Source: a virus
Strand: one strand, 5' to 3'
DNA: 52,073 bases
IMG/VR virus record: IMGVR_UViG_3300025141_015674
Location: 1 to 52,073 of that record
The translations under genes were made by a program, and so were the position numbers. The notes under the pieces were generated by a model. The model searched no databases, was not told where the DNA came from, and saw only the letters and a list, made by a program, of their open reading frames with translations. Position 1 is the first letter of the stretch, and each line of letters starts with the position of its first letter. Positions 1 through 52,073 of the stretch are shown one piece after another.

Positions 1-2
1 AA

Positions 3-410
3 AGTATAAAGCTTCTTAAGAAGGCAGGAATTGAAACTCGCATCTATATGATTATTGGTCTACCTGGAGAGCCACCGAACATTGTAGAACAAACTTGGTC
101 GTTTATACAAGAGACAAATCCAGATGCTGTATATTTGTCGCTTTTTACAGTTAGACCGGGAACCGCAGTTTATAACAATCCAAAAAAGTTTGGAATTAAA
201 GAGATTAAAACATCATGGGAAAATACTATGCATATGCACAGCAGGTACGAAAAAGAGATTCCAACTTTGACCTTTGAGTACGATGAAAATACGCCATGGG
301 GCGAAGGAGAGAAAAGTGAAATAATTGTTGACAATTATTTAAAACTTCAAGATCTTGTTAAGGCGCATGGATATGGACCCGTTGGTTACACCGATAAGGA
401 GAACAAATAA
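3..410 (+). CDS. B12-binding-type radical SAM protein, C-terminal part (5' cut by window edge)
   Basis: The open frame runs in from the left edge with no start codon in the window; about 135 residues remain. The visible part begins just before a 'YMIIGLPGE' strand and carries the 'RPGTAVY' strand. These are typical of the last barrel strands and C-terminal tail of Elp3/MiaB-fold radical SAM proteins that usually carry an N-terminal cobalamin-binding domain. The CxxxCxxC cluster motif and any B12 domain would lie upstream and cannot be checked. The stop overlaps the next ATG by one base, which implies translational coupling to the sugar dehydratase gene. Two full-length relatives follow in the same operon (2491-4521 and 9397-11274). 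The substrate is unknown; a role in sugar or lipid-linked glycan modification is inferred from neighbours only. Confidence 0.75.
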   Translation, partial: SIKLLKKAGIETRIYMIIGLPGEPPNIVEQTWSFIQETNPDAVYLSLFTVRPGTAVYNNPKKFGIKEIKTSWENTMHMHSRYEKEIPTLTFEYDENTPWGEGEKSEIIVDNYLKLQDLVKAHGYGPVGYTDKENK

Positions 411-1570
411 TGAATTTTAAATGGCCGTTAATTAATGACAATATTTCGCAAAAAGATAAAGAACACTTAGCAGAGTTTATTTTAAACAGTAATCGATTTA
501 CTAATGGACCAAAAGTTAAGGAATTTGAAGTTGCGTGGTCTAAGTGGCTTGGTGTAAAATACAGTGTGATGGTCAACTCAGGATCGTCTGTAAACTATAT
601 TTCTGCGGCAATTGTAAGAGAATTGAAGGGAAAAGGTGGCGAGGTTATTGTTCCCCCCATTGGATGGGTATCTTGTGTTTCTTCTGTAATTAACACAGGT
701 TTTACACCTGTTTTTGTGGATGTGGACCCACGATCTTTATCTATTTCTTATGAAAATATTGAGGCGGCAATAAACGAAAATACAAAAGCTATTGTTTTAG
801 TGCATTGTTTAGGTTTCAATGCAATAAACGAAAAGATTATTAAGCTTGCAAAAGAAAAAAACTTATTATTAATTGAGGATTGTTGTGAATCACACGGCGC
901 AGCTTATGATGGAAATAAAGTTGGTACTTTTGGAGATATGTCATGTTTTTCTTTTTATTTTGGACATCACATCACCACGATTGAAGGCGGTATTCTGTCC
1001 ACTAATGATTATCGTATTTATCAACTTGCTAAATTGTTTAGATCACATGGTATGACCCGTGAGGTTTCCAAGGAAGTACATGATAAATATTATGAATCTG
1101 ATTTAAATCCGTTATTTACATTTGCTGTACCTGGCTATAATATGCGTAGTACCGAGATAAATGCTGTATTGGGGCTAGAACAACTGACTCGTTTAGATTT
1201 CAATATCGAACAGAGAAGTAAAAATTTACATTTGTGGTTAAGCAATTTAAATCCTGAAATTTTTAGAACTGATTTTAATTTAGAGGGAAATAGTAGTTTT
1301 GCATTACCTTTAATATTAAAACAACAACACACAGAATTATTAAAAAAAGTTTGTGATATTTTGGAAGATGAGAATGTAGAATATCGCCTTGGAACCGCTG
1401 GTGGAGGGAATCAAGCACGACAACCATATTTAAAAAGGTATGAATTTATAATATCTAACAACTTAAATAATGCTGATTATATACACGAGAATGGTTTATA
1501 TATAGGAAATCACACTGAAATTACTGAGCAGCAATTAGTTCATCTATGTGAAAAATTAAATAATGTTTAA
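410..1570 (+). CDS. DegT/DnrJ-family PLP enzyme with Lys-to-His change; ColD-like sugar 3-dehydratase
   Basis: This 386-aa protein has the DegT/DnrJ/EryC1/StrS aminotransferase fold-type I layout. The N-terminal 'NRFTNGPKVKEFE' and 'VNSGSSVN' lead to the PLP-phosphate region; 'IEDCCESHGA' (residues 155-164) holds the Asp that pairs with the PLP ring. The segment that normally holds the Schiff-base lysine reads 'SFYFGHHITTIEGG' (residues 181-194), with His186/His187 where aminotransferases have Lys. Known enzymes with this substitution are the PLP-dependent 3-dehydratases ColD (GDP-4-keto-6-deoxymannose, colitose pathway, about 388 aa) and the CDP-hexose E1 enzymes; they remove the C3 hydroxyl instead of transaminating. 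The size matches ColD and there is no extra N-terminal FeS-binding part, so ColD is the better match. A GMD gene in the same operon could supply its substrate. Direct specificity is unproven. Confidence 0.85.
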   Translation: MNFKWPLINDNISQKDKEHLAEFILNSNRFTNGPKVKEFEVAWSKWLGVKYSVMVNSGSSVNYISAAIVRELKGKGGEVIVPPIGWVSCVSSVINTGFTPVFVDVDPRSLSISYENIEAAINENTKAIVLVHCLGFNAINEKIIKLAKEKNLLLIEDCCESHGAAYDGNKVGTFGDMSCFSFYFGHHITTIEGGILSTNDYRIYQLAKLFRSHGMTREVSKEVHDKYYESDLNPLFTFAVPGYNMRSTEINAVLGLEQLTRLDFNIEQRSKNLHLWLSNLNPEIFRTDFNLEGNSSFALPLILKQQHTELLKKVCDILEDENVEYRLGTAGGGNQARQPYLKRYEFIISNNLNNADYIHENGLYIGNHTEITEQQLVHLCEKLNNV

Positions 1571-2513
1571 AAATAAGAATGTTTTAGTTGCTGGTGGTGC
1601 GGGATTAATAGGGAGACAATTAATTGATCTTTTATTAGAAGAAGGCGCAAATGTATCGATAGCAGATTTAAAAAAGACATATATAGATGGGATACATGAA
1701 ATGTCCCTTGATTTAACCATTTATGATAATTGTTTGAAGGCATGTTATGAGATGGATTATGTTTTTAACTTGCTTTGTGTTAAAGGATCACCAAAGGCGA
1801 TGAAAGAAAGACCCGTTGATCATTTTGATTCGATGATTCTCTTTAATACAAATTTATTAAGAGCCGCCAAGCAATGTAATGTTAAACGATATTTATATGC
1901 CAGTACTTTAGGAGTTTATGCACCAGCAGATATTTTCTTTGAAGATGATGTATGGAAAACATTTCCTTCAAAAAATGATAGATTTGCTGGATGGGCTAAA
2001 CGAATGGGAGAATTACAAACCGAAGCATATAAAATACAATATAATTGGGAAAATATTTCAATAGTACGCCCAGCTAACACTTATGGTCCTTATGATGATT
2101 TTGATTCTGATGGAGCAATGGTGGTGCCTTCTCTAATCAAAAAAGTTATTAACAATAGAGAAAAGGTAGTGGTCTGGGGAGATGGATCAAATGTGCGAGA
2201 TTTTATACACAGCAAGGATGTTGCTAAGGGAATGATGCTTGTTATGGAAAAATCTCCCGGACCCTCTTTCCCCGTAAATTTGGGAAGTGGAAAGAGGCAC
2301 ACAATTAAAGAACTTCTTAATATTATAATGAAGAATACGGATAAAAATCCTGAAATTATATGGGATACTAATAAAATTGTGGGAGATAAAGTTAGAGTAT
2401 TGGATGTTCATCGGGCCAAGTCCTTGGGCTTCGAGCCAGAAATTTCATTAGAAGACGGGGTAAGTGGCCTAGTTAGATGGTACATTGATAATGAAGTCCT
2501 CAAAAAAAATTAA
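1563..2513 (+). CDS. NAD-dependent epimerase/dehydratase (extended SDR)
   Basis: This 316-aa extended short-chain dehydrogenase/reductase starts with a Rossmann motif 'VAGGAGLIGRQL' (residues 9-20). It has the 'RPANTYGPYDDFD' substrate-lobe motif and 'VVWGDGSNVRDFIH', typical of nucleotide-sugar epimerases. Ser114/Thr115 in 'YASTLGVYA' fit the catalytic Ser/Thr position. The usual YxxxK is replaced by 'FAGWAK' (residues 141-146): Lys146 is present but the position four before it is Ala142, with Phe141 beside it. I recall similar 'GWAKRMGE' sequences in bacterial surface-polysaccharide epimerases, so this may be a subfamily trait and not decay. The start overlaps the upstream gene by 8 bases. 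It probably acts on an NDP-4-keto-hexose made by neighbouring dehydratases; which nucleotide is unknown. Confidence 0.85.
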   Translation: MFKNKNVLVAGGAGLIGRQLIDLLLEEGANVSIADLKKTYIDGIHEMSLDLTIYDNCLKACYEMDYVFNLLCVKGSPKAMKERPVDHFDSMILFNTNLLRAAKQCNVKRYLYASTLGVYAPADIFFEDDVWKTFPSKNDRFAGWAKRMGELQTEAYKIQYNWENISIVRPANTYGPYDDFDSDGAMVVPSLIKKVINNREKVVVWGDGSNVRDFIHSKDVAKGMMLVMEKSPGPSFPVNLGSGKRHTIKELLNIIMKNTDKNPEIIWDTNKIVGDKVRVLDVHRAKSLGFEPEISLEDGVSGLVRWYIDNEVLKKN

Positions 2514-4521
2514 AGTAGGAACGATTCAGATCAACAATAGTTTTTCGGGCCAAAATTATTTGCCTCTTTCATTAGGATTTTTATATTCATATGCCAAGTT
2601 TCATGTTGGGGATATTGAAAATTTTGAATTTTTAAATCCCATTTATAAGAGAGTTAAGATTAAGGATGCAGTTGATTATCTCAAGGATGTAGATATTGCA
2701 GCGTTTAGTGTCTATGTATGGAATCATAATTTATCTTTAGAAATAGCTAAAGAACTTAAAAAAGTTAATCCCAGCTGTTTGATTATTTTTGGAGGTTGTC
2801 ATGTACCTGACAAGAATACAGCAGAATATTTTCAAAAGTATGATTTTATAGATATTGCAGCAATTGGAGAAGGAGAGAGGGTTTTTGCTTCTTTATTAGA
2901 AAATTTTTCTGAAAAGCGATGGGATTTGGTACCTTCCATAACTTATAAAGATAGTAACGGTAAAATAATTTCAAAACCTCAAGGTGAGAGAATTAAGGAT
3001 ATGAATGAGATTCCTTCTCCTTTCTTAGATGGATATTTTGATTCACTTATTGAAATGAATCCTGATGAAAAGTGGATAGGTTTGTGGGAAACAAATCGAG
3101 GGTGCCCATTTTCTTGCACTTTTTGTGATTGGGGAGTTGGATTTAAAAAGAAGGTGCAGAAATATAGTCTTGAAGATAGGCTCTTTTTAGAGGCTGATTG
3201 GTTTTCCGATAAGAAGATCGAATTTATATTTTGCTGTGATGCAAATTTTGGTATTTATAAAGAAAGAGATTTTGCAATTGCTAAAAGGTTTGCAGATAAT
3301 AAAAAAAAATATGGATATCCACACGCTTTATCTGTTCAAAATACGAAGAATAATTCGGACTCATCTTACGAAGTACAAAAGCTTCTATCAAAATCGGGAT
3401 TAAGCAAAGGTGTTAATATTGCATTTCAATCAATGCACAAACCTGCATTAGATGCTATCAAGAGGGGAAATATTCGATTGGCACCTTTTGTGGAGTTGCA
3501 AAGAAAATTTACAGATGATGGAGTTAAAACATTTTCGGATATGATTTTAGGTCTTCCTTTAGAGACTTACGAAAGTTTTTCTAAAGGTGTGTCCGATCTT
3601 ATAAAAATGGGCCAACATAATAGAATTCAATTTAATAACTTATCTATACTTCCAAACACCGAAATGGCAGAATTAGGTTATCTAAAGAAATACGGAATGG
3701 AGATAGTAGATAGTACCATCATTAATATTCATGGAAAAATAGAATCGGAAGAAGTCCCAGAAGTTCAACAAATGGTTATAGGAACAAATTCAATGCCTGG
3801 AGAAGAATGGGTAAAAACTAGGTCTTTTGGATATATGGTAGGCTTTTTACACTTTAACAAAATTTTTCAAATTCCTTTAATAATTGCAAATGCTGTTTTT
3901 GGTGTTGATTATGAAACTTTGTTCAATGGTTTTTTGGGAGAAAAATCAGATAATAAATCTGCTTTGTCAAAAATTAAACAACAATTTTTAAAACATTCTA
4001 GGGATATGCAGTCTGGTGGGCCTGAATTTGCTCCATCCAAAAAATGGCTAAATATTTGGTGGCCTCCAGATGAGTTAGCATTTATAAATGTTGTAACCAG
4101 TGGTGAAATAGATGAATTTTATAAAGATGCTAAAAATGTTTTGTATGAAATTTTGGATGATGCTGATGTTAAAGAATATGAAGATGTAATTTCTCAAGCA
4201 GTTGAATTGAATAAGAAATTAATAAAATTGCCTAATCAAAAAAATGATTGTAACATTACTTTGGATTACAATATTTGGGATGTTTATGATACTGTAATGA
4301 AAGGTGAAAACATTATTTTTTCTACTGGTAAATTTGAACATGTCATCGATAGAACTACTGAAACGTGGGGTTCTTGGGAAGAATGGTGTGAAAAAGTAGT
4401 GTGGTGGTGTAATAAAAAAGGTGCCTATCTTTATGAATGTATTACTAATGATGAAAAAATTATAATAGAAAGTAAAGAAATCAAAAAGGAGCCTTTCGGC
4501 AATGATGCAAGATATCAATAG
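2491..4521 (+). CDS. cobalamin-binding-type radical SAM enzyme
   Basis: This protein of about 676 aa has an N-terminal B12-binding-like Rossmann domain (roughly residues 5-145, with 'IIFGGCHVPDKNT' and 'IAAIGEGERVF') followed by a radical SAM barrel. The cluster motif is 'NRGCPFSCTFCDWG' (Cys205, Cys209, Cys212), and 'DMILGLPLETYESF' is the typical late-barrel strand. The long C-terminus (about 250 residues) is Trp- and Asp-rich and unrecognised. I prefer the ATG at 2491 over an upstream in-frame TTG at 2485; either overlaps the preceding gene. Family members do C-methylation, ring rearrangement, oxidation or epimerisation of sugars, lipids and antibiotics. I cannot pick a reaction. Its place between two nucleotide-sugar SDRs suggests a carbohydrate substrate. 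Confidence 0.85.
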   Translation: MKSSKKIKVGTIQINNSFSGQNYLPLSLGFLYSYAKFHVGDIENFEFLNPIYKRVKIKDAVDYLKDVDIAAFSVYVWNHNLSLEIAKELKKVNPSCLIIFGGCHVPDKNTAEYFQKYDFIDIAAIGEGERVFASLLENFSEKRWDLVPSITYKDSNGKIISKPQGERIKDMNEIPSPFLDGYFDSLIEMNPDEKWIGLWETNRGCPFSCTFCDWGVGFKKKVQKYSLEDRLFLEADWFSDKKIEFIFCCDANFGIYKERDFAIAKRFADNKKKYGYPHALSVQNTKNNSDSSYEVQKLLSKSGLSKGVNIAFQSMHKPALDAIKRGNIRLAPFVELQRKFTDDGVKTFSDMILGLPLETYESFSKGVSDLIKMGQHNRIQFNNLSILPNTEMAELGYLKKYGMEIVDSTIINIHGKIESEEVPEVQQMVIGTNSMPGEEWVKTRSFGYMVGFLHFNKIFQIPLIIANAVFGVDYETLFNGFLGEKSDNKSALSKIKQQFLKHSRDMQSGGPEFAPSKKWLNIWWPPDELAFINVVTSGEIDEFYKDAKNVLYEILDDADVKEYEDVISQAVELNKKLIKLPNQKNDCNITLDYNIWDVYDTVMKGENIIFSTGKFEHVIDRTTETWGSWEEWCEKVVWWCNKKGAYLYECITNDEKIIIESKEIKKEPFGNDARYQ

Positions 4522-5200
4522 TAATGTAATAATAACAGCATCAAGTAAGGGATTAGGATTTGCAATAGCTCAGAAATTTGCAGAAAATAATCATGGTATT
4601 ATTTTACATGGTCGTGATGCAAAAAAAATTCAAGAAGCTAAACAAAGCCTTAATAATGTAATATGCACAATTCAAGGAGATTTAAGAGAACAAATTACGA
4701 TTCAAAAAATATACGACAATGTGTTAGAATATGGTATCTCTATCCTTGTTAATAATGCAGCTATTCCCTGTTATGGTTTACCTCTTGCACAAATGTCTGT
4801 GGAACAGGTAAACGAAAGTATGATGACGAATTTGTTTTCTCCTATTTTTTTGTCTCATAAGCTTTATCCTGTTTTAAAGAAAAACAGCCCAGGTGGAATT
4901 ATAAATATTAATTCAATTGTAGGGCTAGAATCTAAGAAATACAGAAGCATACATTCTGCCACTAAATGGGGACTGAAGGGTTTTTCTAAAAGTTTAAGAA
5001 TAGAAGCAGCAGACGATAATATGAAAATTATGAATGTTTATCCAAGCAGAATTAGAACAGTAAAAGAATATACATATGGTTTAGATTCCTCATATGTTGC
5101 TGATTTGATTTATAAAGAATTTACTAAATCGAATGGTTTGGATGAACTCGTAATTGATGGAAGACCGCCGCAATTTAAACCTGTATTAAGTGAGAATTGA
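4502..5200 (+). CDS. classical short-chain dehydrogenase/reductase with altered catalytic Tyr
   Basis: This 232-aa classical SDR has the cofactor motif 'TASSKGLG' (residues 12-19, first Gly replaced by Ala), 'LVNNAA' (82-87), Ser138 in 'INSIVG', and Lys155 in 'HSATKWGLKGF'. The tetrad Tyr, four residues before the Lys, is His151 (codon CAT at about 4951). 'YPSRIRT' matches the usual PG-motif loop. An AAGGAG Shine-Dalgarno at 4486-4491 supports the first of two adjacent ATGs. The gene overlaps the upstream radical SAM gene by 20 bases. It could be a ketoreductase acting on a keto-sugar, but loss of Tyr would normally impair proton transfer, so either His substitutes or the protein has another role. 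A simple point change (TAT to CAT) is also possible. Confidence 0.85.
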   Translation: MMQDINSNVIITASSKGLGFAIAQKFAENNHGIILHGRDAKKIQEAKQSLNNVICTIQGDLREQITIQKIYDNVLEYGISILVNNAAIPCYGLPLAQMSVEQVNESMMTNLFSPIFLSHKLYPVLKKNSPGGIININSIVGLESKKYRSIHSATKWGLKGFSKSLRIEAADDNMKIMNVYPSRIRTVKEYTYGLDSSYVADLIYKEFTKSNGLDELVIDGRPPQFKPVLSEN

Positions 5201-5201
5201 G

Positions 5202-6167
5202 ATGAAAAAAATTTTGATTTGTGGAGCCACTGGATTTATTGGTAGAAATCTTTTAGATCATTATTATAAAAAAAAAGAATATAGTGTTAAAGCTACACAT
5301 TTTAAACGCCCCCCTTTAAGAGAATATGATGGGGTTGAATGGATTAATTGTGATTTAAGAAATGCAGAACATGCTAAAGAAGCTTTAAAAGGGGTAGATA
5401 TTATATTGCAGTTTGCTTCAACTACTAGCGGAGCAAAAGATATCGTATCAAAACCTTATATTCATGTGGCCGATAATGCGATAATGAATTCTATTCTATT
5501 AAGAGAGGCGTTTGAGCAGGGAATTGAGCACTTTATATTTCCTAGTTGTACAATTATGTATCAAAAATCACAAATAGCTCTTAAAGAATCTGATTTTGAT
5601 ATGGCAGATGAAATTCTCCCTTTTTATTTTGGAACTGGCCACACAAAGGTATATTTAGAAAATATGTGTAAGTTTTATGCTAGTTTGGGAAGAACGAAAC
5701 ATACAGCTATTAGACATTCAAATATGTATGGACCCTATGACAAATATGATTTAGAAAAGTCCCATGTATTCGGAGCAACTGTTACTAAAGTAATGAATTC
5801 AAATGATGGGAAAATTGTTGTATGGGGTACAGGAGAAGAAGCAAGAGATTTATTGTATGTAAAAGATTTGGTGCGCTTTGTAGATATTGCCATCAATAAA
5901 CAAGTAGAAAATTTTGAGCTTTTTAATGTGGGTTTGGGCAAAGGAATAAAGATTAAAGATTTGGTACAGAAGATTATTAAATGTTCCGGCAAGAAATTAG
6001 AAATTATACACGATTTATCAAAACCGACTATTCCCACATCTCTTTTCTTAGATTGTTCACATGTGAAAGAAAAGTTTGGATGGGAACCAATATATACGTT
6101 AGAAGAAGGAATTACCAAAACATTAAAGTGGTATGGAAATAATAATGTTAATACAAGAACAAATTAA
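5202..6167 (+). CDS. GDP-fucose-synthase-like NAD(P)-dependent epimerase/reductase
   Basis: This 321-aa extended SDR has the Rossmann motif 'GATGFIGRNL' (8-17), 'FPSCTIMY' (113-120), which resembles the Ser-Ser-Cys region of GDP-fucose synthase, 'RHSNMYGPYDKYD' and 'VVWGTGEEARDLLYV'. Lys149 sits in 'YFGTGHTKVY', but the Tyr expected four residues earlier is Thr145; Tyr142 is seven before it. I recall 'YFGxGxTKVYxE' in a group of surface-polysaccharide epimerases, so the shift may be normal for the group. I chose ATG 5202, directly after the upstream stop, over a GTG at 5190. ColC, which makes GDP-colitose after ColD, belongs to the GDP-fucose synthase family, so this gene or the 1563 gene is a candidate for that step. 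Specificity is inference. Confidence 0.83.
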   Translation: MKKILICGATGFIGRNLLDHYYKKKEYSVKATHFKRPPLREYDGVEWINCDLRNAEHAKEALKGVDIILQFASTTSGAKDIVSKPYIHVADNAIMNSILLREAFEQGIEHFIFPSCTIMYQKSQIALKESDFDMADEILPFYFGTGHTKVYLENMCKFYASLGRTKHTAIRHSNMYGPYDKYDLEKSHVFGATVTKVMNSNDGKIVVWGTGEEARDLLYVKDLVRFVDIAINKQVENFELFNVGLGKGIKIKDLVQKIIKCSGKKLEIIHDLSKPTIPTSLFLDCSHVKEKFGWEPIYTLEEGITKTLKWYGNNNVNTRTN

Positions 6168-6903
6168 TTTTTATAAAGAAAATGGTTATTTAATTGTTTC
6201 AAATATTTTTACTGATCAAGAAGCTAAAAAATATAACCAGTATATGAGAAGACATGCTAATAAAGATTTCGCGGCAATTGTGAACCCAGATCGTTATGAA
6301 GAACTTTATACTCAGGATGAAAGGGTTAAGTCAGATCTAACCGTGGAAGAAATCGCTGAGACTTCAGAGTTTTCGCAATATATTATGAAGCATCCAACTA
6401 TAGTTTCAATCTTGGAAACACTACAAGGAAGAGAAGTAGTTGGTTTAAGCAGTCAATTTATTTTTAAAGAAGCTTATTCACCATATTGCACTCAAGCTTG
6501 GCGACCGCATCAAGACGGATGGTATGTTGCAGATAGAAATGGCGAGTATATTACTACTAATTGGTTTTTAAGGGATGCTAATGTAGAAAACGGAACAATA
6601 TATGTATATGCTGGTAGTCATAAGGCAGGTTTAAAAAATGCACTACCCCAAAAGAGTTTTAGGGAAGATACAAATTCTAATCCGGGGAGTAAATGTACGA
6701 TTCCAGAAGAGTTTATTGATAAGAAAACTGATGTTATTATTCCGAAAAATTCTGTTGTTTTTCTTCATGGCCATTGCATACATGGGTCTTATTCAAATAA
6801 TTCAAATCGATCTCGACCATGGCATTCTTGTTGCTACATTTCAAAAGGTGAAGAATATTTAATAGGTAAAAATGCAAAAAGAAGAGATATCCCCTTAAGG
6901 TAG
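6145..6903 (+). CDS. PhyH-type Fe(II)/2-oxoglutarate dioxygenase
   Basis: This protein of about 252 aa resembles phytanoyl-CoA dioxygenases. It opens with 'INFYKENGYLIVSNIF', the usual N-terminal PhyH helix-strand. The iron facial triad is visible: His122 and Asp124 in 'RPHQDGWYV' and His213 in 'HGHCIHGSYSNNS'. Arg224, in 'SNRSRPW', lies 11 residues after the distal His, as expected for the 2-oxoglutarate-binding Arg. 'IYVYAGSHKAG' matches the conserved GSH strand. I use ATG 6145; an upstream ATG at 6133 would add four residues and overlap more of the preceding gene. PhyH enzymes hydroxylate small molecules, including sugars and secondary metabolites. Here a deoxysugar or glycan is the likely class of substrate by context only. 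Confidence 0.88.
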   Translation: MLIQEQINFYKENGYLIVSNIFTDQEAKKYNQYMRRHANKDFAAIVNPDRYEELYTQDERVKSDLTVEEIAETSEFSQYIMKHPTIVSILETLQGREVVGLSSQFIFKEAYSPYCTQAWRPHQDGWYVADRNGEYITTNWFLRDANVENGTIYVYAGSHKAGLKNALPQKSFREDTNSNPGSKCTIPEEFIDKKTDVIIPKNSVVFLHGHCIHGSYSNNSNRSRPWHSCCYISKGEEYLIGKNAKRRDIPLR

Positions 6904-6913
6904 TAAATATCAA

Positions 6914-7921
6914 ATGAGCAGCGCATTAATAACTGGGATTACGGGAATGGTGGGTTCTCATTTAGTTGATTTTCTTTTAGAAAATACTGATTGGGATATA
7001 TATGGGTTTTGTCGTTGGAATGACAATTTCGAAAACATTGATCACTTGTTTGATAAAATTAACAATAAGGAACGACTTCATTTGGTATATGGAGACTTAA
7101 ACGATTATGTCTCCTTGTTTACCGCGCTCCGCGATACTGCACCAGATTATGTTTTTCATCTGGCAGCTCAAAGTTATCCTAAAACCAGTTTTAATGCACC
7201 ACTCGAAACACTTCAAACCAATATAATTGGAACTGCAAACTTATTAGAAGCAATTAGATCTATCCAAATAGATCCCGTTATTCATGTTTGTGCTTCATCG
7301 GAAGTGTTTGGAAGGGTGTCCTATGATCAACTTCCCATAAAAGAAGACTGTACATTTCATCCAGCTTCACCATATGCAATTTCAAAAGTAGGAACGGATC
7401 TTTTGGGAAGGTATTATGGAGAAGCCTATAATATGAAAGTTATTACTACAAGAATGTTTACGCACACTGGTCCCCGAAGGGGAGATGTATTTGCCGAGTC
7501 TAGTTTTGCTAAACAAATTGCAATGATTGAAGCTGGAATCCAAAAACCAATTATTAAGGTTGGTAATTTAGATTCTTTAAGAACGTGGGCAGATGTCAGA
7601 GATGCCGTTCGTGCTTATTATATGCTTGTAACTATAAACCCACTTTCGGGTGAGTATTACAATATTGGAGGTAATTATACATGTAGTGTTGGCCAAATGT
7701 TAGAATTTTTAATAAGCCAATCAGCGCAAAACGATATAAAGGTAGAGGTGGAATCCGAGAGGTTACGTCCAATTGATGCCGACCTTCAAATACCCGATAC
7801 CACCAAGTTTAGAGAACATACTGGATGGGAGCCTAAAATAACATTTGAAGATACCATGAAAGATTTGTTGAGGTATTGGAGAAATAAAGTAAAAAATGAA
7901 AAAAAATTTATGGTAAGATAA
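6914..7921 (+). CDS. gmd: GDP-mannose 4,6-dehydratase
   Basis: This 335-aa extended SDR has 'ITGITGMVGSHL' (6-17), 'FHLAAQSYPKTSF' (81-93), 'CASSEVFG' (Ser128-Ser129-Glu130) and an intact 'YAISK' (Tyr154, Lys158). 'TRMFTHTGPRRGDVF' is the GMD-specific nucleotide-binding loop that distinguishes this family from dTDP-glucose dehydratases. The reaction is GDP-D-mannose to GDP-4-keto-6-deoxy-D-mannose, the branch point to fucose, rhamnose, perosamine and colitose. All catalytic residues are present and the length is normal. It is the likely feeder for the ColD-like and GFS-like genes upstream. A T4-like phage would take GDP-mannose from the host. Confidence 0.9.
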   Translation: MSSALITGITGMVGSHLVDFLLENTDWDIYGFCRWNDNFENIDHLFDKINNKERLHLVYGDLNDYVSLFTALRDTAPDYVFHLAAQSYPKTSFNAPLETLQTNIIGTANLLEAIRSIQIDPVIHVCASSEVFGRVSYDQLPIKEDCTFHPASPYAISKVGTDLLGRYYGEAYNMKVITTRMFTHTGPRRGDVFAESSFAKQIAMIEAGIQKPIIKVGNLDSLRTWADVRDAVRAYYMLVTINPLSGEYYNIGGNYTCSVGQMLEFLISQSAQNDIKVEVESERLRPIDADLQIPDTTKFREHTGWEPKITFEDTMKDLLRYWRNKVKNEKKFMVR

Positions 7922-7925
7922 AAAT

Positions 7926-9395
7926 ATGCTTTTTAAAGATAGTAAAAAAAGACAAGAAAAATCTAAAATGGAGAAGTTGGTAAAACAATATGGAACCAGT
8001 GCTTTTATGTACACACAATATCCCCATAAGAGATTTTGGAAAGAGAAAAAGAACGATGAGAAATATAGAGAAATTTTATCCTCGTTAGCAAATAGCGACA
8101 GGGCTGCGCCTGCATTACTTTATTTGCATATTCCTTATTGCAAACAGTTATGTTATTTTTGCACATGTCATATGGCAATCACCACTGAGCACAGTAAAGT
8201 AAAAGACTATATGAATCTTTTATATCAGGAAATCGACGCATTTGCTGAATTTATAACAGAAAACAATATTAAATTAAATATTAAAGAAATACATTTGGGT
8301 GGTGGATCGCCTACATTTATTGATATTCCAGAATTTGATATTTTGTGTGATAAATTAGGTAAGCTTACAAACTTAAAAGAGTTAGACGAGTTTGCGATTG
8401 AAGTTGATCCCCGCAGAGTAGAAAGGGAAAGACTTGAATATTATGGAAAGAAAGGAATAAACCGACTTTCATTTGGTATTCAAGATTTTGATATTAATGT
8501 TCAAACAGCGATAAATAGGATACAACCTGTTGAGTTAATTGAAAACTTGCTGACTCCTGAGATTAAAGATTTATTTACTAATGGAATTAATTTTGATATC
8601 ATTTGTGGACTTCCAAATCAAACGCCCGAGACAATAAAAATGACAGCGCAAGAATGTATTAGGTTATCTCCACATCGGATCTGTTTAAACTATCTTCATT
8701 ATTCACCTGTTTTCGCACCACATCAATTATTAATGATAGATGGAAACCAGGGCCGCCCCAATAATTTACCAGATTTTTTTGAAAGAAAAGTTTTATTTCA
8801 GACGGCGCAAGACACTTTAGAGAATGGTGGTTTTGTTAGAACCGGGTATGATCATTTTGCTAGGGCAGATGATAAAGTAGTTGAGGCTATGGATGATAAG
8901 AAAATGCATTGGAATTCTTTGGGCGTTACACCGGGAGAATATACTAACATTATAGGGTTGGGGATTAGTAGTGAATCTACCATTGGAGATTATTATTTTC
9001 AAAATCATTATGATATGCCCGATTATATTAGTTCGATAAAAAAAGGAGAATTTCCAATTTATCGCGAGCATCAATTATGCCAAGAAGATGTCATTCGCAA
9101 AGACACCATTCAGCAAATAAGAAATTATTTTGAAGTTGATCTTAACGAAATCTCTGCGCGATATAATATTAATAGCGAACAATATTTTCATGATGAATTG
9201 GTAAACATAAAAAGTTTAGAAAAAGATGATATACTAAGTTATGAAAATGGAGTTATTCGTTTAACAGAGATAGGAAGACAATTTACTAATATTGTATGTA
9301 GAACTTTTGATAAATATTATACTGGGTCACTTTTAAAACAGGATTTAGGTCAGAGAGACAATTATAAAAGTAGAAAATTAAAAGAAAGGGTATAA
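7926..9395 (+). CDS. HemN-like radical SAM protein (oxygen-independent coproporphyrinogen III oxidase family)
   Basis: This 489-aa protein follows the HemN plan closely. 'FMYTQYPHKRFW' (27-38) parallels the HemN 'RYTSYPTA' strand. 'YLHIPYCKQLCYFCTC' (66-81) gives the CxxxCxxCxC motif (Cys72, 76, 79 and the extra Cys81). Also seen are 'HLGGGSPTF', 'EVDPRR', 'INRLSFGIQDF', 'YDHFARADD' and 'NIIGLGISSESTIGDYY', each with a clear HemN counterpart. HemN converts coproporphyrinogen III to protoporphyrinogen IX without oxygen. Close relatives include HemW, heme-degrading ChuW/HutW and class C radical SAM methyltransferases. The extra Cys and the HFA motif favour HemN over HemW. Its place among glycan genes is odd for a heme enzyme, so a repurposed HemN-fold methylase cannot be excluded. 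Confidence 0.88.
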   Translation: MLFKDSKKRQEKSKMEKLVKQYGTSAFMYTQYPHKRFWKEKKNDEKYREILSSLANSDRAAPALLYLHIPYCKQLCYFCTCHMAITTEHSKVKDYMNLLYQEIDAFAEFITENNIKLNIKEIHLGGGSPTFIDIPEFDILCDKLGKLTNLKELDEFAIEVDPRRVERERLEYYGKKGINRLSFGIQDFDINVQTAINRIQPVELIENLLTPEIKDLFTNGINFDIICGLPNQTPETIKMTAQECIRLSPHRICLNYLHYSPVFAPHQLLMIDGNQGRPNNLPDFFERKVLFQTAQDTLENGGFVRTGYDHFARADDKVVEAMDDKKMHWNSLGVTPGEYTNIIGLGISSESTIGDYYFQNHYDMPDYISSIKKGEFPIYREHQLCQEDVIRKDTIQQIRNYFEVDLNEISARYNINSEQYFHDELVNIKSLEKDDILSYENGVIRLTEIGRQFTNIVCRTFDKYYTGSLLKQDLGQRDNYKSRKLKERV

Positions 9396-9396
9396 A

Positions 9397-11274
9397 ATGC
9401 CACCAGCAAAACTTAAAATTTTAACAACACAGGAACCATCTTCATCTCTTTCTGCGGATTTAATTTTTTCTAAGTTAAAAAAATCTTTTAAAGGGGGTTG
9501 TAAAAAAATATTGTTAATACAACCATTTCCTTTTAATTCTGAACATTTTGAAGTAAATCAAGCACTCAATAAACGATATTATAATTGGCCCCCATATGGA
9601 TTAGGAGTTTTGTGTAAAAATATTAAGAAAAGAGGATATGAAGCTAAAATATTAGATATGAATTTTGATGTGTTGACACATATTCAAGAACAATCCGAAA
9701 CTACAATGCCTGATGATGTATTAGCCAGAGACGAAATTAAAAAAATATGGCACAAAAAAACAGAATCTATGATTGAGGATTTTAAACCTGATTTAGTTGC
9801 TTTAACTTGTATGTTTACTATGGGTCATGAAATGTTAATAAGAATGGCAGATTTTATACGTAAAAATTTCCCAAATATTCCCATTATTGCTGGGGGAGTT
9901 CATATTACAAACGCCCCAGAATATGTGTTAAGAGAAGCACCAAGTTTAGATTTTGCTGGACTTTATGAGGGTGATGTAAGTTTTTGTGATATGTTAGATG
10001 TCATCAATAATAAGGCGAATATAGAAAAATTAAAACAAATTAGTACAATGATTGATGATGAATATTATGCTATATCTTCGCGCACGACGCCCAATTCAGA
10101 CGAACTTAATGTAATTCCTGATTATGATAATTTATCAATTGGAAATTATAGTGGATTAGGAGAGGTAGGTTCGTATAGATCTTGGCTTCCTGTTGACTTT
10201 CGTGGTGCATCAGTTTTATCAAATCGTGGATGCCGTGCTCGTTGTTCGTTTTGTAGCGTGAGAAATTTTAATGGAAAGAGCGTCAGACCAAGAGATGTAG
10301 ATTCTGTAGTTGAAGAAATAGAAGGCTTAGTTAAAGAACATCAAATTCAACATATTACTTGGATTGATGATGACCTTTTCTTCGATCAGAAAAGATCAAT
10401 TGAACTTTTTAATAAAATATCTGATAAAAAATTAGGTATTACTTGGTGTGCTTCGAACGGAATCATTGCTTCATCGGCTGCCAAATCTGAAGAGTTAATT
10501 GAAGCATCTGCAAGGTCGGGTTGTGTAGGCATGACCTTTGGATTAGAATCTGGAAGTGATAAGATATTGCTAGAAGTTCATAAACCTTCGCGTGTAGTAC
10601 ACTATTATAAGGTTGGAGAAATGCTTAAGAAATATCCACAAATTTTTACTCGTGGATTTTTGATTATTGGATTTCCAAAAGAAACCTTAAAACAGATGCT
10701 TGAAACTGTAAAAATGTCACAAGAGGTCGGCTTAGATTGGTATGGTGTCCAGCTGTTATCCCCACTCCCCTCCACCGAAATTTATGATACGATGGTAGAG
10801 CTTGGTTTAATTGACGATGTAACAATTAAAAAGAATAAGGATAAAGATGGTTCTAAATTATTTGTGGTTAGACAGGGGGAAAAACAAAGAGCAAAAGAAA
10901 AAGAACAAAAGAATAATGCTCAGAAATTTGTTAACCCATTTAGTGCAAAAAATCTCGATATAGTTCCATCGCGAGAAGAACTTCATGATATTTGGTTGTT
11001 GGTAGATTATTGGATTAATTATGAGCCAATTTTGTCTATGACTGATAAAAATCGTCTCTTAAAGAAACGAGCTATTCTTCGTGATATTTGTGACCGAATG
11101 ACGAAAAATAATCCAATATCTAATTTATTTTTAGGTATTGTCGAGGAAAAATTGGGAAATTCAAAAGAAGGACACTCAAGAAAAGAGTTGGCATTAAAAT
11201 ATTTATCTCAATCAGAATATTGGAAAAAACAATTTGAAGCTTTAGAGTTGCAACCTCTCATAAGTGTTGCTTAA
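9397..11274 (+). CDS. cobalamin-binding-type radical SAM enzyme
   Basis: This 625-aa protein has an N-terminal B12-binding-like domain (about 35-200: 'LIQPFPF', 'YGLGVLCKNIKKRGYEAKILDMN', 'PIIAGGVHITNAPEYVL'). The radical SAM barrel has 'NRGCRARCSFCSVRNF' (Cys279, Cys283, Cys286), 'WIDDDLFFD', 'MTFGLESGSDKIL' and 'FLIIGFPKETLKQM'. The region 475-525 is Lys/Glu/Gln-rich and probably a flexible linker before a helical C-terminus. No classical DxHxxG cobalamin motif is visible, which is common in this family. The gene starts one base after the upstream stop. It is a third B12-type radical SAM in the operon, distinct from the 2491 gene; the reaction is unknown. Confidence 0.87.
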   Translation: MPPAKLKILTTQEPSSSLSADLIFSKLKKSFKGGCKKILLIQPFPFNSEHFEVNQALNKRYYNWPPYGLGVLCKNIKKRGYEAKILDMNFDVLTHIQEQSETTMPDDVLARDEIKKIWHKKTESMIEDFKPDLVALTCMFTMGHEMLIRMADFIRKNFPNIPIIAGGVHITNAPEYVLREAPSLDFAGLYEGDVSFCDMLDVINNKANIEKLKQISTMIDDEYYAISSRTTPNSDELNVIPDYDNLSIGNYSGLGEVGSYRSWLPVDFRGASVLSNRGCRARCSFCSVRNFNGKSVRPRDVDSVVEEIEGLVKEHQIQHITWIDDDLFFDQKRSIELFNKISDKKLGITWCASNGIIASSAAKSEELIEASARSGCVGMTFGLESGSDKILLEVHKPSRVVHYYKVGEMLKKYPQIFTRGFLIIGFPKETLKQMLETVKMSQEVGLDWYGVQLLSPLPSTEIYDTMVELGLIDDVTIKKNKDKDGSKLFVVRQGEKQRAKEKEQKNNAQKFVNPFSAKNLDIVPSREELHDIWLLVDYWINYEPILSMTDKNRLLKKRAILRDICDRMTKNNPISNLFLGIVEEKLGNSKEGHSRKELALKYLSQSEYWKKQFEALELQPLISVA

Positions 11275-11280
11275 ATAAAA

Positions 11281-12015
11281 ATGGCAGATATATTAATTAT
11301 TGGAGAAACTTGTAAGGATATATTTGTCTATGGAGAATGTGATCGTTTATGTCCAGAAGCACCTGCACCAGTATTTAATCCTATAGAAGTTTTAGAAAAT
11401 CCTGGAATGGCCATGAATGTTCAGCGTAACGTAGTTAAACTGGGACAAAAGTGTCATATATACACTAACCCTAATTGGAAACATATTACAAAAACAAGAT
11501 ATGTTCACAAGAACACTAATCAAATGTTTGTAAGGGTAGACACTAATGATGATAAAATTGAAAGGTGTAAAGTGGAAAAAATTTCGTTTGAAAAGTATAA
11601 AATAATAATAATATCTGATTATTGTAAAGGGTTTCTAACAGAGGAAGATATTGCATATATAACACACAATCATAATTGTGTATTTTTAGATACGAAAAAA
11701 AGACTGGGGAAGTGGTGCGAAAAAGCATCTTTTATAAAAATTAATAATTATGAATCTGCGAAAACAGCACATACCATCCCAGATACAGTTAAAGACAAGA
11801 TGATAACGACTTTGGGCTCTAGAGGTTGTACGTTTAAAAATAAAATTTTTTCTGTTGAAGCGGTTGAGATAAAAGATGTGTCGGGGGCCGGAGATACTTT
11901 TTTGGCCGCTTTAGCGGTTAAATATGTAGAAACCGAAAATATTATAGAATCTATTAATTTTGCTAATACATGTGCAACTCAGGTTGTGCAAAAGCGCGGA
12001 GTTAGTACAGTATGA
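11281..12015 (+). CDS. PfkB-family sugar kinase, short HldE N-domain (RfaE1)-like
   Basis: This 244-aa protein resembles the kinase half of HldE. It has 'IIGETCKDIFVYGECDR' followed by 'LCPEAPAPVF' (23-32), which matches the HldE 'SPEAPVPV' signature, 'ISDYCKGFLT' (111-120) and the PfkB anion hole/catalytic loop 'DVSGAGDTFLAALA' (199-212, Asp205 the likely base). It is shorter than the usual 310-320 aa, with compression in the middle lid region. HldE phosphorylates D-glycero-D-manno-heptose 7-phosphate at C1. The stop overlaps the next ATG (ATGA), so kinase and nucleotidyltransferase are translationally coupled. The sugar could be a heptose or another sugar phosphate. Confidence 0.85.
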   Translation: MADILIIGETCKDIFVYGECDRLCPEAPAPVFNPIEVLENPGMAMNVQRNVVKLGQKCHIYTNPNWKHITKTRYVHKNTNQMFVRVDTNDDKIERCKVEKISFEKYKIIIISDYCKGFLTEEDIAYITHNHNCVFLDTKKRLGKWCEKASFIKINNYESAKTAHTIPDTVKDKMITTLGSRGCTFKNKIFSVEAVEIKDVSGAGDTFLAALAVKYVETENIIESINFANTCATQVVQKRGVSTV

Positions 12016-12413
12016 GGATAAAAAAAATAGTTTGGACAAATGGTTGTTTTGATATTTTACATCGAGGACATATGGAGCTTTTTAGGTGGGCTCATTCATT
12101 GGGCGATCAACTGATTGTGGGTGTTGACTCTGATGAAAAGGTCGAAAAAGATAAGGGGCCTGCCCGACCTTTTAATTGCTTGAATGATAGAATGTTCATG
12201 ATTGAGTCGTTGCGTTATGTTGACAAGGTTATTTCATTTAACACCAGGAAAGAATTAGAAAATTTAATAAAATCAATTGAACCTGATATACTCGTTGTTG
12301 GTTCAGATTGGCAAAACAAAGAAGTTGTTGGAAGACAATATGCAAAGAAAGTAAAATTTTTTAACAGAGTGGGGAACTATTCTACAACTAATATTTTGGA
12401 GAGAAAAAAATAA
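12012..12413 (+). CDS. cytidylyltransferase-fold nucleotidyltransferase, HldE C-domain (RfaE2)-like
   Basis: This 133-aa protein has 'WTNGCFDILHRGHMELF' with the HxGH nucleotide-binding motif at His17-His20, 'GVDSDEKVEKDKGPARPF' and 'DILVVGSDWQNKEVVG'. These are all standard for the HldE/RfaE2 adenylyltransferase domain and related glycerol-3-phosphate cytidylyltransferases. The motif 'STTNIL' near the C-terminus occupies the place of the usual SST(S/T)xI nucleotide-binding motif. Together with the preceding kinase it forms a two-gene version of bifunctional HldE, making an NDP-heptose-type sugar. The next gene, a HAD phosphatase, could remove the intermediate phosphate. Length is normal for the isolated domain. 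The NTP used is not deducible. Confidence 0.9.
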   Translation: MRIKKIVWTNGCFDILHRGHMELFRWAHSLGDQLIVGVDSDEKVEKDKGPARPFNCLNDRMFMIESLRYVDKVISFNTRKELENLIKSIEPDILVVGSDWQNKEVVGRQYAKKVKFFNRVGNYSTTNILERKK

Positions 12414-12734
12414 ATGATTTATGTTTTTGATATAGACGGAACAATTTGTAATAACACTTATGGTGATTATGACAATGCCGAGCCAAAGCTTGATAGAATT
12501 AAAAAAAACAATAAGTTGTATGATGATGGCAATACAATAATTTACCATACAGCGCGTGGAATGGGAAGAACCAATAACAATGTCATTAAAGCATATCAGA
12601 TATTTTACAATTACACCTCAAAACAGCTTGATCAGTGGGGCGTCAAATATCATGATTTATTTATGGGCAAACCTAATGGTGATATTTATATAGATGACAA
12701 AGGAATACGAGATGGTAACTTCTATACCTATTAA
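12414..12734 (+). CDS. small HAD-superfamily phosphatase
   Basis: This 106-aa protein starts with the HAD motif I 'FDIDGTIC' (Asp6, Asp8). It has Thr46 in 'YHTARGMGR' for motif II, and 'GKPNGDIYIDDKG' with Lys86 and Asp94-Asp95 for motifs III and IV. There is no cap domain and the length is at the lower limit for a HAD enzyme. Similar short HAD proteins occur in capsule and O-antigen clusters beside nucleotidyltransferases. In the HldE pathway a HAD phosphatase (GmhB) dephosphorylates the bisphosphate between the kinase and the nucleotidyltransferase steps, so this gene could fill that role, but it is much shorter than GmhB. It abuts the upstream stop with no spacer. Confidence 0.83.
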   Translation: MIYVFDIDGTICNNTYGDYDNAEPKLDRIKKNNKLYDDGNTIIYHTARGMGRTNNNVIKAYQIFYNYTSKQLDQWGVKYHDLFMGKPNGDIYIDDKGIRDGNFYTY

Positions 12735-13071
12735 ATTTGTTTCCAAAGGATGGGGTTTTGAAAAATGGATTGTTAATTGTGAACAATATTGTGGGAAACT
12801 TTTATATTTTGTAAAAGGAAAAAAATGTTCCTGGCATTATCACAAGATAAAGGATGAAGTGTTTTATATTCAAAGTGGAAAAATTTTGTTAAGGTATTCT
12901 CAGAAGGATGATTTAAAAATGGCTAATGTCACTATTCTGGAAAAGGGAGATCATTTTCATGTTACCACGGGATTACGTCATCAAATGGAAGCTTTGGAAG
13001 ATACAGAATTATTTGAATTTTCAACACAACATTTTGATAGTGACTCTCATAGGATTATAAAAGGAGATTAG
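12712..13071 (+). CDS. single-domain cupin
   Basis: This 119-aa beta-barrel cupin has 'CSWHYHKIKDEVFYIQSG' (residues 39-56), which supplies His42, His44 and Glu49 as metal ligands, and 'TTGLRHQMEAL' supplies His90. I chose ATG 12712 over the upstream ATG 12694 because an AAAGGA Shine-Dalgarno lies at 12699-12704, seven bases before it; it still overlaps the HAD gene by 23 bases. Such cupins in glycan clusters act as sugar-phosphate isomerases, NDP-keto-sugar isomerases or epimerases, or as sugar sensors. The short length and mannose-6-phosphate-isomerase-like cupin motif fit but do not prove an isomerase. Confidence 0.82.
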   Translation: MVTSIPIKFVSKGWGFEKWIVNCEQYCGKLLYFVKGKKCSWHYHKIKDEVFYIQSGKILLRYSQKDDLKMANVTILEKGDHFHVTTGLRHQMEALEDTELFEFSTQHFDSDSHRIIKGD

Positions 13072-14037
13072 ATGAAATTAGTTGTGATAACAGGATGTTT
13101 AGGGTTTATTGGTTCACACATAACACGTCTATGCCTTGAAAATAGATGGAAAGTGCTTGGAATAGATAAATGTACTTATGCAGCCAATGAAGGATTACTT
13201 ACAGAGTTTAATGCACATAAAAATTTTACTTTTTTAAAAGAAGATATTTGTAATCTTAAATTTTTGCCCGATTGTGATTATGTTATTAATACAGCAGCCG
13301 AAACTCATGTTGGCAACAGCATCATTGATAGTTCAGACTTTGTTAGAAGCAATATCGATGGAGTTAAAAATTTATTGGAACTCATTCGTCATAAACCAGA
13401 AAATGTATCACAAAAGCCAATTTTATTTCATATTAGCACTGATGAAGTTTATGGAGATATAGCGTTCAACAAACATATGGAAACTGATTTATTAAACCCA
13501 AGTAATCCTTATTCGGCTTCGAAAGCTGCGGCGGATTTGCTTATTACGGCATGGTCAAGGACTTATGGGGTTGATTATATTATTTTGCGACCCACAAATA
13601 ATTATGGCATTGGTCAATATCCTGAAAAATTTATTCCTTTAAGTGTTAAGGCACTTCTGCGTAATAAAAAAATTCGCCTTCATGATGCGGGAATGCCTGT
13701 TCGTAATTGGCTTCATGCCAAAGATACAGCATTGGGAGTTGCAAAGATTATTAATGCGGGCGTCATAAATGAAGTTTATAATATTTCTGGTGGTTTTGAA
13801 CAGCAGAATATTGACACAGTTAAACAAATCATTAATTGTTATTATAATAATGACGGTGATAAAGAATATGAACAATGGAAAGAATTATTAAATTTAGATT
13901 ATATGCGTCCTGGGCAAGATGTTCGATATGCTCTTGATGATAGCAAATTGAAAAATTTGGGTTGGAGCCCTAAGTATCAATTTAGCGAAGAAATAAATAC
14001 GATAGTTCAATTTTATAAAAATAATTTTAGATGGTAA
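13072..14037 (+). CDS. dTDP-glucose 4,6-dehydratase-like SDR
   Basis: This 321-aa extended SDR has 'ITGCLGFIGSHI' (6-17), 'NTAAETHVGNSI' (73-84), 'HISTDEVYGDI' (120-130, with the Thr-Asp-Glu triad of 4,6-dehydratases), 'NPYSASKAAADLL' (Tyr147, Lys151) and 'RPTNNYGIGQYPEKFIP'. These are hallmarks of RmlB and close paralogues. It would oxidise C4 and remove the C5-C6 hydroxyl from an NDP-hexose. The family also contains enzymes acting on UDP or CDP sugars, so dTDP-glucose is the likeliest but not certain substrate. Unlike three upstream SDRs, its active site is fully canonical. It is the last gene of the glycan operon; the next, phage-type gene starts 13 bases later on the same strand. Confidence 0.87.
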   Translation: MKLVVITGCLGFIGSHITRLCLENRWKVLGIDKCTYAANEGLLTEFNAHKNFTFLKEDICNLKFLPDCDYVINTAAETHVGNSIIDSSDFVRSNIDGVKNLLELIRHKPENVSQKPILFHISTDEVYGDIAFNKHMETDLLNPSNPYSASKAAADLLITAWSRTYGVDYIILRPTNNYGIGQYPEKFIPLSVKALLRNKKIRLHDAGMPVRNWLHAKDTALGVAKIINAGVINEVYNISGGFEQQNIDTVKQIINCYYNNDGDKEYEQWKELLNLDYMRPGQDVRYALDDSKLKNLGWSPKYQFSEEINTIVQFYKNNFRW

Positions 14038-14050
14038 AAGGAGAATAAAG

Positions 14051-14242
14051 ATGAAATTATCAAATCAAGCAATTGGAGCCATAATGATGGCTCTTCAAAA
14101 AGGAATTATGGAACAACTGGACATTACGGAAGTGCTTCAAAATTTTACTATAATAGAGACCGAGGAAGGTCTGATGGTGGAAAATCCACCAATTCTTGAT
14201 GCATTCGATCCCACAGAGGAAGAATCATCACCGGCTTCATAG
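14051..14242 (+). CDS. small conserved-type phage protein, unknown function
   Basis: This 63-aa acidic protein begins 'MKLSNQAIGAIMMALQKG' and ends in a Glu/Ser/Pro-rich tail. A clear AAGGAG Shine-Dalgarno (about 14038-14043) precedes the ATG. I recall small proteins with a very similar opening (MKLSN..IGA..MALQ) in T4-like marine cyanophages, always unassigned. It marks the shift from the glycan operon to core phage genes. Predicted secondary structure is a helix followed by a strand and disorder. No function is proposed. Confidence 0.75.
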   Translation: MKLSNQAIGAIMMALQKGIMEQLDITEVLQNFTIIETEEGLMVENPPILDAFDPTEEESSPAS

Positions 14243-14512
14243 ATGCCCAAGTATGTTTATCATTGTAAAGAATGTGGTGAGGATTTTATGGCAAAACATT
14301 CTTTAAAAGAAGTAGTAGAAATATGCCATCTTTGCGGCACGACAACTCAACCAATACGACGACCTTCTACTATTTTTTTAAACAAAAAAAACGATAATAT
14401 AGAGACAAAATTGAAGGTTGGGAGCGTTGTGAAAGAAACGATTGAATCTGTGCGAGAAGAACTTAGAACAGAACAAGAACGTTTAACCAAGAGGGAATAT
14501 AATAATGAATGA
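14243..14512 (+). CDS. FmdB-type zinc-ribbon protein
   Basis: This 89-aa protein starts immediately after the previous stop. 'MPKYVYHCKECGEDFM' and 'CHLCG' give two CxxC knuckles (Cys8, Cys11, Cys28, Cys31), the layout of FmdB/CxxC_CxxC_SSSS zinc ribbons. Residues 55-86 form a charged helix likely to be a coiled coil. FmdB-like proteins were first proposed as regulators, but function is unproven. In this phage it lies three genes before the late sigma factor. A nucleic-acid-binding or transcription accessory role is possible. Confidence 0.82.
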   Translation: MPKYVYHCKECGEDFMAKHSLKEVVEICHLCGTTTQPIRRPSTIFLNKKNDNIETKLKVGSVVKETIESVREELRTEQERLTKREYNNE

Positions 14513-14876
14513 GTGGATTATAGGAATTACAATTTTATTAGGTTTTTCTCTAATATTAAATGTATTTTTGGTGTCATATATTCGTCGAGAGATTGTAAGA
14601 GTTTTTATTATTTCGGAAACTGCTTCTGAAATTTTTACTCGTTTGGATTCTTTTCATGAACATCTTAATTCAACACATGAAATACCTACATTTTATGGTG
14701 ATGAAATTTTAAGTGGACTATTGGAACATGCCAAATCTTTGTCGGATTATCTTTCTCAATATAGAGAGATTCATTCATTCACACAGCCCGATTTAATAGA
14801 ACAATTGGAAATTGCTTCATCAGAATTACAGGAAAAATATGAGCAGCAGAAAACGCAAGCGGAAGAAAAAGAATAA
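14505..14876 (+). CDS. membrane-anchored small phage protein, unknown function
   Basis: This 123-aa protein has one strong hydrophobic segment (about residues 4-27, 'WIIGITILLGFSLILNVFLV') followed by basic 'YIRREI', predicting an N-out/C-in or signal-anchor topology, then a helical acidic body ending in Gln/Glu/Lys repeats. The start overlaps the FmdB-type gene by 8 bases. Its 3' end overlaps the sigma factor gene by 38 bases. It is not recognisably a holin (one TM segment, long soluble tail). The function is unknown. Confidence 0.75.
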   Translation: MNEWIIGITILLGFSLILNVFLVSYIRREIVRVFIISETASEIFTRLDSFHEHLNSTHEIPTFYGDEILSGLLEHAKSLSDYLSQYREIHSFTQPDLIEQLEIASSELQEKYEQQKTQAEEKE

Positions 14877-15525
14877 TTATTTTACCAAATTTCATGAAGA
14901 TGCGATTCTGGAGTATATCGATTCAGAAAACAACAAACATCGTAATGATTTATATAAGAATATAATTCAACCAGTTTTTACAGAAATGATCAATAAGATT
15001 GTTTTTACCTATAAATTCACAAATCTTCCGAACGTTGAAAGTCTAAAGGGCGAGTGTGAAATGCATCTCGTTACCATTTTAAGTAATTTTGATCCGTCCA
15101 AAGGTTCCAAAGCCTTTTCTTATTTTAGCGTTATAACAAAAAATTGGTTTATTGCGAAAGTTAAAAAAACCGCAATTCAACTTAAACGCGAAGCAGGTTA
15201 TGATGAAATTTCAAAGCAAGTAGAAATGGATAAGCTTTCAATTTATAATACTTACGCAAGCGACCGCGAGAAAAAAGAGTTTATGGAATATTTGTGGGTA
15301 GAAATAAGAAGATGGGAAAAGCAAAATCTCAAAGAAAACGAAAGAAAAATTTTAGAAGCTATTAAAATTTTATTTACTGATGCAGAGACAATCGAAATTT
15401 TTAATAAAAAAGCTATTTATTTATATATAAGAGAAATCACCAATTTAAATACAAAGCAAGTTTTAAATAGTTTGAATAAGTTTAGATTTGAGTATGCTAA
15501 TTTTAAGAAAAAATGGAACGAGTAA
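14839..15525 (+). CDS. T4 gp55-like late-transcription sigma factor
   Basis: This 228-aa protein has a very basic N-terminus (residues 2-11, 'SSRKRKRKKK'). A segment 'FDPSKGSKAFSYFSVITKNW' (84-103) matches the conserved region 2 of phage late sigma factors (gp55 family), where a short sigma-2 core binds RNA polymerase and the -10 element. Region 4 of ordinary sigma factors is absent, as in T4. I chose ATG 14839, which has an AGGA at 14830-14833, over an upstream TTG at 14812. In T4, gp55 directs RNA polymerase to late promoters together with gp33 and gp45. Its position right before the structural genes fits. No gp33 gene is recognised here. Confidence 0.85.
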   Translation: MSSRKRKRKKKNNYFTKFHEDAILEYIDSENNKHRNDLYKNIIQPVFTEMINKIVFTYKFTNLPNVESLKGECEMHLVTILSNFDPSKGSKAFSYFSVITKNWFIAKVKKTAIQLKREAGYDEISKQVEMDKLSIYNTYASDREKKEFMEYLWVEIRRWEKQNLKENERKILEAIKILFTDAETIEIFNKKAIYLYIREITNLNTKQVLNSLNKFRFEYANFKKKWNE

Positions 15526-15830
15526 AAAAAGATTTTGGAACACTGGCCGAAGAAGCAATAGATAATATTCGAGCAGATCGTGATCAAACAAAAGAATTAC
15601 TGAAAGATTTGGTTAAATATCTTTCAACCGATGAACACCGTCATAAAGAAGTTGGCATAATTGCCGCTAAATATGTTGAAACTCTTCAACGATCAAACGA
15701 ACAACTTGTAAAAATTGCTGCTTTGCAGAAGAAGGACGAAACATTTAATACAGATTTATCTCCACAAGAAAGGGATGAAATTTTTGAGCAATTAAATAAA
15801 GAGGTTAATGATGTCAAAAAAAGTAAATAA
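15513..15830 (+). CDS. small helical phage protein, unknown function
   Basis: This 105-aa, highly charged, mostly helical protein overlaps the end of the sigma factor gene by 13 bases. 'GIIAAKYVETLQRSNEQLVKIAAL' (within 48-72) looks like an amphipathic or coiled-coil helix, followed by an acidic tail. I recall similar 'AAKYxETLQRSNEQLVK' proteins next to gp55 in marine T4-like phages. It has no recognised domain. A small-terminase or sigma-coactivator role would be speculation. Confidence 0.72.
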   Translation: MERVKKDFGTLAEEAIDNIRADRDQTKELLKDLVKYLSTDEHRHKEVGIIAAKYVETLQRSNEQLVKIAALQKKDETFNTDLSPQERDEIFEQLNKEVNDVKKSK

Positions 15831-16386
15831 GATAATTAATAACGATTATAATCTTTTTCCATCCAATGCTGAAAAGTTTCCGTCTGCTTTTCTAGATAAT
15901 TCGGATACTTTTGTGGAGCGATGGGCGAGCATCGTAAGAAAAAGTTATAACGCTTCTGGTGAAGATGCATCCAAGCCAGTGCCTGGGTTGGTTTTGGCTG
16001 TGAAAAAAAACGGAAAAATTACTCCTTCTGGTCCACGAGATCGAATTAATTCTATTTCTGAAGTTGAATCCCAGACTTGTTTAAAAATGTGGGTTCACAC
16101 AAAATTTGATTCTACCTTGGAGGTGCCTGAAAATTTTATAAATTCGGACAAGCAAGTTGATCTTATTTATGAACATTTTGTATTTGAATCACAAAACGAA
16201 GAAACTGATAAAATTATCCCAAAACCTGGTGATATTGTTCAAGTGATTCACCCTTGGGCTTGGGGATTTACAAGTAAAGTTGGATTATATCTAGGTAAGC
16301 TTGCTCCGGGAATGGCTCCCACTCTTGAAAAGACTTCGGATAAATTTAAAGATAAAAATTCTCGGGCTACAAATGTACCGAAATAA
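15811..16386 (+). CDS. putative virion/baseplate protein with possible OB-like C-terminal part
   Basis: This 191-aa protein starts at ATG 15811 (a second ATG at 15808 is adjacent; GAGG at 15801-15804 fits 15811 better). The N-terminus 'NLFPSNAEKFPSAFLDN' is unrecognised. The middle 'CLKMWVHTKFDSTLEVPENF' and the later 'IIPKPGDIVQVIHPWAWGFT' then 'GLYLGKL' are beta-rich, and 'PGDIVQV' resembles strands of small barrels. It is followed by a repetitive beta protein (16401) and the baseplate genes. A structural role, for example part of a spike or hub, is inferred from position only. Confidence 0.55.
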   Translation: MSKKVNKIINNDYNLFPSNAEKFPSAFLDNSDTFVERWASIVRKSYNASGEDASKPVPGLVLAVKKNGKITPSGPRDRINSISEVESQTCLKMWVHTKFDSTLEVPENFINSDKQVDLIYEHFVFESQNEETDKIIPKPGDIVQVIHPWAWGFTSKVGLYLGKLAPGMAPTLEKTSDKFKDKNSRATNVPK

Positions 16387-16400
16387 TTTAGGATGAGATA

Positions 16401-17402
16401 ATGACTTTTAAGAAAGCATTCACAATTTCAGGTGTTAGTGAGGAAGCTAAGAAAGCTTTTGATGATAAAAGTAAAAAAGATACTAAATTTATGAAAGGTA
16501 TCGGGGGCGATCCTTTATTTGAGCCTGTCCCTGCGTATATTCAAACTTCCACTGAAAAGGTTATAAAAAACGATAATAATGCTTGGATTGTCTTAGGACG
16601 TGATCGTCCAAAAGGTCGAATGAGCGGATATGGCGGTCGAGGCGATACTCAAGCCGCCGCAATTGATATTGTCGTGGGGCGTATGGGTTCATCAGTAGTG
16701 TCTCATACTGGAGATAATGAAAAAGTTTGGACTGATCCTGATTTTAAAAAAGATGCCGCCCGCATTTATATTAGTCAAAAAACAGATATTGATGCCAATT
16801 TTGATGTAGCCGCAGGTAGTATGGGCAAGTCTGTGGCAGTCAACGATGATGAATCTGGTACAACCACTAATGCTAATATTCCGCCACCTTCGTCTTTTAA
16901 ACCTCTCCCTCGTTCTGGGATTGTTTTAAAAGCCGATGGGGTGCGTGTGATTGCGCGAGAAGGGATTAAATTGGTGACTGGAATTGATTCGATTAATTCT
17001 CAAGGTGGAACTATCAAAAGCGTTGCTGGGATTGATTTAATTGCATCTAATGATGATTCTGATCTGCAACCTTTTGTTAAGGGTTCAAATTTACGCGCTG
17101 CTTTGATTAGGCTTGTAGATCATATAGATAGTTTGGCTGGCATTGTTGATACTTTATTGATGCATCAAATGTCATTTAATGAAGCGATTACAAATCATTT
17201 TCATCATTCTCCTTTCTGGGGTCAAATGACAACAATTTCTCCCTCAATTCAGTCTGCGGGAGTTAAAACAATGATAGATCATCTGAGTCAAACAAAACGA
17301 TCCATAGCAATGATTAAAACCAATTTAAGAACCTTTCAATTAACCTATTTAGATGAACTTGGTAAAAAATATATTAATAGTAGGTTTAATCACGTAAATT
17401 AG
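16401..17402 (+). CDS. putative tail spike / baseplate-associated beta protein
   Basis: This 333-aa protein has its central region (about residues 70-215) made of short beta strands: 'AWIVLGRDRPKG', 'AAIDIVVGRMG', 'ARIYISQKTDID', 'SGIVLKADGVRVIAREGIKL', 'KSVAGIDLIASND'. This strand spacing is typical of intertwined beta-helix or prism domains in phage spikes. The C-terminus (220-333) is helical with several His and Met residues. 'AGGATGAGATA' before the ATG provides the ribosome site. It could be the gp5-like central spike or a tail-associated protein. Similar 'GIVLKADGVRVIAREGI' stretches are, to my memory, found in marine T4-like phages, without assigned function. Confidence 0.6.
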   Translation: MTFKKAFTISGVSEEAKKAFDDKSKKDTKFMKGIGGDPLFEPVPAYIQTSTEKVIKNDNNAWIVLGRDRPKGRMSGYGGRGDTQAAAIDIVVGRMGSSVVSHTGDNEKVWTDPDFKKDAARIYISQKTDIDANFDVAAGSMGKSVAVNDDESGTTTNANIPPPSSFKPLPRSGIVLKADGVRVIAREGIKLVTGIDSINSQGGTIKSVAGIDLIASNDDSDLQPFVKGSNLRAALIRLVDHIDSLAGIVDTLLMHQMSFNEAITNHFHHSPFWGQMTTISPSIQSAGVKTMIDHLSQTKRSIAMIKTNLRTFQLTYLDELGKKYINSRFNHVN

Positions 17403-17404
17403 TT

Positions 17405-20400
17405 ATGCCTATTGATATTAAAAAAGACATTAAGCCTTTGATAAAGCCTGATTGGACCCGAATGAAGGGAACCAAAGCCTTTTTCCAGCAAGCAAGCGGG
17501 AGTTTGGCTGAAAGATATTCGATTACTGTTATAACTGAAGCGACAACTACAGAGGGAAGCGATTCTGTCTTAACTGCTATTAAAAATAATGCTCTCCCGA
17601 TAGGCTATGCGAAGATTTTGGAGTTTTATGAAAAAATAGATAGTGAGAATTCAAGAGTATCGTCGGCATTCGCTGAAGATTGGTATGTTGCGGAGCGCCC
17701 AAAATCTAAAATAAAAATTTTAGTATCAATACCCGCAGATCTTATTTCTTCTCCTCCTCCCACTGGTTTAGCAGATAGTTTACCGCCTTTAACACTTCCG
17801 ACTCCATGGTCAGAAATGTATTTTAACACTTTTGATTTTCAAACAAAAGTAAAGGGTGTTTCAGATCTGCTAAAGAAATATAATTCTGAGATACAGCGTT
17901 TTCGAGGAAAAGTTCAAGGCTTTAATTTAGAAGATGAAATTGATAATTTTTCTAATTCAGTTGCTGTAATCGCTGGTTTGATGCAAGCCAATGGCTATGC
18001 ATATGGCACAGAACGGTCGGATTTATTAGTTTTTGGAATTGATGAAGGCTATAATTTTTTATATGGTCAAATAAATGATGGAACTGGGTTTGAAACTTTG
18101 TATAAAGAGTTTAAAAAGTTTCAAGAATCTTCTGTTGGAGCAAATGATAGAACGGTTAATTTTTTATTTCAACTGGATAAGTTATATAACATTTATGTTA
18201 AAAATGAAAATATTCCAATGCAAACATTTTTTGATGAGTATGTGCGATGCCCTCCTACTTATGATTTTGCCGAGCAGTCACCAAAAAGCCCTACCAAAGA
18301 CGGTCTTGGCACAGGTGCTTCTCGAACAGCTGAAGACAATGAAAAATCCCAAAAAACCACTTTAGAACTTGAATCTTTTGTTGCTTGGTCCAGTAGTGAT
18401 GAACAAGCCAAAAATGCCCAAAAAGTTCTTGATGGTTCCGCTAATTTTGTGGGAGATTGGATGATGAACACCCTCCAAAAAACAAATGATGCTATCACAC
18501 TTGGAACAGGATTTATGACCCGTAATCCTGGTAATTATGTATCAGATGAAATTTTTAAAAATCTTTTAAATAAGATACCGCTACAAAGTTTGATTCAAGC
18601 CGCTTTAGAGTGTTTGGGTTTTCCAGGGTTTGAATTTCTTGGTATGGCCAAAGCTTTTTTAAATCAAGCAAATAGTTTTCTTGATAATGTATCCGCTTTA
18701 TTGAACAAACAAATTCCTACCATTCAAATTCCTGATAATTTTCCAATTGCTGATTATATGAAAGACCTGGGAATGAAAATTTTGATGGGTATTTTAGAAG
18801 CTGTGATGGGAGTATTAATACAGATGCTCGTTGAGATTATCCAGCAATTGCTAGAGGCTTGCAATGAGTGTGCATTAGCAAACGAAGCAGAAGGACGTTC
18901 CAGGTTTGATGGAATGAATTTTGGAGCTTTAAATGTTGGTGATACCATATTTGAGACTTTAGTCGTGGGAACCGTTGGTGAACTTGGTTCAACATTGATG
19001 AGAGAAACCGGGGCAAATCAAATAAGTGAGGAGGTATTAGCGGAAACTAAAGAGTGGGCTAAAAATCCTTTATTATTAACGGACAATAAAGTAAATGAAG
19101 GATTTGCAGAAGCTTTTGGTTTTGGATGTGATGGGGATGCGGTCACGGGTGCAGCGGTACGAGTCCCCAAGGCTCAAACTGAAGTTAGTGAGTATCTGCA
19201 AGTTGCTTCTGGAGTATTAACGCCCGGAGAAATAGGAAACTTATTATTGGGGTGTGGATCAGGCGACGAAGCCATGGAAGCGGCCACTAATTTGTTCGAT
19301 AATTTTCCCGATTTGAAGGCGTTGTTGTGCCCTAGTGGGGTTTGTTCACATGCCGCGACCCGTCGTTTTTGGGAAGATGCGGGCAAAATTGTGGGAGTAG
19401 ATCCCATTTTGCAAAAAGTGAAAGAAGTTACAGATGCCATGCCGGAATCTGTTAAATGTTTATGTGATGCTGATGATATTGCGCTTAGACGCCAATTGCT
19501 TGAAAATAAAGGCTTAAGCGATGATCAGATTGTAGATCAAATTGGTAAATCCAAGGATCGTAGAAAGCAGCGACTTGAAGATCTTGGCGACATGCTAAAA
19601 AAAGGAAACCCCTTAGAAGGAATGGTACCGCCAATTTATTGTACAACAGTTTATCGTGATAACCAAACCAATGAAATAATTCCAAATGAAAAAGTAATGC
19701 CTGATCCTACGGTGCCCAGTTTTCGGAATCAATTTATTTCAAGAGAAACCGGCGAAGTTGTACAACAAGAAATACAGCAGGGATTAATGGAAAAAGATCA
19801 TCCTTCGTTTGTTTTTATGATGAACAAGGTTCTTAATGCAATTTATGATAGTATTGCGATGGCATTTAACCAAGACATAAATGGCTTAGTTTCAACTTTA
19901 ACAAGAGACACATATGGTATAAGACAAATTCCACGACTATCAACTACAGTATACGATGATGGAACATCTGAAATTACTTTAAATCCAGAATGGGTAAGAA
20001 TGGTTAAAGATTCAAGTTTAAATTATTCTTTTGGAGCACTTCCTGCCGACGCTTCGATACCAGGAACAAATATTATCAGGGATGTCTCCGAGAGTACGTT
20101 GGGTTTCGGAGGTGGAGATGAGGAAGTAATGAATGGTATTGGAGGTGAGTCCGGCGATACGGAACGTGGTGATCCTCTTTTAGATTATCCCGATCCTCCT
20201 AATATTTCTATACGAAATCGAATGGTGGCAGGCCAAATGCAAACAGGACAAAAACAACCCACGGCTTTGCAAGAAGCTGCTTGGGAAGAAGCAATGATAG
20301 CCCAAGGACAAGCTTCAGCTGGACGTACTAATGGTGGCCGCAAACGTCCCGCCGAATTACGTGCTGACGGAACCGATGTCGGTGAACGATTGGCAAAATA

Positions 20401-23400
20401 CAGCGAACTTTATGGTTATTCGCCCATCCCTATTGAAGTAAAAGAAAAAAAAGAAACAAAATTTGCACCAGGTTTAAAAGAGGCATATGAGGAAATCTGT
20501 TCTAATACGGCGCTTTTTAATATAAGTGATAGTGGAGACAACAAGTATCATCTTTATTCTTTTAGAGTTGATAATAATATTTTTGAAGCAGCAGGAATAG
20601 GGCCTGCGGCAGATATAATTTTGGGCAAAACCAACAATTCAGCTCCGTCTCCGACTCCTCCACCGGGTGTAAAAAATGCGGATTTTACACAAGGAATGGA
20701 TATCCTTGCCGAAGCTTTTCGAAATCTTGAAAATTCTACATATGACATCAATTATGTTATACCTTTTGACATCTCTCTTGATCCTATAACCAATCTCCCT
20801 TCGGATACTTATGGATCCACTATTATGCTCTCGCCAGCACCAATGCCTGGTTCAGCGGGCAAACCGCCGTTTATTATCTATCAAAAAGTTGAAAAAAAAC
20901 CGTTAAAGGGTGCTATAGAAAGGTGTATTAATAGAAATGATTGTCGATATGAGTATCGACCCCCGACCGTGTGGAATACGGAAGTTTATATTCCACAAGA
21001 GCAATATTTTGTTTCGTGGAATGAAGAACTCTGGCAAACAGGAGCAGAAGTTTATCGAAAGGGACAACATGAATCAACATCCCGCGCCATTTCTCCTGGT
21101 GTTGGATCTCTGTCCGATAATAAATTACAATTTTTACAAAATGCATTTTATGATAATGGGATTTATGATTCTCTTTGGAGAGAATACTATTGTAAATTTA
21201 CAAGAATGATCTCAAAATCGCCATTCTTAGATTTGGGAACCTTAAGCTCTCTTAATCTAACTCCAATGAATAAAATGGATCAACAACCAAATTGCGATCC
21301 TGATCCAAGTTTATTAGATATAGAAACTATTAAAACACGCATTAAAGAGGAATATGGTTTAATTCAATGTATTGAGTCATCTTTTCCAAATGTAGATGGA
21401 CTGGGAACAAACAAAGACAATCCGTTCGAAATGGCGAATCTTGGTGGTGCTGTATTATTAACAGTGCGAACGTATGTTTTGGAAGTGATGTTGAGATCGA
21501 TTTTTGTTTTTTATTATTTTCGTTTTACAAGCCCAGAAAGCGTAGATACTTTGTTAATCTCTTATATTGCGGGGCTTCTCAAAAAGGATGTTACTGAAAA
21601 AGGTTTTATTAATGAATTTACCATTGAAACTCTCAATCTTTATAATAGAAACGCGGCTAATATTAATAGAGAAGAAACTGATGATTTTGAAGTGGCCTTA
21701 GAATATTTTATTCGTTATCAAATATTTGGAGTGTGCAATCGTCTTGCTAAAACTTTAGGTTCAGTAGGTGATATTTCATTAGATTCTTATTTGCTTGAGG
21801 ATCAAAGTGCTACCAATCCTGCTTGGATTCCCGGATACAATGTACCTTCTGAAATTAGTGGAAAGAGACCGTTCCGCGATGGAAATGGAAATATGATTGA
21901 TGTTATTTTAGAAACAGGCGTTGTAAGTGCTAATGGTAGACCTGGAACAAATCCGATCCCAGCTAACTTGGTTCAATCATTAATAGGTGATGGACCGCTG
22001 TCCTCAAGAACTGTTCCAAAATATCAATGGACTGTTGAATCTAATGAAGGGCCAGTTTCATATTTAAGAAATCTTCCCATAGGAATGTTAATGAGGGAAT
22101 ATTATGGAGAAAGTGAGGATAATAAAAAGGCTATTTGGTCTCGTGAGTCTCCTCAAGTAATTACACAAACTGCGCTGCTTTCGACGAGAGCCGATGAAGA
22201 AAAGGAATCTACGTCCTGGGGATGGATAACGTCAACAGAAGATTTATCAGAGTGTAAAGGACTTCCGCAGACAATTCCCGGCACTCCCGGTGCAACTGGA
22301 GAACTTATTGGTCAACGGGAATGGTCAATTTTCGAAGCTTGTAATTTTATATATAACAATGCGCTCACCATGACAGCAGGAGCTAAATTTCAGTCTGCGA
22401 TAAATCCCAGCCAAATTGCTGGTAAACCTGGAATTCCGACCGAAAACGTAGCCTATTCATATGGGGTTTCATATGAAGAAGAATTGGGGATGAAAAAATT
22501 ATTAAAGTTATTACTCCCTATATTAGCAAATTATGATACCGCAGTGATGCACAATTCAGGGTGGCACCAACCTGGCGGCGGCGGCGACTTTCGAGTAACG
22601 GCTTTGAACGATTGGTTTTATCCTGGTAAGTTCCTGGCCGAACAATCGTATTATGCTGGCGGGAGTGGTCGGTATGAACACACGTTTAAGTTTAACGATG
22701 TATTTGATAATTCTGTGTGGGGCGGCCAAACCGGTCGAGAAGTGCCTGCCTGGGTTAAAAACGAAGCTGGACAGCAAGTTCCTGGTGGCGAATGGGTGCC
22801 GTGGGCGCTTGATGCAGCGCCCCCAGGCCACCCTAAAAATGGTTGGTATTCTAAGAACCACTGGTATGTGAGACAAGGGACACAAACTGCCACATCCGCA
22901 ACTGATATCCAAACACTACGTTTTATCCGGGTAGGGGGCAAAACTATCGGGCCTTGGATGGGTTTTAACTTCGGCGGCAAGTTTGCGTTTAAATTAATTG
23001 ACCCTCGTCTCCTTTGGGACCTCAACAGCGGTCAGCACGCATCAATCGCATCGGGCCATACAAATTACCAATCTTACATCGATTGGGTCGCCGCTGGAAA
23101 GCCTGATATTGGTTATATGGCGCAAACTTACACTTATGGTGACGGATTTGGCAATGATTTAATAGAACAGCTTTCTGGACCTGGCATTACAGTAGGTGTA
23201 GAAGATTATGATCCTGCACGTTTTGGTTTGGGGGGTCCAACCGCCGCAAAGATGGTTGGTGTTAATCCTTTTTATGATAAACTTTTTTTGCGAGCAAAAA
23301 ATTTAGTTTTAAAAGGAATGCCTTATTTAAGTCTTTTAGATTTTGATATTTTGTCGATTAAAAAAATCTTGGAATGGGAAAGAAGCGGCCCCGCTGCCGC

Positions 23401-25537
23401 CGCTCTTGTGGCAGATTCCGGCGCAGGAAGAGCCCGCGTTGATCTGATGTATCAACGAGCAATTGGACAAGTTGATGAGATTATTGAGCACTTTAAGAAG
23501 GCTGGAGAATTCCGAAAAAAAATAGCTGCTGATTTCTTGGAACAAGTTCGAGATAGAGGGATTGCACGAAACGATCCACCCGCCGATGCTATTCCTGGAC
23601 CCAATTTTGCCAATGGAAGTTTTATTAAAGAGTTTTATTTGAGAGTAAATGAATTACCATATCAAGGAATGCCTAGAAATTCAACGACGGATTACGAACT
23701 CTTTTTACAAACTGTACCAGGCGGAGCCTTCAATCCTATCGGTCCTCAGATCACAGTTGAGGGTTTGAATCAAGTTGGTGATGCCGCTATTCACGCTGGC
23801 ACCATGAAACCATATGAAGTAGATATTGAAGTTGCTAAATGGGCTAACTCTAATTTTGTGGATAATGAGACCAGTGGCAGAACTGATTTTTTGAAGGGAG
23901 TTGTCAACATTGATGCTTTTCAAGATTTTCTTAATCCCCTCTTTCACGCCAATGGCGATCCCAACCTGACATCACTGCACAATGCCGGTGCAAGCGGTTG
24001 TGATCCACAGAAATTAACAAAAGCATTAATTAGAGATCTTTCAGCATATCAGGATTGTGGCGAAGCAATGGCAAACCGATTGGGAATAGGAGTTGATCCT
24101 AATCGGGATAAATTTGTATTGGGGGATTTCTTTGAAAATGTTTATGTAGGAGTGAGAATTTCTTATGTTATGCCCCTTCAACCGCACCCGTCGCAAAATG
24201 CGTCTCAGCAACAACCGCCCGAGACTGGAGTCGCTGGCGCAACGCGACATGCATCGTATTTGCCGTCGCATTATGCGTCCAGATTCGGCTTCACTGAGCC
24301 ATGCTGGAGGTGGTCTGGTAAAGACTGGCCTCGAACTTACTATTCCAAATGGCTGCCAACCCCTTGTCCACCACTTGTTGGAGATATCTGCAATGATAGT
24401 GAATCTCCGTTTAATCAAATCCCGATTCCTGATGGCACCTATGATTTTAATATTGATTCCGCGCTATCTCAAAAAGCTTATTATGTGCGTAACGACAGGA
24501 ATGCAGATACACAAGTGGCTCATGTAATTCCAATAGTATGCTCTGAGGTTGAGATCGATCCTCGCACAACTATGGATTTGGTGGTTAAATCCTATCCTTA
24601 TTCTTCTGATGGTGTAACTCAATCAACGCAAGGCTTTTTTGCTAAGAAGTTTAATGAGAATTATAAAAGTATTCTTTTACCCCAATTATGGGGATCAGAT
24701 GAATATAAAATGTTATTTAGATATCTTTTTCCAATGGATAGAATGCTCTCTCTTCACAATATATATGGTTCTGAGTATTTGCGGTCTTATAAAGGAATGA
24801 ACGAATTATTTGATCCTACCAAGATGCGACTCAAAGATTTGTTTTTCAATCTTTATAATAGCGGTAATTATGAGGCAGATTGCGCACCCAATAATTTAGA
24901 CTTACAGTTGGGAGCCTTGAATGGCATTCCATGGAAGGGTTTAGCAGCAACTTTGGCGCTTATGATTGCCAAATGTGTTTTATTAATTTTTAAAGGTTTT
25001 GTGGAAGTATTTGATATTAATATTGCAGTCTCCAAGATGATTCGCGATGCTATTCATTTAGTAAACGCCCTAATTGCACAAGGACAAATTATGGCCAACC
25101 AAGGTCGCCAATTGGGAGCCGCCGCTGAAGGTGCTATTGATGATATGAAAAATATTGGAAAATCATGTACTACAGATGTTCCAAGGCAACCACCTGATGA
25201 TTGGTTTGATCCAATTAAAGAAAATTTTATACCAGAACCTCAAATAATGTTTATTTCGTTGGCTCTGTTGCCAATCACATTATTACCGTTATTGTGGCCT
25301 GGTTTGCCAATTACTCCATTTGGTGTTGCATATTGGTTCTTGGATGCGAAACCTCTTGATATAGTTCCTGGTCCAAATTGGTTAAATGCAATGCCACCGG
25401 CAGATTGGTTGGACAAACTATTTAATAAGGACGACACTCAAATTGCCAATTCGGGTATTTCGGATAATTTTGATTGCCCAACCAATATTGATGTTGGAAT
25501 GCCGCCACTAGACCCTAATGGGTCGGGTGGCACATAA
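17405..25537 (+). CDS. giant (2710-aa) virion/baseplate-region protein, unknown function
   Basis: This single uninterrupted frame ends 15 bases before the gp25-like gene, so a virion or baseplate role is inferred. I recognise no enzymatic domain. Hydrophobic helices occur at about 457-485 ('MGILEAVMGVLIQMLVEII'), 1353-1375, 2516-2537 ('LALMIAKCVLLIFKGF') and 2615-2640 ('ISLALLPITLLPLLWPGLPI'). The C-terminus is Pro/Asp-rich. Cysteines are more frequent than usual for a phage structural protein. Two stretches (about 1718-1902 and 2256-2322) are Gly/Trp/Pro-rich and more GC-rich than their surroundings, suggesting inserted domains. No Shine-Dalgarno is visible before ATG 17405; it starts two bases after the previous stop and may rely on coupling. 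Alternatives are a tape-measure-like or ejected internal protein. Confidence 0.75.
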   Translation: MPIDIKKDIKPLIKPDWTRMKGTKAFFQQASGSLAERYSITVITEATTTEGSDSVLTAIKNNALPIGYAKILEFYEKIDSENSRVSSAFAEDWYVAERPKSKIKILVSIPADLISSPPPTGLADSLPPLTLPTPWSEMYFNTFDFQTKVKGVSDLLKKYNSEIQRFRGKVQGFNLEDEIDNFSNSVAVIAGLMQANGYAYGTERSDLLVFGIDEGYNFLYGQINDGTGFETLYKEFKKFQESSVGANDRTVNFLFQLDKLYNIYVKNENIPMQTFFDEYVRCPPTYDFAEQSPKSPTKDGLGTGASRTAEDNEKSQKTTLELESFVAWSSSDEQAKNAQKVLDGSANFVGDWMMNTLQKTNDAITLGTGFMTRNPGNYVSDEIFKNLLNKIPLQSLIQAALECLGFPGFEFLGMAKAFLNQANSFLDNVSALLNKQIPTIQIPDNFPIADYMKDLGMKILMGILEAVMGVLIQMLVEIIQQLLEACNECALANEAEGRSRFDGMNFGALNVGDTIFETLVVGTVGELGSTLMRETGANQISEEVLAETKEWAKNPLLLTDNKVNEGFAEAFGFGCDGDAVTGAAVRVPKAQTEVSEYLQVASGVLTPGEIGNLLLGCGSGDEAMEAATNLFDNFPDLKALLCPSGVCSHAATRRFWEDAGKIVGVDPILQKVKEVTDAMPESVKCLCDADDIALRRQLLENKGLSDDQIVDQIGKSKDRRKQRLEDLGDMLKKGNPLEGMVPPIYCTTVYRDNQTNEIIPNEKVMPDPTVPSFRNQFISRETGEVVQQEIQQGLMEKDHPSFVFMMNKVLNAIYDSIAMAFNQDINGLVSTLTRDTYGIRQIPRLSTTVYDDGTSEITLNPEWVRMVKDSSLNYSFGALPADASIPGTNIIRDVSESTLGFGGGDEEVMNGIGGESGDTERGDPLLDYPDPPNISIRNRMVAGQMQTGQKQPTALQEAAWEEAMIAQGQASAGRTNGGRKRPAELRADGTDVGERLAKYSELYGYSPIPIEVKEKKETKFAPGLKEAYEEICSNTALFNISDSGDNKYHLYSFRVDNNIFEAAGIGPAADIILGKTNNSAPSPTPPPGVKNADFTQGMDILAEAFRNLENSTYDINYVIPFDISLDPITNLPSDTYGSTIMLSPAPMPGSAGKPPFIIYQKVEKKPLKGAIERCINRNDCRYEYRPPTVWNTEVYIPQEQYFVSWNEELWQTGAEVYRKGQHESTSRAISPGVGSLSDNKLQFLQNAFYDNGIYDSLWREYYCKFTRMISKSPFLDLGTLSSLNLTPMNKMDQQPNCDPDPSLLDIETIKTRIKEEYGLIQCIESSFPNVDGLGTNKDNPFEMANLGGAVLLTVRTYVLEVMLRSIFVFYYFRFTSPESVDTLLISYIAGLLKKDVTEKGFINEFTIETLNLYNRNAANINREETDDFEVALEYFIRYQIFGVCNRLAKTLGSVGDISLDSYLLEDQSATNPAWIPGYNVPSEISGKRPFRDGNGNMIDVILETGVVSANGRPGTNPIPANLVQSLIGDGPLSSRTVPKYQWTVESNEGPVSYLRNLPIGMLMREYYGESEDNKKAIWSRESPQVITQTALLSTRADEEKESTSWGWITSTEDLSECKGLPQTIPGTPGATGELIGQREWSIFEACNFIYNNALTMTAGAKFQSAINPSQIAGKPGIPTENVAYSYGVSYEEELGMKKLLKLLLPILANYDTAVMHNSGWHQPGGGGDFRVTALNDWFYPGKFLAEQSYYAGGSGRYEHTFKFNDVFDNSVWGGQTGREVPAWVKNEAGQQVPGGEWVPWALDAAPPGHPKNGWYSKNHWYVRQGTQTATSATDIQTLRFIRVGGKTIGPWMGFNFGGKFAFKLIDPRLLWDLNSGQHASIASGHTNYQSYIDWVAAGKPDIGYMAQTYTYGDGFGNDLIEQLSGPGITVGVEDYDPARFGLGGPTAAKMVGVNPFYDKLFLRAKNLVLKGMPYLSLLDFDILSIKKILEWERSGPAAAALVADSGAGRARVDLMYQRAIGQVDEIIEHFKKAGEFRKKIAADFLEQVRDRGIARNDPPADAIPGPNFANGSFIKEFYLRVNELPYQGMPRNSTTDYELFLQTVPGGAFNPIGPQITVEGLNQVGDAAIHAGTMKPYEVDIEVAKWANSNFVDNETSGRTDFLKGVVNIDAFQDFLNPLFHANGDPNLTSLHNAGASGCDPQKLTKALIRDLSAYQDCGEAMANRLGIGVDPNRDKFVLGDFFENVYVGVRISYVMPLQPHPSQNASQQQPPETGVAGATRHASYLPSHYASRFGFTEPCWRWSGKDWPRTYYSKWLPTPCPPLVGDICNDSESPFNQIPIPDGTYDFNIDSALSQKAYYVRNDRNADTQVAHVIPIVCSEVEIDPRTTMDLVVKSYPYSSDGVTQSTQGFFAKKFNENYKSILLPQLWGSDEYKMLFRYLFPMDRMLSLHNIYGSEYLRSYKGMNELFDPTKMRLKDLFFNLYNSGNYEADCAPNNLDLQLGALNGIPWKGLAATLALMIAKCVLLIFKGFVEVFDINIAVSKMIRDAIHLVNALIAQGQIMANQGRQLGAAAEGAIDDMKNIGKSCTTDVPRQPPDDWFDPIKENFIPEPQIMFISLALLPITLLPLLWPGLPITPFGVAYWFLDAKPLDIVPGPNWLNAMPPADWLDKLFNKDDTQIANSGISDNFDCPTNIDVGMPPLDPNGSGGT
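25504..25531 (+). other. stem-loop at the 3' end of the giant gene
   Basis: A 12-base arm (25504-25515) pairs with 25520-25531 around a TAAT loop, with one G-T pair and one A-G mismatch. It lies inside the last codons of the 2710-aa gene, just before the gp25-like gene. No T-run follows, so it is not a standard intrinsic terminator. It may be an RNA stability or processing element. Confidence 0.4.
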
Positions 25538-25552
25538 TGGAGGAGATAATAA

Positions 25553-25942
25553 ATGGCTGGCATAACACCGCGCCTTCCGCTTGCAATGGATGGTATTTAC
25601 GGGATTGCACTTATAACAGATTATAAAGATCTGGTAAAACAAAATTTTAAAAACTTATTGTTTACTATTCCTGGTGAACGAGTAATGGACGCTGATTTTG
25701 GAATTGGATTGAAAACTTTTTTATTTGAAATGGATAATCCTGGTCTTTATGGTCGCATTGCGGGAAAAATAAGGCAGCAAGTAAAAAAATATCTTTCTTA
25801 TATTACGATTGAGGACATTATTTTCAATTCTGCTGCTACCGATTCTAATTTAGATCCGAATTTTCTCAGTGTGTCTATAGAATACTCAATAGTTCCATTA
25901 GATGATGTAGACAAGATAGCAGTAACTTTACCCATAGACTAA
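25553..25942 (+). CDS. baseplate wedge protein, T4 gp25-like
   Basis: This 129-aa protein is close to the 132 aa of T4 gp25. It has the family pattern 'NFKNLLFTIPGERVMDADFG' (31-50), 'GIGLKTFLFE', then 'GRIAGKIRQQVKKYLSYITI' and a C-terminal strand region 'LSVSIEYSIVPLDDVDKIAV'. gp25/W-family proteins form the inner wedge of contractile-tail baseplates and nucleate sheath assembly. GGAGGAGA sits just before the ATG. The immediate downstream gene is gp6/J-like, the conserved gp25-gp6 order of myoviruses. This pair is the best evidence that the phage has a contractile tail. Confidence 0.92.
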   Translation: MAGITPRLPLAMDGIYGIALITDYKDLVKQNFKNLLFTIPGERVMDADFGIGLKTFLFEMDNPGLYGRIAGKIRQQVKKYLSYITIEDIIFNSAATDSNLDPNFLSVSIEYSIVPLDDVDKIAVTLPID

Positions 25943-25968
25943 TTATTTGATAAAGAGAGGAACTTTAA

Positions 25969-27771
25969 TTGGGTGAAAAAAAACAATATCCACTTATTGA
26001 TTATACATCAAGAGATTTTAATTCTATTCGAGAAGATTTATTAGACTACGCGAAGCGATATTACCCCCATACTTTTAAAGATTTTAGCGAATCTGGTTTT
26101 GGGTCGTTGATGGTTGATACAACTGCTTATATTGGCGATATTTTATCCTTTTATTTAGATTACAGCGTCAATGAGTCTTTCCTTGATACTGCTATTGAAT
26201 ATGAAAATATTATTAAATTAGGACGCCAAATGGGTTATCGTTTTAACCCAAGTTCTGCCGCCGCTGGAGAAGCCTCATTTTATATTACTGTCCCCGCCGC
26301 AACAATCGGTGCCGGTCCAAATACTGATTATATTCCAATTTTGCAACGAGGGACATCTCTATCTTCAATCGAAGGCATTGGTTTTACATTAGTGGAAGAT
26401 ATTAATTTTGCTGATCCAAGCAATGAAATCGTAGTTGCTCAAGTTAATAGTGATACCGGCGTTCCTACTAGTTTTGCCATTAGAGCTAAAGGACAAGTTG
26501 TTTCGGGTAAAATAAATCGAGAACAAGCTGTGGTTGGTAAATTTGAAAAATTTCTTAAAATAGGATTGGCAGGAAAGAATATCACTGAAATTATATCAGT
26601 TATAGATTCCGAAGGCAATGAATATTTTGAAGTTGATTATTTATCTCAAGATACAATTTATAAAGCTACTCTTAATCGCGGAGATAACAGCACTATTACA
26701 CAAAATGTTTTAAAACCTTTTGTGGTCCCACGTAGGTTTGTTACGGAAAGAACTGAGACCAATGTATTTCTTCAATTTGGTTTTGGAACCAAAGATACAA
26801 CATTAGCAGCGGATTCCTTAGTTGATCCCAGCAAAGTTGTTTTAAAGGTACATGGAAAAGATTATGTTACTGATGCATCTATTGATCCGGGTAATTTTTT
26901 GAAAACCGATAAATTTGGCGTTGCCCCGAGCAATACAACTTTGACAATCATGTATCGTGTAAATGATGGAGATAACGTTAATGTTGCGTCCAATGCTTTA
27001 ACATCAGTGGATGCACCAGTTTGGGATTTTGAGAAATTATCTTCATTAAATTCTTCTACTCTTGGGAGTGTAGTTGGTTCTTTAGAAGTTAACAATGAAG
27101 AACCTATTACTGGTGATGTTACATTACCTACCACTGATGAACTAAAAACCAGAATTTATAATGTTTTTTCGTCCCAAAATCGTGCTGTAACAGCAGAAGA
27201 TTATAGAAGCTTATGCTACGCAATGCCTGCGCATTTTGGAGGAATTAAGCGCGTAAACATTGTGCGTGATTCAAGTTCATTGCGGCGAAATCTTAATTTG
27301 TATGTAATATCAGAAGCAGAGGACGGTACATTAATTGATACTAACAGTACAATAAAACAAAATTTAAAACAATGGTTAAGCCAAGGCAAAATGATTAGTG
27401 ATACATTAGATATTTTGGACGCTAGAATTGTTAATATTGGAATTGAATTTACTGTAATTGCTGGTTTAGAATCCAATAAATTTGATGTTTTGAGTGATGC
27501 TATCGGTGCATTAAGCGAATATTATACTCGAAAATTTGAAATTGGGGAACCTTTTTATGTTTCACACATCTATAGTCGTCTTAATAAATTGAAAGGTATT
27601 ATCGATGTTACCAGCGTCAAGATTATTCAAAAAGATGGACTGAATTATTCTAACGAATCTTTGGACATTAATTTACTTTATTCTGCTGATGGGAGTTATA
27701 TAAACTGTCCAAAAAATGTAGTTTTTGAAATAAAATATCCAGATACTGATATTAAAGGAACTATTAAATAA
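25969..27771 (+). CDS. baseplate wedge protein, T4 gp6 / phage J-like
   Basis: This 600-aa protein has the N-terminus 'YPLIDYTSRDFNSIREDLLD' and continues 'YYPHTFKDFSESGFGSLMVD' and 'LSFYLDYSVNESFLDTA', a strong match to the gp6/baseplate-J family (wedge heterotrimer core). Other family features are the 'SAAAGEASFYITVPA' sheet and the 'TDELKTRIYNVFSSQNRAVT' and 'EDYRSLCYAMP' region near 390-425. The start codon is TTG at 25969, eight bases after an AGAGAGG ribosome site (25954-25960); no in-frame ATG lies at the proper place. gp6 links wedges into the baseplate ring and binds gp25 and gp7. Confidence 0.92.
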   Translation: MGEKKQYPLIDYTSRDFNSIREDLLDYAKRYYPHTFKDFSESGFGSLMVDTTAYIGDILSFYLDYSVNESFLDTAIEYENIIKLGRQMGYRFNPSSAAAGEASFYITVPAATIGAGPNTDYIPILQRGTSLSSIEGIGFTLVEDINFADPSNEIVVAQVNSDTGVPTSFAIRAKGQVVSGKINREQAVVGKFEKFLKIGLAGKNITEIISVIDSEGNEYFEVDYLSQDTIYKATLNRGDNSTITQNVLKPFVVPRRFVTERTETNVFLQFGFGTKDTTLAADSLVDPSKVVLKVHGKDYVTDASIDPGNFLKTDKFGVAPSNTTLTIMYRVNDGDNVNVASNALTSVDAPVWDFEKLSSLNSSTLGSVVGSLEVNNEEPITGDVTLPTTDELKTRIYNVFSSQNRAVTAEDYRSLCYAMPAHFGGIKRVNIVRDSSSLRRNLNLYVISEAEDGTLIDTNSTIKQNLKQWLSQGKMISDTLDILDARIVNIGIEFTVIAGLESNKFDVLSDAIGALSEYYTRKFEIGEPFYVSHIYSRLNKLKGIIDVTSVKIIQKDGLNYSNESLDINLLYSADGSYINCPKNVVFEIKYPDTDIKGTIK

Positions 27772-29295
27772 ATGGGTATTAAAAGATATACAGCTACAAG
27801 TGACACTACGATTACAAATGCTTTTGAATCAAACTTAACTACTCGTGGTACTGGTAGTAATATGGGGTTGGCTGATTCTTTAGAGGTTTTTTCCATTTAT
27901 GCGCAAGAGACTAGTTCTTCGAGTGAGCTTTCTCGAATTCTTACTAAATTTCCAGTTGTGACGGCTGATGCCACCACGACAATTCAGGCAGATCGCACTG
28001 CGGGAACAATTCCAGCAAGCGGCAGTGTTGATTTTTATTTAAGACTTTACAACGTAAAACATACAGCTACTCTTCCAAGAAATTTTACATTGGTAGTTTC
28101 ACCAGTTTCTCAATCTTGGCAAGAGGGAGATGGTCTGGACATGGAGGAATATTCAGATTTAACGTATGATGGAACTGGATCTAATTGGATTAATGCGGCT
28201 GCTAATACAGTTTGGGTAAATAATGATAGCACAACATTAACGGGTGGCAGCTATTTGAGCGCTTCTTGGAACGGTTCTCCCACAACCACATATGATGAAT
28301 TTAATTATACTCAAACATTCGGAGAAAAAGGAACCGGGGATTTAGAGGTAAGAATCACTGGTCTTGTAGAAAAATGGATTGCAGGTGATTATAACAATTA
28401 TGGCGTAGGTATTATGCTTTCGCAAAGTCAAGAAAGCGGTTCTCAATCGTATTACACTAAAAAGTTTTCTGCAAGAAGTAGTGAATATTTTTTCTCTCGC
28501 CCAGTCATTGAGGCAAGATGGGATTCTAGCAGAAAAGATCAAAGGGGAAGTTTTTATGTTTCAAGCTCGAATTTAAGTGCAGCAGATAATTTAAACACCC
28601 TTTATTTATACAATTATGTGAGAGGTCAGCCCAAAGACATTGCAAATCTTGGAACTCTTCAGAGGCTTTATGTCAATGTTTATACTTCTGCAAGTGTCGG
28701 CCAGTTAATTTCCGCTGCTCCTAATAATCCTATTACAGGAGGTTATGTAACGACTGGTATTTATAGTGCTTCTTTTGCACTTGATACTTCAGCTAGTTTG
28801 GTATTCGATAGATGGTTTTCTGGATCATCGGGGTCTGCAATCACAACTTCGGGAGTGAAAGTTTACCATACAGGCTCCTTTATACCAAAGAAATTTAATT
28901 CTTCTAATATTTATTCTATTTTGCGCTACGTTACCACCATTACGAATTTAGAGCCTCAATATTATAATAAAGGCACAGCTCGGTTGCGCCTCTTTACTCG
29001 TTTAAAAGATTGGAGTCCAACTATTTACACAGTAGCATCTGAAGAAATTCAAAATAATATTGTTGAAGATGCTTATTTTAAAATCTTTAGGATGATTGAT
29101 GAAAAGGATGTTATCTCATATGGAACTGGTAGTTTAAATCATACAAGACTTTCATATGATGTAACTGGGAGTTATTTTGATATAGATATGAAAATGCTCG
29201 AAGCTGGTTATGCTTATGGAATTAAATTTGTATATTATATAAATGGTGCCTATCAAGAACAACCTGAAGTGTTTAAATTTCGTACAGTAGAGTGA
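27772..29295 (+). CDS. virion protein with DNRLRE/CBM-like N-terminal domain
   Basis: This 507-aa protein starts directly after the gp6-like stop. Residues 1-200 follow the pattern of DNRLRE-type carbohydrate-binding beta-sandwiches: 'TATSDTTITNAFESN', 'GSNMGLADSLEVFSI', 'RILTKFPV', 'DFYLRLYNVKHT', 'LVVSPVSQSWQEGDGLDMEE', ending with 'VRITGLVEKWIAGDYNNYGV' (196-215). The rest is Ser/Thr/Tyr-rich beta structure ending in 'KFVYYINGAYQEQPEVF'. It probably sits on the baseplate periphery, beside the giant lectin-domain protein. Enzymatic residues are not seen. Confidence 0.65.
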   Translation: MGIKRYTATSDTTITNAFESNLTTRGTGSNMGLADSLEVFSIYAQETSSSSELSRILTKFPVVTADATTTIQADRTAGTIPASGSVDFYLRLYNVKHTATLPRNFTLVVSPVSQSWQEGDGLDMEEYSDLTYDGTGSNWINAAANTVWVNNDSTTLTGGSYLSASWNGSPTTTYDEFNYTQTFGEKGTGDLEVRITGLVEKWIAGDYNNYGVGIMLSQSQESGSQSYYTKKFSARSSEYFFSRPVIEARWDSSRKDQRGSFYVSSSNLSAADNLNTLYLYNYVRGQPKDIANLGTLQRLYVNVYTSASVGQLISAAPNNPITGGYVTTGIYSASFALDTSASLVFDRWFSGSSGSAITTSGVKVYHTGSFIPKKFNSSNIYSILRYVTTITNLEPQYYNKGTARLRLFTRLKDWSPTIYTVASEEIQNNIVEDAYFKIFRMIDEKDVISYGTGSLNHTRLSYDVTGSYFDIDMKMLEAGYAYGIKFVYYINGAYQEQPEVFKFRTVE

Positions 29296-29299
29296 AGCC

Positions 29300-32200
29300 A
29301 TGTCTAATATTAAAGATCTTTTCAGCGGCAAAAAATCAGAGAAACTTTTAGAAAATGCAACCGGGCGTTCGGTGGGCTCATCTGTCGAATCAGCAGATTA
29401 TTTAAGATCTAATATTAAGAATAAAAAAAGATTTATTCCGCATGTTGATTTTTCATCAGCTTCTAATTTTGCTATATATGGTTCGGCTGAAAAGTATTAT
29501 GAAGATGCTTACAATTATATTTTAAACGAATATCCTTATGATGGTTCATTAAAAGACAAAATTAATTGGAGTCTCGCGGGGACCTATCTTGATCGATATA
29601 TTTTTGAAAATGAATACCCGCGTACCACTGGATATATAAATATAGGAAAATCTTATGGGTCTGTTACAGACGCAGGCACAGGATATGATGCTCCAAGTAA
29701 GAGAGAATGGATCTTTTTTAAGGGGAATAATGTAAATTATTCTCTCAATTCTCAAACTAATCCTGAGCTTACTTTACAATTTGATAATTTAAATATCTAT
29801 AATACTGCTAGCCAAGGATTATCCAATCTTGAATTAGAAGGCAGCGGTGGACTATCTGTTGAATTTTGGCTTAATAAATCGACTTTTAATGCGTCCGATG
29901 AATCCAACCGCCAAGTAATTGTGGATATATGGAATAGTGGAACTTATGATACGGCTGGCTATGGACGATTTCGTGTAGAAATTTCTGGAACCGAAGTTGG
30001 TGTAGTTAATCCGAACTTCAATGTAGAATTGTTGTCAGGAAGTGCAGGATTTTCTTGGCAAGGAGTTACACCTGGTGGAATTCCTAGCGTTGTTTTAAGT
30101 GGCTCTACTCTCACAGGATCTTGGAATCATTTTGCTCTTACTTTCGTAAATACAGGTAGCCAAATGGCTGGTCGCCTTTATACTAATGGTGATCTTACTT
30201 ACACCTACACAGGTGGCACTACGATGGGTATTGTTACGGGTTCCATGTTGGGTCAAATTGGTTCCCTTATTACAGCAGTTTCCGGAGGAAATGAAATACA
30301 GGGTGACGGCAAATTCTCGGGGTCATTGGATGAATTTAGATTTTGGAAAACGAGAAGAAATGCAACTCAAATTGGTCAGCATTGGTTTACACAAGTGGGC
30401 GGTGGTACGAACACTGATATTACTTTAGCAACGTCTGCATCTACCAAATATAGTTATGAAAATCCTGTTGATCTGGGAGTTTATTATAAATTCAACGAAG
30501 GAATTATAAATACGTCCAGTGTTAATGGCAACGATGCCGTAGTAATTGATTATGCTGGTCGTGTTACAAATGGACAATGGGAAGGATATTCGGTGGCTTC
30601 TCGAAACACTGGTTCTGCAATGGTTTCGGCGTCAGTTGTTCCCTACGAGTTCCCCGATCCTATTTTATATTCCACTAATCCCTTGGTGGCAGGTTCTTTA
30701 ACTGATAAGAAAAATATTGGAAAGTTATATGATGTTACAAATAATTCTTCAATGTTTGATTCGTTGCCACACTGGATTACAGCACAAGATGGAAACACGG
30801 GAAACGGTGCTTTAAAAAACTTAACTCAAATAATGTCGAGTTTTTTTGACACACTTTATTTACAAACTAAAGCAATTACGGGTCTTAAAAATAAGGATTA
30901 TATTAGCGGAAGTGATAAACCATTTCCGTTTGTTAATAGATTTATCGATTCTTCAGGATTTTTAACATCTGAAATTTTTTCGAAGGCATCAGATTTGGAA
31001 TATTTGGATGCTCGAAATGATAAAAAATTATTTACTGCAAAAATTAATGAACTTAAAAATCTAATATATCAAAATGTTTATAACAATTTAGTTTATGTCT
31101 ATAAGACAAAAGGAACAATGAAGTCCTTTAGAAATCTTATAAGATGTTTTGGTGTCGATGATGAATTGATTAATATTAGATTATATGGGGATCAAGTTAC
31201 ATATAAGATACAAGACAACTATAAAATTGCTACGATAAAAAAACGATATGCAAATTTTCATAATGCATCTAATTTTAATGCAGTTGTTTTTCAAGAAAAA
31301 GAAAGCGGCAACACTTATAGTCGCGGATATATTAGCTCTAGTGGAGAAGTTAAATATCGAGGAAATACTTATGAACTAGAAGCCTTTTTCCCCAAAGATA
31401 AAGAAAAAGGCACTTCTGTTTATTTTAATGCAGCTTTCCCAACAGCATCTATTTTTGGATGTCATACTTCCGGCGCGGCAGGAACAGTAGATTGGGGATC
31501 ACCAGATCATGGAAATTTCCAAGTTAAATCTATACGCACAGATATAAGACGCAAAGCGGCATATTTTCACTTAACTGGTACTGCTGGTGGTTTTTTCCCA
31601 TTGCTTACTAGTTCAGTTTTCCAAGATGTTTATGATGGAACCCGATGGAATTTTGCGGTTAGAGTTAAGCCTAAAAAATATCCCTTAGCTGCGGGGGTGT
31701 CGGGCAGCGATGAAGGACAATATGATGTTGAATTTAGTGGCTATAATTATGTTCTTGATGTTTTAAATAATAGCTTTATTGTAACTGCGTCATTGGACAA
31801 AACGGCAGCGCAAAACTTTTTAATTGCAAAGAAAAGATTTTTTGTTGGCGCTCATAGAACTAATACAATTGGTGCCGTATTGCAGGGAAGCAATGTTAAA
31901 GCATCTTCATTGCGCGTATGGATGGATTATCTTACAAGTGGTACACTTCAAGCTCATGCCAAAGATATTACAAATTTTGGTTCTGCGAATCCATATAGAG
32001 ATGCATACATTACTGCACCCAATACAACTTTGGGCAGCAAAGACGTTAAAGCAATTCCACAACTTGAAACATTAATTTTAAATTGGAATTTTGATACGCT
32101 GACTGGTTCTAATGCTGGCGGCAATTTTACAGTGCCTGATGTTTCTATTGCTTCGTCCGGCACTAATGATTATACGGCACGATGGGGCTGGCTTGGCCCA

Positions 32201-35200
32201 ATTGGTCAATATCAACATACAGGATATGGTTATGGGTTTGCAGCTAGTTCAACTAGTTCAATTGATAATCGCTATGTGCATACCGTATTACAACAACCCC
32301 CAGAAGTTATTAATAGTTCTGATATGATTTCTTTGATTGATAAAGACCGAAACAGCTTATTAGGTAAAGACTCTCGACCAGAGCAGTATTTCTTTGCTTT
32401 TGAAAAGAGCATGTATAACATTATAACTAAAGAAATGCTTGACATTTTTGGGACAATTGTGGATTTTAACAATCTTATTGGTGAGCCAGTAAATCGCTAT
32501 CGTGAGCAATATAAGAATATGGAAAAATTGCGGCAACTTTATTTTGAAAGAGTTCAAAATACAATTGATCTTGATAAGTTTGTTGAATATTTTAAATGGC
32601 TAGATTCAGCATTATCTGTGATGCTTCAACAACTTGTTCCCGGATCTGCTCGCTTTTCTGAAAATCTTCGTACAATGGTTGAAAGCCATGTGCTCGAAAG
32701 AAATAAATATCGAACTAAATTTCCAACATTAGAAATGAAACAAACTGATCCTGAAGCTGGTTTATTTGGAATTACTGAAATGCTGTATCCATATAAGCGT
32801 GGTCACGCGCCATCTTCGGCTGGTCCGGAAGGATCTGCGCAATGTGTAGGGTGGAAAACCTCAGTCGGCAATGCCCTTCGTGCCGGTAGTTGCGGTGGCT
32901 TGAGAAAAAATGTCCCAGGTGCCGCTTTGTGGAATACTTGGGCACATGCTGTTCCAATTGGTGTTGATTCTAGTGTAACATTTCAGGGTCGAACCATCGA
33001 TGTCAGTAATAAAGTTGGCTTAAAAACGACTGCCGGTGAAGTAGGTGATGAAGACTCAATCGATTTTAGTTTTTACTTCGACGGAGATGGTGACGTTGGC
33101 CCGGTGAACACACTTTATATTCGTGAAAATGGAGCCGACCCCACTGGTGGACTTTCTTGGACACTAACCACATTCGCTCATCGCTGGCGCATTACTCGTA
33201 ATATCGGCGGGACTGTTTTTTATCAAAAAAGTGAGGATGCAGGAGCCACATTTACAACAATCTATACAAGTGCCAAGACTACTACGGACATTTTATATCC
33301 AGTTATCTCAATGGAAGCACCGGGCGATTCAACCCATTCCGGCCTAGAAAATGCATGGATTCATCCCATCAACAGAACCGATACTCAATGTTTTTGGTGG
33401 AAAAATAGAGCACCAGCAAGACTTACAACTGCTGGAGATGCAACGATTGATAATCAGCGAGATACTTTTCGATTAGCAGGTGATTTTAGAAGTGCTAGTG
33501 GCCCAACTCTTGCAGTTTCCAGAAACTCAACTGCAAACACCACAACTTACACTGGACAAGCATATGCATTAAGAGATTTTACAAGAATTATACGATTATC
33601 AGCCGATGAGTCCCCAGAAATTCATGGTGGATCAAATTTTGCAAGAAATAAAACTGTCGAGTATACACACACAGCTCTTAAATTTGATTCGCCTAACCAA
33701 TTGCAAATTGCTGCTTCTAGTATTCCAGGGGAAATAGGCTGTGATGATGTTATTATACCCAATTCTAAGTTTAAATTAGAAGCCAAAGTTACCAATACCG
33801 TCGATCCTAATGGTTATACAAGTGGCAAAAGCGAAATATTTGCTCCATTTAGTTTATATAGTTCATCCGTTGTTGGTGGGTATCTCTCTGATGTGGCAAC
33901 AAACTTTAGGTCCAACACAGAAATTGATAATTATCACGACGATATTTATGGAGATGATAAGGGTATTCCGGCTCAAGGCCCATTTACCGAAAGGCATGTT
34001 GGTGGTCGTCAACATCGTCATCTTGATGTTAATACATCCTCGGCTACTACAATTTTTACTAGAGCAGAAGCTTGGAATTTATCTTTGGCTTCAAATACTT
34101 TAACTATTTCGCCTAGAACTGTGCATCAACCTCGCGCAACAATGATCCGTGATGCATACGCAAAACGTCCATTAAATATTGCTAATATTGAATGGGGAAC
34201 TTCATCAGCAGTTGCAGGCAATTATAGGTTTGGTTATGAAGTCCTTCAAACTTCAGGACGTTACATTAATAATAGATATTTTGTAAAAGCTGGTGGTTTT
34301 AGACCAAATGTTAATTTTATCACTGCATCTTCAACTTACATTTCCGGCGTTGTGGATTTTGCTTTACCACGTTATGATTTAACGGGGGCTACTGATTCTA
34401 TTTTTGTGGAAAGATTTTCAGCACCTGGTGGTCCCGAAGTTTCAAGAGGAAGACTCGATGTAAATGCCGAAGAATTGGGGGTTTATAACAATTTAAATTA
34501 TCGAAATTTGATTGTAAGAAATGCGTTGAACGGGTGGCAAACCGATCATTGTGGTCAATTTGGTATTGCTTCGGTCTCCGGCACAACGCGAGGATATCGT
34601 CAACCACGGTGGCAAAATTATAAAACGTTGGCTAGCTATCACAAGGTTAATAGAAACGGAAGGCAAGCAGCTCTATTAAAAGATGGTTATGATAGAGAGT
34701 TAGAGTTTACTGAATTATTTAATGTAACTTTATCTAACTATAATCGCACTTTAACAGGAAGATCTTCTCCAGGAAGTGCTAGTTGTAATCAAAAAATTGA
34801 GAGATTTGGATATTTTGAAGTAGAATTAAATGAGGCATCGTCTGGAGAGTGGATGATGGGTTTAACCCAAGTCAAGAGTTTTTGTGAGACAGATGGCTCT
34901 GGCCCGACGTGGGAATACACATGGGGACTCAACTACGGCTCACTAACCGTGCGTGAAAATGGATCTTGGCGAGCATCGGCTAGTGGAGTTGTAGCAATTG
35001 GCGATAAAATACGAATTGTAAAAAGCGGAACAAAAGTCAAATTTCAACATAAATCAGTTTCGTCCACTGATTGGATAACTGTCTGGAGTAGTGCAACAGA
35101 GGCGAGAGGCACTTTTTTTCCTGTCGCAGCTTTTGGTAATGCTTATGGGTTTACAAACCCACGAATAAGCAATCCGAGCTATGATAATTGGTTTGTTCGT

Positions 35201-38200
35201 CACACTCTTCCTCAAAGTGCATTGCAATATGCATGGATAAATAAATCATATGATATAAAGCAAGACCAACCATATGGTTATAATGGGAGTTGTCACGATT
35301 ATGGTGGATTAATTCCTTTTAGTGTGCCTTCAGGCACTACTTCCATGACGGCATCGGCAGTTAAGATACTCACTGGAACACTGCGCTACATAGGACACCC
35401 TGACAGTTTGCTGGATCATCCCATACCGGTTGCTTTCAACAGTCTGTTCACTATTGCCGGTCGGCAATATTCGAAGACCCACATGTATGGTTACAACAAT
35501 CAAATTACAGCTAGTACCAACACTATTAGTCCCGGATATTTTTTGTTGAGGAATGGTGGGATTTGCAAAGATATTTCTTATTATTATCTTAATCTTAACG
35601 GTCCTTATGGCTATCCATCTTGGAAACAAATAAGAGTTGGCGAAACACCACTTGCTCGGTATCAAAAAAGATACAATATTTTGTCTGTGATGGCACCACC
35701 TAGTATAGCGACAATAGCAGGTCGAGAGCCTGAAAGCGATGCAGTTCAATATGGGGGGTGGAAAGACGGGAAGTTGCAAACACTTACTTGGTTTAATACC
35801 CGCAGAGAAGGGTATAAAAATTTTGTTGAACCACCAGTTACCTTTAAGTATCGCCCACTTAGAAGTACGTTGCAAGATTGGAATATGCCCAGTAAACATT
35901 TGACACTACAGCATTCTTATGCGAACAACAAGGGTCTTTGGACTCAACGCGGTCTTCCTTTAAATGATCCAAACGCAAAATCAGTTGCTGAATTTCTTAA
36001 GGTTTTAAATTATAAATCTGATGCTCAAATTTATGATAAATTAAATGAATCTGAACAGTATAACTCACAATTTGAAAAATTGAGTTATTCTGAAGTAATT
36101 TATCCGCGTGAAGCTAACACAGGACTTGCAAAAACTCGCGGAAGAATCAAATACGCAGAAACCGCTTCGGTCATTAATCTTTGGAGGCACTCACCGTTGA
36201 CTGCTACTTTATCTCTTGGAAGTAACGGCATTGATCGCGGACCCCTTTATAGGCGCACATTTTGGGCATATCCCGACCGTCGAAATCGCCATGGAGCACC
36301 AGACGCCCCAGCAACGGTTGTTGGTTCAAGTTATCCTTGGTTTACCACTACGATTTCTAATTCATGTGGGAACCAAGATGGAAACGCAAGGAGTGTGTGG
36401 TGCTTTGGTGAAGAGCCGATTGTTTTTGGACCACCAACCGCCAGTGATCCGACCACTTTCGGTAAAAGTGCATTCTTGTCTGCGTCATCTGGTTATGCAA
36501 AAAATGATGGCCAAGATACGGGCGAACTTAATTCCATTAACATTATGAAAATTGGTGGATTAATGGGTGGAGTATCTGGCTCCGGCTTGGTAAATTCTTT
36601 TGCTCATCGTTTTTACACTAGACCATCTGCGTCGGCATATTATTATTGGCTACCTTATTATGGGATTGAAGCTGTAAGTGATGCTGCACCAGCCTATTGC
36701 GGGTCGAAAGGCTGCAATGCCATAGCGCTGGGCACACGCGCCAATGGCAGGTATACGTATGATTTCTGTAAAGGAATGAAGTGGACGGCTGCAAAGGATT
36801 CTGGGAAAGCCCCGTGGTTTGATTCTTATGAAGAATATGCTGAAGATATAAGAGGGCTTTCCAAAGCTTGGACGGTTTTGCCTGAATTTAGGATATCAGA
36901 TCATATGTCTTATTATATAAAAGATAAATCCGGCGATTTTCGATCTAAGAATGACAAGTTTTTATCATTAAATGGGGCAAATGTTACTCAAAGTGCTGAT
37001 CGTGAAGACGCTCTACCTAGTGAACCATTGGTTCGAGATTTTGATCATAATTTCTTTAAAGAATATTCATTCTCCGATTTTCAAAAATATTTTGGAACCT
37101 TTGCAGAAAATAAGAAACTTGATCATATTAGTTTAAAATGTAATGTAGTTAAAAAACTATTACCTTATAAGGGTTTTTATCCTGCCGATAGATCGACACA
37201 GTTGGTTAGTTTATTTTCGGGAGCTTTAGGATCACATTTGGGTGGTGGTGCTGTGACTGGTTCAGCAGGTGTTGGGATTTCCGCCCGCACTCAGTCGGGA
37301 TCTCAGCAATTAGCACTTCAAGCCCTTTTACAACCTTGGTTTGCGCCTGGTATTTTATATAACACTATTAAGTCTGGGATTGCGGTGGATTGGCCTGTGA
37401 TGACAGGGAGTATGTTGGGCGTCGGCGTCGGTGGGTACGCTGGGAATCGGTTTCTTAGTGGTAACGCAAACACTAGATTTCCTTTTCAATCTTTGCTTGA
37501 TCCCTTAGATTATGTTCCTGTATCTGAATCAAATGGAAGCCATAAATTGCTCTTTTTAGCACCCTCGTATATGAACGAGTCAGAGCATAAGAGAGAGCCC
37601 ATGCGAATCCCCTTTGCTGAATTCGCCCCCGCTCATCCACCCGGATCTGTAATGGATTTATACTCTTCGGCAATGCACAATTATTTGGCCGAAATACCAC
37701 ATTTCTTTTTAAAAAATTATTCACTTAACTCTATTGAGAGTGTTCCACAAGATCAAGTAACTATCGGCAAAGACGATATTTATGTGATGGATGTTTATAT
37801 CGAGAAAACAAATACCAAACCTAGTAATGAACTTATTATGATACAAGATTATTATAATGGTTATGTTTCTGCGTCGTTTGGGGATGCCAACTCAAAGGTA
37901 GCGATGTATGGAACAACTTGGGGTGGTGATGGCGGAACTGGTAATCCAGCTCTATATGTTGATGTTACTGCCTCGTACAATGGAAGATATTTCGGTCCTA
38001 AATGGACATGCAACATGCTTTCGCTACCGACCCCATCCAATGCCGGTTGGTACGCGGGCTGGGGTCCTCTGCGGGATGCGGATCCTTGCTATGCACCTCA
38101 CACACCTCCATATTTTTATGGTAAGGCGCGAGCCAGATTAGTTTATACAGGATCGGCTGATGATGCCGCAAGAGTTGGGGCCGGAACTGGGCCAAATTTT

Positions 38201-39619
38201 CGAACAATCTTTAATGATATGGTTATAGGAATGAAAGGTGCAACTGATCCACGTAATGTTGCTTGGACTAAATATAAGCAAAGCGCCGCCGGAACCCTAT
38301 GGGACAAAGGAGGTTACCGATTCTCATCAGCATATCAGAATATGATGGATATTACTGCTTCTTTGGATTTATTGGGAATAAGGATTGTTGATTCTTCCAA
38401 TGATGGATTAAACAGATGGGTTATTGCACCTTATATGGAAACTCCTGTTTTGGATTTTTCGCAAAGCCTTAAACCGGGCCACCCCTCATATTTGAAAGGT
38501 CAAACTCCGGAACCTGGTTATGGGCGTGGAATGTGGAGTGGCTATGGAGAAGTTCCACAAAGTCATAAAGGAATTTTCTTTGGGCTTCAAAATGCGACTA
38601 CGGAAGAATCCCTTTACCAAACAAGCATTGGTCAAAATCCGGCTAAAATTAAAGACATGACAGAATGGTTTAGAAGTGAGGGCTTCGAAACCCCCAGACG
38701 ACAAATTGGGCGTATGGCTCCTAGAAAAACGATTTCAGAAGCAATCGTGGCAATTCCTTTCTATGTAGGTGCTCCTTATGGGAGCCCAGATACACGCGCT
38801 AAATTAACAGTACCTTCAATTATGGGCAAGCGTTTTTTCAGTTTGGGATCCACGAAAACACAATCAAGAAACCTATACAATACTCTGAAAAATAATGCAA
38901 TTAATGGTGGTTGGGCTATTCCATTTCCTAGTGATCTTGCTACTCAATTGGGAAAAACCGAAGCTGTATCGTATACCTCGATTAGTCAAATGGGACTTGC
39001 AATGGACCGCTATATTTTCCCACCAGAACTTGACTTTAATAAATATTCAGATATTGAACCTTTTGCTATGTATATAATGGAGTTTCATCACACTCTTCAA
39101 CAACAAGATTTGGTGGATATTTGGCAAGGATTAATGCCCAAAATATCAATTAGAGCAGAATTAGACGAGGCAGCTCAATCTTGGCCAAATGCAAAAGGGG
39201 AATTTTTTGGTGGAAAACGTTTGCCACGATCAGAAAATATAAGATGGATGGTATTTAAGGTAAAGAGAAAGGCGCATGTAAATTATTGGGCAATTACTCC
39301 CACAACCGAAAAGGGACCAACACTGCGACGAGCAGCTGCGACTGTTAATCCGCTTGGTTTTGATTATAGTTATAATTGGCCTTATGATCACTTTTCTTTG
39401 GTGGAGCTTGCTGAAATAAAAACGGAAGCAAATTTTGTAAAACAACCTGAAGGTGGCGATGATATAGGTGAAATTCCCGATGACGAAGGTGGTCCAGGGG
39501 CCGCCGAGGGTGGTGCTGCGGGTGCCAGTGGCGACCAGGGCTCCAATTCAAATGAGGCAGGTGGTGATTCAGGAGCCACCGAGGGTGGTGCTGCGGGTGC
39601 CAGTGGCGACCGGGACTGA
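29300..39619 (+). CDS. giant (3439-aa) baseplate/adhesion protein with ConA-like domains
   Basis: One frame of 10.3 kb. Domains from N to C: a LamG-like lectin fold at about 180-365 ('LSVEFWLNKSTF', 'GKFSGSLDEFRFWKTRR'); a tail-protein-I/gp7-like segment at about 514-640 ('YKTKGTMKSFRNLIRCFGVD'); a second LamG-like region at about 715-905 ('RWNFAVRVKP', 'RFFVGAHRTN', 'SSLRVWMDYL'); two related ConA-like domains with an 'RENG' strand at about 1218-1357 and 1828-1957; then a long unrecognised Tyr/Gly/Ser-rich body. The C-terminus is a Gly/Ala/Glu tail with a repeated EGGAAGASGD. Position after gp25 and gp6 corresponds to T4 gp7. It is about three times gp7's length, so it may be gp7 expanded with host-binding domains. 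No protease or glycosidase motif is seen. Confidence 0.8.
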   Translation: MSNIKDLFSGKKSEKLLENATGRSVGSSVESADYLRSNIKNKKRFIPHVDFSSASNFAIYGSAEKYYEDAYNYILNEYPYDGSLKDKINWSLAGTYLDRYIFENEYPRTTGYINIGKSYGSVTDAGTGYDAPSKREWIFFKGNNVNYSLNSQTNPELTLQFDNLNIYNTASQGLSNLELEGSGGLSVEFWLNKSTFNASDESNRQVIVDIWNSGTYDTAGYGRFRVEISGTEVGVVNPNFNVELLSGSAGFSWQGVTPGGIPSVVLSGSTLTGSWNHFALTFVNTGSQMAGRLYTNGDLTYTYTGGTTMGIVTGSMLGQIGSLITAVSGGNEIQGDGKFSGSLDEFRFWKTRRNATQIGQHWFTQVGGGTNTDITLATSASTKYSYENPVDLGVYYKFNEGIINTSSVNGNDAVVIDYAGRVTNGQWEGYSVASRNTGSAMVSASVVPYEFPDPILYSTNPLVAGSLTDKKNIGKLYDVTNNSSMFDSLPHWITAQDGNTGNGALKNLTQIMSSFFDTLYLQTKAITGLKNKDYISGSDKPFPFVNRFIDSSGFLTSEIFSKASDLEYLDARNDKKLFTAKINELKNLIYQNVYNNLVYVYKTKGTMKSFRNLIRCFGVDDELINIRLYGDQVTYKIQDNYKIATIKKRYANFHNASNFNAVVFQEKESGNTYSRGYISSSGEVKYRGNTYELEAFFPKDKEKGTSVYFNAAFPTASIFGCHTSGAAGTVDWGSPDHGNFQVKSIRTDIRRKAAYFHLTGTAGGFFPLLTSSVFQDVYDGTRWNFAVRVKPKKYPLAAGVSGSDEGQYDVEFSGYNYVLDVLNNSFIVTASLDKTAAQNFLIAKKRFFVGAHRTNTIGAVLQGSNVKASSLRVWMDYLTSGTLQAHAKDITNFGSANPYRDAYITAPNTTLGSKDVKAIPQLETLILNWNFDTLTGSNAGGNFTVPDVSIASSGTNDYTARWGWLGPIGQYQHTGYGYGFAASSTSSIDNRYVHTVLQQPPEVINSSDMISLIDKDRNSLLGKDSRPEQYFFAFEKSMYNIITKEMLDIFGTIVDFNNLIGEPVNRYREQYKNMEKLRQLYFERVQNTIDLDKFVEYFKWLDSALSVMLQQLVPGSARFSENLRTMVESHVLERNKYRTKFPTLEMKQTDPEAGLFGITEMLYPYKRGHAPSSAGPEGSAQCVGWKTSVGNALRAGSCGGLRKNVPGAALWNTWAHAVPIGVDSSVTFQGRTIDVSNKVGLKTTAGEVGDEDSIDFSFYFDGDGDVGPVNTLYIRENGADPTGGLSWTLTTFAHRWRITRNIGGTVFYQKSEDAGATFTTIYTSAKTTTDILYPVISMEAPGDSTHSGLENAWIHPINRTDTQCFWWKNRAPARLTTAGDATIDNQRDTFRLAGDFRSASGPTLAVSRNSTANTTTYTGQAYALRDFTRIIRLSADESPEIHGGSNFARNKTVEYTHTALKFDSPNQLQIAASSIPGEIGCDDVIIPNSKFKLEAKVTNTVDPNGYTSGKSEIFAPFSLYSSSVVGGYLSDVATNFRSNTEIDNYHDDIYGDDKGIPAQGPFTERHVGGRQHRHLDVNTSSATTIFTRAEAWNLSLASNTLTISPRTVHQPRATMIRDAYAKRPLNIANIEWGTSSAVAGNYRFGYEVLQTSGRYINNRYFVKAGGFRPNVNFITASSTYISGVVDFALPRYDLTGATDSIFVERFSAPGGPEVSRGRLDVNAEELGVYNNLNYRNLIVRNALNGWQTDHCGQFGIASVSGTTRGYRQPRWQNYKTLASYHKVNRNGRQAALLKDGYDRELEFTELFNVTLSNYNRTLTGRSSPGSASCNQKIERFGYFEVELNEASSGEWMMGLTQVKSFCETDGSGPTWEYTWGLNYGSLTVRENGSWRASASGVVAIGDKIRIVKSGTKVKFQHKSVSSTDWITVWSSATEARGTFFPVAAFGNAYGFTNPRISNPSYDNWFVRHTLPQSALQYAWINKSYDIKQDQPYGYNGSCHDYGGLIPFSVPSGTTSMTASAVKILTGTLRYIGHPDSLLDHPIPVAFNSLFTIAGRQYSKTHMYGYNNQITASTNTISPGYFLLRNGGICKDISYYYLNLNGPYGYPSWKQIRVGETPLARYQKRYNILSVMAPPSIATIAGREPESDAVQYGGWKDGKLQTLTWFNTRREGYKNFVEPPVTFKYRPLRSTLQDWNMPSKHLTLQHSYANNKGLWTQRGLPLNDPNAKSVAEFLKVLNYKSDAQIYDKLNESEQYNSQFEKLSYSEVIYPREANTGLAKTRGRIKYAETASVINLWRHSPLTATLSLGSNGIDRGPLYRRTFWAYPDRRNRHGAPDAPATVVGSSYPWFTTTISNSCGNQDGNARSVWCFGEEPIVFGPPTASDPTTFGKSAFLSASSGYAKNDGQDTGELNSINIMKIGGLMGGVSGSGLVNSFAHRFYTRPSASAYYYWLPYYGIEAVSDAAPAYCGSKGCNAIALGTRANGRYTYDFCKGMKWTAAKDSGKAPWFDSYEEYAEDIRGLSKAWTVLPEFRISDHMSYYIKDKSGDFRSKNDKFLSLNGANVTQSADREDALPSEPLVRDFDHNFFKEYSFSDFQKYFGTFAENKKLDHISLKCNVVKKLLPYKGFYPADRSTQLVSLFSGALGSHLGGGAVTGSAGVGISARTQSGSQQLALQALLQPWFAPGILYNTIKSGIAVDWPVMTGSMLGVGVGGYAGNRFLSGNANTRFPFQSLLDPLDYVPVSESNGSHKLLFLAPSYMNESEHKREPMRIPFAEFAPAHPPGSVMDLYSSAMHNYLAEIPHFFLKNYSLNSIESVPQDQVTIGKDDIYVMDVYIEKTNTKPSNELIMIQDYYNGYVSASFGDANSKVAMYGTTWGGDGGTGNPALYVDVTASYNGRYFGPKWTCNMLSLPTPSNAGWYAGWGPLRDADPCYAPHTPPYFYGKARARLVYTGSADDAARVGAGTGPNFRTIFNDMVIGMKGATDPRNVAWTKYKQSAAGTLWDKGGYRFSSAYQNMMDITASLDLLGIRIVDSSNDGLNRWVIAPYMETPVLDFSQSLKPGHPSYLKGQTPEPGYGRGMWSGYGEVPQSHKGIFFGLQNATTEESLYQTSIGQNPAKIKDMTEWFRSEGFETPRRQIGRMAPRKTISEAIVAIPFYVGAPYGSPDTRAKLTVPSIMGKRFFSLGSTKTQSRNLYNTLKNNAINGGWAIPFPSDLATQLGKTEAVSYTSISQMGLAMDRYIFPPELDFNKYSDIEPFAMYIMEFHHTLQQQDLVDIWQGLMPKISIRAELDEAAQSWPNAKGEFFGGKRLPRSENIRWMVFKVKRKAHVNYWAITPTTEKGPTLRRAAATVNPLGFDYSYNWPYDHFSLVELAEIKTEANFVKQPEGGDDIGEIPDDEGGPGAAEGGAAGASGDQGSNSNEAGGDSGATEGGAAGASGDRD
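39506..39536 (+). repeat. 31-bp direct repeat, copy 1
   Basis: This copy is identical to 39581-39611, with a 75-base period. It encodes EGGAAGASGD in the tail of the 3439-aa protein. It is GC-rich in an AT-rich genome, and the period keeps the reading frame. Confidence 0.9.
39581..39611 (+). repeat. 31-bp direct repeat, copy 2
   Basis: This is the second exact copy of the repeat at 39506-39536. It ends eight bases before the end of the gene's stop codon. Recombination between copies would remove 25 residues in frame. Confidence 0.9.
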
Positions 39620-39627
39620 GGTAATTC

Positions 39628-40683
39628 GTGAAATTTTTTAATAAAAAAGAACAAGTTATAGACGTTCAATTGACTCAATATGGCAAATATTTGCTTTCCA
39701 ATGGCAAATTTAAGCCAGTTTATTATGCTTTTTTCGATGATGGAATCTTATATGATCCCAAATATGCTTATGGTCCTCAAGCCCAGAAAGATATACAAAA
39801 ACGCATAAAAACAGACACCCCTCAATTAGAGGGACAATATAATTTCCGAGGTGTAGAGTCGGAGGTTAGAAAAGTAAATAAATTAATTCGCTCTCAAGAA
39901 GAGTGGGAAAAAAGATATTATGAAGATTTATCTCTGCGACCGCCAGAAACCACAACTGATAAACAATATGCTCTTCAAAGTATGATTGGGTCATCCGATT
40001 TTAATTCAACATATGCGCCTGCGTGGGATGTTAAATTATTAATAGGTACAATTAGTAGTTCTGCAACAACAACTTCATGGACCAAAGAACAAACTGGAAG
40101 TGCTATTCATGTTCCTCAAATTACTACTGAAGATTTTTTATATCAAACTACAATAAAAAAGGTACTGCCAAATCAAGAAATTGAAGATAAAGACTCGGAT
40201 ATTTATGGAGATGAATATATTGATGTTTTCTCATATCAAGATGGATTATTATTAGATATTGGGGAAGAAAATATAGAGTTTGAAAAAGAAGGATATGAGA
40301 TTGAAATTTATGAAATTGAAAATGAGAAAATTTGTAATGGCAAAGGCGGAACTAGGCAAATTTTGACTCCTCTTTATTTTGTTAAATATCCCGATAGAAT
40401 CAAGGATGGAATATTATTAGATGAAGAATCTTATTTAAGTCAAATTGAAATACCAGGAATATCCGATTCCAAATTGGATTCAAGTTATGTAGAGTATTTT
40501 CTTGAAATTGATGTAGATCATGAAATTGATAAAAATATTCTTTGTCCTCTAGCTAATGATCAAACCTTGGGCATTTATTCAACTCGTTTTATAGATTGCG
40601 AAGAGTTTGAAAAACAGCGAGAAATTGATGCACGTAATATTTATAATACAGATATAACTGAGGAAGAATTAAAGGACTGTTAA
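39628..40683 (+). CDS. virion-module protein sharing an N-terminal domain with the 47463 gene
   Basis: This 351-aa acidic protein starts at GTG 39628, six bases after a GAGG (39618-39621). Residues 1-45 ('VIDVQLTQYGKYLLSNGKFK', 'YAFFDDGILYD') align with the opening of the 373-aa protein at 47463 ('DAVLTDTGRYRLAQGNGSFK', 'FALGDDEIDYG'). The middle (145-200) is Thr/Ser- and Asp/Glu-rich. The later part is beta-rich and ends in an acidic helix. I know of no enzymatic family. The shared N-terminal module suggests docking to the same partner in the tail or baseplate. Confidence 0.72.
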   Translation: MKFFNKKEQVIDVQLTQYGKYLLSNGKFKPVYYAFFDDGILYDPKYAYGPQAQKDIQKRIKTDTPQLEGQYNFRGVESEVRKVNKLIRSQEEWEKRYYEDLSLRPPETTTDKQYALQSMIGSSDFNSTYAPAWDVKLLIGTISSSATTTSWTKEQTGSAIHVPQITTEDFLYQTTIKKVLPNQEIEDKDSDIYGDEYIDVFSYQDGLLLDIGEENIEFEKEGYEIEIYEIENEKICNGKGGTRQILTPLYFVKYPDRIKDGILLDEESYLSQIEIPGISDSKLDSSYVEYFLEIDVDHEIDKNILCPLANDQTLGIYSTRFIDCEEFEKQREIDARNIYNTDITEEELKDC

Positions 40684-40685
40684 TA

Positions 40686-43600
40686 ATGCCAAATTATGTA
40701 TTAAACCCCCAACAAACAGTAGGTGAATTTTTACCTTCTGTTTATATTAATAAAATTACTCTTCGTAATTCCGTAAGTAATCCTCAAGATCTCAAAGTTG
40801 AATTAATTGTCACTGTTAAAGATGTGTTAACGTCTGGTAATTTATCTAAATGGTTTTCTCTTGGAACAATAGGCACAGCGGCAAATCCGAAAACCTTAAA
40901 AGATTATATCAAAATTAATATTATTCAAACTACTACACAAGAAGCTGCAATGCGCTGGTTGCACTATTCAAACAGACCACAGAGTATGTATGTAAATACC
41001 CGAGATGTTGTAGCAGGTTCGGGCGCAGCTAAAAAGATCTTTAGTATAACAGATTTCGATAATGGTCTGCCACTGGGCAATCAATACTCAGAATATGATG
41101 CGAATGGAAATTCGATTAAAAATATGAGTCTTATTATTAATACGAACGACTTTAAAACAGACAATAACGACGCACTTGCACCTAATGATAATTATTTATC
41201 TTATTTTGTATGGGCTAGTTTTGACATTGCTGCGATGGCTTTGGACTGGCGTGTGGATGCCAACACCTTAATTCTTGAAGGACAATCATATTCCACTCCA
41301 TTCATAGGAAAAATGAATTCGAATATTGTGTTTAGAAATAGTAAACTAGTATCACAAGGTTATATTTTTTTTGAAGCGGAAAAGAGGATTGGCGTCCAAG
41401 GTTCTAATTCAGGTATATTACGAAAAACTAATAAGTTGTGGACTGGCCCCGTTTTTTATAGAAACGTTACAATTGATGGACAAAATCTCCGACTACCAAT
41501 GGGCGGACGCCAATATAATGCTGCGGCACATGCAGCGGGTCAGCAGCCTTGGCTTGTTAGACAAACTATACCATATAGAAAAGTACAAGATTTTAGAAAT
41601 ATAAATCGTTTGAACAAACTTAAATTTGATTTTTCTATTATCGAAAATGAATTATTACGAACACTTACGCAAGATCGGGGTGGAATCGTTCCAGAAAATC
41701 AATTTGCTTATTTTACTAATATCTTTTTATCCCGTGATCAAAATAATAATTGTAGATTTTTATTTGGAATAGATTTGCCAAAAATGGTGAGAGAAAATTC
41801 TCCTTATTCACGACTTTTTCTTGCGACTAATCAAAAAAGTCCATGGTGGTTAGCCAGAATAATGAATAAGATTCAGATTATTTCAATGAAAATTTATCGC
41901 AAACGTACCGTTGGAAGTTCTGAAGTTGGAACTAGTCCGTATTATTATCCCGGAGATCATCGCTTTGATCCTGTTCCAAAATTGAAAAAATTTGATAATG
42001 GATTAACAAGATTAACTCGAAATATAACCAATCATCTTACAACTTATGATCCTTCTGAAGAATTTATAATATGTGGTGGTGAAAAGCCAAACGCTGCTGG
42101 GAATGGGTTTAGTTTTAATTCATATTCCGAAGACGGTGGTTCGAATATTAGATTTTTGACAAATGGGATTGCGAATCGAGGTGCCGTGGCTACTTCCGCC
42201 GCTGGTGGTAAAATGTATTATTTTACTGGTACTGATGCAAAAATGTCTGAAAATACCGATGGATATTATCAATATAAAATTGAAATAGAAATACAAGATA
42301 ATGTGGTTGATTTTTTAATTGAACAACGAACCAGACTTTTGGATTCTCGAAAAAGATTGCAAGAATATTATTCAATAGCTACATCAACTAATGGGAAAGA
42401 AACAAACCAAAGACTTAAAGATCTGGGAATAGCGATGATAGATCCAGAGCCACCACCATTTTTTAATCCTACTACCAATCGTTTTACTCAAGCGTTTATG
42501 ACTACTCCTATTGCTGCCCAACATGGGAACAGAGCAGACGATATAAATAATTACATTAGGATATTGAAAATGTTTGTAAATTTGCGAGCTGATACAGCAG
42601 CGGATAAGGGTGATGAAGCTGATATTAGAGCGGCTTTAAAAAATTATATTAGACCTCAGTCCGGTAATCCTGAAGGCATTTTGGTAGTTTTGAATCTTTA
42701 TGAATCATTAATTTCTTTTTTGAATCAAGCGATTGGTATTCGAAAACAAAAACCAAGCGAACGGACTGCTGGGGTTGATGCTGGTATGCAAACAGATCCT
42801 GGTACTGCATCGTCGGTTCTTAGGACTTTTAAAATAGAACATACTTTCGAAGATTATTTTGATGCTAATATACCAGTAAATTATGGATTTGATTTTCTTG
42901 GTGCTGGCTATAATAGTCCTTCCACGAATCCTTTGATTCCATCGGCAATGGGATTACGAGTTATTAACGCTGATACATATGAAAATTCTATTGTGGCAAA
43001 TGAATTAAAAAAGATATTTAATTCTACTACGGCTCCTTTCGAATTGCGTGCAATGAAGCGAGAAAAAGGAATAAATGCAGGCACCGATTTACGAAATACA
43101 GATTTTACTTTTTTAACTCCCGCTGTTGTTTATCCGGGCGTGAACAGCACCCCGTTAGCTTTGGTTGGCAAAGGTACTGATGCAGCACCTAATGTAAATG
43201 ATGCGACTTTTATGAATATGGCAGCAGGATTTCTCAGTCGAAATTATGGGAACCAAGTTTTGCATCCCACAAATACCCTCCAAGAAACCGTGGCAGATTT
43301 TCTTTCATATAATTATAATTTAACTGCGGTTCCGGATCCCGAACCACAAATAACCCTAAACGATCCTGGTACAAATCTGACAGAACAATTTAGTTCTACA
43401 CCTAATGAAGATTATTATGCATCATCAAATGCTCAAACAAGAGAAAATCAGTATGCGTTTGATGTTTTTTGGAATTTAATTTCTAATGGTGTTGTGAGCG
43501 CAGGAAACCGCGCAGGCGTAAAATTGCCCGAAGGTTCTAGTCAAAAACCTGTAGACTATTATAGCGTTACAAATACCAATGGGTTTTGGAATGCTTTTGA

Positions 43601-44600
43601 ATCTTCTTTCCCATCGGACGATCCAAACACTCACCTGACGAAAGAAGGACAAATGGCACGAGCCGCAAAGAATTTACCTAATCCTATTAAAGCATTAATA
43701 AGATATAATGATGAACAGACTTTGCAGGCTGTACAACTGACACCTGGAACTGATGCTTTAAAATCAGAAATAGATACTTTTTTAGGTAACGATCCTTTTA
43801 GGCGTGCTAGCTTAAGTGCCAAGGCTCGCATATTGTTCGACACAATTGGGCAAATTGAGTACCTGAATGAGTTTGGGAGAATATCTCCTCGACCCGGCAG
43901 TCAAGAGAAATCAGCAAATATGGACCGATGGCTTCCTTTAAATCGCCAAGTTTTTTCAACTTACAGTATTGGTTATCCTCTTTTGTGTAGAATAAGACCT
44001 TGGGAAAATGTCATTTTTAAAACAGAGAGACAAGAAGGAAGCAATTTACCCACCTATGAAGAATATTTTTTGTTAGTGGAGGGAAGTATCGATCTCCCCG
44101 ACAATATTCGCGAGCCCGTCGCATATTATGCCGCTGGTGGTTCGCAGACCGATCCCGATTCCCCCGAAGTAGATTATCAGGATAATATCGCTGAAGAAGC
44201 TATTCCCGATTACGCTGATAGCTCCAGCGATGGTGACGGCGTACCTGATGACTATTCCGAGAATTCGGATTACGAGGACACATCCGATGGACAGAGCGGC
44301 GGTGTAGGGGACGATGGGGGCCAAGGTGCTGGCCAAGGTGATGGCGGCGATGCTTATGGTGATGACAACGACGCAGCTGCCGCCGCTGCCGCTGAACAAC
44401 AACGCCAACAAGAAGAAGCCCGTCTACGCCTAGCCCAAGACCAGGCGCGTCAACAACAGCAAGCCGCCGCTATCGCTGCTGCTGCCGCCGCCGCCGCTGA
44501 ACAAGCAAGGCTGCGCAGACTCGAAGAACAACGCCGCCGAGCAGCTGAAATTCAGGCAGCCGCCAATGCCGCGAAGGGCATGGGAATTGGAACGTCATGA
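40686..44600 (+). CDS. large (1304-aa) virion protein with acidic and Ala/Gln-rich C-terminal tail
   Basis: The first 1150 residues look folded: beta-rich at the N-terminus ('QTVGEFLPSVYINKITL', 'DLKVELIVTVKDVL'), helical around 540-690. Then comes an Asp/Gly/Ser-rich acidic stretch (about 1155-1228) and an Ala/Gln/Arg-rich helical stretch (about 1229-1297) resembling TolA- or tropomyosin-like low-complexity helices. The tail DNA is strongly GC-rich compared with the rest. AAGGA precedes the start inside the upstream gene's end. No catalytic motif is seen. A tail-fibre-related or baseplate-peripheral role fits its position. Confidence 0.72.
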   Translation: MPNYVLNPQQTVGEFLPSVYINKITLRNSVSNPQDLKVELIVTVKDVLTSGNLSKWFSLGTIGTAANPKTLKDYIKINIIQTTTQEAAMRWLHYSNRPQSMYVNTRDVVAGSGAAKKIFSITDFDNGLPLGNQYSEYDANGNSIKNMSLIINTNDFKTDNNDALAPNDNYLSYFVWASFDIAAMALDWRVDANTLILEGQSYSTPFIGKMNSNIVFRNSKLVSQGYIFFEAEKRIGVQGSNSGILRKTNKLWTGPVFYRNVTIDGQNLRLPMGGRQYNAAAHAAGQQPWLVRQTIPYRKVQDFRNINRLNKLKFDFSIIENELLRTLTQDRGGIVPENQFAYFTNIFLSRDQNNNCRFLFGIDLPKMVRENSPYSRLFLATNQKSPWWLARIMNKIQIISMKIYRKRTVGSSEVGTSPYYYPGDHRFDPVPKLKKFDNGLTRLTRNITNHLTTYDPSEEFIICGGEKPNAAGNGFSFNSYSEDGGSNIRFLTNGIANRGAVATSAAGGKMYYFTGTDAKMSENTDGYYQYKIEIEIQDNVVDFLIEQRTRLLDSRKRLQEYYSIATSTNGKETNQRLKDLGIAMIDPEPPPFFNPTTNRFTQAFMTTPIAAQHGNRADDINNYIRILKMFVNLRADTAADKGDEADIRAALKNYIRPQSGNPEGILVVLNLYESLISFLNQAIGIRKQKPSERTAGVDAGMQTDPGTASSVLRTFKIEHTFEDYFDANIPVNYGFDFLGAGYNSPSTNPLIPSAMGLRVINADTYENSIVANELKKIFNSTTAPFELRAMKREKGINAGTDLRNTDFTFLTPAVVYPGVNSTPLALVGKGTDAAPNVNDATFMNMAAGFLSRNYGNQVLHPTNTLQETVADFLSYNYNLTAVPDPEPQITLNDPGTNLTEQFSSTPNEDYYASSNAQTRENQYAFDVFWNLISNGVVSAGNRAGVKLPEGSSQKPVDYYSVTNTNGFWNAFESSFPSDDPNTHLTKEGQMARAAKNLPNPIKALIRYNDEQTLQAVQLTPGTDALKSEIDTFLGNDPFRRASLSAKARILFDTIGQIEYLNEFGRISPRPGSQEKSANMDRWLPLNRQVFSTYSIGYPLLCRIRPWENVIFKTERQEGSNLPTYEEYFLLVEGSIDLPDNIREPVAYYAAGGSQTDPDSPEVDYQDNIAEEAIPDYADSSSDGDGVPDDYSENSDYEDTSDGQSGGVGDDGGQGAGQGDGGDAYGDDNDAAAAAAAEQQRQQEEARLRLAQDQARQQQQAAAIAAAAAAAAEQARLRRLEEQRRRAAEIQAAANAAKGMGIGTS

Positions 44601-44617
44601 GGAGACAATAATTAACA

Positions 44618-47419
44618 ATGCCTAGAGGTTTAACAAGCAATCAATATCGTCTCCATCCACAGCCGAAGAAAATAAGCATTTTTGACGATGCGCTAATATG
44701 GCCAGGACCGCCACCAGCCGCAGTCCCATTTTTTGAGTGGGCTCCATCGAAAACCATCGATTTTATGAGATATCGAATGTCGCGGGATTGGTCGGGGACG
44801 TGGCACGGTGGCATGGGAATCGGCAACATGGGTCCTGGCCAGCCGATTACCATATTTCAGTGGCTAAGGCAAAATCCTCCTAGTGGTCAAAGTTATTCCA
44901 ATACCGTGAGTTGGGCAGGCGGTCAGTGGACGCGAACAGAAAAAATTACAATTGGATACTACGAAGGGGCGATAGCGACGGCGGCTGGTTCTGCTGATCC
45001 GCGCCTGACTACGAGAGACAAATGGTTATATATTTTGGATGATGGACAGTTTGCGTCGGGTGATTGGACGGTCGATCCTGCACCAGGACCACATGGTATT
45101 ATTTCTACATTTTCAAAACTACAGATTGATAATGATCATACAAACCCTATTCACTTTACTGATTATGTATTGGATTATAACGCACCGCTTGATAAGAAAA
45201 AAATTGGAGATAATTATTATGGCTCTTTGACGGTTTCTGAAGCTGAAGTTGTGCCATCTTATAATTTTTATATTCAAGCCTATGAATCAATTTTGACCCA
45301 ACCAGATGATCCCAATAAAGAGCCGCATGAAAGTATGTTGCCCAGCTTATATTCGTTTTTAAGTGTTATTGAAAACGAAAATGATAAAAGGCGTTTACTT
45401 AATCCCAATTCTTCCGAATATGATCCGGCCACTATTAATACAATTTTTGAGAAGCATATTACCTTAAATGGAACAATCCAGGGAACTCGTGTTGCTACTG
45501 ATGTTACTTACAATGCGGGCGGTCGATCAAGAAGTGTGGAAGCCGATGTAAGCAAAGGACAATATTTTGACAAATATGCTTATGCATTTGCAGCTGCGGC
45601 AAAAGATACTTCAGTTCCTTCTTGGGATCAAAATACCTCTACTAATGATCCTTATTCTTTATCACAAAAGTTTAAAAATCAAATTGTTCCGATGGATGAT
45701 ATTGAGGTGTTTGCAACTTTTAATGAAATCGCAAATCGCTTTCCGATGTATTATAAAATTAATTTTTCTACCTCAAATACACTTTTTTCTGAAGCTGTTA
45801 GTCTCCTTGAGGATTCAAACTTAATGCCCATGCTTATAAAAGATTTTGTGGATGGAACCATGGGCGCTCCACAGAATATGGATTTTCGGCTTGCAGCATC
45901 TGGGCTCAACCTACCATTTACTGGTTCCACCTGGAGCAAAGGAACTGGCGAAGTAGGTAATGAACTTGTCTCAGGGAAATTAAAATGTTGGGATATGAGT
46001 GCTTGGATTTCCACTCTCTCCAGTCGGGGGTCAGCAGTGTTTCAAAAACCACTGAACGGTGTATTTTTGGGCCAGTACAATCCGGAATCTTTGGTGTCAC
46101 AAGCCAACTCTATGTTAACAAATTTCAAGGTTCTTATTGCGAAAGCGCAGCTGCAATATCTTATTAATACCAAAACTCGTACATGGGCTCAACTCGTCGA
46201 TGGCCAGAAAGCATATCACGAAACAGTATTTTATAAAGTAGAAAAGTGGTATGCTGATGCTGATGGGAATCCTATAAATCCAACAACCCCCAATGAACCT
46301 GTACAGACTTTCTACTTTCCAAATTCTACTAAGTTGGACGAGCATAATTTTACTGACACACAAGTTAAATATGGTAAAAAATATATCTATAGGATTTATG
46401 CTGTTGAAATGGTGTTTGCTACTGAATATTGGTATCAATTGAATGATGCACCGACCAGCAATTATGAACAGGTTTCTCCAGTTATATTACATCCAGATCA
46501 AGCACAAATTTGTGCCTTATCAAAACCTTTGGTCAAATTGGTTGAAGTTCCTTATTATCAAAAAGAGAGTGTTATGATGGATTCTCCTCCTGTATGGCCG
46601 GATGTAGAAGTGATTACACGTAAAAATATAAAAGATCAAATATTCTTTTGGTTGACGGGCAATGCAGGCGATTATAAAATGAGACCTATAATAATTCAAC
46701 CTGATGACGAAGAAGCTATAAATTCAATTCGTTTGGCGCAAGAATTGAATAGCACAGAGCCGGTTCGTTTTAAGGGCGACGACCAAGCTCGTTTTTTTGA
46801 AGTGTTTAGATTAGAGAAAAAACCCACAAGATATTCCGATTTTAGAGGTGCAAAGATAGCTCATATAGACACCAAGATTAATATTAATCAACAATGTCAA
46901 TTTTCTACTAGTGGCGCATGGATTGATAATATCAAACCTAATCAAAAATATTATTATATATTTCGTACCCTTGATAATCATAATCATTTTTCTAACCCAT
47001 CACCAGTTTATGAGTTGGAAATGGTTTATGACGGTTTTGCACCCTTTTTATTAAGAAACGTTTATTATTTGGATGAAAATGCACCACCTCCACAAAAACC
47101 TGCTAAAAAGTTTACAAAGTATATTTATATTAAACCGGCTTTCGCACAAAGGATAATTAATGAGCAGGAATCTGGTTTGAAAGATGCAGATGGCAATCAT
47201 ATGTCATGGGCTGATGCTACAAATGGATTAACAAACAAACAAACACATGACCCCAGTGGTGGATGGCTTCATCTTGGGGTGAATGATCAGTCTTTGTGGG
47301 ACAAGCTTTTCAAAATTCGAGTAATTTCTAGAAAGACGGGAAAAAAGATTGATTTGAATATCAAATTTACAAAAAAGCATAGAATATTCCAAGAGGGAGA
47401 CAATAATAATTTATGTTAG
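44618..47419 (+). CDS. large (933-aa) virion protein with fibronectin-III-like segments
   Basis: The N-terminal 100 residues are Trp/Pro/Gly-rich and atypical of the remainder. Two segments look like fibronectin type III or similar Ig-like sandwiches: about 527-611 ('KYGKKYIYRIYAVEM') and about 725-805 ('IKPNQKYYYIFRTLDNHNHF'), each with the tyrosine-rich F-strand pattern. GAGGAGA precedes the ATG. Fn3-like modules are common in tail fibres and baseplate-bound proteins and aid binding to host surfaces. The exact role is unknown. Confidence 0.7.
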   Translation: MPRGLTSNQYRLHPQPKKISIFDDALIWPGPPPAAVPFFEWAPSKTIDFMRYRMSRDWSGTWHGGMGIGNMGPGQPITIFQWLRQNPPSGQSYSNTVSWAGGQWTRTEKITIGYYEGAIATAAGSADPRLTTRDKWLYILDDGQFASGDWTVDPAPGPHGIISTFSKLQIDNDHTNPIHFTDYVLDYNAPLDKKKIGDNYYGSLTVSEAEVVPSYNFYIQAYESILTQPDDPNKEPHESMLPSLYSFLSVIENENDKRRLLNPNSSEYDPATINTIFEKHITLNGTIQGTRVATDVTYNAGGRSRSVEADVSKGQYFDKYAYAFAAAAKDTSVPSWDQNTSTNDPYSLSQKFKNQIVPMDDIEVFATFNEIANRFPMYYKINFSTSNTLFSEAVSLLEDSNLMPMLIKDFVDGTMGAPQNMDFRLAASGLNLPFTGSTWSKGTGEVGNELVSGKLKCWDMSAWISTLSSRGSAVFQKPLNGVFLGQYNPESLVSQANSMLTNFKVLIAKAQLQYLINTKTRTWAQLVDGQKAYHETVFYKVEKWYADADGNPINPTTPNEPVQTFYFPNSTKLDEHNFTDTQVKYGKKYIYRIYAVEMVFATEYWYQLNDAPTSNYEQVSPVILHPDQAQICALSKPLVKLVEVPYYQKESVMMDSPPVWPDVEVITRKNIKDQIFFWLTGNAGDYKMRPIIIQPDDEEAINSIRLAQELNSTEPVRFKGDDQARFFEVFRLEKKPTRYSDFRGAKIAHIDTKININQQCQFSTSGAWIDNIKPNQKYYYIFRTLDNHNHFSNPSPVYELEMVYDGFAPFLLRNVYYLDENAPPPQKPAKKFTKYIYIKPAFAQRIINEQESGLKDADGNHMSWADATNGLTNKQTHDPSGGWLHLGVNDQSLWDKLFKIRVISRKTGKKIDLNIKFTKKHRIFQEGDNNNLC

Positions 47420-47462
47420 AAACTAAAAAAACAAACTATTTAGGTGAAGATGGGAGAACTTT

Positions 47463-48584
47463 ATGGCATTTTTAGACAACAGTGGTGATATTATTTTAGA
47501 TGCGGTCTTAACAGATACAGGTCGTTATCGCCTAGCACAAGGAAATGGATCTTTTAAAATTTCAAAATTTGCACTAGGAGATGATGAAATTGATTATGGG
47601 TCGTATAATAAAAACAATCCAAGCGGAAGTGCATATTATGATCTAGAAATTTTACAAACTCCAATATTAGAAGCTTTTACTAATAATACGTCTACGATGA
47701 AATCAAAATTGCTTACAATCCCACGAACAAATTTATTATATATGCCAGTAATTATGCAAAATAATAGAGTGGCTAATGCGAAACCATCAGGTAGTTCTGA
47801 AATGCATTGGGTACTTTGTGACGCTGCAACGGTTGGAACGAGCGGGATTAACGGTCGCCTTGCATATGCAGGCGGCACGGGCGGCCCAGGCGCGGGCGCG
47901 GGTGGCGGCTCTTTCAGCTTTATACAGGGAGTTTTAAATGGTTTTCAACCTGGCTATGGTATTTCAACTCAACAGTGGATTCAATGTGATCAAGGTATTA
48001 ATTCCAATCAAATTGCTGCTGGTGCTGCTCTTGATGCAGATTTATTCGAAACTCAATATATAATTGAAATGGATAATAGGCTTGGCTCCATTGTTCCGGT
48101 CGGAGAAGCAGGCGGTGCAACTGCCGCCATGCGAGTGTATAACATGGCGCTTGGCTCGGCGGTCGGCACAGGTACTGGTGCAAACCGAACGGTGACAGCG
48201 GGGACTGCAATAGCGAGTGCAAAAGTATCTTTTATAGATGATGATAATATTGCAAGTTATTATCTATCTTTAGCAACCGATACTGGAATTGTGGATCCTC
48301 TTACACCTTCGGACAATGCTGGTGCGCAAGGACGTATGATTTCTGGGCCTCAAGGAACTATGATTAGGTTTCGAGTTCAAGCAAGTATCGAATTACAAAC
48401 GAGTACCTATTTATTTGAAAAGCTTGGCAGAACTGCTCAAATGGATTTACCAACCAGGCCTGTAACGCAGCAAGCTATACGATATATTGATACTATCATT
48501 AAAGTAACAGGAGCAACGACGGGGTATAGCATAGATCTCCCAGTTAGATATGTCAAGAGTGTTCCGCCTTATAATACTGCTTGA
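47463..48584 (+). CDS. virion-module protein sharing an N-terminal domain with the 39628 gene
   Basis: This 373-aa protein opens with 'DNSGDIILDAVLTDTGRYRL', followed by a segment that aligns with the N-terminus of the 39628 protein. A Gly/Ala-rich loop (about 136-151, GC-rich) interrupts an otherwise beta-rich body. 'GPQGTMIRFRVQASIELQTS' lies near residues 297-316. GGGAGAA lies before the ATG. I recall the opening motif in marine T4-like phages, where the proteins are virion-associated or unannotated. A tail-fibre-connector or baseplate role is a guess. Confidence 0.72.
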   Translation: MAFLDNSGDIILDAVLTDTGRYRLAQGNGSFKISKFALGDDEIDYGSYNKNNPSGSAYYDLEILQTPILEAFTNNTSTMKSKLLTIPRTNLLYMPVIMQNNRVANAKPSGSSEMHWVLCDAATVGTSGINGRLAYAGGTGGPGAGAGGGSFSFIQGVLNGFQPGYGISTQQWIQCDQGINSNQIAAGAALDADLFETQYIIEMDNRLGSIVPVGEAGGATAAMRVYNMALGSAVGTGTGANRTVTAGTAIASAKVSFIDDDNIASYYLSLATDTGIVDPLTPSDNAGAQGRMISGPQGTMIRFRVQASIELQTSTYLFEKLGRTAQMDLPTRPVTQQAIRYIDTIIKVTGATTGYSIDLPVRYVKSVPPYNTA

Positions 48585-48612
48585 TGGAATACATAAACAA
48601 AAGGAATAAACA

Positions 48613-49785
48613 ATGGCAACAATTTTTAAAACATTTCTCAATAACGATATAACCTCAACAAAAACTTTATTGCATGAGGCAATCCCTCTTACGGGAACTA
48701 TAGCTTCTGGTACATATAATGCAGGCGGTGCGACGACGGAAACGTGGAATGGCACTAACATTAAAAACTATGCTCATGGAATGTTTCAGAGTGTTTATGA
48801 TTATCCTTATTTAAGTTCTTCGGCAAATCATATTTATGATCTTAGTGTTGGTTATGCTTCGGGTTCGGCTTTAAGTGGAACGGAAGGCGTTGATCGCACC
48901 CAACAAGTCAAAAAGATCAACATGTATAATACAATGGCTCAGGTGTTAGCTGGATTTGATGTTACTGGGGGCATCAGACAATTTGATGAAGATGGATCCC
49001 TGAAAAATACCGGAGATGACCCAAAACTCAAAAATTGTATTTTTATTAATTTTGCAAGACTTCTAGCTAAAGATGAAATCAAGAAAGGCTCATTTACAAT
49101 TAAAATTGGCACAGGGTCTTATGCAAATCCGAAGGCAGTAAGTGCTAGGACAACTGGTCTTTTAGTAATTTCTGATACCGGCAAACAAAATGATTATAGG
49201 GTAAATTCTCCTGCTGGGGAATATGCAATTTTGTCTGCCACAGCGGGTTATAATAAAAATTTTACAGTGCCCCCAGCTTGTGGTTTAATTTTTTATCAAG
49301 CAGGCGTTGTCGTTCTTAGTAGTTCGATTTTTCAAGTCGGTGAGCCGGGGGTCGGTATGACGAGCGGGCGAGGAATCCTTTCGGCTTCCATAGTTCCTGG
49401 ATTTCCGCCGACACACATGATCCAGTACAGGCCAGATGGCCTATCGATCACAGCATCACTTACTGGTTCTTCGATAAGTTCTTCTTGTAACTATTTTAGG
49501 CATCGTATTTATGATATGAGTTTTAATAATACAACCGAATTAAATTCAACAATTCATTTCTGTCGTATTAATCATAATGACTTTAATTATAGTGCAAATC
49601 CAACCTATTTGAGTGCAAGTAAGATTCGTGTGAAAAATACTACACTTGATTCTCCGATTTCATATATGACTACTGTTGGTCTTTATTCTTCAGACAATGA
49701 ACTTCTGGCAGTTGCAAAATTATCGGAACCTCTTAAAAAAGATCCAACAAATGAAATGACAATTCGCGTCAGGCTTGATTATTAA
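48613..49785 (+). CDS. virion-module protein, paralogue of the next gene
   Basis: This 390-aa protein has an AAAAGGAA ribosome site. Its C-terminal 45 residues, including 'YMTTVGLYSSDNELLAVAKL' and ending 'MTIRVRLDY', align with the end of the 49809 protein ('VGLYDEQRNLIGIAKV', 'FTFKLKLDF'). Earlier segments also match in order: 'IKKGSFTIKIGTG' against 'IQKGSVSCKFYVSG', and 'GLIFYQAGVVVLSSS' against 'GVVLYDEGFLILTGS'. The fold is predicted beta-rich. A tail-tip or fibre function is inferred from the cluster only. Confidence 0.72.
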   Translation: MATIFKTFLNNDITSTKTLLHEAIPLTGTIASGTYNAGGATTETWNGTNIKNYAHGMFQSVYDYPYLSSSANHIYDLSVGYASGSALSGTEGVDRTQQVKKINMYNTMAQVLAGFDVTGGIRQFDEDGSLKNTGDDPKLKNCIFINFARLLAKDEIKKGSFTIKIGTGSYANPKAVSARTTGLLVISDTGKQNDYRVNSPAGEYAILSATAGYNKNFTVPPACGLIFYQAGVVVLSSSIFQVGEPGVGMTSGRGILSASIVPGFPPTHMIQYRPDGLSITASLTGSSISSSCNYFRHRIYDMSFNNTTELNSTIHFCRINHNDFNYSANPTYLSASKIRVKNTTLDSPISYMTTVGLYSSDNELLAVAKLSEPLKKDPTNEMTIRVRLDY

Positions 49786-49808
49786 ACACAAACTAATTAC
49801 AGGTACAG

Positions 49809-50966
49809 ATGCCTTTTCATAAGTTTGAACAAAATGATATTTTTTATAATAGGATCAAAACCCATCCCCAAGTAAATTTTATCATTTACAATGCAAATAT
49901 CTATTATAATAATAAACCCAGGGATGCAGGAAGTTTTGTAAATAATGCTGGCATGGTTCCTACCGGATATATTAGTTTATATGAATTAAATATTGATAGG
50001 AAAAGTGGTAATTTAATTTATCCTTTTGTTACAAAAGATGGAAGTTTAGAATCTTTTAGTACTATTTCTACACAAAAATTTAATATTGATTTTTTATATG
50101 GGGATAAGATAACTGGAAGCTATCCGTTATCTGCTAGTTTATCATCGGATTATTATTCTACAAATGAAACCACTAGGCCCCGCATTAAAGCACTCAAAAC
50201 TGCACTTAATAGTAATAAAGTTTTAAGCCCTGTTTATGCTTACAGTTCTAGTCTTGGAGATAAGAGTGCGCAAGAATTACGGTTGATAAGTATTCCATCA
50301 ATTTTTTATGCATCCTCCATTCAAAAAGGGAGTGTGTCTTGTAAATTTTACGTGTCTGGAGCCTTAATCGGTGAGTTAAAAGATGATATGCAGAATGGCG
50401 AGTTAAGACAAGTATCATCAAGCACAGACGGCGTAACTACAACTGTCAGTAGTTCTGTTGCTGGTGTAGTTTTATATGATGAGGGTTTTCTTATTTTAAC
50501 TGGAAGCTGGCCATTATCATCCCACACTGAAGATTATTATGGAGGGGGAAACAACAAGCCTCGTTGGATAGATTTTTCAACTACTGGTTCCAGCATTCCA
50601 TCATCTAGTTTTTCATTAGATTTTAGTGGTACTAATTATGTTCCAACATTAACAATGTTGGCGCAAGCCCCCATTTCAACTGTTAACTACTCTAATAATC
50701 CTACTGCTCTTGAATATAAACATTTTACGCAACAATCAGCCTCCTATGGTTCTCAGGCATTTCAAGAATATCCAAAAAGATCAATTAAAAATATTGTATC
50801 AAGTTCTTGGGCCGAACCGAACGCACCCTTTAAAAGAGTAGTTTACATAAATTATGTTGGTCTCTATGATGAACAAAGAAACCTTATTGGAATCGCAAAA
50901 GTGGCAAACCCAGTAAGAAAAAGAGATACAGACGATTTTACATTTAAATTAAAACTAGATTTTTGA
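49809..50966 (+). CDS. virion-module protein, paralogue of the previous gene
   Basis: This 385-aa, Ser/Tyr-rich beta protein matches the 48613 protein in the second half (see that entry for motifs), while the N-terminal 100 residues differ. AGGT precedes the ATG at about eight bases. It is the last gene of the structural module; its TGA overlaps a candidate extended -10 promoter. No known domain or enzymatic motif is seen. The divergent N-terminus and conserved C-terminus suggest one shared attachment part and one variable part. Confidence 0.72.
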   Translation: MPFHKFEQNDIFYNRIKTHPQVNFIIYNANIYYNNKPRDAGSFVNNAGMVPTGYISLYELNIDRKSGNLIYPFVTKDGSLESFSTISTQKFNIDFLYGDKITGSYPLSASLSSDYYSTNETTRPRIKALKTALNSNKVLSPVYAYSSSLGDKSAQELRLISIPSIFYASSIQKGSVSCKFYVSGALIGELKDDMQNGELRQVSSSTDGVTTTVSSSVAGVVLYDEGFLILTGSWPLSSHTEDYYGGGNNKPRWIDFSTTGSSIPSSSFSLDFSGTNYVPTLTMLAQAPISTVNYSNNPTALEYKHFTQQSASYGSQAFQEYPKRSIKNIVSSSWAEPNAPFKRVVYINYVGLYDEQRNLIGIAKVANPVRKRDTDDFTFKLKLDF

Positions 50967-50972
50967 TATAAT
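50964..50972 (+). promoter_or_regulatory. candidate extended -10 promoter
   Basis: TGATATAAT is a perfect extended -10 (TGnTATAAT), overlapping the stop of the structural module. The -35 position (TTAAAT, 17-base spacer) is weak. It lies just before the switch to DNA-metabolism genes, where an early or middle promoter recognised by host sigma-70 would make sense. The predicted transcript start would leave only a very short leader. Confidence 0.4.
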
Positions 50973-50984
50973 AACAATCTATTT

Positions 50985-51341
50985 ATGATAATGAAAAAAG
51001 AACTTAAAAATTGGCGAAAATTCTTAATGGAAGCAGAAGATCCTTCTCATGATAGATATGAAGCTAATTTATATTTATCTATTGATCAATCCAAACCAAT
51101 TGATCGTACAGAAGTTATGAATGAAATGCGAGCGATTCCAGAGGTTACAACTGTTTATCGTGAAAGGGAAGTTTCAACTTCTTCTGTGGCTTTTGTGGGA
51201 GAATATATTGTTCGTTTTATTCTTCCTTCCGCCTCCGACGCTGCCAGTTATTATAATCGCGAATTAAAACCACGACTCAACTCTATTAAGGGATTAAAAA
51301 TCCAACGAGATTTGGGTTATGAAAAAATTGGTGATGAATGA
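50985..51341 (+). CDS. small phage protein, unknown function
   Basis: This protein of about 118 aa starts at 50985 or at a second in-frame ATG (50991); neither has a good ribosome site. The N-terminus 'KKELKNWRKFLMEAE' is a basic amphipathic helix, followed by an alternating strand/helix body ('YEANLYLSIDQSKP', 'VAFVGEYIVRFILPSA', 'YYNRELKPRLNSIKGLKI') that could be a ferredoxin-like fold. Its stop overlaps the ATG of the resolvase gene (ATGA), indicating coupling. The function is not known; it may be a small accessory of DNA metabolism or head assembly. Confidence 0.7.
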   Translation: MIMKKELKNWRKFLMEAEDPSHDRYEANLYLSIDQSKPIDRTEVMNEMRAIPEVTTVYREREVSTSSVAFVGEYIVRFILPSASDAASYYNRELKPRLNSIKGLKIQRDLGYEKIGDE

Positions 51342-51874
51342 TTCTTGGCTTGGATATTTCTACATCAATAACTGGATATGCAATCGTTGATTATGATGGA
51401 ACTATAGTTCAAGTTGGAAGTTGGGATGTGCGAAACAAAAATCACTTCCCAGATTTTTATTCAAAAGTTATATATTGCAAAGAAAGATTAAAAGACATTG
51501 CTTATTGTTATGAAATTGATCATATATTTATTGAGCCAGCCTTGAATATGTTTATGATGGGTAAGTCTTCATCCCACACAATTTCAACATTAATTAAGTT
51601 TAATGGAATTCTTTCTTGGCTTTGTTATGAAAAATTTGGATTTCAACCTGAATATATCCCAGCAATTTCAGCACGAAAGAAATGCGGGATTACCATTAAA
51701 CGCGGACAAAAAGCTAAAGAAATTGTTATGAATTATTTCCTTGACAATGAACCCAATTTTGTAGTAGAATATACTAAGCATGGAAATCCAAAACCTCAAT
51801 ATTATGATCAAGCTGATGCGCTTGTTATGGCAAGAGCAGGCTTAACATGTCTGAAAGAAAACTCAGGATCATAA
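51338..51874 (+). CDS. RuvC-like Holliday-junction resolvase / RNase H-fold nuclease
   Basis: This 178-aa protein opens with 'MILGLDISTSITGYAIVD', the RuvC first strand with catalytic Asp6. Glu66 in 'IFIEPALNMF' fits the second acidic residue, and Asp157/Asp160 in 'YDQADALVMARAG' fit the C-terminal acidic pair of the RuvC/YqgF RNase H superfamily. The size matches RuvC (about 173 aa). T4 uses a different resolvase (gp49, endonuclease VII), so a RuvC-type enzyme would be the phage's own junction resolver. Its role could be branch clearance before packaging. The start overlaps the previous stop by four bases, and the 3' end overlaps the primase start by 28 bases. Confidence 0.85.
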   Translation: MILGLDISTSITGYAIVDYDGTIVQVGSWDVRNKNHFPDFYSKVIYCKERLKDIAYCYEIDHIFIEPALNMFMMGKSSSHTISTLIKFNGILSWLCYEKFGFQPEYIPAISARKKCGITIKRGQKAKEIVMNYFLDNEPNFVVEYTKHGNPKPQYYDQADALVMARAGLTCLKENSGS

Positions 51875-52073
51875 AGGATTTTCTTGGTTCTTATTATAAA
51901 TCAAAAGATGAGTTACTTTTTCATTGCCCAAAGTGCAACCATCATAGAAAAAAGCTTTCTTTAAACTTCGACAAGAATGTTTTTAAATGTTGGGTTTGTG
52001 ATTATGTCGGCAAAGATATTGGCCGATTAGTTTATTCTCATGGAAGTCTCGAAAACAAAAGCCAATGGAAAAC
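51847..52073 (+). CDS. DNA primase, N-terminal zinc-binding part (3' cut by window edge)
   Basis: An ATG at 51847, inside the end of the RuvC-like gene, opens a frame to the window end (75 complete codons). 'FHCPKCNHHRKKLSLN' and 'FKCWVCDYVGKDIGRLV' give a CxxC...CxxC zinc ribbon (Cys27, Cys30, Cys48, Cys51) of the DnaG/gp61 CHC2 type, which recognises template sequence for primer synthesis. The catalytic TOPRIM domain would lie beyond the window. The gene is in the same operon as the resolvase. It could instead be a primase-helicase; the window does not show enough to decide. Confidence 0.8.
   Translation, partial: MSERKLRIIKDFLGSYYKSKDELLFHCPKCNHHRKKLSLNFDKNVFKCWVCDYVGKDIGRLVYSHGSLENKSQWK

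Follow-up and report, generated by a model that had tools for sequence, protein, structure and literature searches.

The left arm of a viral contig carries a run of sugar genes that is a native part of the genome of a T4-related, contractile-tailed phage. Judging from the enzyme families encoded, the core product of this run is most likely a GDP-activated 6-deoxy- or 3,6-dideoxyheptose, perhaps with a two-carbon branch. The stretch analyzed (hereafter, the window) comprises 52,073 nt, positions 1 to 52,073 of the IMG/VR record IMGVR_UViG_3300025141_015674. ORF listing revealed 15 ORFs between bases 3 and 14037, all on the plus strand. Adjacent genes are spaced by -41 to +13 bases, and the final gap (14037 to 14051) measures 13 bases. 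This spacing confirmed the preliminary description of a one-strand run of overlapping or abutting genes that ends 13 bases from phage genes. Its figure of roughly 15 genes holds for the ORFs, but only 14 of them are complete, as g1 is a fragment at the contig edge (Table 1).

Table 1. Features of the window
Feature	Position	Strand	Basis or remark
g1, C-terminal fragment (135 aa) of B12-binding radical SAM protein rSAM1	3..410	+	contig end cuts gene; homologues
g2, DegT-fold PLP enzyme, C3-dehydratase (ColD) type	410..1570	+	Pfam PF01041; PDB match ColD 2gms
g3, extended SDR nearest GDP-L-fucose synthase; candidate C4 reductase/epimerase	1563..2513	+	Pfam, NCBIfam
g4, B12-binding radical SAM enzyme nearest KedN5-type C-methyltransferases	2485..4521	+	Pfam; family score below cut-off
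g5, classical short-chain dehydrogenase	4502..5200	+	PF00106
g6, extended SDR nearest GDP-L-fucose synthase/GalE	5190..6167	+	Pfam, NCBIfam; no Tyr at K-4
g7, PhyH-family Fe(II)/2-oxoglutarate dioxygenase	6133..6903	+	PF05721
g8, NDP-sugar 4,6-dehydratase, GDP-D-glycero-D-manno-heptose type	6914..7921	+	PDB 7us5
g9, HemN-type radical SAM protein (oxygen-independent coproporphyrinogen III oxidase family), CxxxCxxCxC	7926..9395	+	NCBIfam hemN; PDB 1olt
g10, B12-binding radical SAM enzyme, class uncertain	9397..11274	+	Pfam
g11, PfkB kinase, HldE kinase-domain-like	11281..12015	+	Pfam, NCBIfam
g12, HldE C-domain-like nucleotidyltransferase	12012..12413	+	Pfam, NCBIfam; fused to g13 in L015 and L118
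g13, small HAD-like protein	12414..12734	+	sequence motif and fusion only; no Pfam hit
g14, cupin	12694..13071	+	PF07883
g15, dTDP-glucose 4,6-dehydratase (RmlB)-like	13072..14037	+	298.6 bits vs cut-off 365.1; position same in L118, G017
Sugar-cluster/phage-arm junction	14038..14050	.	GGAG ribosome-binding site for p1; same junction in L118, G017
Start of phage arm: p1, zinc-ribbon protein, membrane protein p3, gp55-like late sigma factor	14051..15525	+	
gp25 and gp6 baseplate wedge genes, T4-type	25553..27771	+	
Segment ~99% identical to contig G001	1..427	.	breakpoint between 331 and 428

Gene content and phage residence

Pfam searches of the cluster identified four extended SDRs (two of the 4,6-dehydratase type), one classical SDR, a DegT/PLP enzyme, a PhyH dioxygenase, a PfkB kinase, a CTP_transf-like nucleotidyltransferase and a cupin, in support of the enzyme classes named in the preliminary description. 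This content is far beyond chance, since Pfam E-values reach about 1e-79 and many other contigs have homologous runs of genes. Four radical SAM enzymes had been proposed; Pfam detected three, two of them with B12-binding domains, while g1 is the truncated fragment and g9 scores as HemN. On its own, the g1 fragment gave no hit in Pfam; a related contig holds a full-length homologue whose end is 98.5% identical to it. Full-length rSAM1 homologues (L005:603-1946 and L015:10001-11344) contain the CxxxCxxC motif, and the Pfam B12-binding and Radical_SAM domains were found in L015. The start codon of g4 is uncertain (TTG at 2485).

When LPS clusters of the P-SSM2 type were taken as a yardstick (PMC7824862), the window was found to share their paralogous epimerases/dehydratases (one to four in that type), PfkB kinase, HIGH-superfamily nucleotidyltransferase and cupin. 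The earlier view that such a run goes far beyond what is usual in T4-like phages is not supported: P-SSM2 has a 15-gene cluster (PMC7824862), LPS clusters of large size occur in P-SSM2 and S-SSM7 (PMC3037559), and the cluster of SynMITS9220M01 comprises about 25 contiguous genes.

The right arm of the window encodes the baseplate wedge proteins gp25 and gp6 and a gp55-like late sigma factor (a weak match to phrog_234, 9.5e-5). In other contigs, including G001, G002 and G003, the cluster likewise adjoins p1, the zinc-ribbon gene, p3 and gp55. Contig L118 has the exact junction between last sugar gene and phage arm at about 65% protein identity. G017, a 186-kb contig, holds a 25.6-kb version of the cluster together with terminase, portal, sheath, DNA polymerase and RNR genes; at its ends, a 485-base repeat (90%) falls within repeat-rich sequence, which does not prove completeness. 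Phage genes lie on both sides of the cluster in G002 and G017. In a second contig group (G004-G013), searches for gp23 and gp6 returned nothing and were uninformative; G007 and G009 are recognized as phage contigs by their T4-type DNA polymerase, RNR, clamp and PhoH. The nearest named relatives of the lineage are Flavobacterium phage immuto and Microcystis phage Mel-JY01.

These arrangements bear out the claim that the cluster is native to the phage and not a host-contig artefact. It is extremely improbable that the run results from chimeric assembly or from the joining of a phage contig to a surface-polysaccharide locus of a bacterium. IMG/VR contigs are metagenomic, the first 427 bases of the window may be a chimeric edge, and G002 and G003 are possibly re-assemblies of one sample. 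However, the same junction occurs in contigs where the proteins at this site share only about 40-65% identity with those of the window, and the G+C content of the cluster tracks that of each phage (cluster versus own phage: 0.33 vs 0.38 in the window, 0.36 vs 0.41 in G001, 0.42 vs 0.46 in G002). For the cluster, this explanation is thus ruled out by the recurrence of the junction, by phage genes on both flanks and by the G+C content. At the left edge, the near-identity to G001 falls to about 70% after base 427, and the g1 fragment may stem from recombination or from a chimeric contig edge. One scan of genome contigs for a bacterial source, made with the rSAM1 alignment, returned only three loci at 26-27% identity and no donor or host. 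Late-promoter motifs (TATAAATA and ATAAATA) were not enriched and sigma-70-like sites occurred at chance level, which gives no hint of the timing of expression.

A predicted GDP-heptose pathway

The g8 protein matched the GDP-heptose enzyme 7us5 at 9e-113 (380 bits), compared to 2e-48 (169 bits) for the GDP-mannose dehydratase 1db3. The best PDB match of g2 was ColD (2gms, 1e-63), and a His aligned with that of ColD replaces the PLP lysine, in agreement with the 3-dehydratase type proposed earlier; the motif GHH/AHH is conserved in g2 orthologues. Two features expected for synthesis of a GDP-3,6-dideoxyheptose, a GDP-heptose-type 4,6-dehydratase and a PLP C3-dehydratase with His for Lys, are therefore present in the window. 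The heptose-type RmlC-like C3/C5 epimerase is absent from it, but lies beside the g2 homologue in G002, where it matched 8db5 at 8e-50 versus 2e-23 for RmlC. Together, g8, g2 and this epimerase match the four-enzyme route of Campylobacter jejuni (PMC10440746), and in combination with the E1 pair of the relatives (see below) they suggest a GDP-3,6-dideoxyheptose, perhaps carrying a two-carbon branch, as the likely product.

A plain GDP-deoxyhexose (colitose-like) route, with g8 acting on GDP-mannose and g2 as ColD on a hexose, appears unlikely to us. ColD is indeed the best solved relative of g2, and in both Pfam and NCBIfam the family that g8 hits is named for GDP-mannose dehydratase, but the bit scores of g8, the wide margin by which the neighboring epimerase of the relatives is of the heptose type, and the presence of HldE-like genes all argue for a heptose. 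Several observations do not fit the heptose pathway smoothly. The HddA/HddC route to GDP-heptose was not found in the window; g11 and g12 resemble HldE, both below the family cut-offs, and HldE makes ADP-sugars, unlike the GDP-heptose expected for g8. The remaining steps to GDP-heptose may be encoded by the host or beyond the window. Both g3 and g6 are Fcl-like and lack a Tyr at the usual YxxxK spacing (K-4), so that they are only candidate C4-reductases. The epimerase, E1 pair and glycosyltransferases are located outside the window, and their steps are read from relatives.

In these relatives, an E1-alpha/E1-beta pair lies beside the deoxy-keto-sugar pathway. At 50 E1-beta loci in viral contigs, E1-alpha was present in 49, DJ-1 in 47, cupin2 in 45, the g2-type enzyme in 43, the epimerase in 35 and g8 in 25, i.e., the core module recurs across tens of viral contigs. 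The collection of named phages gave no hit for the E1 pair, and the g2-type enzyme was found in named phages only at 39%, in ACG-2014f. Addition of C2 branches to keto sugars by E1-type pairs has been reported (PMC12247030) and proposed (PMC4753412).

The radical SAM genes are harder to place. The score of g4 against the KedN5-type family of B12 radical SAM C-methyltransferases (248.3 bits) does not reach the cut-off of 700 bits. HemN is the coproporphyrinogen oxidase of haem synthesis, and g9 may be unrelated to sugar synthesis. Part of the run could be unrelated metabolic cargo, in which case g9 would be a working HemN that supports haem synthesis when oxygen is low, and the radical SAM genes would be separate insertions; we hold this to be somewhat less likely than not. 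It would agree with the NCBIfam hemN score of g9, which is above the cut-off (336.9 vs 324.95 bits; PDB 1olt at 4e-69), with its intact CxxxCxxCxC motif, and with the finding that, among viral contigs, close g9 homologues were limited to the window and G001. On the other hand, g9 sits without gaps between sugar genes and moves together with g10 (the pair follows g8 in the window and precedes it in G001), and other radical functions are possible among HemN relatives.

The preliminary description had noted no glycosyltransferase, and none was found among the window's cluster genes, the cluster being truncated by the contig end. Leftward, in related contigs, glycosyltransferases do occur upstream, but the flippases also sought there were not found: the clusters of the window and its relatives contain no flippase, polymerase or multi-pass membrane protein/exporter, which suggests that sugar transfer is probably cytosolic. 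This would also suit an acceptor on the phage's own virion proteins (e.g. giant baseplate/tail proteins) or its DNA, a target we hold to be rather unlikely, although virion proteins are the leading alternative to the host surface. Proteins of 2710 and 3439 residues in the structural region of the window could carry glycans. Yet LPS-core glycosyltransferases are also soluble and use the host's flippase, so the absence of a flippase is not decisive, and no gene of the thymidylate synthase/hydroxymethylase family (PF00303), as a DNA target would suggest, was found in 11 related contigs, mostly fragments.

From the observed gene order, families, phage residence and conservation, we infer substrates, step order, branch and target as follows, and consider the whole scheme reasonably probable. 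The left arm would form the downstream end of a cluster for glycan synthesis that is resident in the phage and has 20 to 40 genes in relatives. GDP-glycero-manno-heptose would be converted by g8 to a 4-keto-6-deoxy sugar, from which g2 would remove the C3 hydroxyl; the RmlC-like heptose epimerase encoded upstream in relatives would invert C5, and the SDRs g3, g5 and g6 would finish the sugar. The thiamine-dependent E1 pair, just upstream of g2 in relatives, would probably add a two-carbon branch to the keto sugar, while the B12-radical SAM enzymes and the PhyH dioxygenase might tailor it, for instance through methylation or hydroxylation. The product would then be transferred in the cytoplasm by the glycosyltransferases that the phage encodes upstream, most likely to a host LPS core or O-chain precursor. 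The altered surface of the infected cell might block superinfection.

Relation to known systems and significance

Large sugar clusters in ocean phages are already known; what is new is the predicted heptose chemistry, a pathway which, with its radical enzymes, has not been described in a phage. Like the window, the T4-like cyanophages P-SSM2, S-SSM7, S-SM2 and SynMITS9220M01 carry one-strand runs of 15-25 genes (PMC7824862, PMC3037559). They share NAD-dependent epimerases/dehydratases, a PfkB kinase, a HIGH-type nucleotidyltransferase, cupins and, with the window's relatives, glycosyltransferases. In SynMITS9220M01 there are also heptose genes and a homologue of g8 (52%). In contrast to these phages, the window belongs to a different lineage and adds B12-radical SAM enzymes and HemN. 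Pelagimyophages, which are marine and T4-like, possess similar gene types (glycosyltransferases, rfaE and radical SAM cassettes), but these lie within the host-recognition region or in groups of two or three, and no pathway was resolved (PMC7029224).

For the capsules of C. jejuni (HS:5, HS:11), a GDP-heptose 4,6-dehydratase, a PLP C3-dehydratase, an RmlC-like epimerase and a C4-reductase are required (PMC10440746). The first three are matched in the window or its relatives, whereas the C4-reductase is only a candidate. The phage-borne version adds the E1 pair, radical SAM enzymes and PhyH, and has an HldE-like kinase/transferase where C. jejuni has HddA/HddC (PMC10680097). AviB1/B2, Pau11/12 and the kibdelomycin enzymes KbDH-alpha/beta (alpha-KADH2) are likewise two-subunit, thiamine-dependent pairs beside a deoxy-keto-sugar pathway (PMC12247030, PMC4753412). 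Those originate from antibiotic producers, whereas the phage pair, of putative activity and encoded outside the window, adjoins a heptose pathway.

A comparison of cyanophage genomes in 2010 left open whether sugar clusters are functional or stuffer DNA (PMC3037559). Here, cluster proteins are kept at 50-75% identity with synonymous sites near saturation, indicating that function is retained and arguing against stuffer DNA. Marine-phage sugar clusters have long been known, but not their products, and the families found here indicate a single class of product, which is accessible to tests in vitro. Their radical SAM, HemN and thiamine-enzyme content makes such phages a source of uncharacterized sugar chemistry. 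We tentatively propose that a group of aquatic phages encodes a near-complete route to a branched 3,6-dideoxyheptose (4-C-acetyl or hydroxyethyl), tailored by B12-radical SAM enzymes and PhyH, together with the glycosyltransferases. If this is true, infected cells or virions of a widespread phage group would bear an undescribed sugar that is made only under phage direction.

The sugar cluster and its phage neighbourhood

The window spans a whole IMG/VR record (linear, 52,073 bases), in which no tRNA genes were found. Positions 3-14037 are filled by fifteen plus-strand ORFs with spacings of -41 to +13 bases, which bears out the preliminary description of an overlapping or abutting run on one strand. 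Phage genes begin at 14051 and include gp25, gp6 and, by a weak match, a gp55-like late sigma factor. The nearest named relatives of this arm are Flavobacterium phage immuto, Microcystis phage Mel-JY01 and an uncultured 484-kb phage record; in the regions examined, immuto and Mel-JY01 have no annotated sugar cluster by their gp55, gp25 and gp6 genes. Two giant ORFs beside gp25/gp6 are probably baseplate or tail proteins, and ORFs of ~2900 aa occupy matching positions in the related contig G017.

Features of the window and of related viral contigs (L-numbers denote loci on these contigs)
Feature	Position	Strand	Family or content
g1	3-410	+	radical SAM fragment
g2		+	DegT family
g3, g6	1563-2513, 5190-6167	+	extended SDRs, Fcl-like
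g4, g10		+	B12-binding radical SAM
g5		+	SDR
g7		+	PhyH
g8, g15		+	4,6-dehydratase type
g9		+	HemN-type radical SAM
g11		+	PfkB
g12		+	nucleotidyltransferase
g13		+	HAD-like
g14		+	cupin
giant ORFs	17405-25537, 29300-39619		2710 and 3439 aa
~138-aa protein	e.g. L014:1832-2251		conserved, unannotated; G001, G002, G006, G007, G009, G017
tmRNA genes (Rfam RF00023)	L168:4567-4878 (G017), L017:14295-14651 (G002)		tag peptides ANDNVTFDYALAA and ANDNVEFDYALAA
phage gene near cluster	L017:13087-14238 (G002)		weak tubulin/FtsZ-like match, 1.5e-4, under Pfam cut-off
variable upstream cassette	L169:4624-13796 (G017)		UDP-GlcNAc 2-epimerase, UDP-glucose dehydrogenase-type, GT11, FkbM methyltransferase, NAD-synthase-like genes

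As had been proposed, the cluster is native to the phage genome. A scan with g10 recovered contig G001 (52 kb), and one with the full-length radical SAM protein recovered G002 (82.6 kb) and G003 (59.8 kb), two contigs that share 99.98% identity across 56 kb and could be re-assemblies of a single sample. In all three, the cluster directly adjoins p1, the zinc-ribbon gene p2, the membrane protein gene p3 and gp55; in G002 its left border is PhoH and a nuclease. The window's own layout recurs at locus L118 (g8-g11-g12/g13-g14-g15-p1-p2-p3-gp55; g15 identity ~65%). In G017 (186 kb), the cluster lies at 40,559-66,200 between a nuclease and p1, and terminase, portal, sheath, tape measure, DNA polymerase and RNR genes are found elsewhere. 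Contig by contig, the G+C of the cluster tracks that of its own phage. The cluster end is variable: g15 occurs in the window, L118 and G017 but not in G002, and homologues of g13-g14 stand at the opposite, upstream end in G001.

A second group of contigs (G006, G007, G009) carries related clusters in longer runs of about 35-40 genes; a DNA polymerase of T4 type is encoded in G007 and G009, and the group also has genes for clamp, RNR or PhoH. A Nol-like carbamoyltransferase was seen in G009 (loci L106-L113 belong to G006, G007 and G009). The tmRNA tag peptides of G017 and G002 are a possible clue to the host.

Cluster proteins of the window share 50-75% identity with those of G001. Synonymous sites are close to saturation, and non-synonymous divergence (0.15-0.42) is similar to that of structural genes or lower. 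The exception is g1, whose DNA is 99.3% identical: positions 1-427 match G001 at ~99% and everything rightward at ~70%, the breakpoint falling somewhere from 331 to 428. Either phages recently exchanged this segment, recombining at the g1/g2 boundary, or the contig edge is chimeric. Gene order around g1 is the same in G001 and, except for one inserted epimerase gene, in G002; the conclusion on the cluster is therefore independent of this edge.

Predicted heptose chemistry

g8 scored 380 bits against the solved GDP-D-glycero-D-manno-heptose 4,6-dehydratase (7us5) and 169 bits against GDP-mannose dehydratase. g2 matches ColD and retains the His that replaces the PLP lysine, as do all readable orthologues above 45% identity, which supports its earlier assignment as a 3-dehydratase-type PLP enzyme. 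The gene immediately before the g2 homologue in G002 encodes an epimerase (172 bits to GDP-4-keto-lyxo-heptose 3,5-epimerase 8db5, 87 bits to RmlC). g11 is similar to the kinase domain of HldE, g12 to its transferase domain and g13 to a small HAD phosphatase; in L015 and L118, the last two are fused into one gene. HldE yields ADP-sugars, whereas a GDP-heptose is expected for a g8-type enzyme.

In C. jejuni HS:5/HS:11, a heptose 4,6-dehydratase, a C3-dehydratase and an epimerase plus C4-reductase produce GDP-3,6-dideoxyheptoses (PMC10440746). Three of these activity types are matched by g8, g2 and the G002 epimerase. By sequence, g3 and g6 are candidates for the C4-reductase; neither has a Tyr at the canonical YxxxK spacing (FAGWAK/YGGWAK; YFGxGxTK), a trait conserved across phage orthologues, and their reaction may be unusual.

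In relatives, genes for a thiamine-enzyme pair, E1-alpha and E1-beta, are located upstream. An E1-beta scan gave 50 viral contig loci. Within their limited flanks, so that each count is a minimum, 49 have E1-alpha, 47 a DJ-1-like gene, 45 a cupin, 43 the g2-type enzyme, 35 the epimerase, 29 g3 and 25 g8. The ~138-aa protein occurs in 30 of the 50 loci, mostly at 70-80% identity. In antibiotic pathways, E1-alpha/beta pairs add a pyruvate-derived C2 branch to keto sugars, with knockout, feeding and in vitro support for some (PMC12247030); for other pairs, C2 branching is proposed (PMC4753412, PMC10338323). Because of this precedent, our best guess is that the core product would be a C2-branched dideoxyheptose.

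Comparison with named phages

The cluster had been described as far beyond what is usual in T4-like phages. This is not supported: T4-like phages with fifteen or more sugar genes, P-SSM2 and S-SSM7, were already known (PMC3037559, PMC7824862), and SynMITS9220M01, which also reaches this number, carries its own heptose genes and a g8 homologue at 52%. Among 50,697 named phage records, E1-beta had no match, and neither close relatives of g4 or g10 nor a phage HemN at the level of g9 were found. g4 is nearest to KedN5 C-methyltransferases with a score far under the family cut-off, and g10 matches several B12 classes weakly. g9 scores above the NCBIfam HemN cut-off, aligns with E. coli HemN over its full length and contains CxxxCxxCxC; it may serve either haem or sugar chemistry. 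In the scan of viral contigs, its close homologues were restricted to the window and G001. In the named phage collection, its best matches are HemN proteins of the Salmonella/E. coli type, and the records concerned are either bacterial or short pieces lacking annotation.

Transfer of the sugar

Looking to the left for glycosyltransferases and flippases, as had been suggested, gave only the former: relatives encode GT1/GT4, GT2, GT10-like and GT11 enzymes upstream, and 17 related contigs, searched in two sets, yielded no Wzx flippase. A hydropathy measure that picks up phage membrane proteins, p3 among them, showed none of the multi-pass kind in the clusters examined. Given these two absences, transfer of the sugar is probably cytosolic. 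Virion proteins are a possible acceptor. We favour host LPS core or O-chain precursors, which would be flipped by host machinery, since this is the role that has been put forward for genes of this kind in marine phages (PMC7029224, PMC7824862).

Follow-up and report, generated by a model that had tools for sequence, protein, structure and literature searches.

Bacillus phage Vp4 encodes Gp119, a baseplate wedge 3 protein with carbohydrate-binding module (CBM) folds that binds bacterial cells (PMC11406892). Gp119 is 831 aa long, compared with 341 aa for Gp177 of phage Deep-Blue (PMC11406892). In skunaviruses, the evolved Dit proteins contain in-frame carbohydrate-binding insertions that are present or absent among close relatives (PMC10688798; for 936 phages, also PMC6669499). 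The CBM insertion in Dit affects adsorption to EPS+ cells and allows infection of EPS-producing hosts (PMC10688798).

Here, we analyzed a 52,073-nucleotide virus record from IMG/VR (IMGVR_UViG_3300025141_015674), which is probably a fragment and is referred to below as the window. It encodes a giant protein at the baseplate position. Our main finding is that the giant is a conserved scaffold broken by about ten insertion slots; a slot that is filled in one phage can be empty in a close relative.

Position of the giant gene and its relatives

We found that the giant gene is one uninterrupted frame that starts with ATG, so the 3,439-residue protein proposed in the original prediction is intact. 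The relatives preserve both the frame and the domain order, which argues that the ORF is not a chance one. The gene and its upstream neighbors are as follows.

25553 to 25942, + strand: gp25 baseplate wedge protein (PF04965, E = 5e-12; PHROGs)
25969 to 27771, + strand: gp6/J-like baseplate wedge protein (phrog_6, E = 2e-22; phrog_219, E = 4e-21)
27772 to 29295, + strand: conserved protein of 507 aa, encoded by the gene that separates gp6 from the giant (conservation in relatives)
29300 to 39619, + strand: giant baseplate-position protein, 3,439 aa (ORF call, homologs, and gene lengths)

The giant had been described as following gp25 and gp6. Both do lie upstream, but gp6 is not adjacent because the conserved 507-aa gene intervenes, and Pfam and PHROGs profiles gave no family match for this gene. 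The giant thus lies shortly downstream of gp25/gp6, which is the gene order of the T4 gp7/P2 gpI class. Further large genes of 351, 1,304, 933, 373, 390, and 385 aa follow it.

Our initial search of IMG/VR found three close relatives of the giant. A two-sequence profile of its N-terminal part found at least 141, and the 80 that we fetched are 32 to 82% identical to the window giant over residues 1 to 1167. The family ranges from 2,658 to 4,756 aa, the lower figure being that of complete genes and the upper that of an open frame. In one relative (L022, 8001 to 11171), the giant frame ends after 1,056 aa. The order gp25, gp6, 507-aa gene, and giant was found in all members examined, both close and distant, and the 351-aa gene is often next. 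In the two nearest relatives, residues 1 to 1165 are 82% identical to those of the window, compared with 76 to 85% for gp6 and the 507-aa gene. The body of the giant diverges faster (48 to 53% identity). Residues 1 to 1165 are therefore as conserved as gp6, which fits the expectation for a core wedge part.

We found no match to the giant in INPHARED by megablast or tblastn (E = 1e-3). Foldseek matches among viral structure predictions were uncharacterized proteins, some from uncultured marine viruses or phages, with at most 38% identity. This suggests that family members have been deposited but not named.

The bridge from the giant family to named phages is the gp6 comparison. The window gp6 is similar over its full length to proteins of Flavobacterium phage immuto, Microcystis phage Mel-JY01, and a 484-kb uncultured phage (LR756508). 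We found that these phages encode homologs of 1,265 aa (immuto gene 162), 1,336 aa (Mel-JY01), and 1,400 aa (LR756508) that are placed as the giant is, downstream of gp6. One gene separates gp6 from the giant in the window, and two genes separate gp6 from the homolog in immuto and Mel-JY01. Two of these homologs, those of immuto and Mel-JY01, score against the giant profile at its helical core (E = 3e-18 to 5e-18; hhalign probability, 98.9%). The Mel-JY01 protein has extra matches near profile positions 743 to 886 and 1010 to 1112, and the LR756508 protein was tied to the Mel-JY01 homolog by tblastn. These shorter core homologs at the same place in three phages are the best evidence that the giant occupies the wedge 3 (gp7/gpI/BW3) position.

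Direct comparison with T4 and P2 gave weaker signals. A KGT motif in residues 587 to 630 aligns in register with P2 gpI (E = 0.003 to 0.09; hhalign probability, 1 to 11%). The hhalign probability for the giant core against T4 gp7 was under 1%. PF09684 (Tail_P2_I) gave four subthreshold matches (12.7 to 13.8 bits) in 56 records, all within the giant family gene and two of them from near-identical genes. P2 gpI relatives in IMG/VR are near-identical and were unusable for profile building. The tail-I-like segment that had been claimed for the giant is thus only suggestive: the motif is in register, whereas the profile probability is low and the Pfam matches fall below the threshold. T4 gp7 itself has 1,032 aa and a weak fn3 match at its N terminus, and it has no lectin-family match.

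Other genes of the window were noted as well. A sugar operon (410 to 14037) encodes a DegT aminotransferase, several NAD-dependent epimerases/dehydratases, a GDP-mannose dehydratase type, SDR, PhyH, and PfkB proteins, and three radical SAM proteins, two of which have B12-binding domains. Such B12-radical SAM chemistry looks unusual within a phage sugar cluster. A gene at 14812 to 15525 has a weak match to a T4-type late sigma factor (phrog_234, E = 1e-4), and 51338 to 51874 encodes a RuvC-like Holliday junction resolvase (phrog_159). Upstream of gp25, 17405 to 25537 encodes a 2,710-aa protein without a Pfam or PHROG match; it is 42 to 44% identical in the nearest relatives, compared with 66 to 84% for gp25/gp6. 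The 1,304-aa and 933-aa genes downstream of the giant (40686 to 47419) have no family matches and are 43 to 50% identical in a relative (L002). They are candidate receptor-binding or peripheral baseplate proteins.

Predicted folds of the giant

We divided the giant into the following segments, all on the + strand.

29618 to 30649, + strand: LamG/pentraxin-like (ConA-like) domain, residues 107 to 450, conserved in the whole family (Pfam, PDB profiles, AlphaFold2 [AF2], and VIA)
30662 to 31189, + strand: helical core with the KGT motif, residues 455 to 630, including the possible tail-I-like segment (HMM and hhalign to the immuto and Mel-JY01 homologs)
31217 to 32104, + strand: second, probable ConA-like domain, residues 640 to 935 (AF2 and tandem LG alignments)
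32357 to 32734, + strand: second helical core segment, residues 1020 to 1145 (family conservation; Mel-JY01, 5e-8; immuto, weakly)
32810 to 33382, + strand: insert 1 (slot ~1200), a SPRY-family module of residues 1171 to 1361 (absent in L005, L006, and L057)
33392 to 34654, + strand: conserved body between slots, residues 1365 to 1785 (family alignment)
34664 to 35188, + strand: insert 2 (slot ~1880), a SPRY-family module of residues 1789 to 1963 (absent in L005 and L006)
36797 to 39439, + strand: conserved C-terminal scaffold, residues 2500 to 3380 (alignment of relatives)
39446 to 39616, + strand: low-complexity Gly/Ala/acidic tail, residues 3383 to 3439 (poorly conserved)

AF2 models covered residues 1 to 1168 (mean pLDDT, 71) and 1150 to 2000 (mean pLDDT, 55). 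Pfam found one domain in the giant, Laminin_G_3 (PF13385) at residues 175 to 358, with 38.1 bits against a cutoff of 27.6. For the domain at residues 107 to 450, PDB profiles matched 4qvs and 4c1w, and AF2 confidently predicted a pentraxin/LamG-like fold (VIA Z, 19.7; 207 residues aligned, spanning about 107 to 449). The LamG-like domain of the original prediction is thereby confirmed as a member of the ConA-like superfamily, by a profile match above the curated cutoff and a predicted jelly-roll fold.

A second confident beta-rich region was predicted within residues 640 to 1000, with pLDDT of about 75 to 95 over most of residues 640 to 935. In VIA, tandem laminin LG structures align as far as residue 934. 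An hhalign comparison with the first LamG domain was in register yet nonsignificant, and residues 640 to 935 had no Pfam match and no PDB sequence match. We therefore grade this region as probably a ConA-like domain. Its equivalent is present in Mel-JY01 and absent from immuto, which suggests that the second domain was itself added.

For insert 2, AF2 predicted an all-beta module (pLDDT, about 60 to 90). Its best VIA matches were TRIM SPRY domains (Z, 15.7; root mean square deviation, 3.8; 158 aligned), with the lectins ERGIC-53 (Z, 15.1) and VIP36 and with CBM66 also matched. The Pfam SPRY match was 13.9 bits, below the cutoff. The model of insert 2 is clearly a SPRY/L-type-lectin-like beta-sandwich. 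Insert 1 was also predicted to be all-beta (pLDDT, about 65 to 90) and shows HMM homology to modules in late slots; it had no individual PDB structure match. The VIA matches listed leave the helical core and insert 1 uncovered, with their folds neither assigned nor excluded, and T4 gp7 was not among them. Domain-wise structure prediction, which had been proposed as a check, thus returned ConA-like folds at residues 107 to 450 and in insert 2. The further ConA-like domains that had been claimed were found in inserts and probably also at residues 640 to 935.

In the model of residues 1150 to 2000, only the inserts and some short patches were predicted well; the remainder was poor. Residues 2500 to 3380 had no PDB sequence match and no PHROG match. 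The C-terminal tail contains near-repeats of EGGAAGASGD and is not conserved in relatives.

Insertion slots and their modules

To map the slots, we used window-anchored BLAST maps of 55 nonredundant relatives and spacer lengths for ten anchor pairs. We found that the unaligned stretches of the relatives cluster at the same window positions, that slot lengths are bimodal, and that occupancy states recur on the N-terminal tree. Slot ~1200 is 41 to 47 aa long in most members; in 8 of 32 it measures 164 to 297 aa, and we counted at least seven changes on the tree. Slot 1598 is occupied in 6 of 46 members (six changes) and slot 1880 in 8 of 32 (five changes); slot 2060 shows four changes. All these counts are minima; they come from a quick N-terminal tree and are only as good as the BLAST maps behind them. 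Slots 949, 1670, 2570, 2715, and 2980 are filled in one or a few lineages. We rejected slot ~2400 as a clean slot because its lengths vary continuously.

Slots ~1200 and ~1880 are filled in the window, and both are empty in its nearest relatives, L005 and L006. L057 also lacks a module at slot ~1200. A further pair, L017 and L018, shares 98% DNA identity over the first 4,018 nucleotides of the gene, after which a module is present at slot ~1200 in L018 only. An identical copy of L018 came from a second assembly (L061). Close relatives thus differ in their insertions while sharing a conserved scaffold, whose assignment to the baseplate is based on position and homology.

We compared 56 insert sequences, 54 from relatives and 2 from the window, with Pfam. 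Sixteen matched Laminin_G_3 (best E, 1e-41), four Pentaxin, three Laminin_G_2, and two FG-GAP. The same module types were found in different slots. Window insert 1 is 43% identical to the insert in slot 949 of L018 (E = 5e-28), and a stretch in slot 1880 of L057 matches window insert 1 (E = 4e-7). A SPRY-type profile detected such modules 18 times, in 11 proteins and at about six positions. As a control for circularity, we built HMMs from early slots only and from late slots only and searched them against all proteins and reversed copies. The early-slot HMM detected late-slot modules with E values down to 6e-17, and the late-slot HMM detected early-slot modules down to 4e-13. Insert 1 was detected by the late-slot HMM (2.7e-12) and insert 2 by the early-slot HMM (3.5e-5). 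Reversed sequences gave no matches to either HMM. Within the fetched stretches, SPRY-type modules are confined to the giant gene. Other modules, probably of the LamG type, also recur across slots. Many apparent cross-slot BLAST rows with E values of about 0 were whole-length alignments with differing midpoints rather than module reuse, and we ignored them.

The evidence supports well the prediction of a baseplate-position protein with several lectin-fold domains of its own, and the case is stronger than proposed, with inserts that are gained, lost, and reused.

Interpretation and comparison with known systems

We propose, with a probability of roughly two-thirds, that the giant serves as wedge protein 3 in the baseplate of a contractile tail, taking the place of T4 gp7, P2 gpI, or A511-type BW3, and that it has grown into a rack of lectin-fold modules for adhesion. 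According to this model, its anchor in the wedge with gp6 would be formed by the helical core, the N-terminal LamG-like domain, and the second probable ConA-like domain. The long conserved body would reach outward and offer its roughly ten slots as surface loops, which may tolerate SPRY-like, LamG-like, and occasionally FG-GAP modules without breakage of the scaffold. Recombination could then account for the observed gain, loss, and reuse of modules between slots. With several copies per baseplate, the modules might engage surface polysaccharide through many weak interactions, either ahead of the dedicated receptor-binding proteins or together with them. Both sugar binding and the virion location of the giant are what we infer. 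The giant is probably the means by which these phages attach to sugars of the bacterial surface and alter that attachment. The adhesin reading is favored by other phages, in which a wedge 3 protein and Dit carry CBM inserts that support binding to cells or adsorption.

The modules might instead be structural spacers or stabilizers that contact virion proteins, with the giant simply an enlarged wedge. Many SPRY and ConA-like folds are protein binders or purely scaffolding parts. SPRY domains of cellular proteins mostly bind proteins, and the best structural matches of insert 2 are TRIM SPRY domains. The fixed LamG domain is kept family-wide, as expected of a structural part. However, the inserts are dispensable in close relatives and strongly divergent, a pattern that fits a variable external target better than an internal one, and they include LamG, pentaxin, and FG-GAP types. 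We consider the spacer explanation unlikely. Selfish or mutagenic elements, such as inteins, homing elements, or targets of a diversity-generating retroelement, would also fit the pairs of empty and occupied sites. The inserts, however, are predicted to be lectin-like or all-beta and match Laminin_G families, and none of the 56 had a nuclease-like Pfam match. We found no reverse transcriptase in any of 15 records, including the window, several of which may be fragments; this makes a diversity-generating retroelement unlikely. We give such elements almost no weight.

The fiber-like length and modularity of the giant could also indicate a tail fiber, tape measure, or other appendage protein that is merely located after gp6, and the undetectable relationship to T4 gp7 and the intervening 507-aa gene leave room for this. 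In contrast, other phages have, in the corresponding position, a single gene homologous to the helical core, and in one of these phages, immuto, fiber and spike genes are annotated elsewhere. The N terminus evolves as slowly as gp6, and we found no collar domain and no S74 domain in the window. We regard an appendage protein as improbable, more so than structural spacers. The original suggestion that the giant perhaps replaces separate tail fibers was not supported: other large genes lie downstream of the giant, immuto has annotated fiber and spike genes downstream, and one family genome encodes two Peptidase_S74 fiber-type domains.

Thus, we favor the third wedge protein enlarged for adhesion. 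Tentatively, and at somewhat less than even odds, a whole myophage lineage may have turned its wedge into a polyvalent adhesin that can evolve: about ten fixed slots would take lectin modules of shared families, swapped between slots and phages, so that surface specificity is tuned without changes to the tail-fiber genes. Tail fibers and spikes are the usual source of host-range inferences for uncultivated phages. Should the wedge bear exchangeable lectin modules, determinants of adsorption would lie in a gene that annotations do not name, in a lineage with relatives that reach Flavobacterium and Microcystis phages. The empty and occupied pairs (L017 and L018; the window and L005 or L006) provide natural comparisons for the spread of adhesion modules in a structural protein.

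Among cultivated phages and LR756508, the homologs of the giant share its helical core and its position after gp25-gp6. They differ in length (1,265 to 1,400 aa), in having no detected match to the N-terminal LamG domain or the body, and in having no annotated function. T4 gp7 and P2 gpI share the position after gp6/J and, for gpI, the KGT motif in register, but the sequence relationship is nonsignificant. Vp4 Gp119 resembles the giant, by description, as a third wedge after gp25/gp6-type wedges that is enlarged by carbohydrate-binding-type folds. Unlike the giant, it belongs to Herelleviridae, has two CBMs (CBM16 and xylanase-CBM type), and has no reported reuse over about ten slots. Evolved Dit likewise has in-frame insertions into a conserved baseplate protein, as the giant does at the baseplate position, and in both these vary among close relatives. 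In contrast to the giant, Dit is a siphophage distal tail protein with other CBM folds and insertions of 168 or 319 aa. Compared with both Gp119 and Dit, the giant has many more slots and a different scaffold. We concluded that the giant is a real and widespread enlarged variant of CBM-inserted baseplate proteins, of which we found no description in the literature searched, and that the surprise lies in the reuse of modules over multiple slots.
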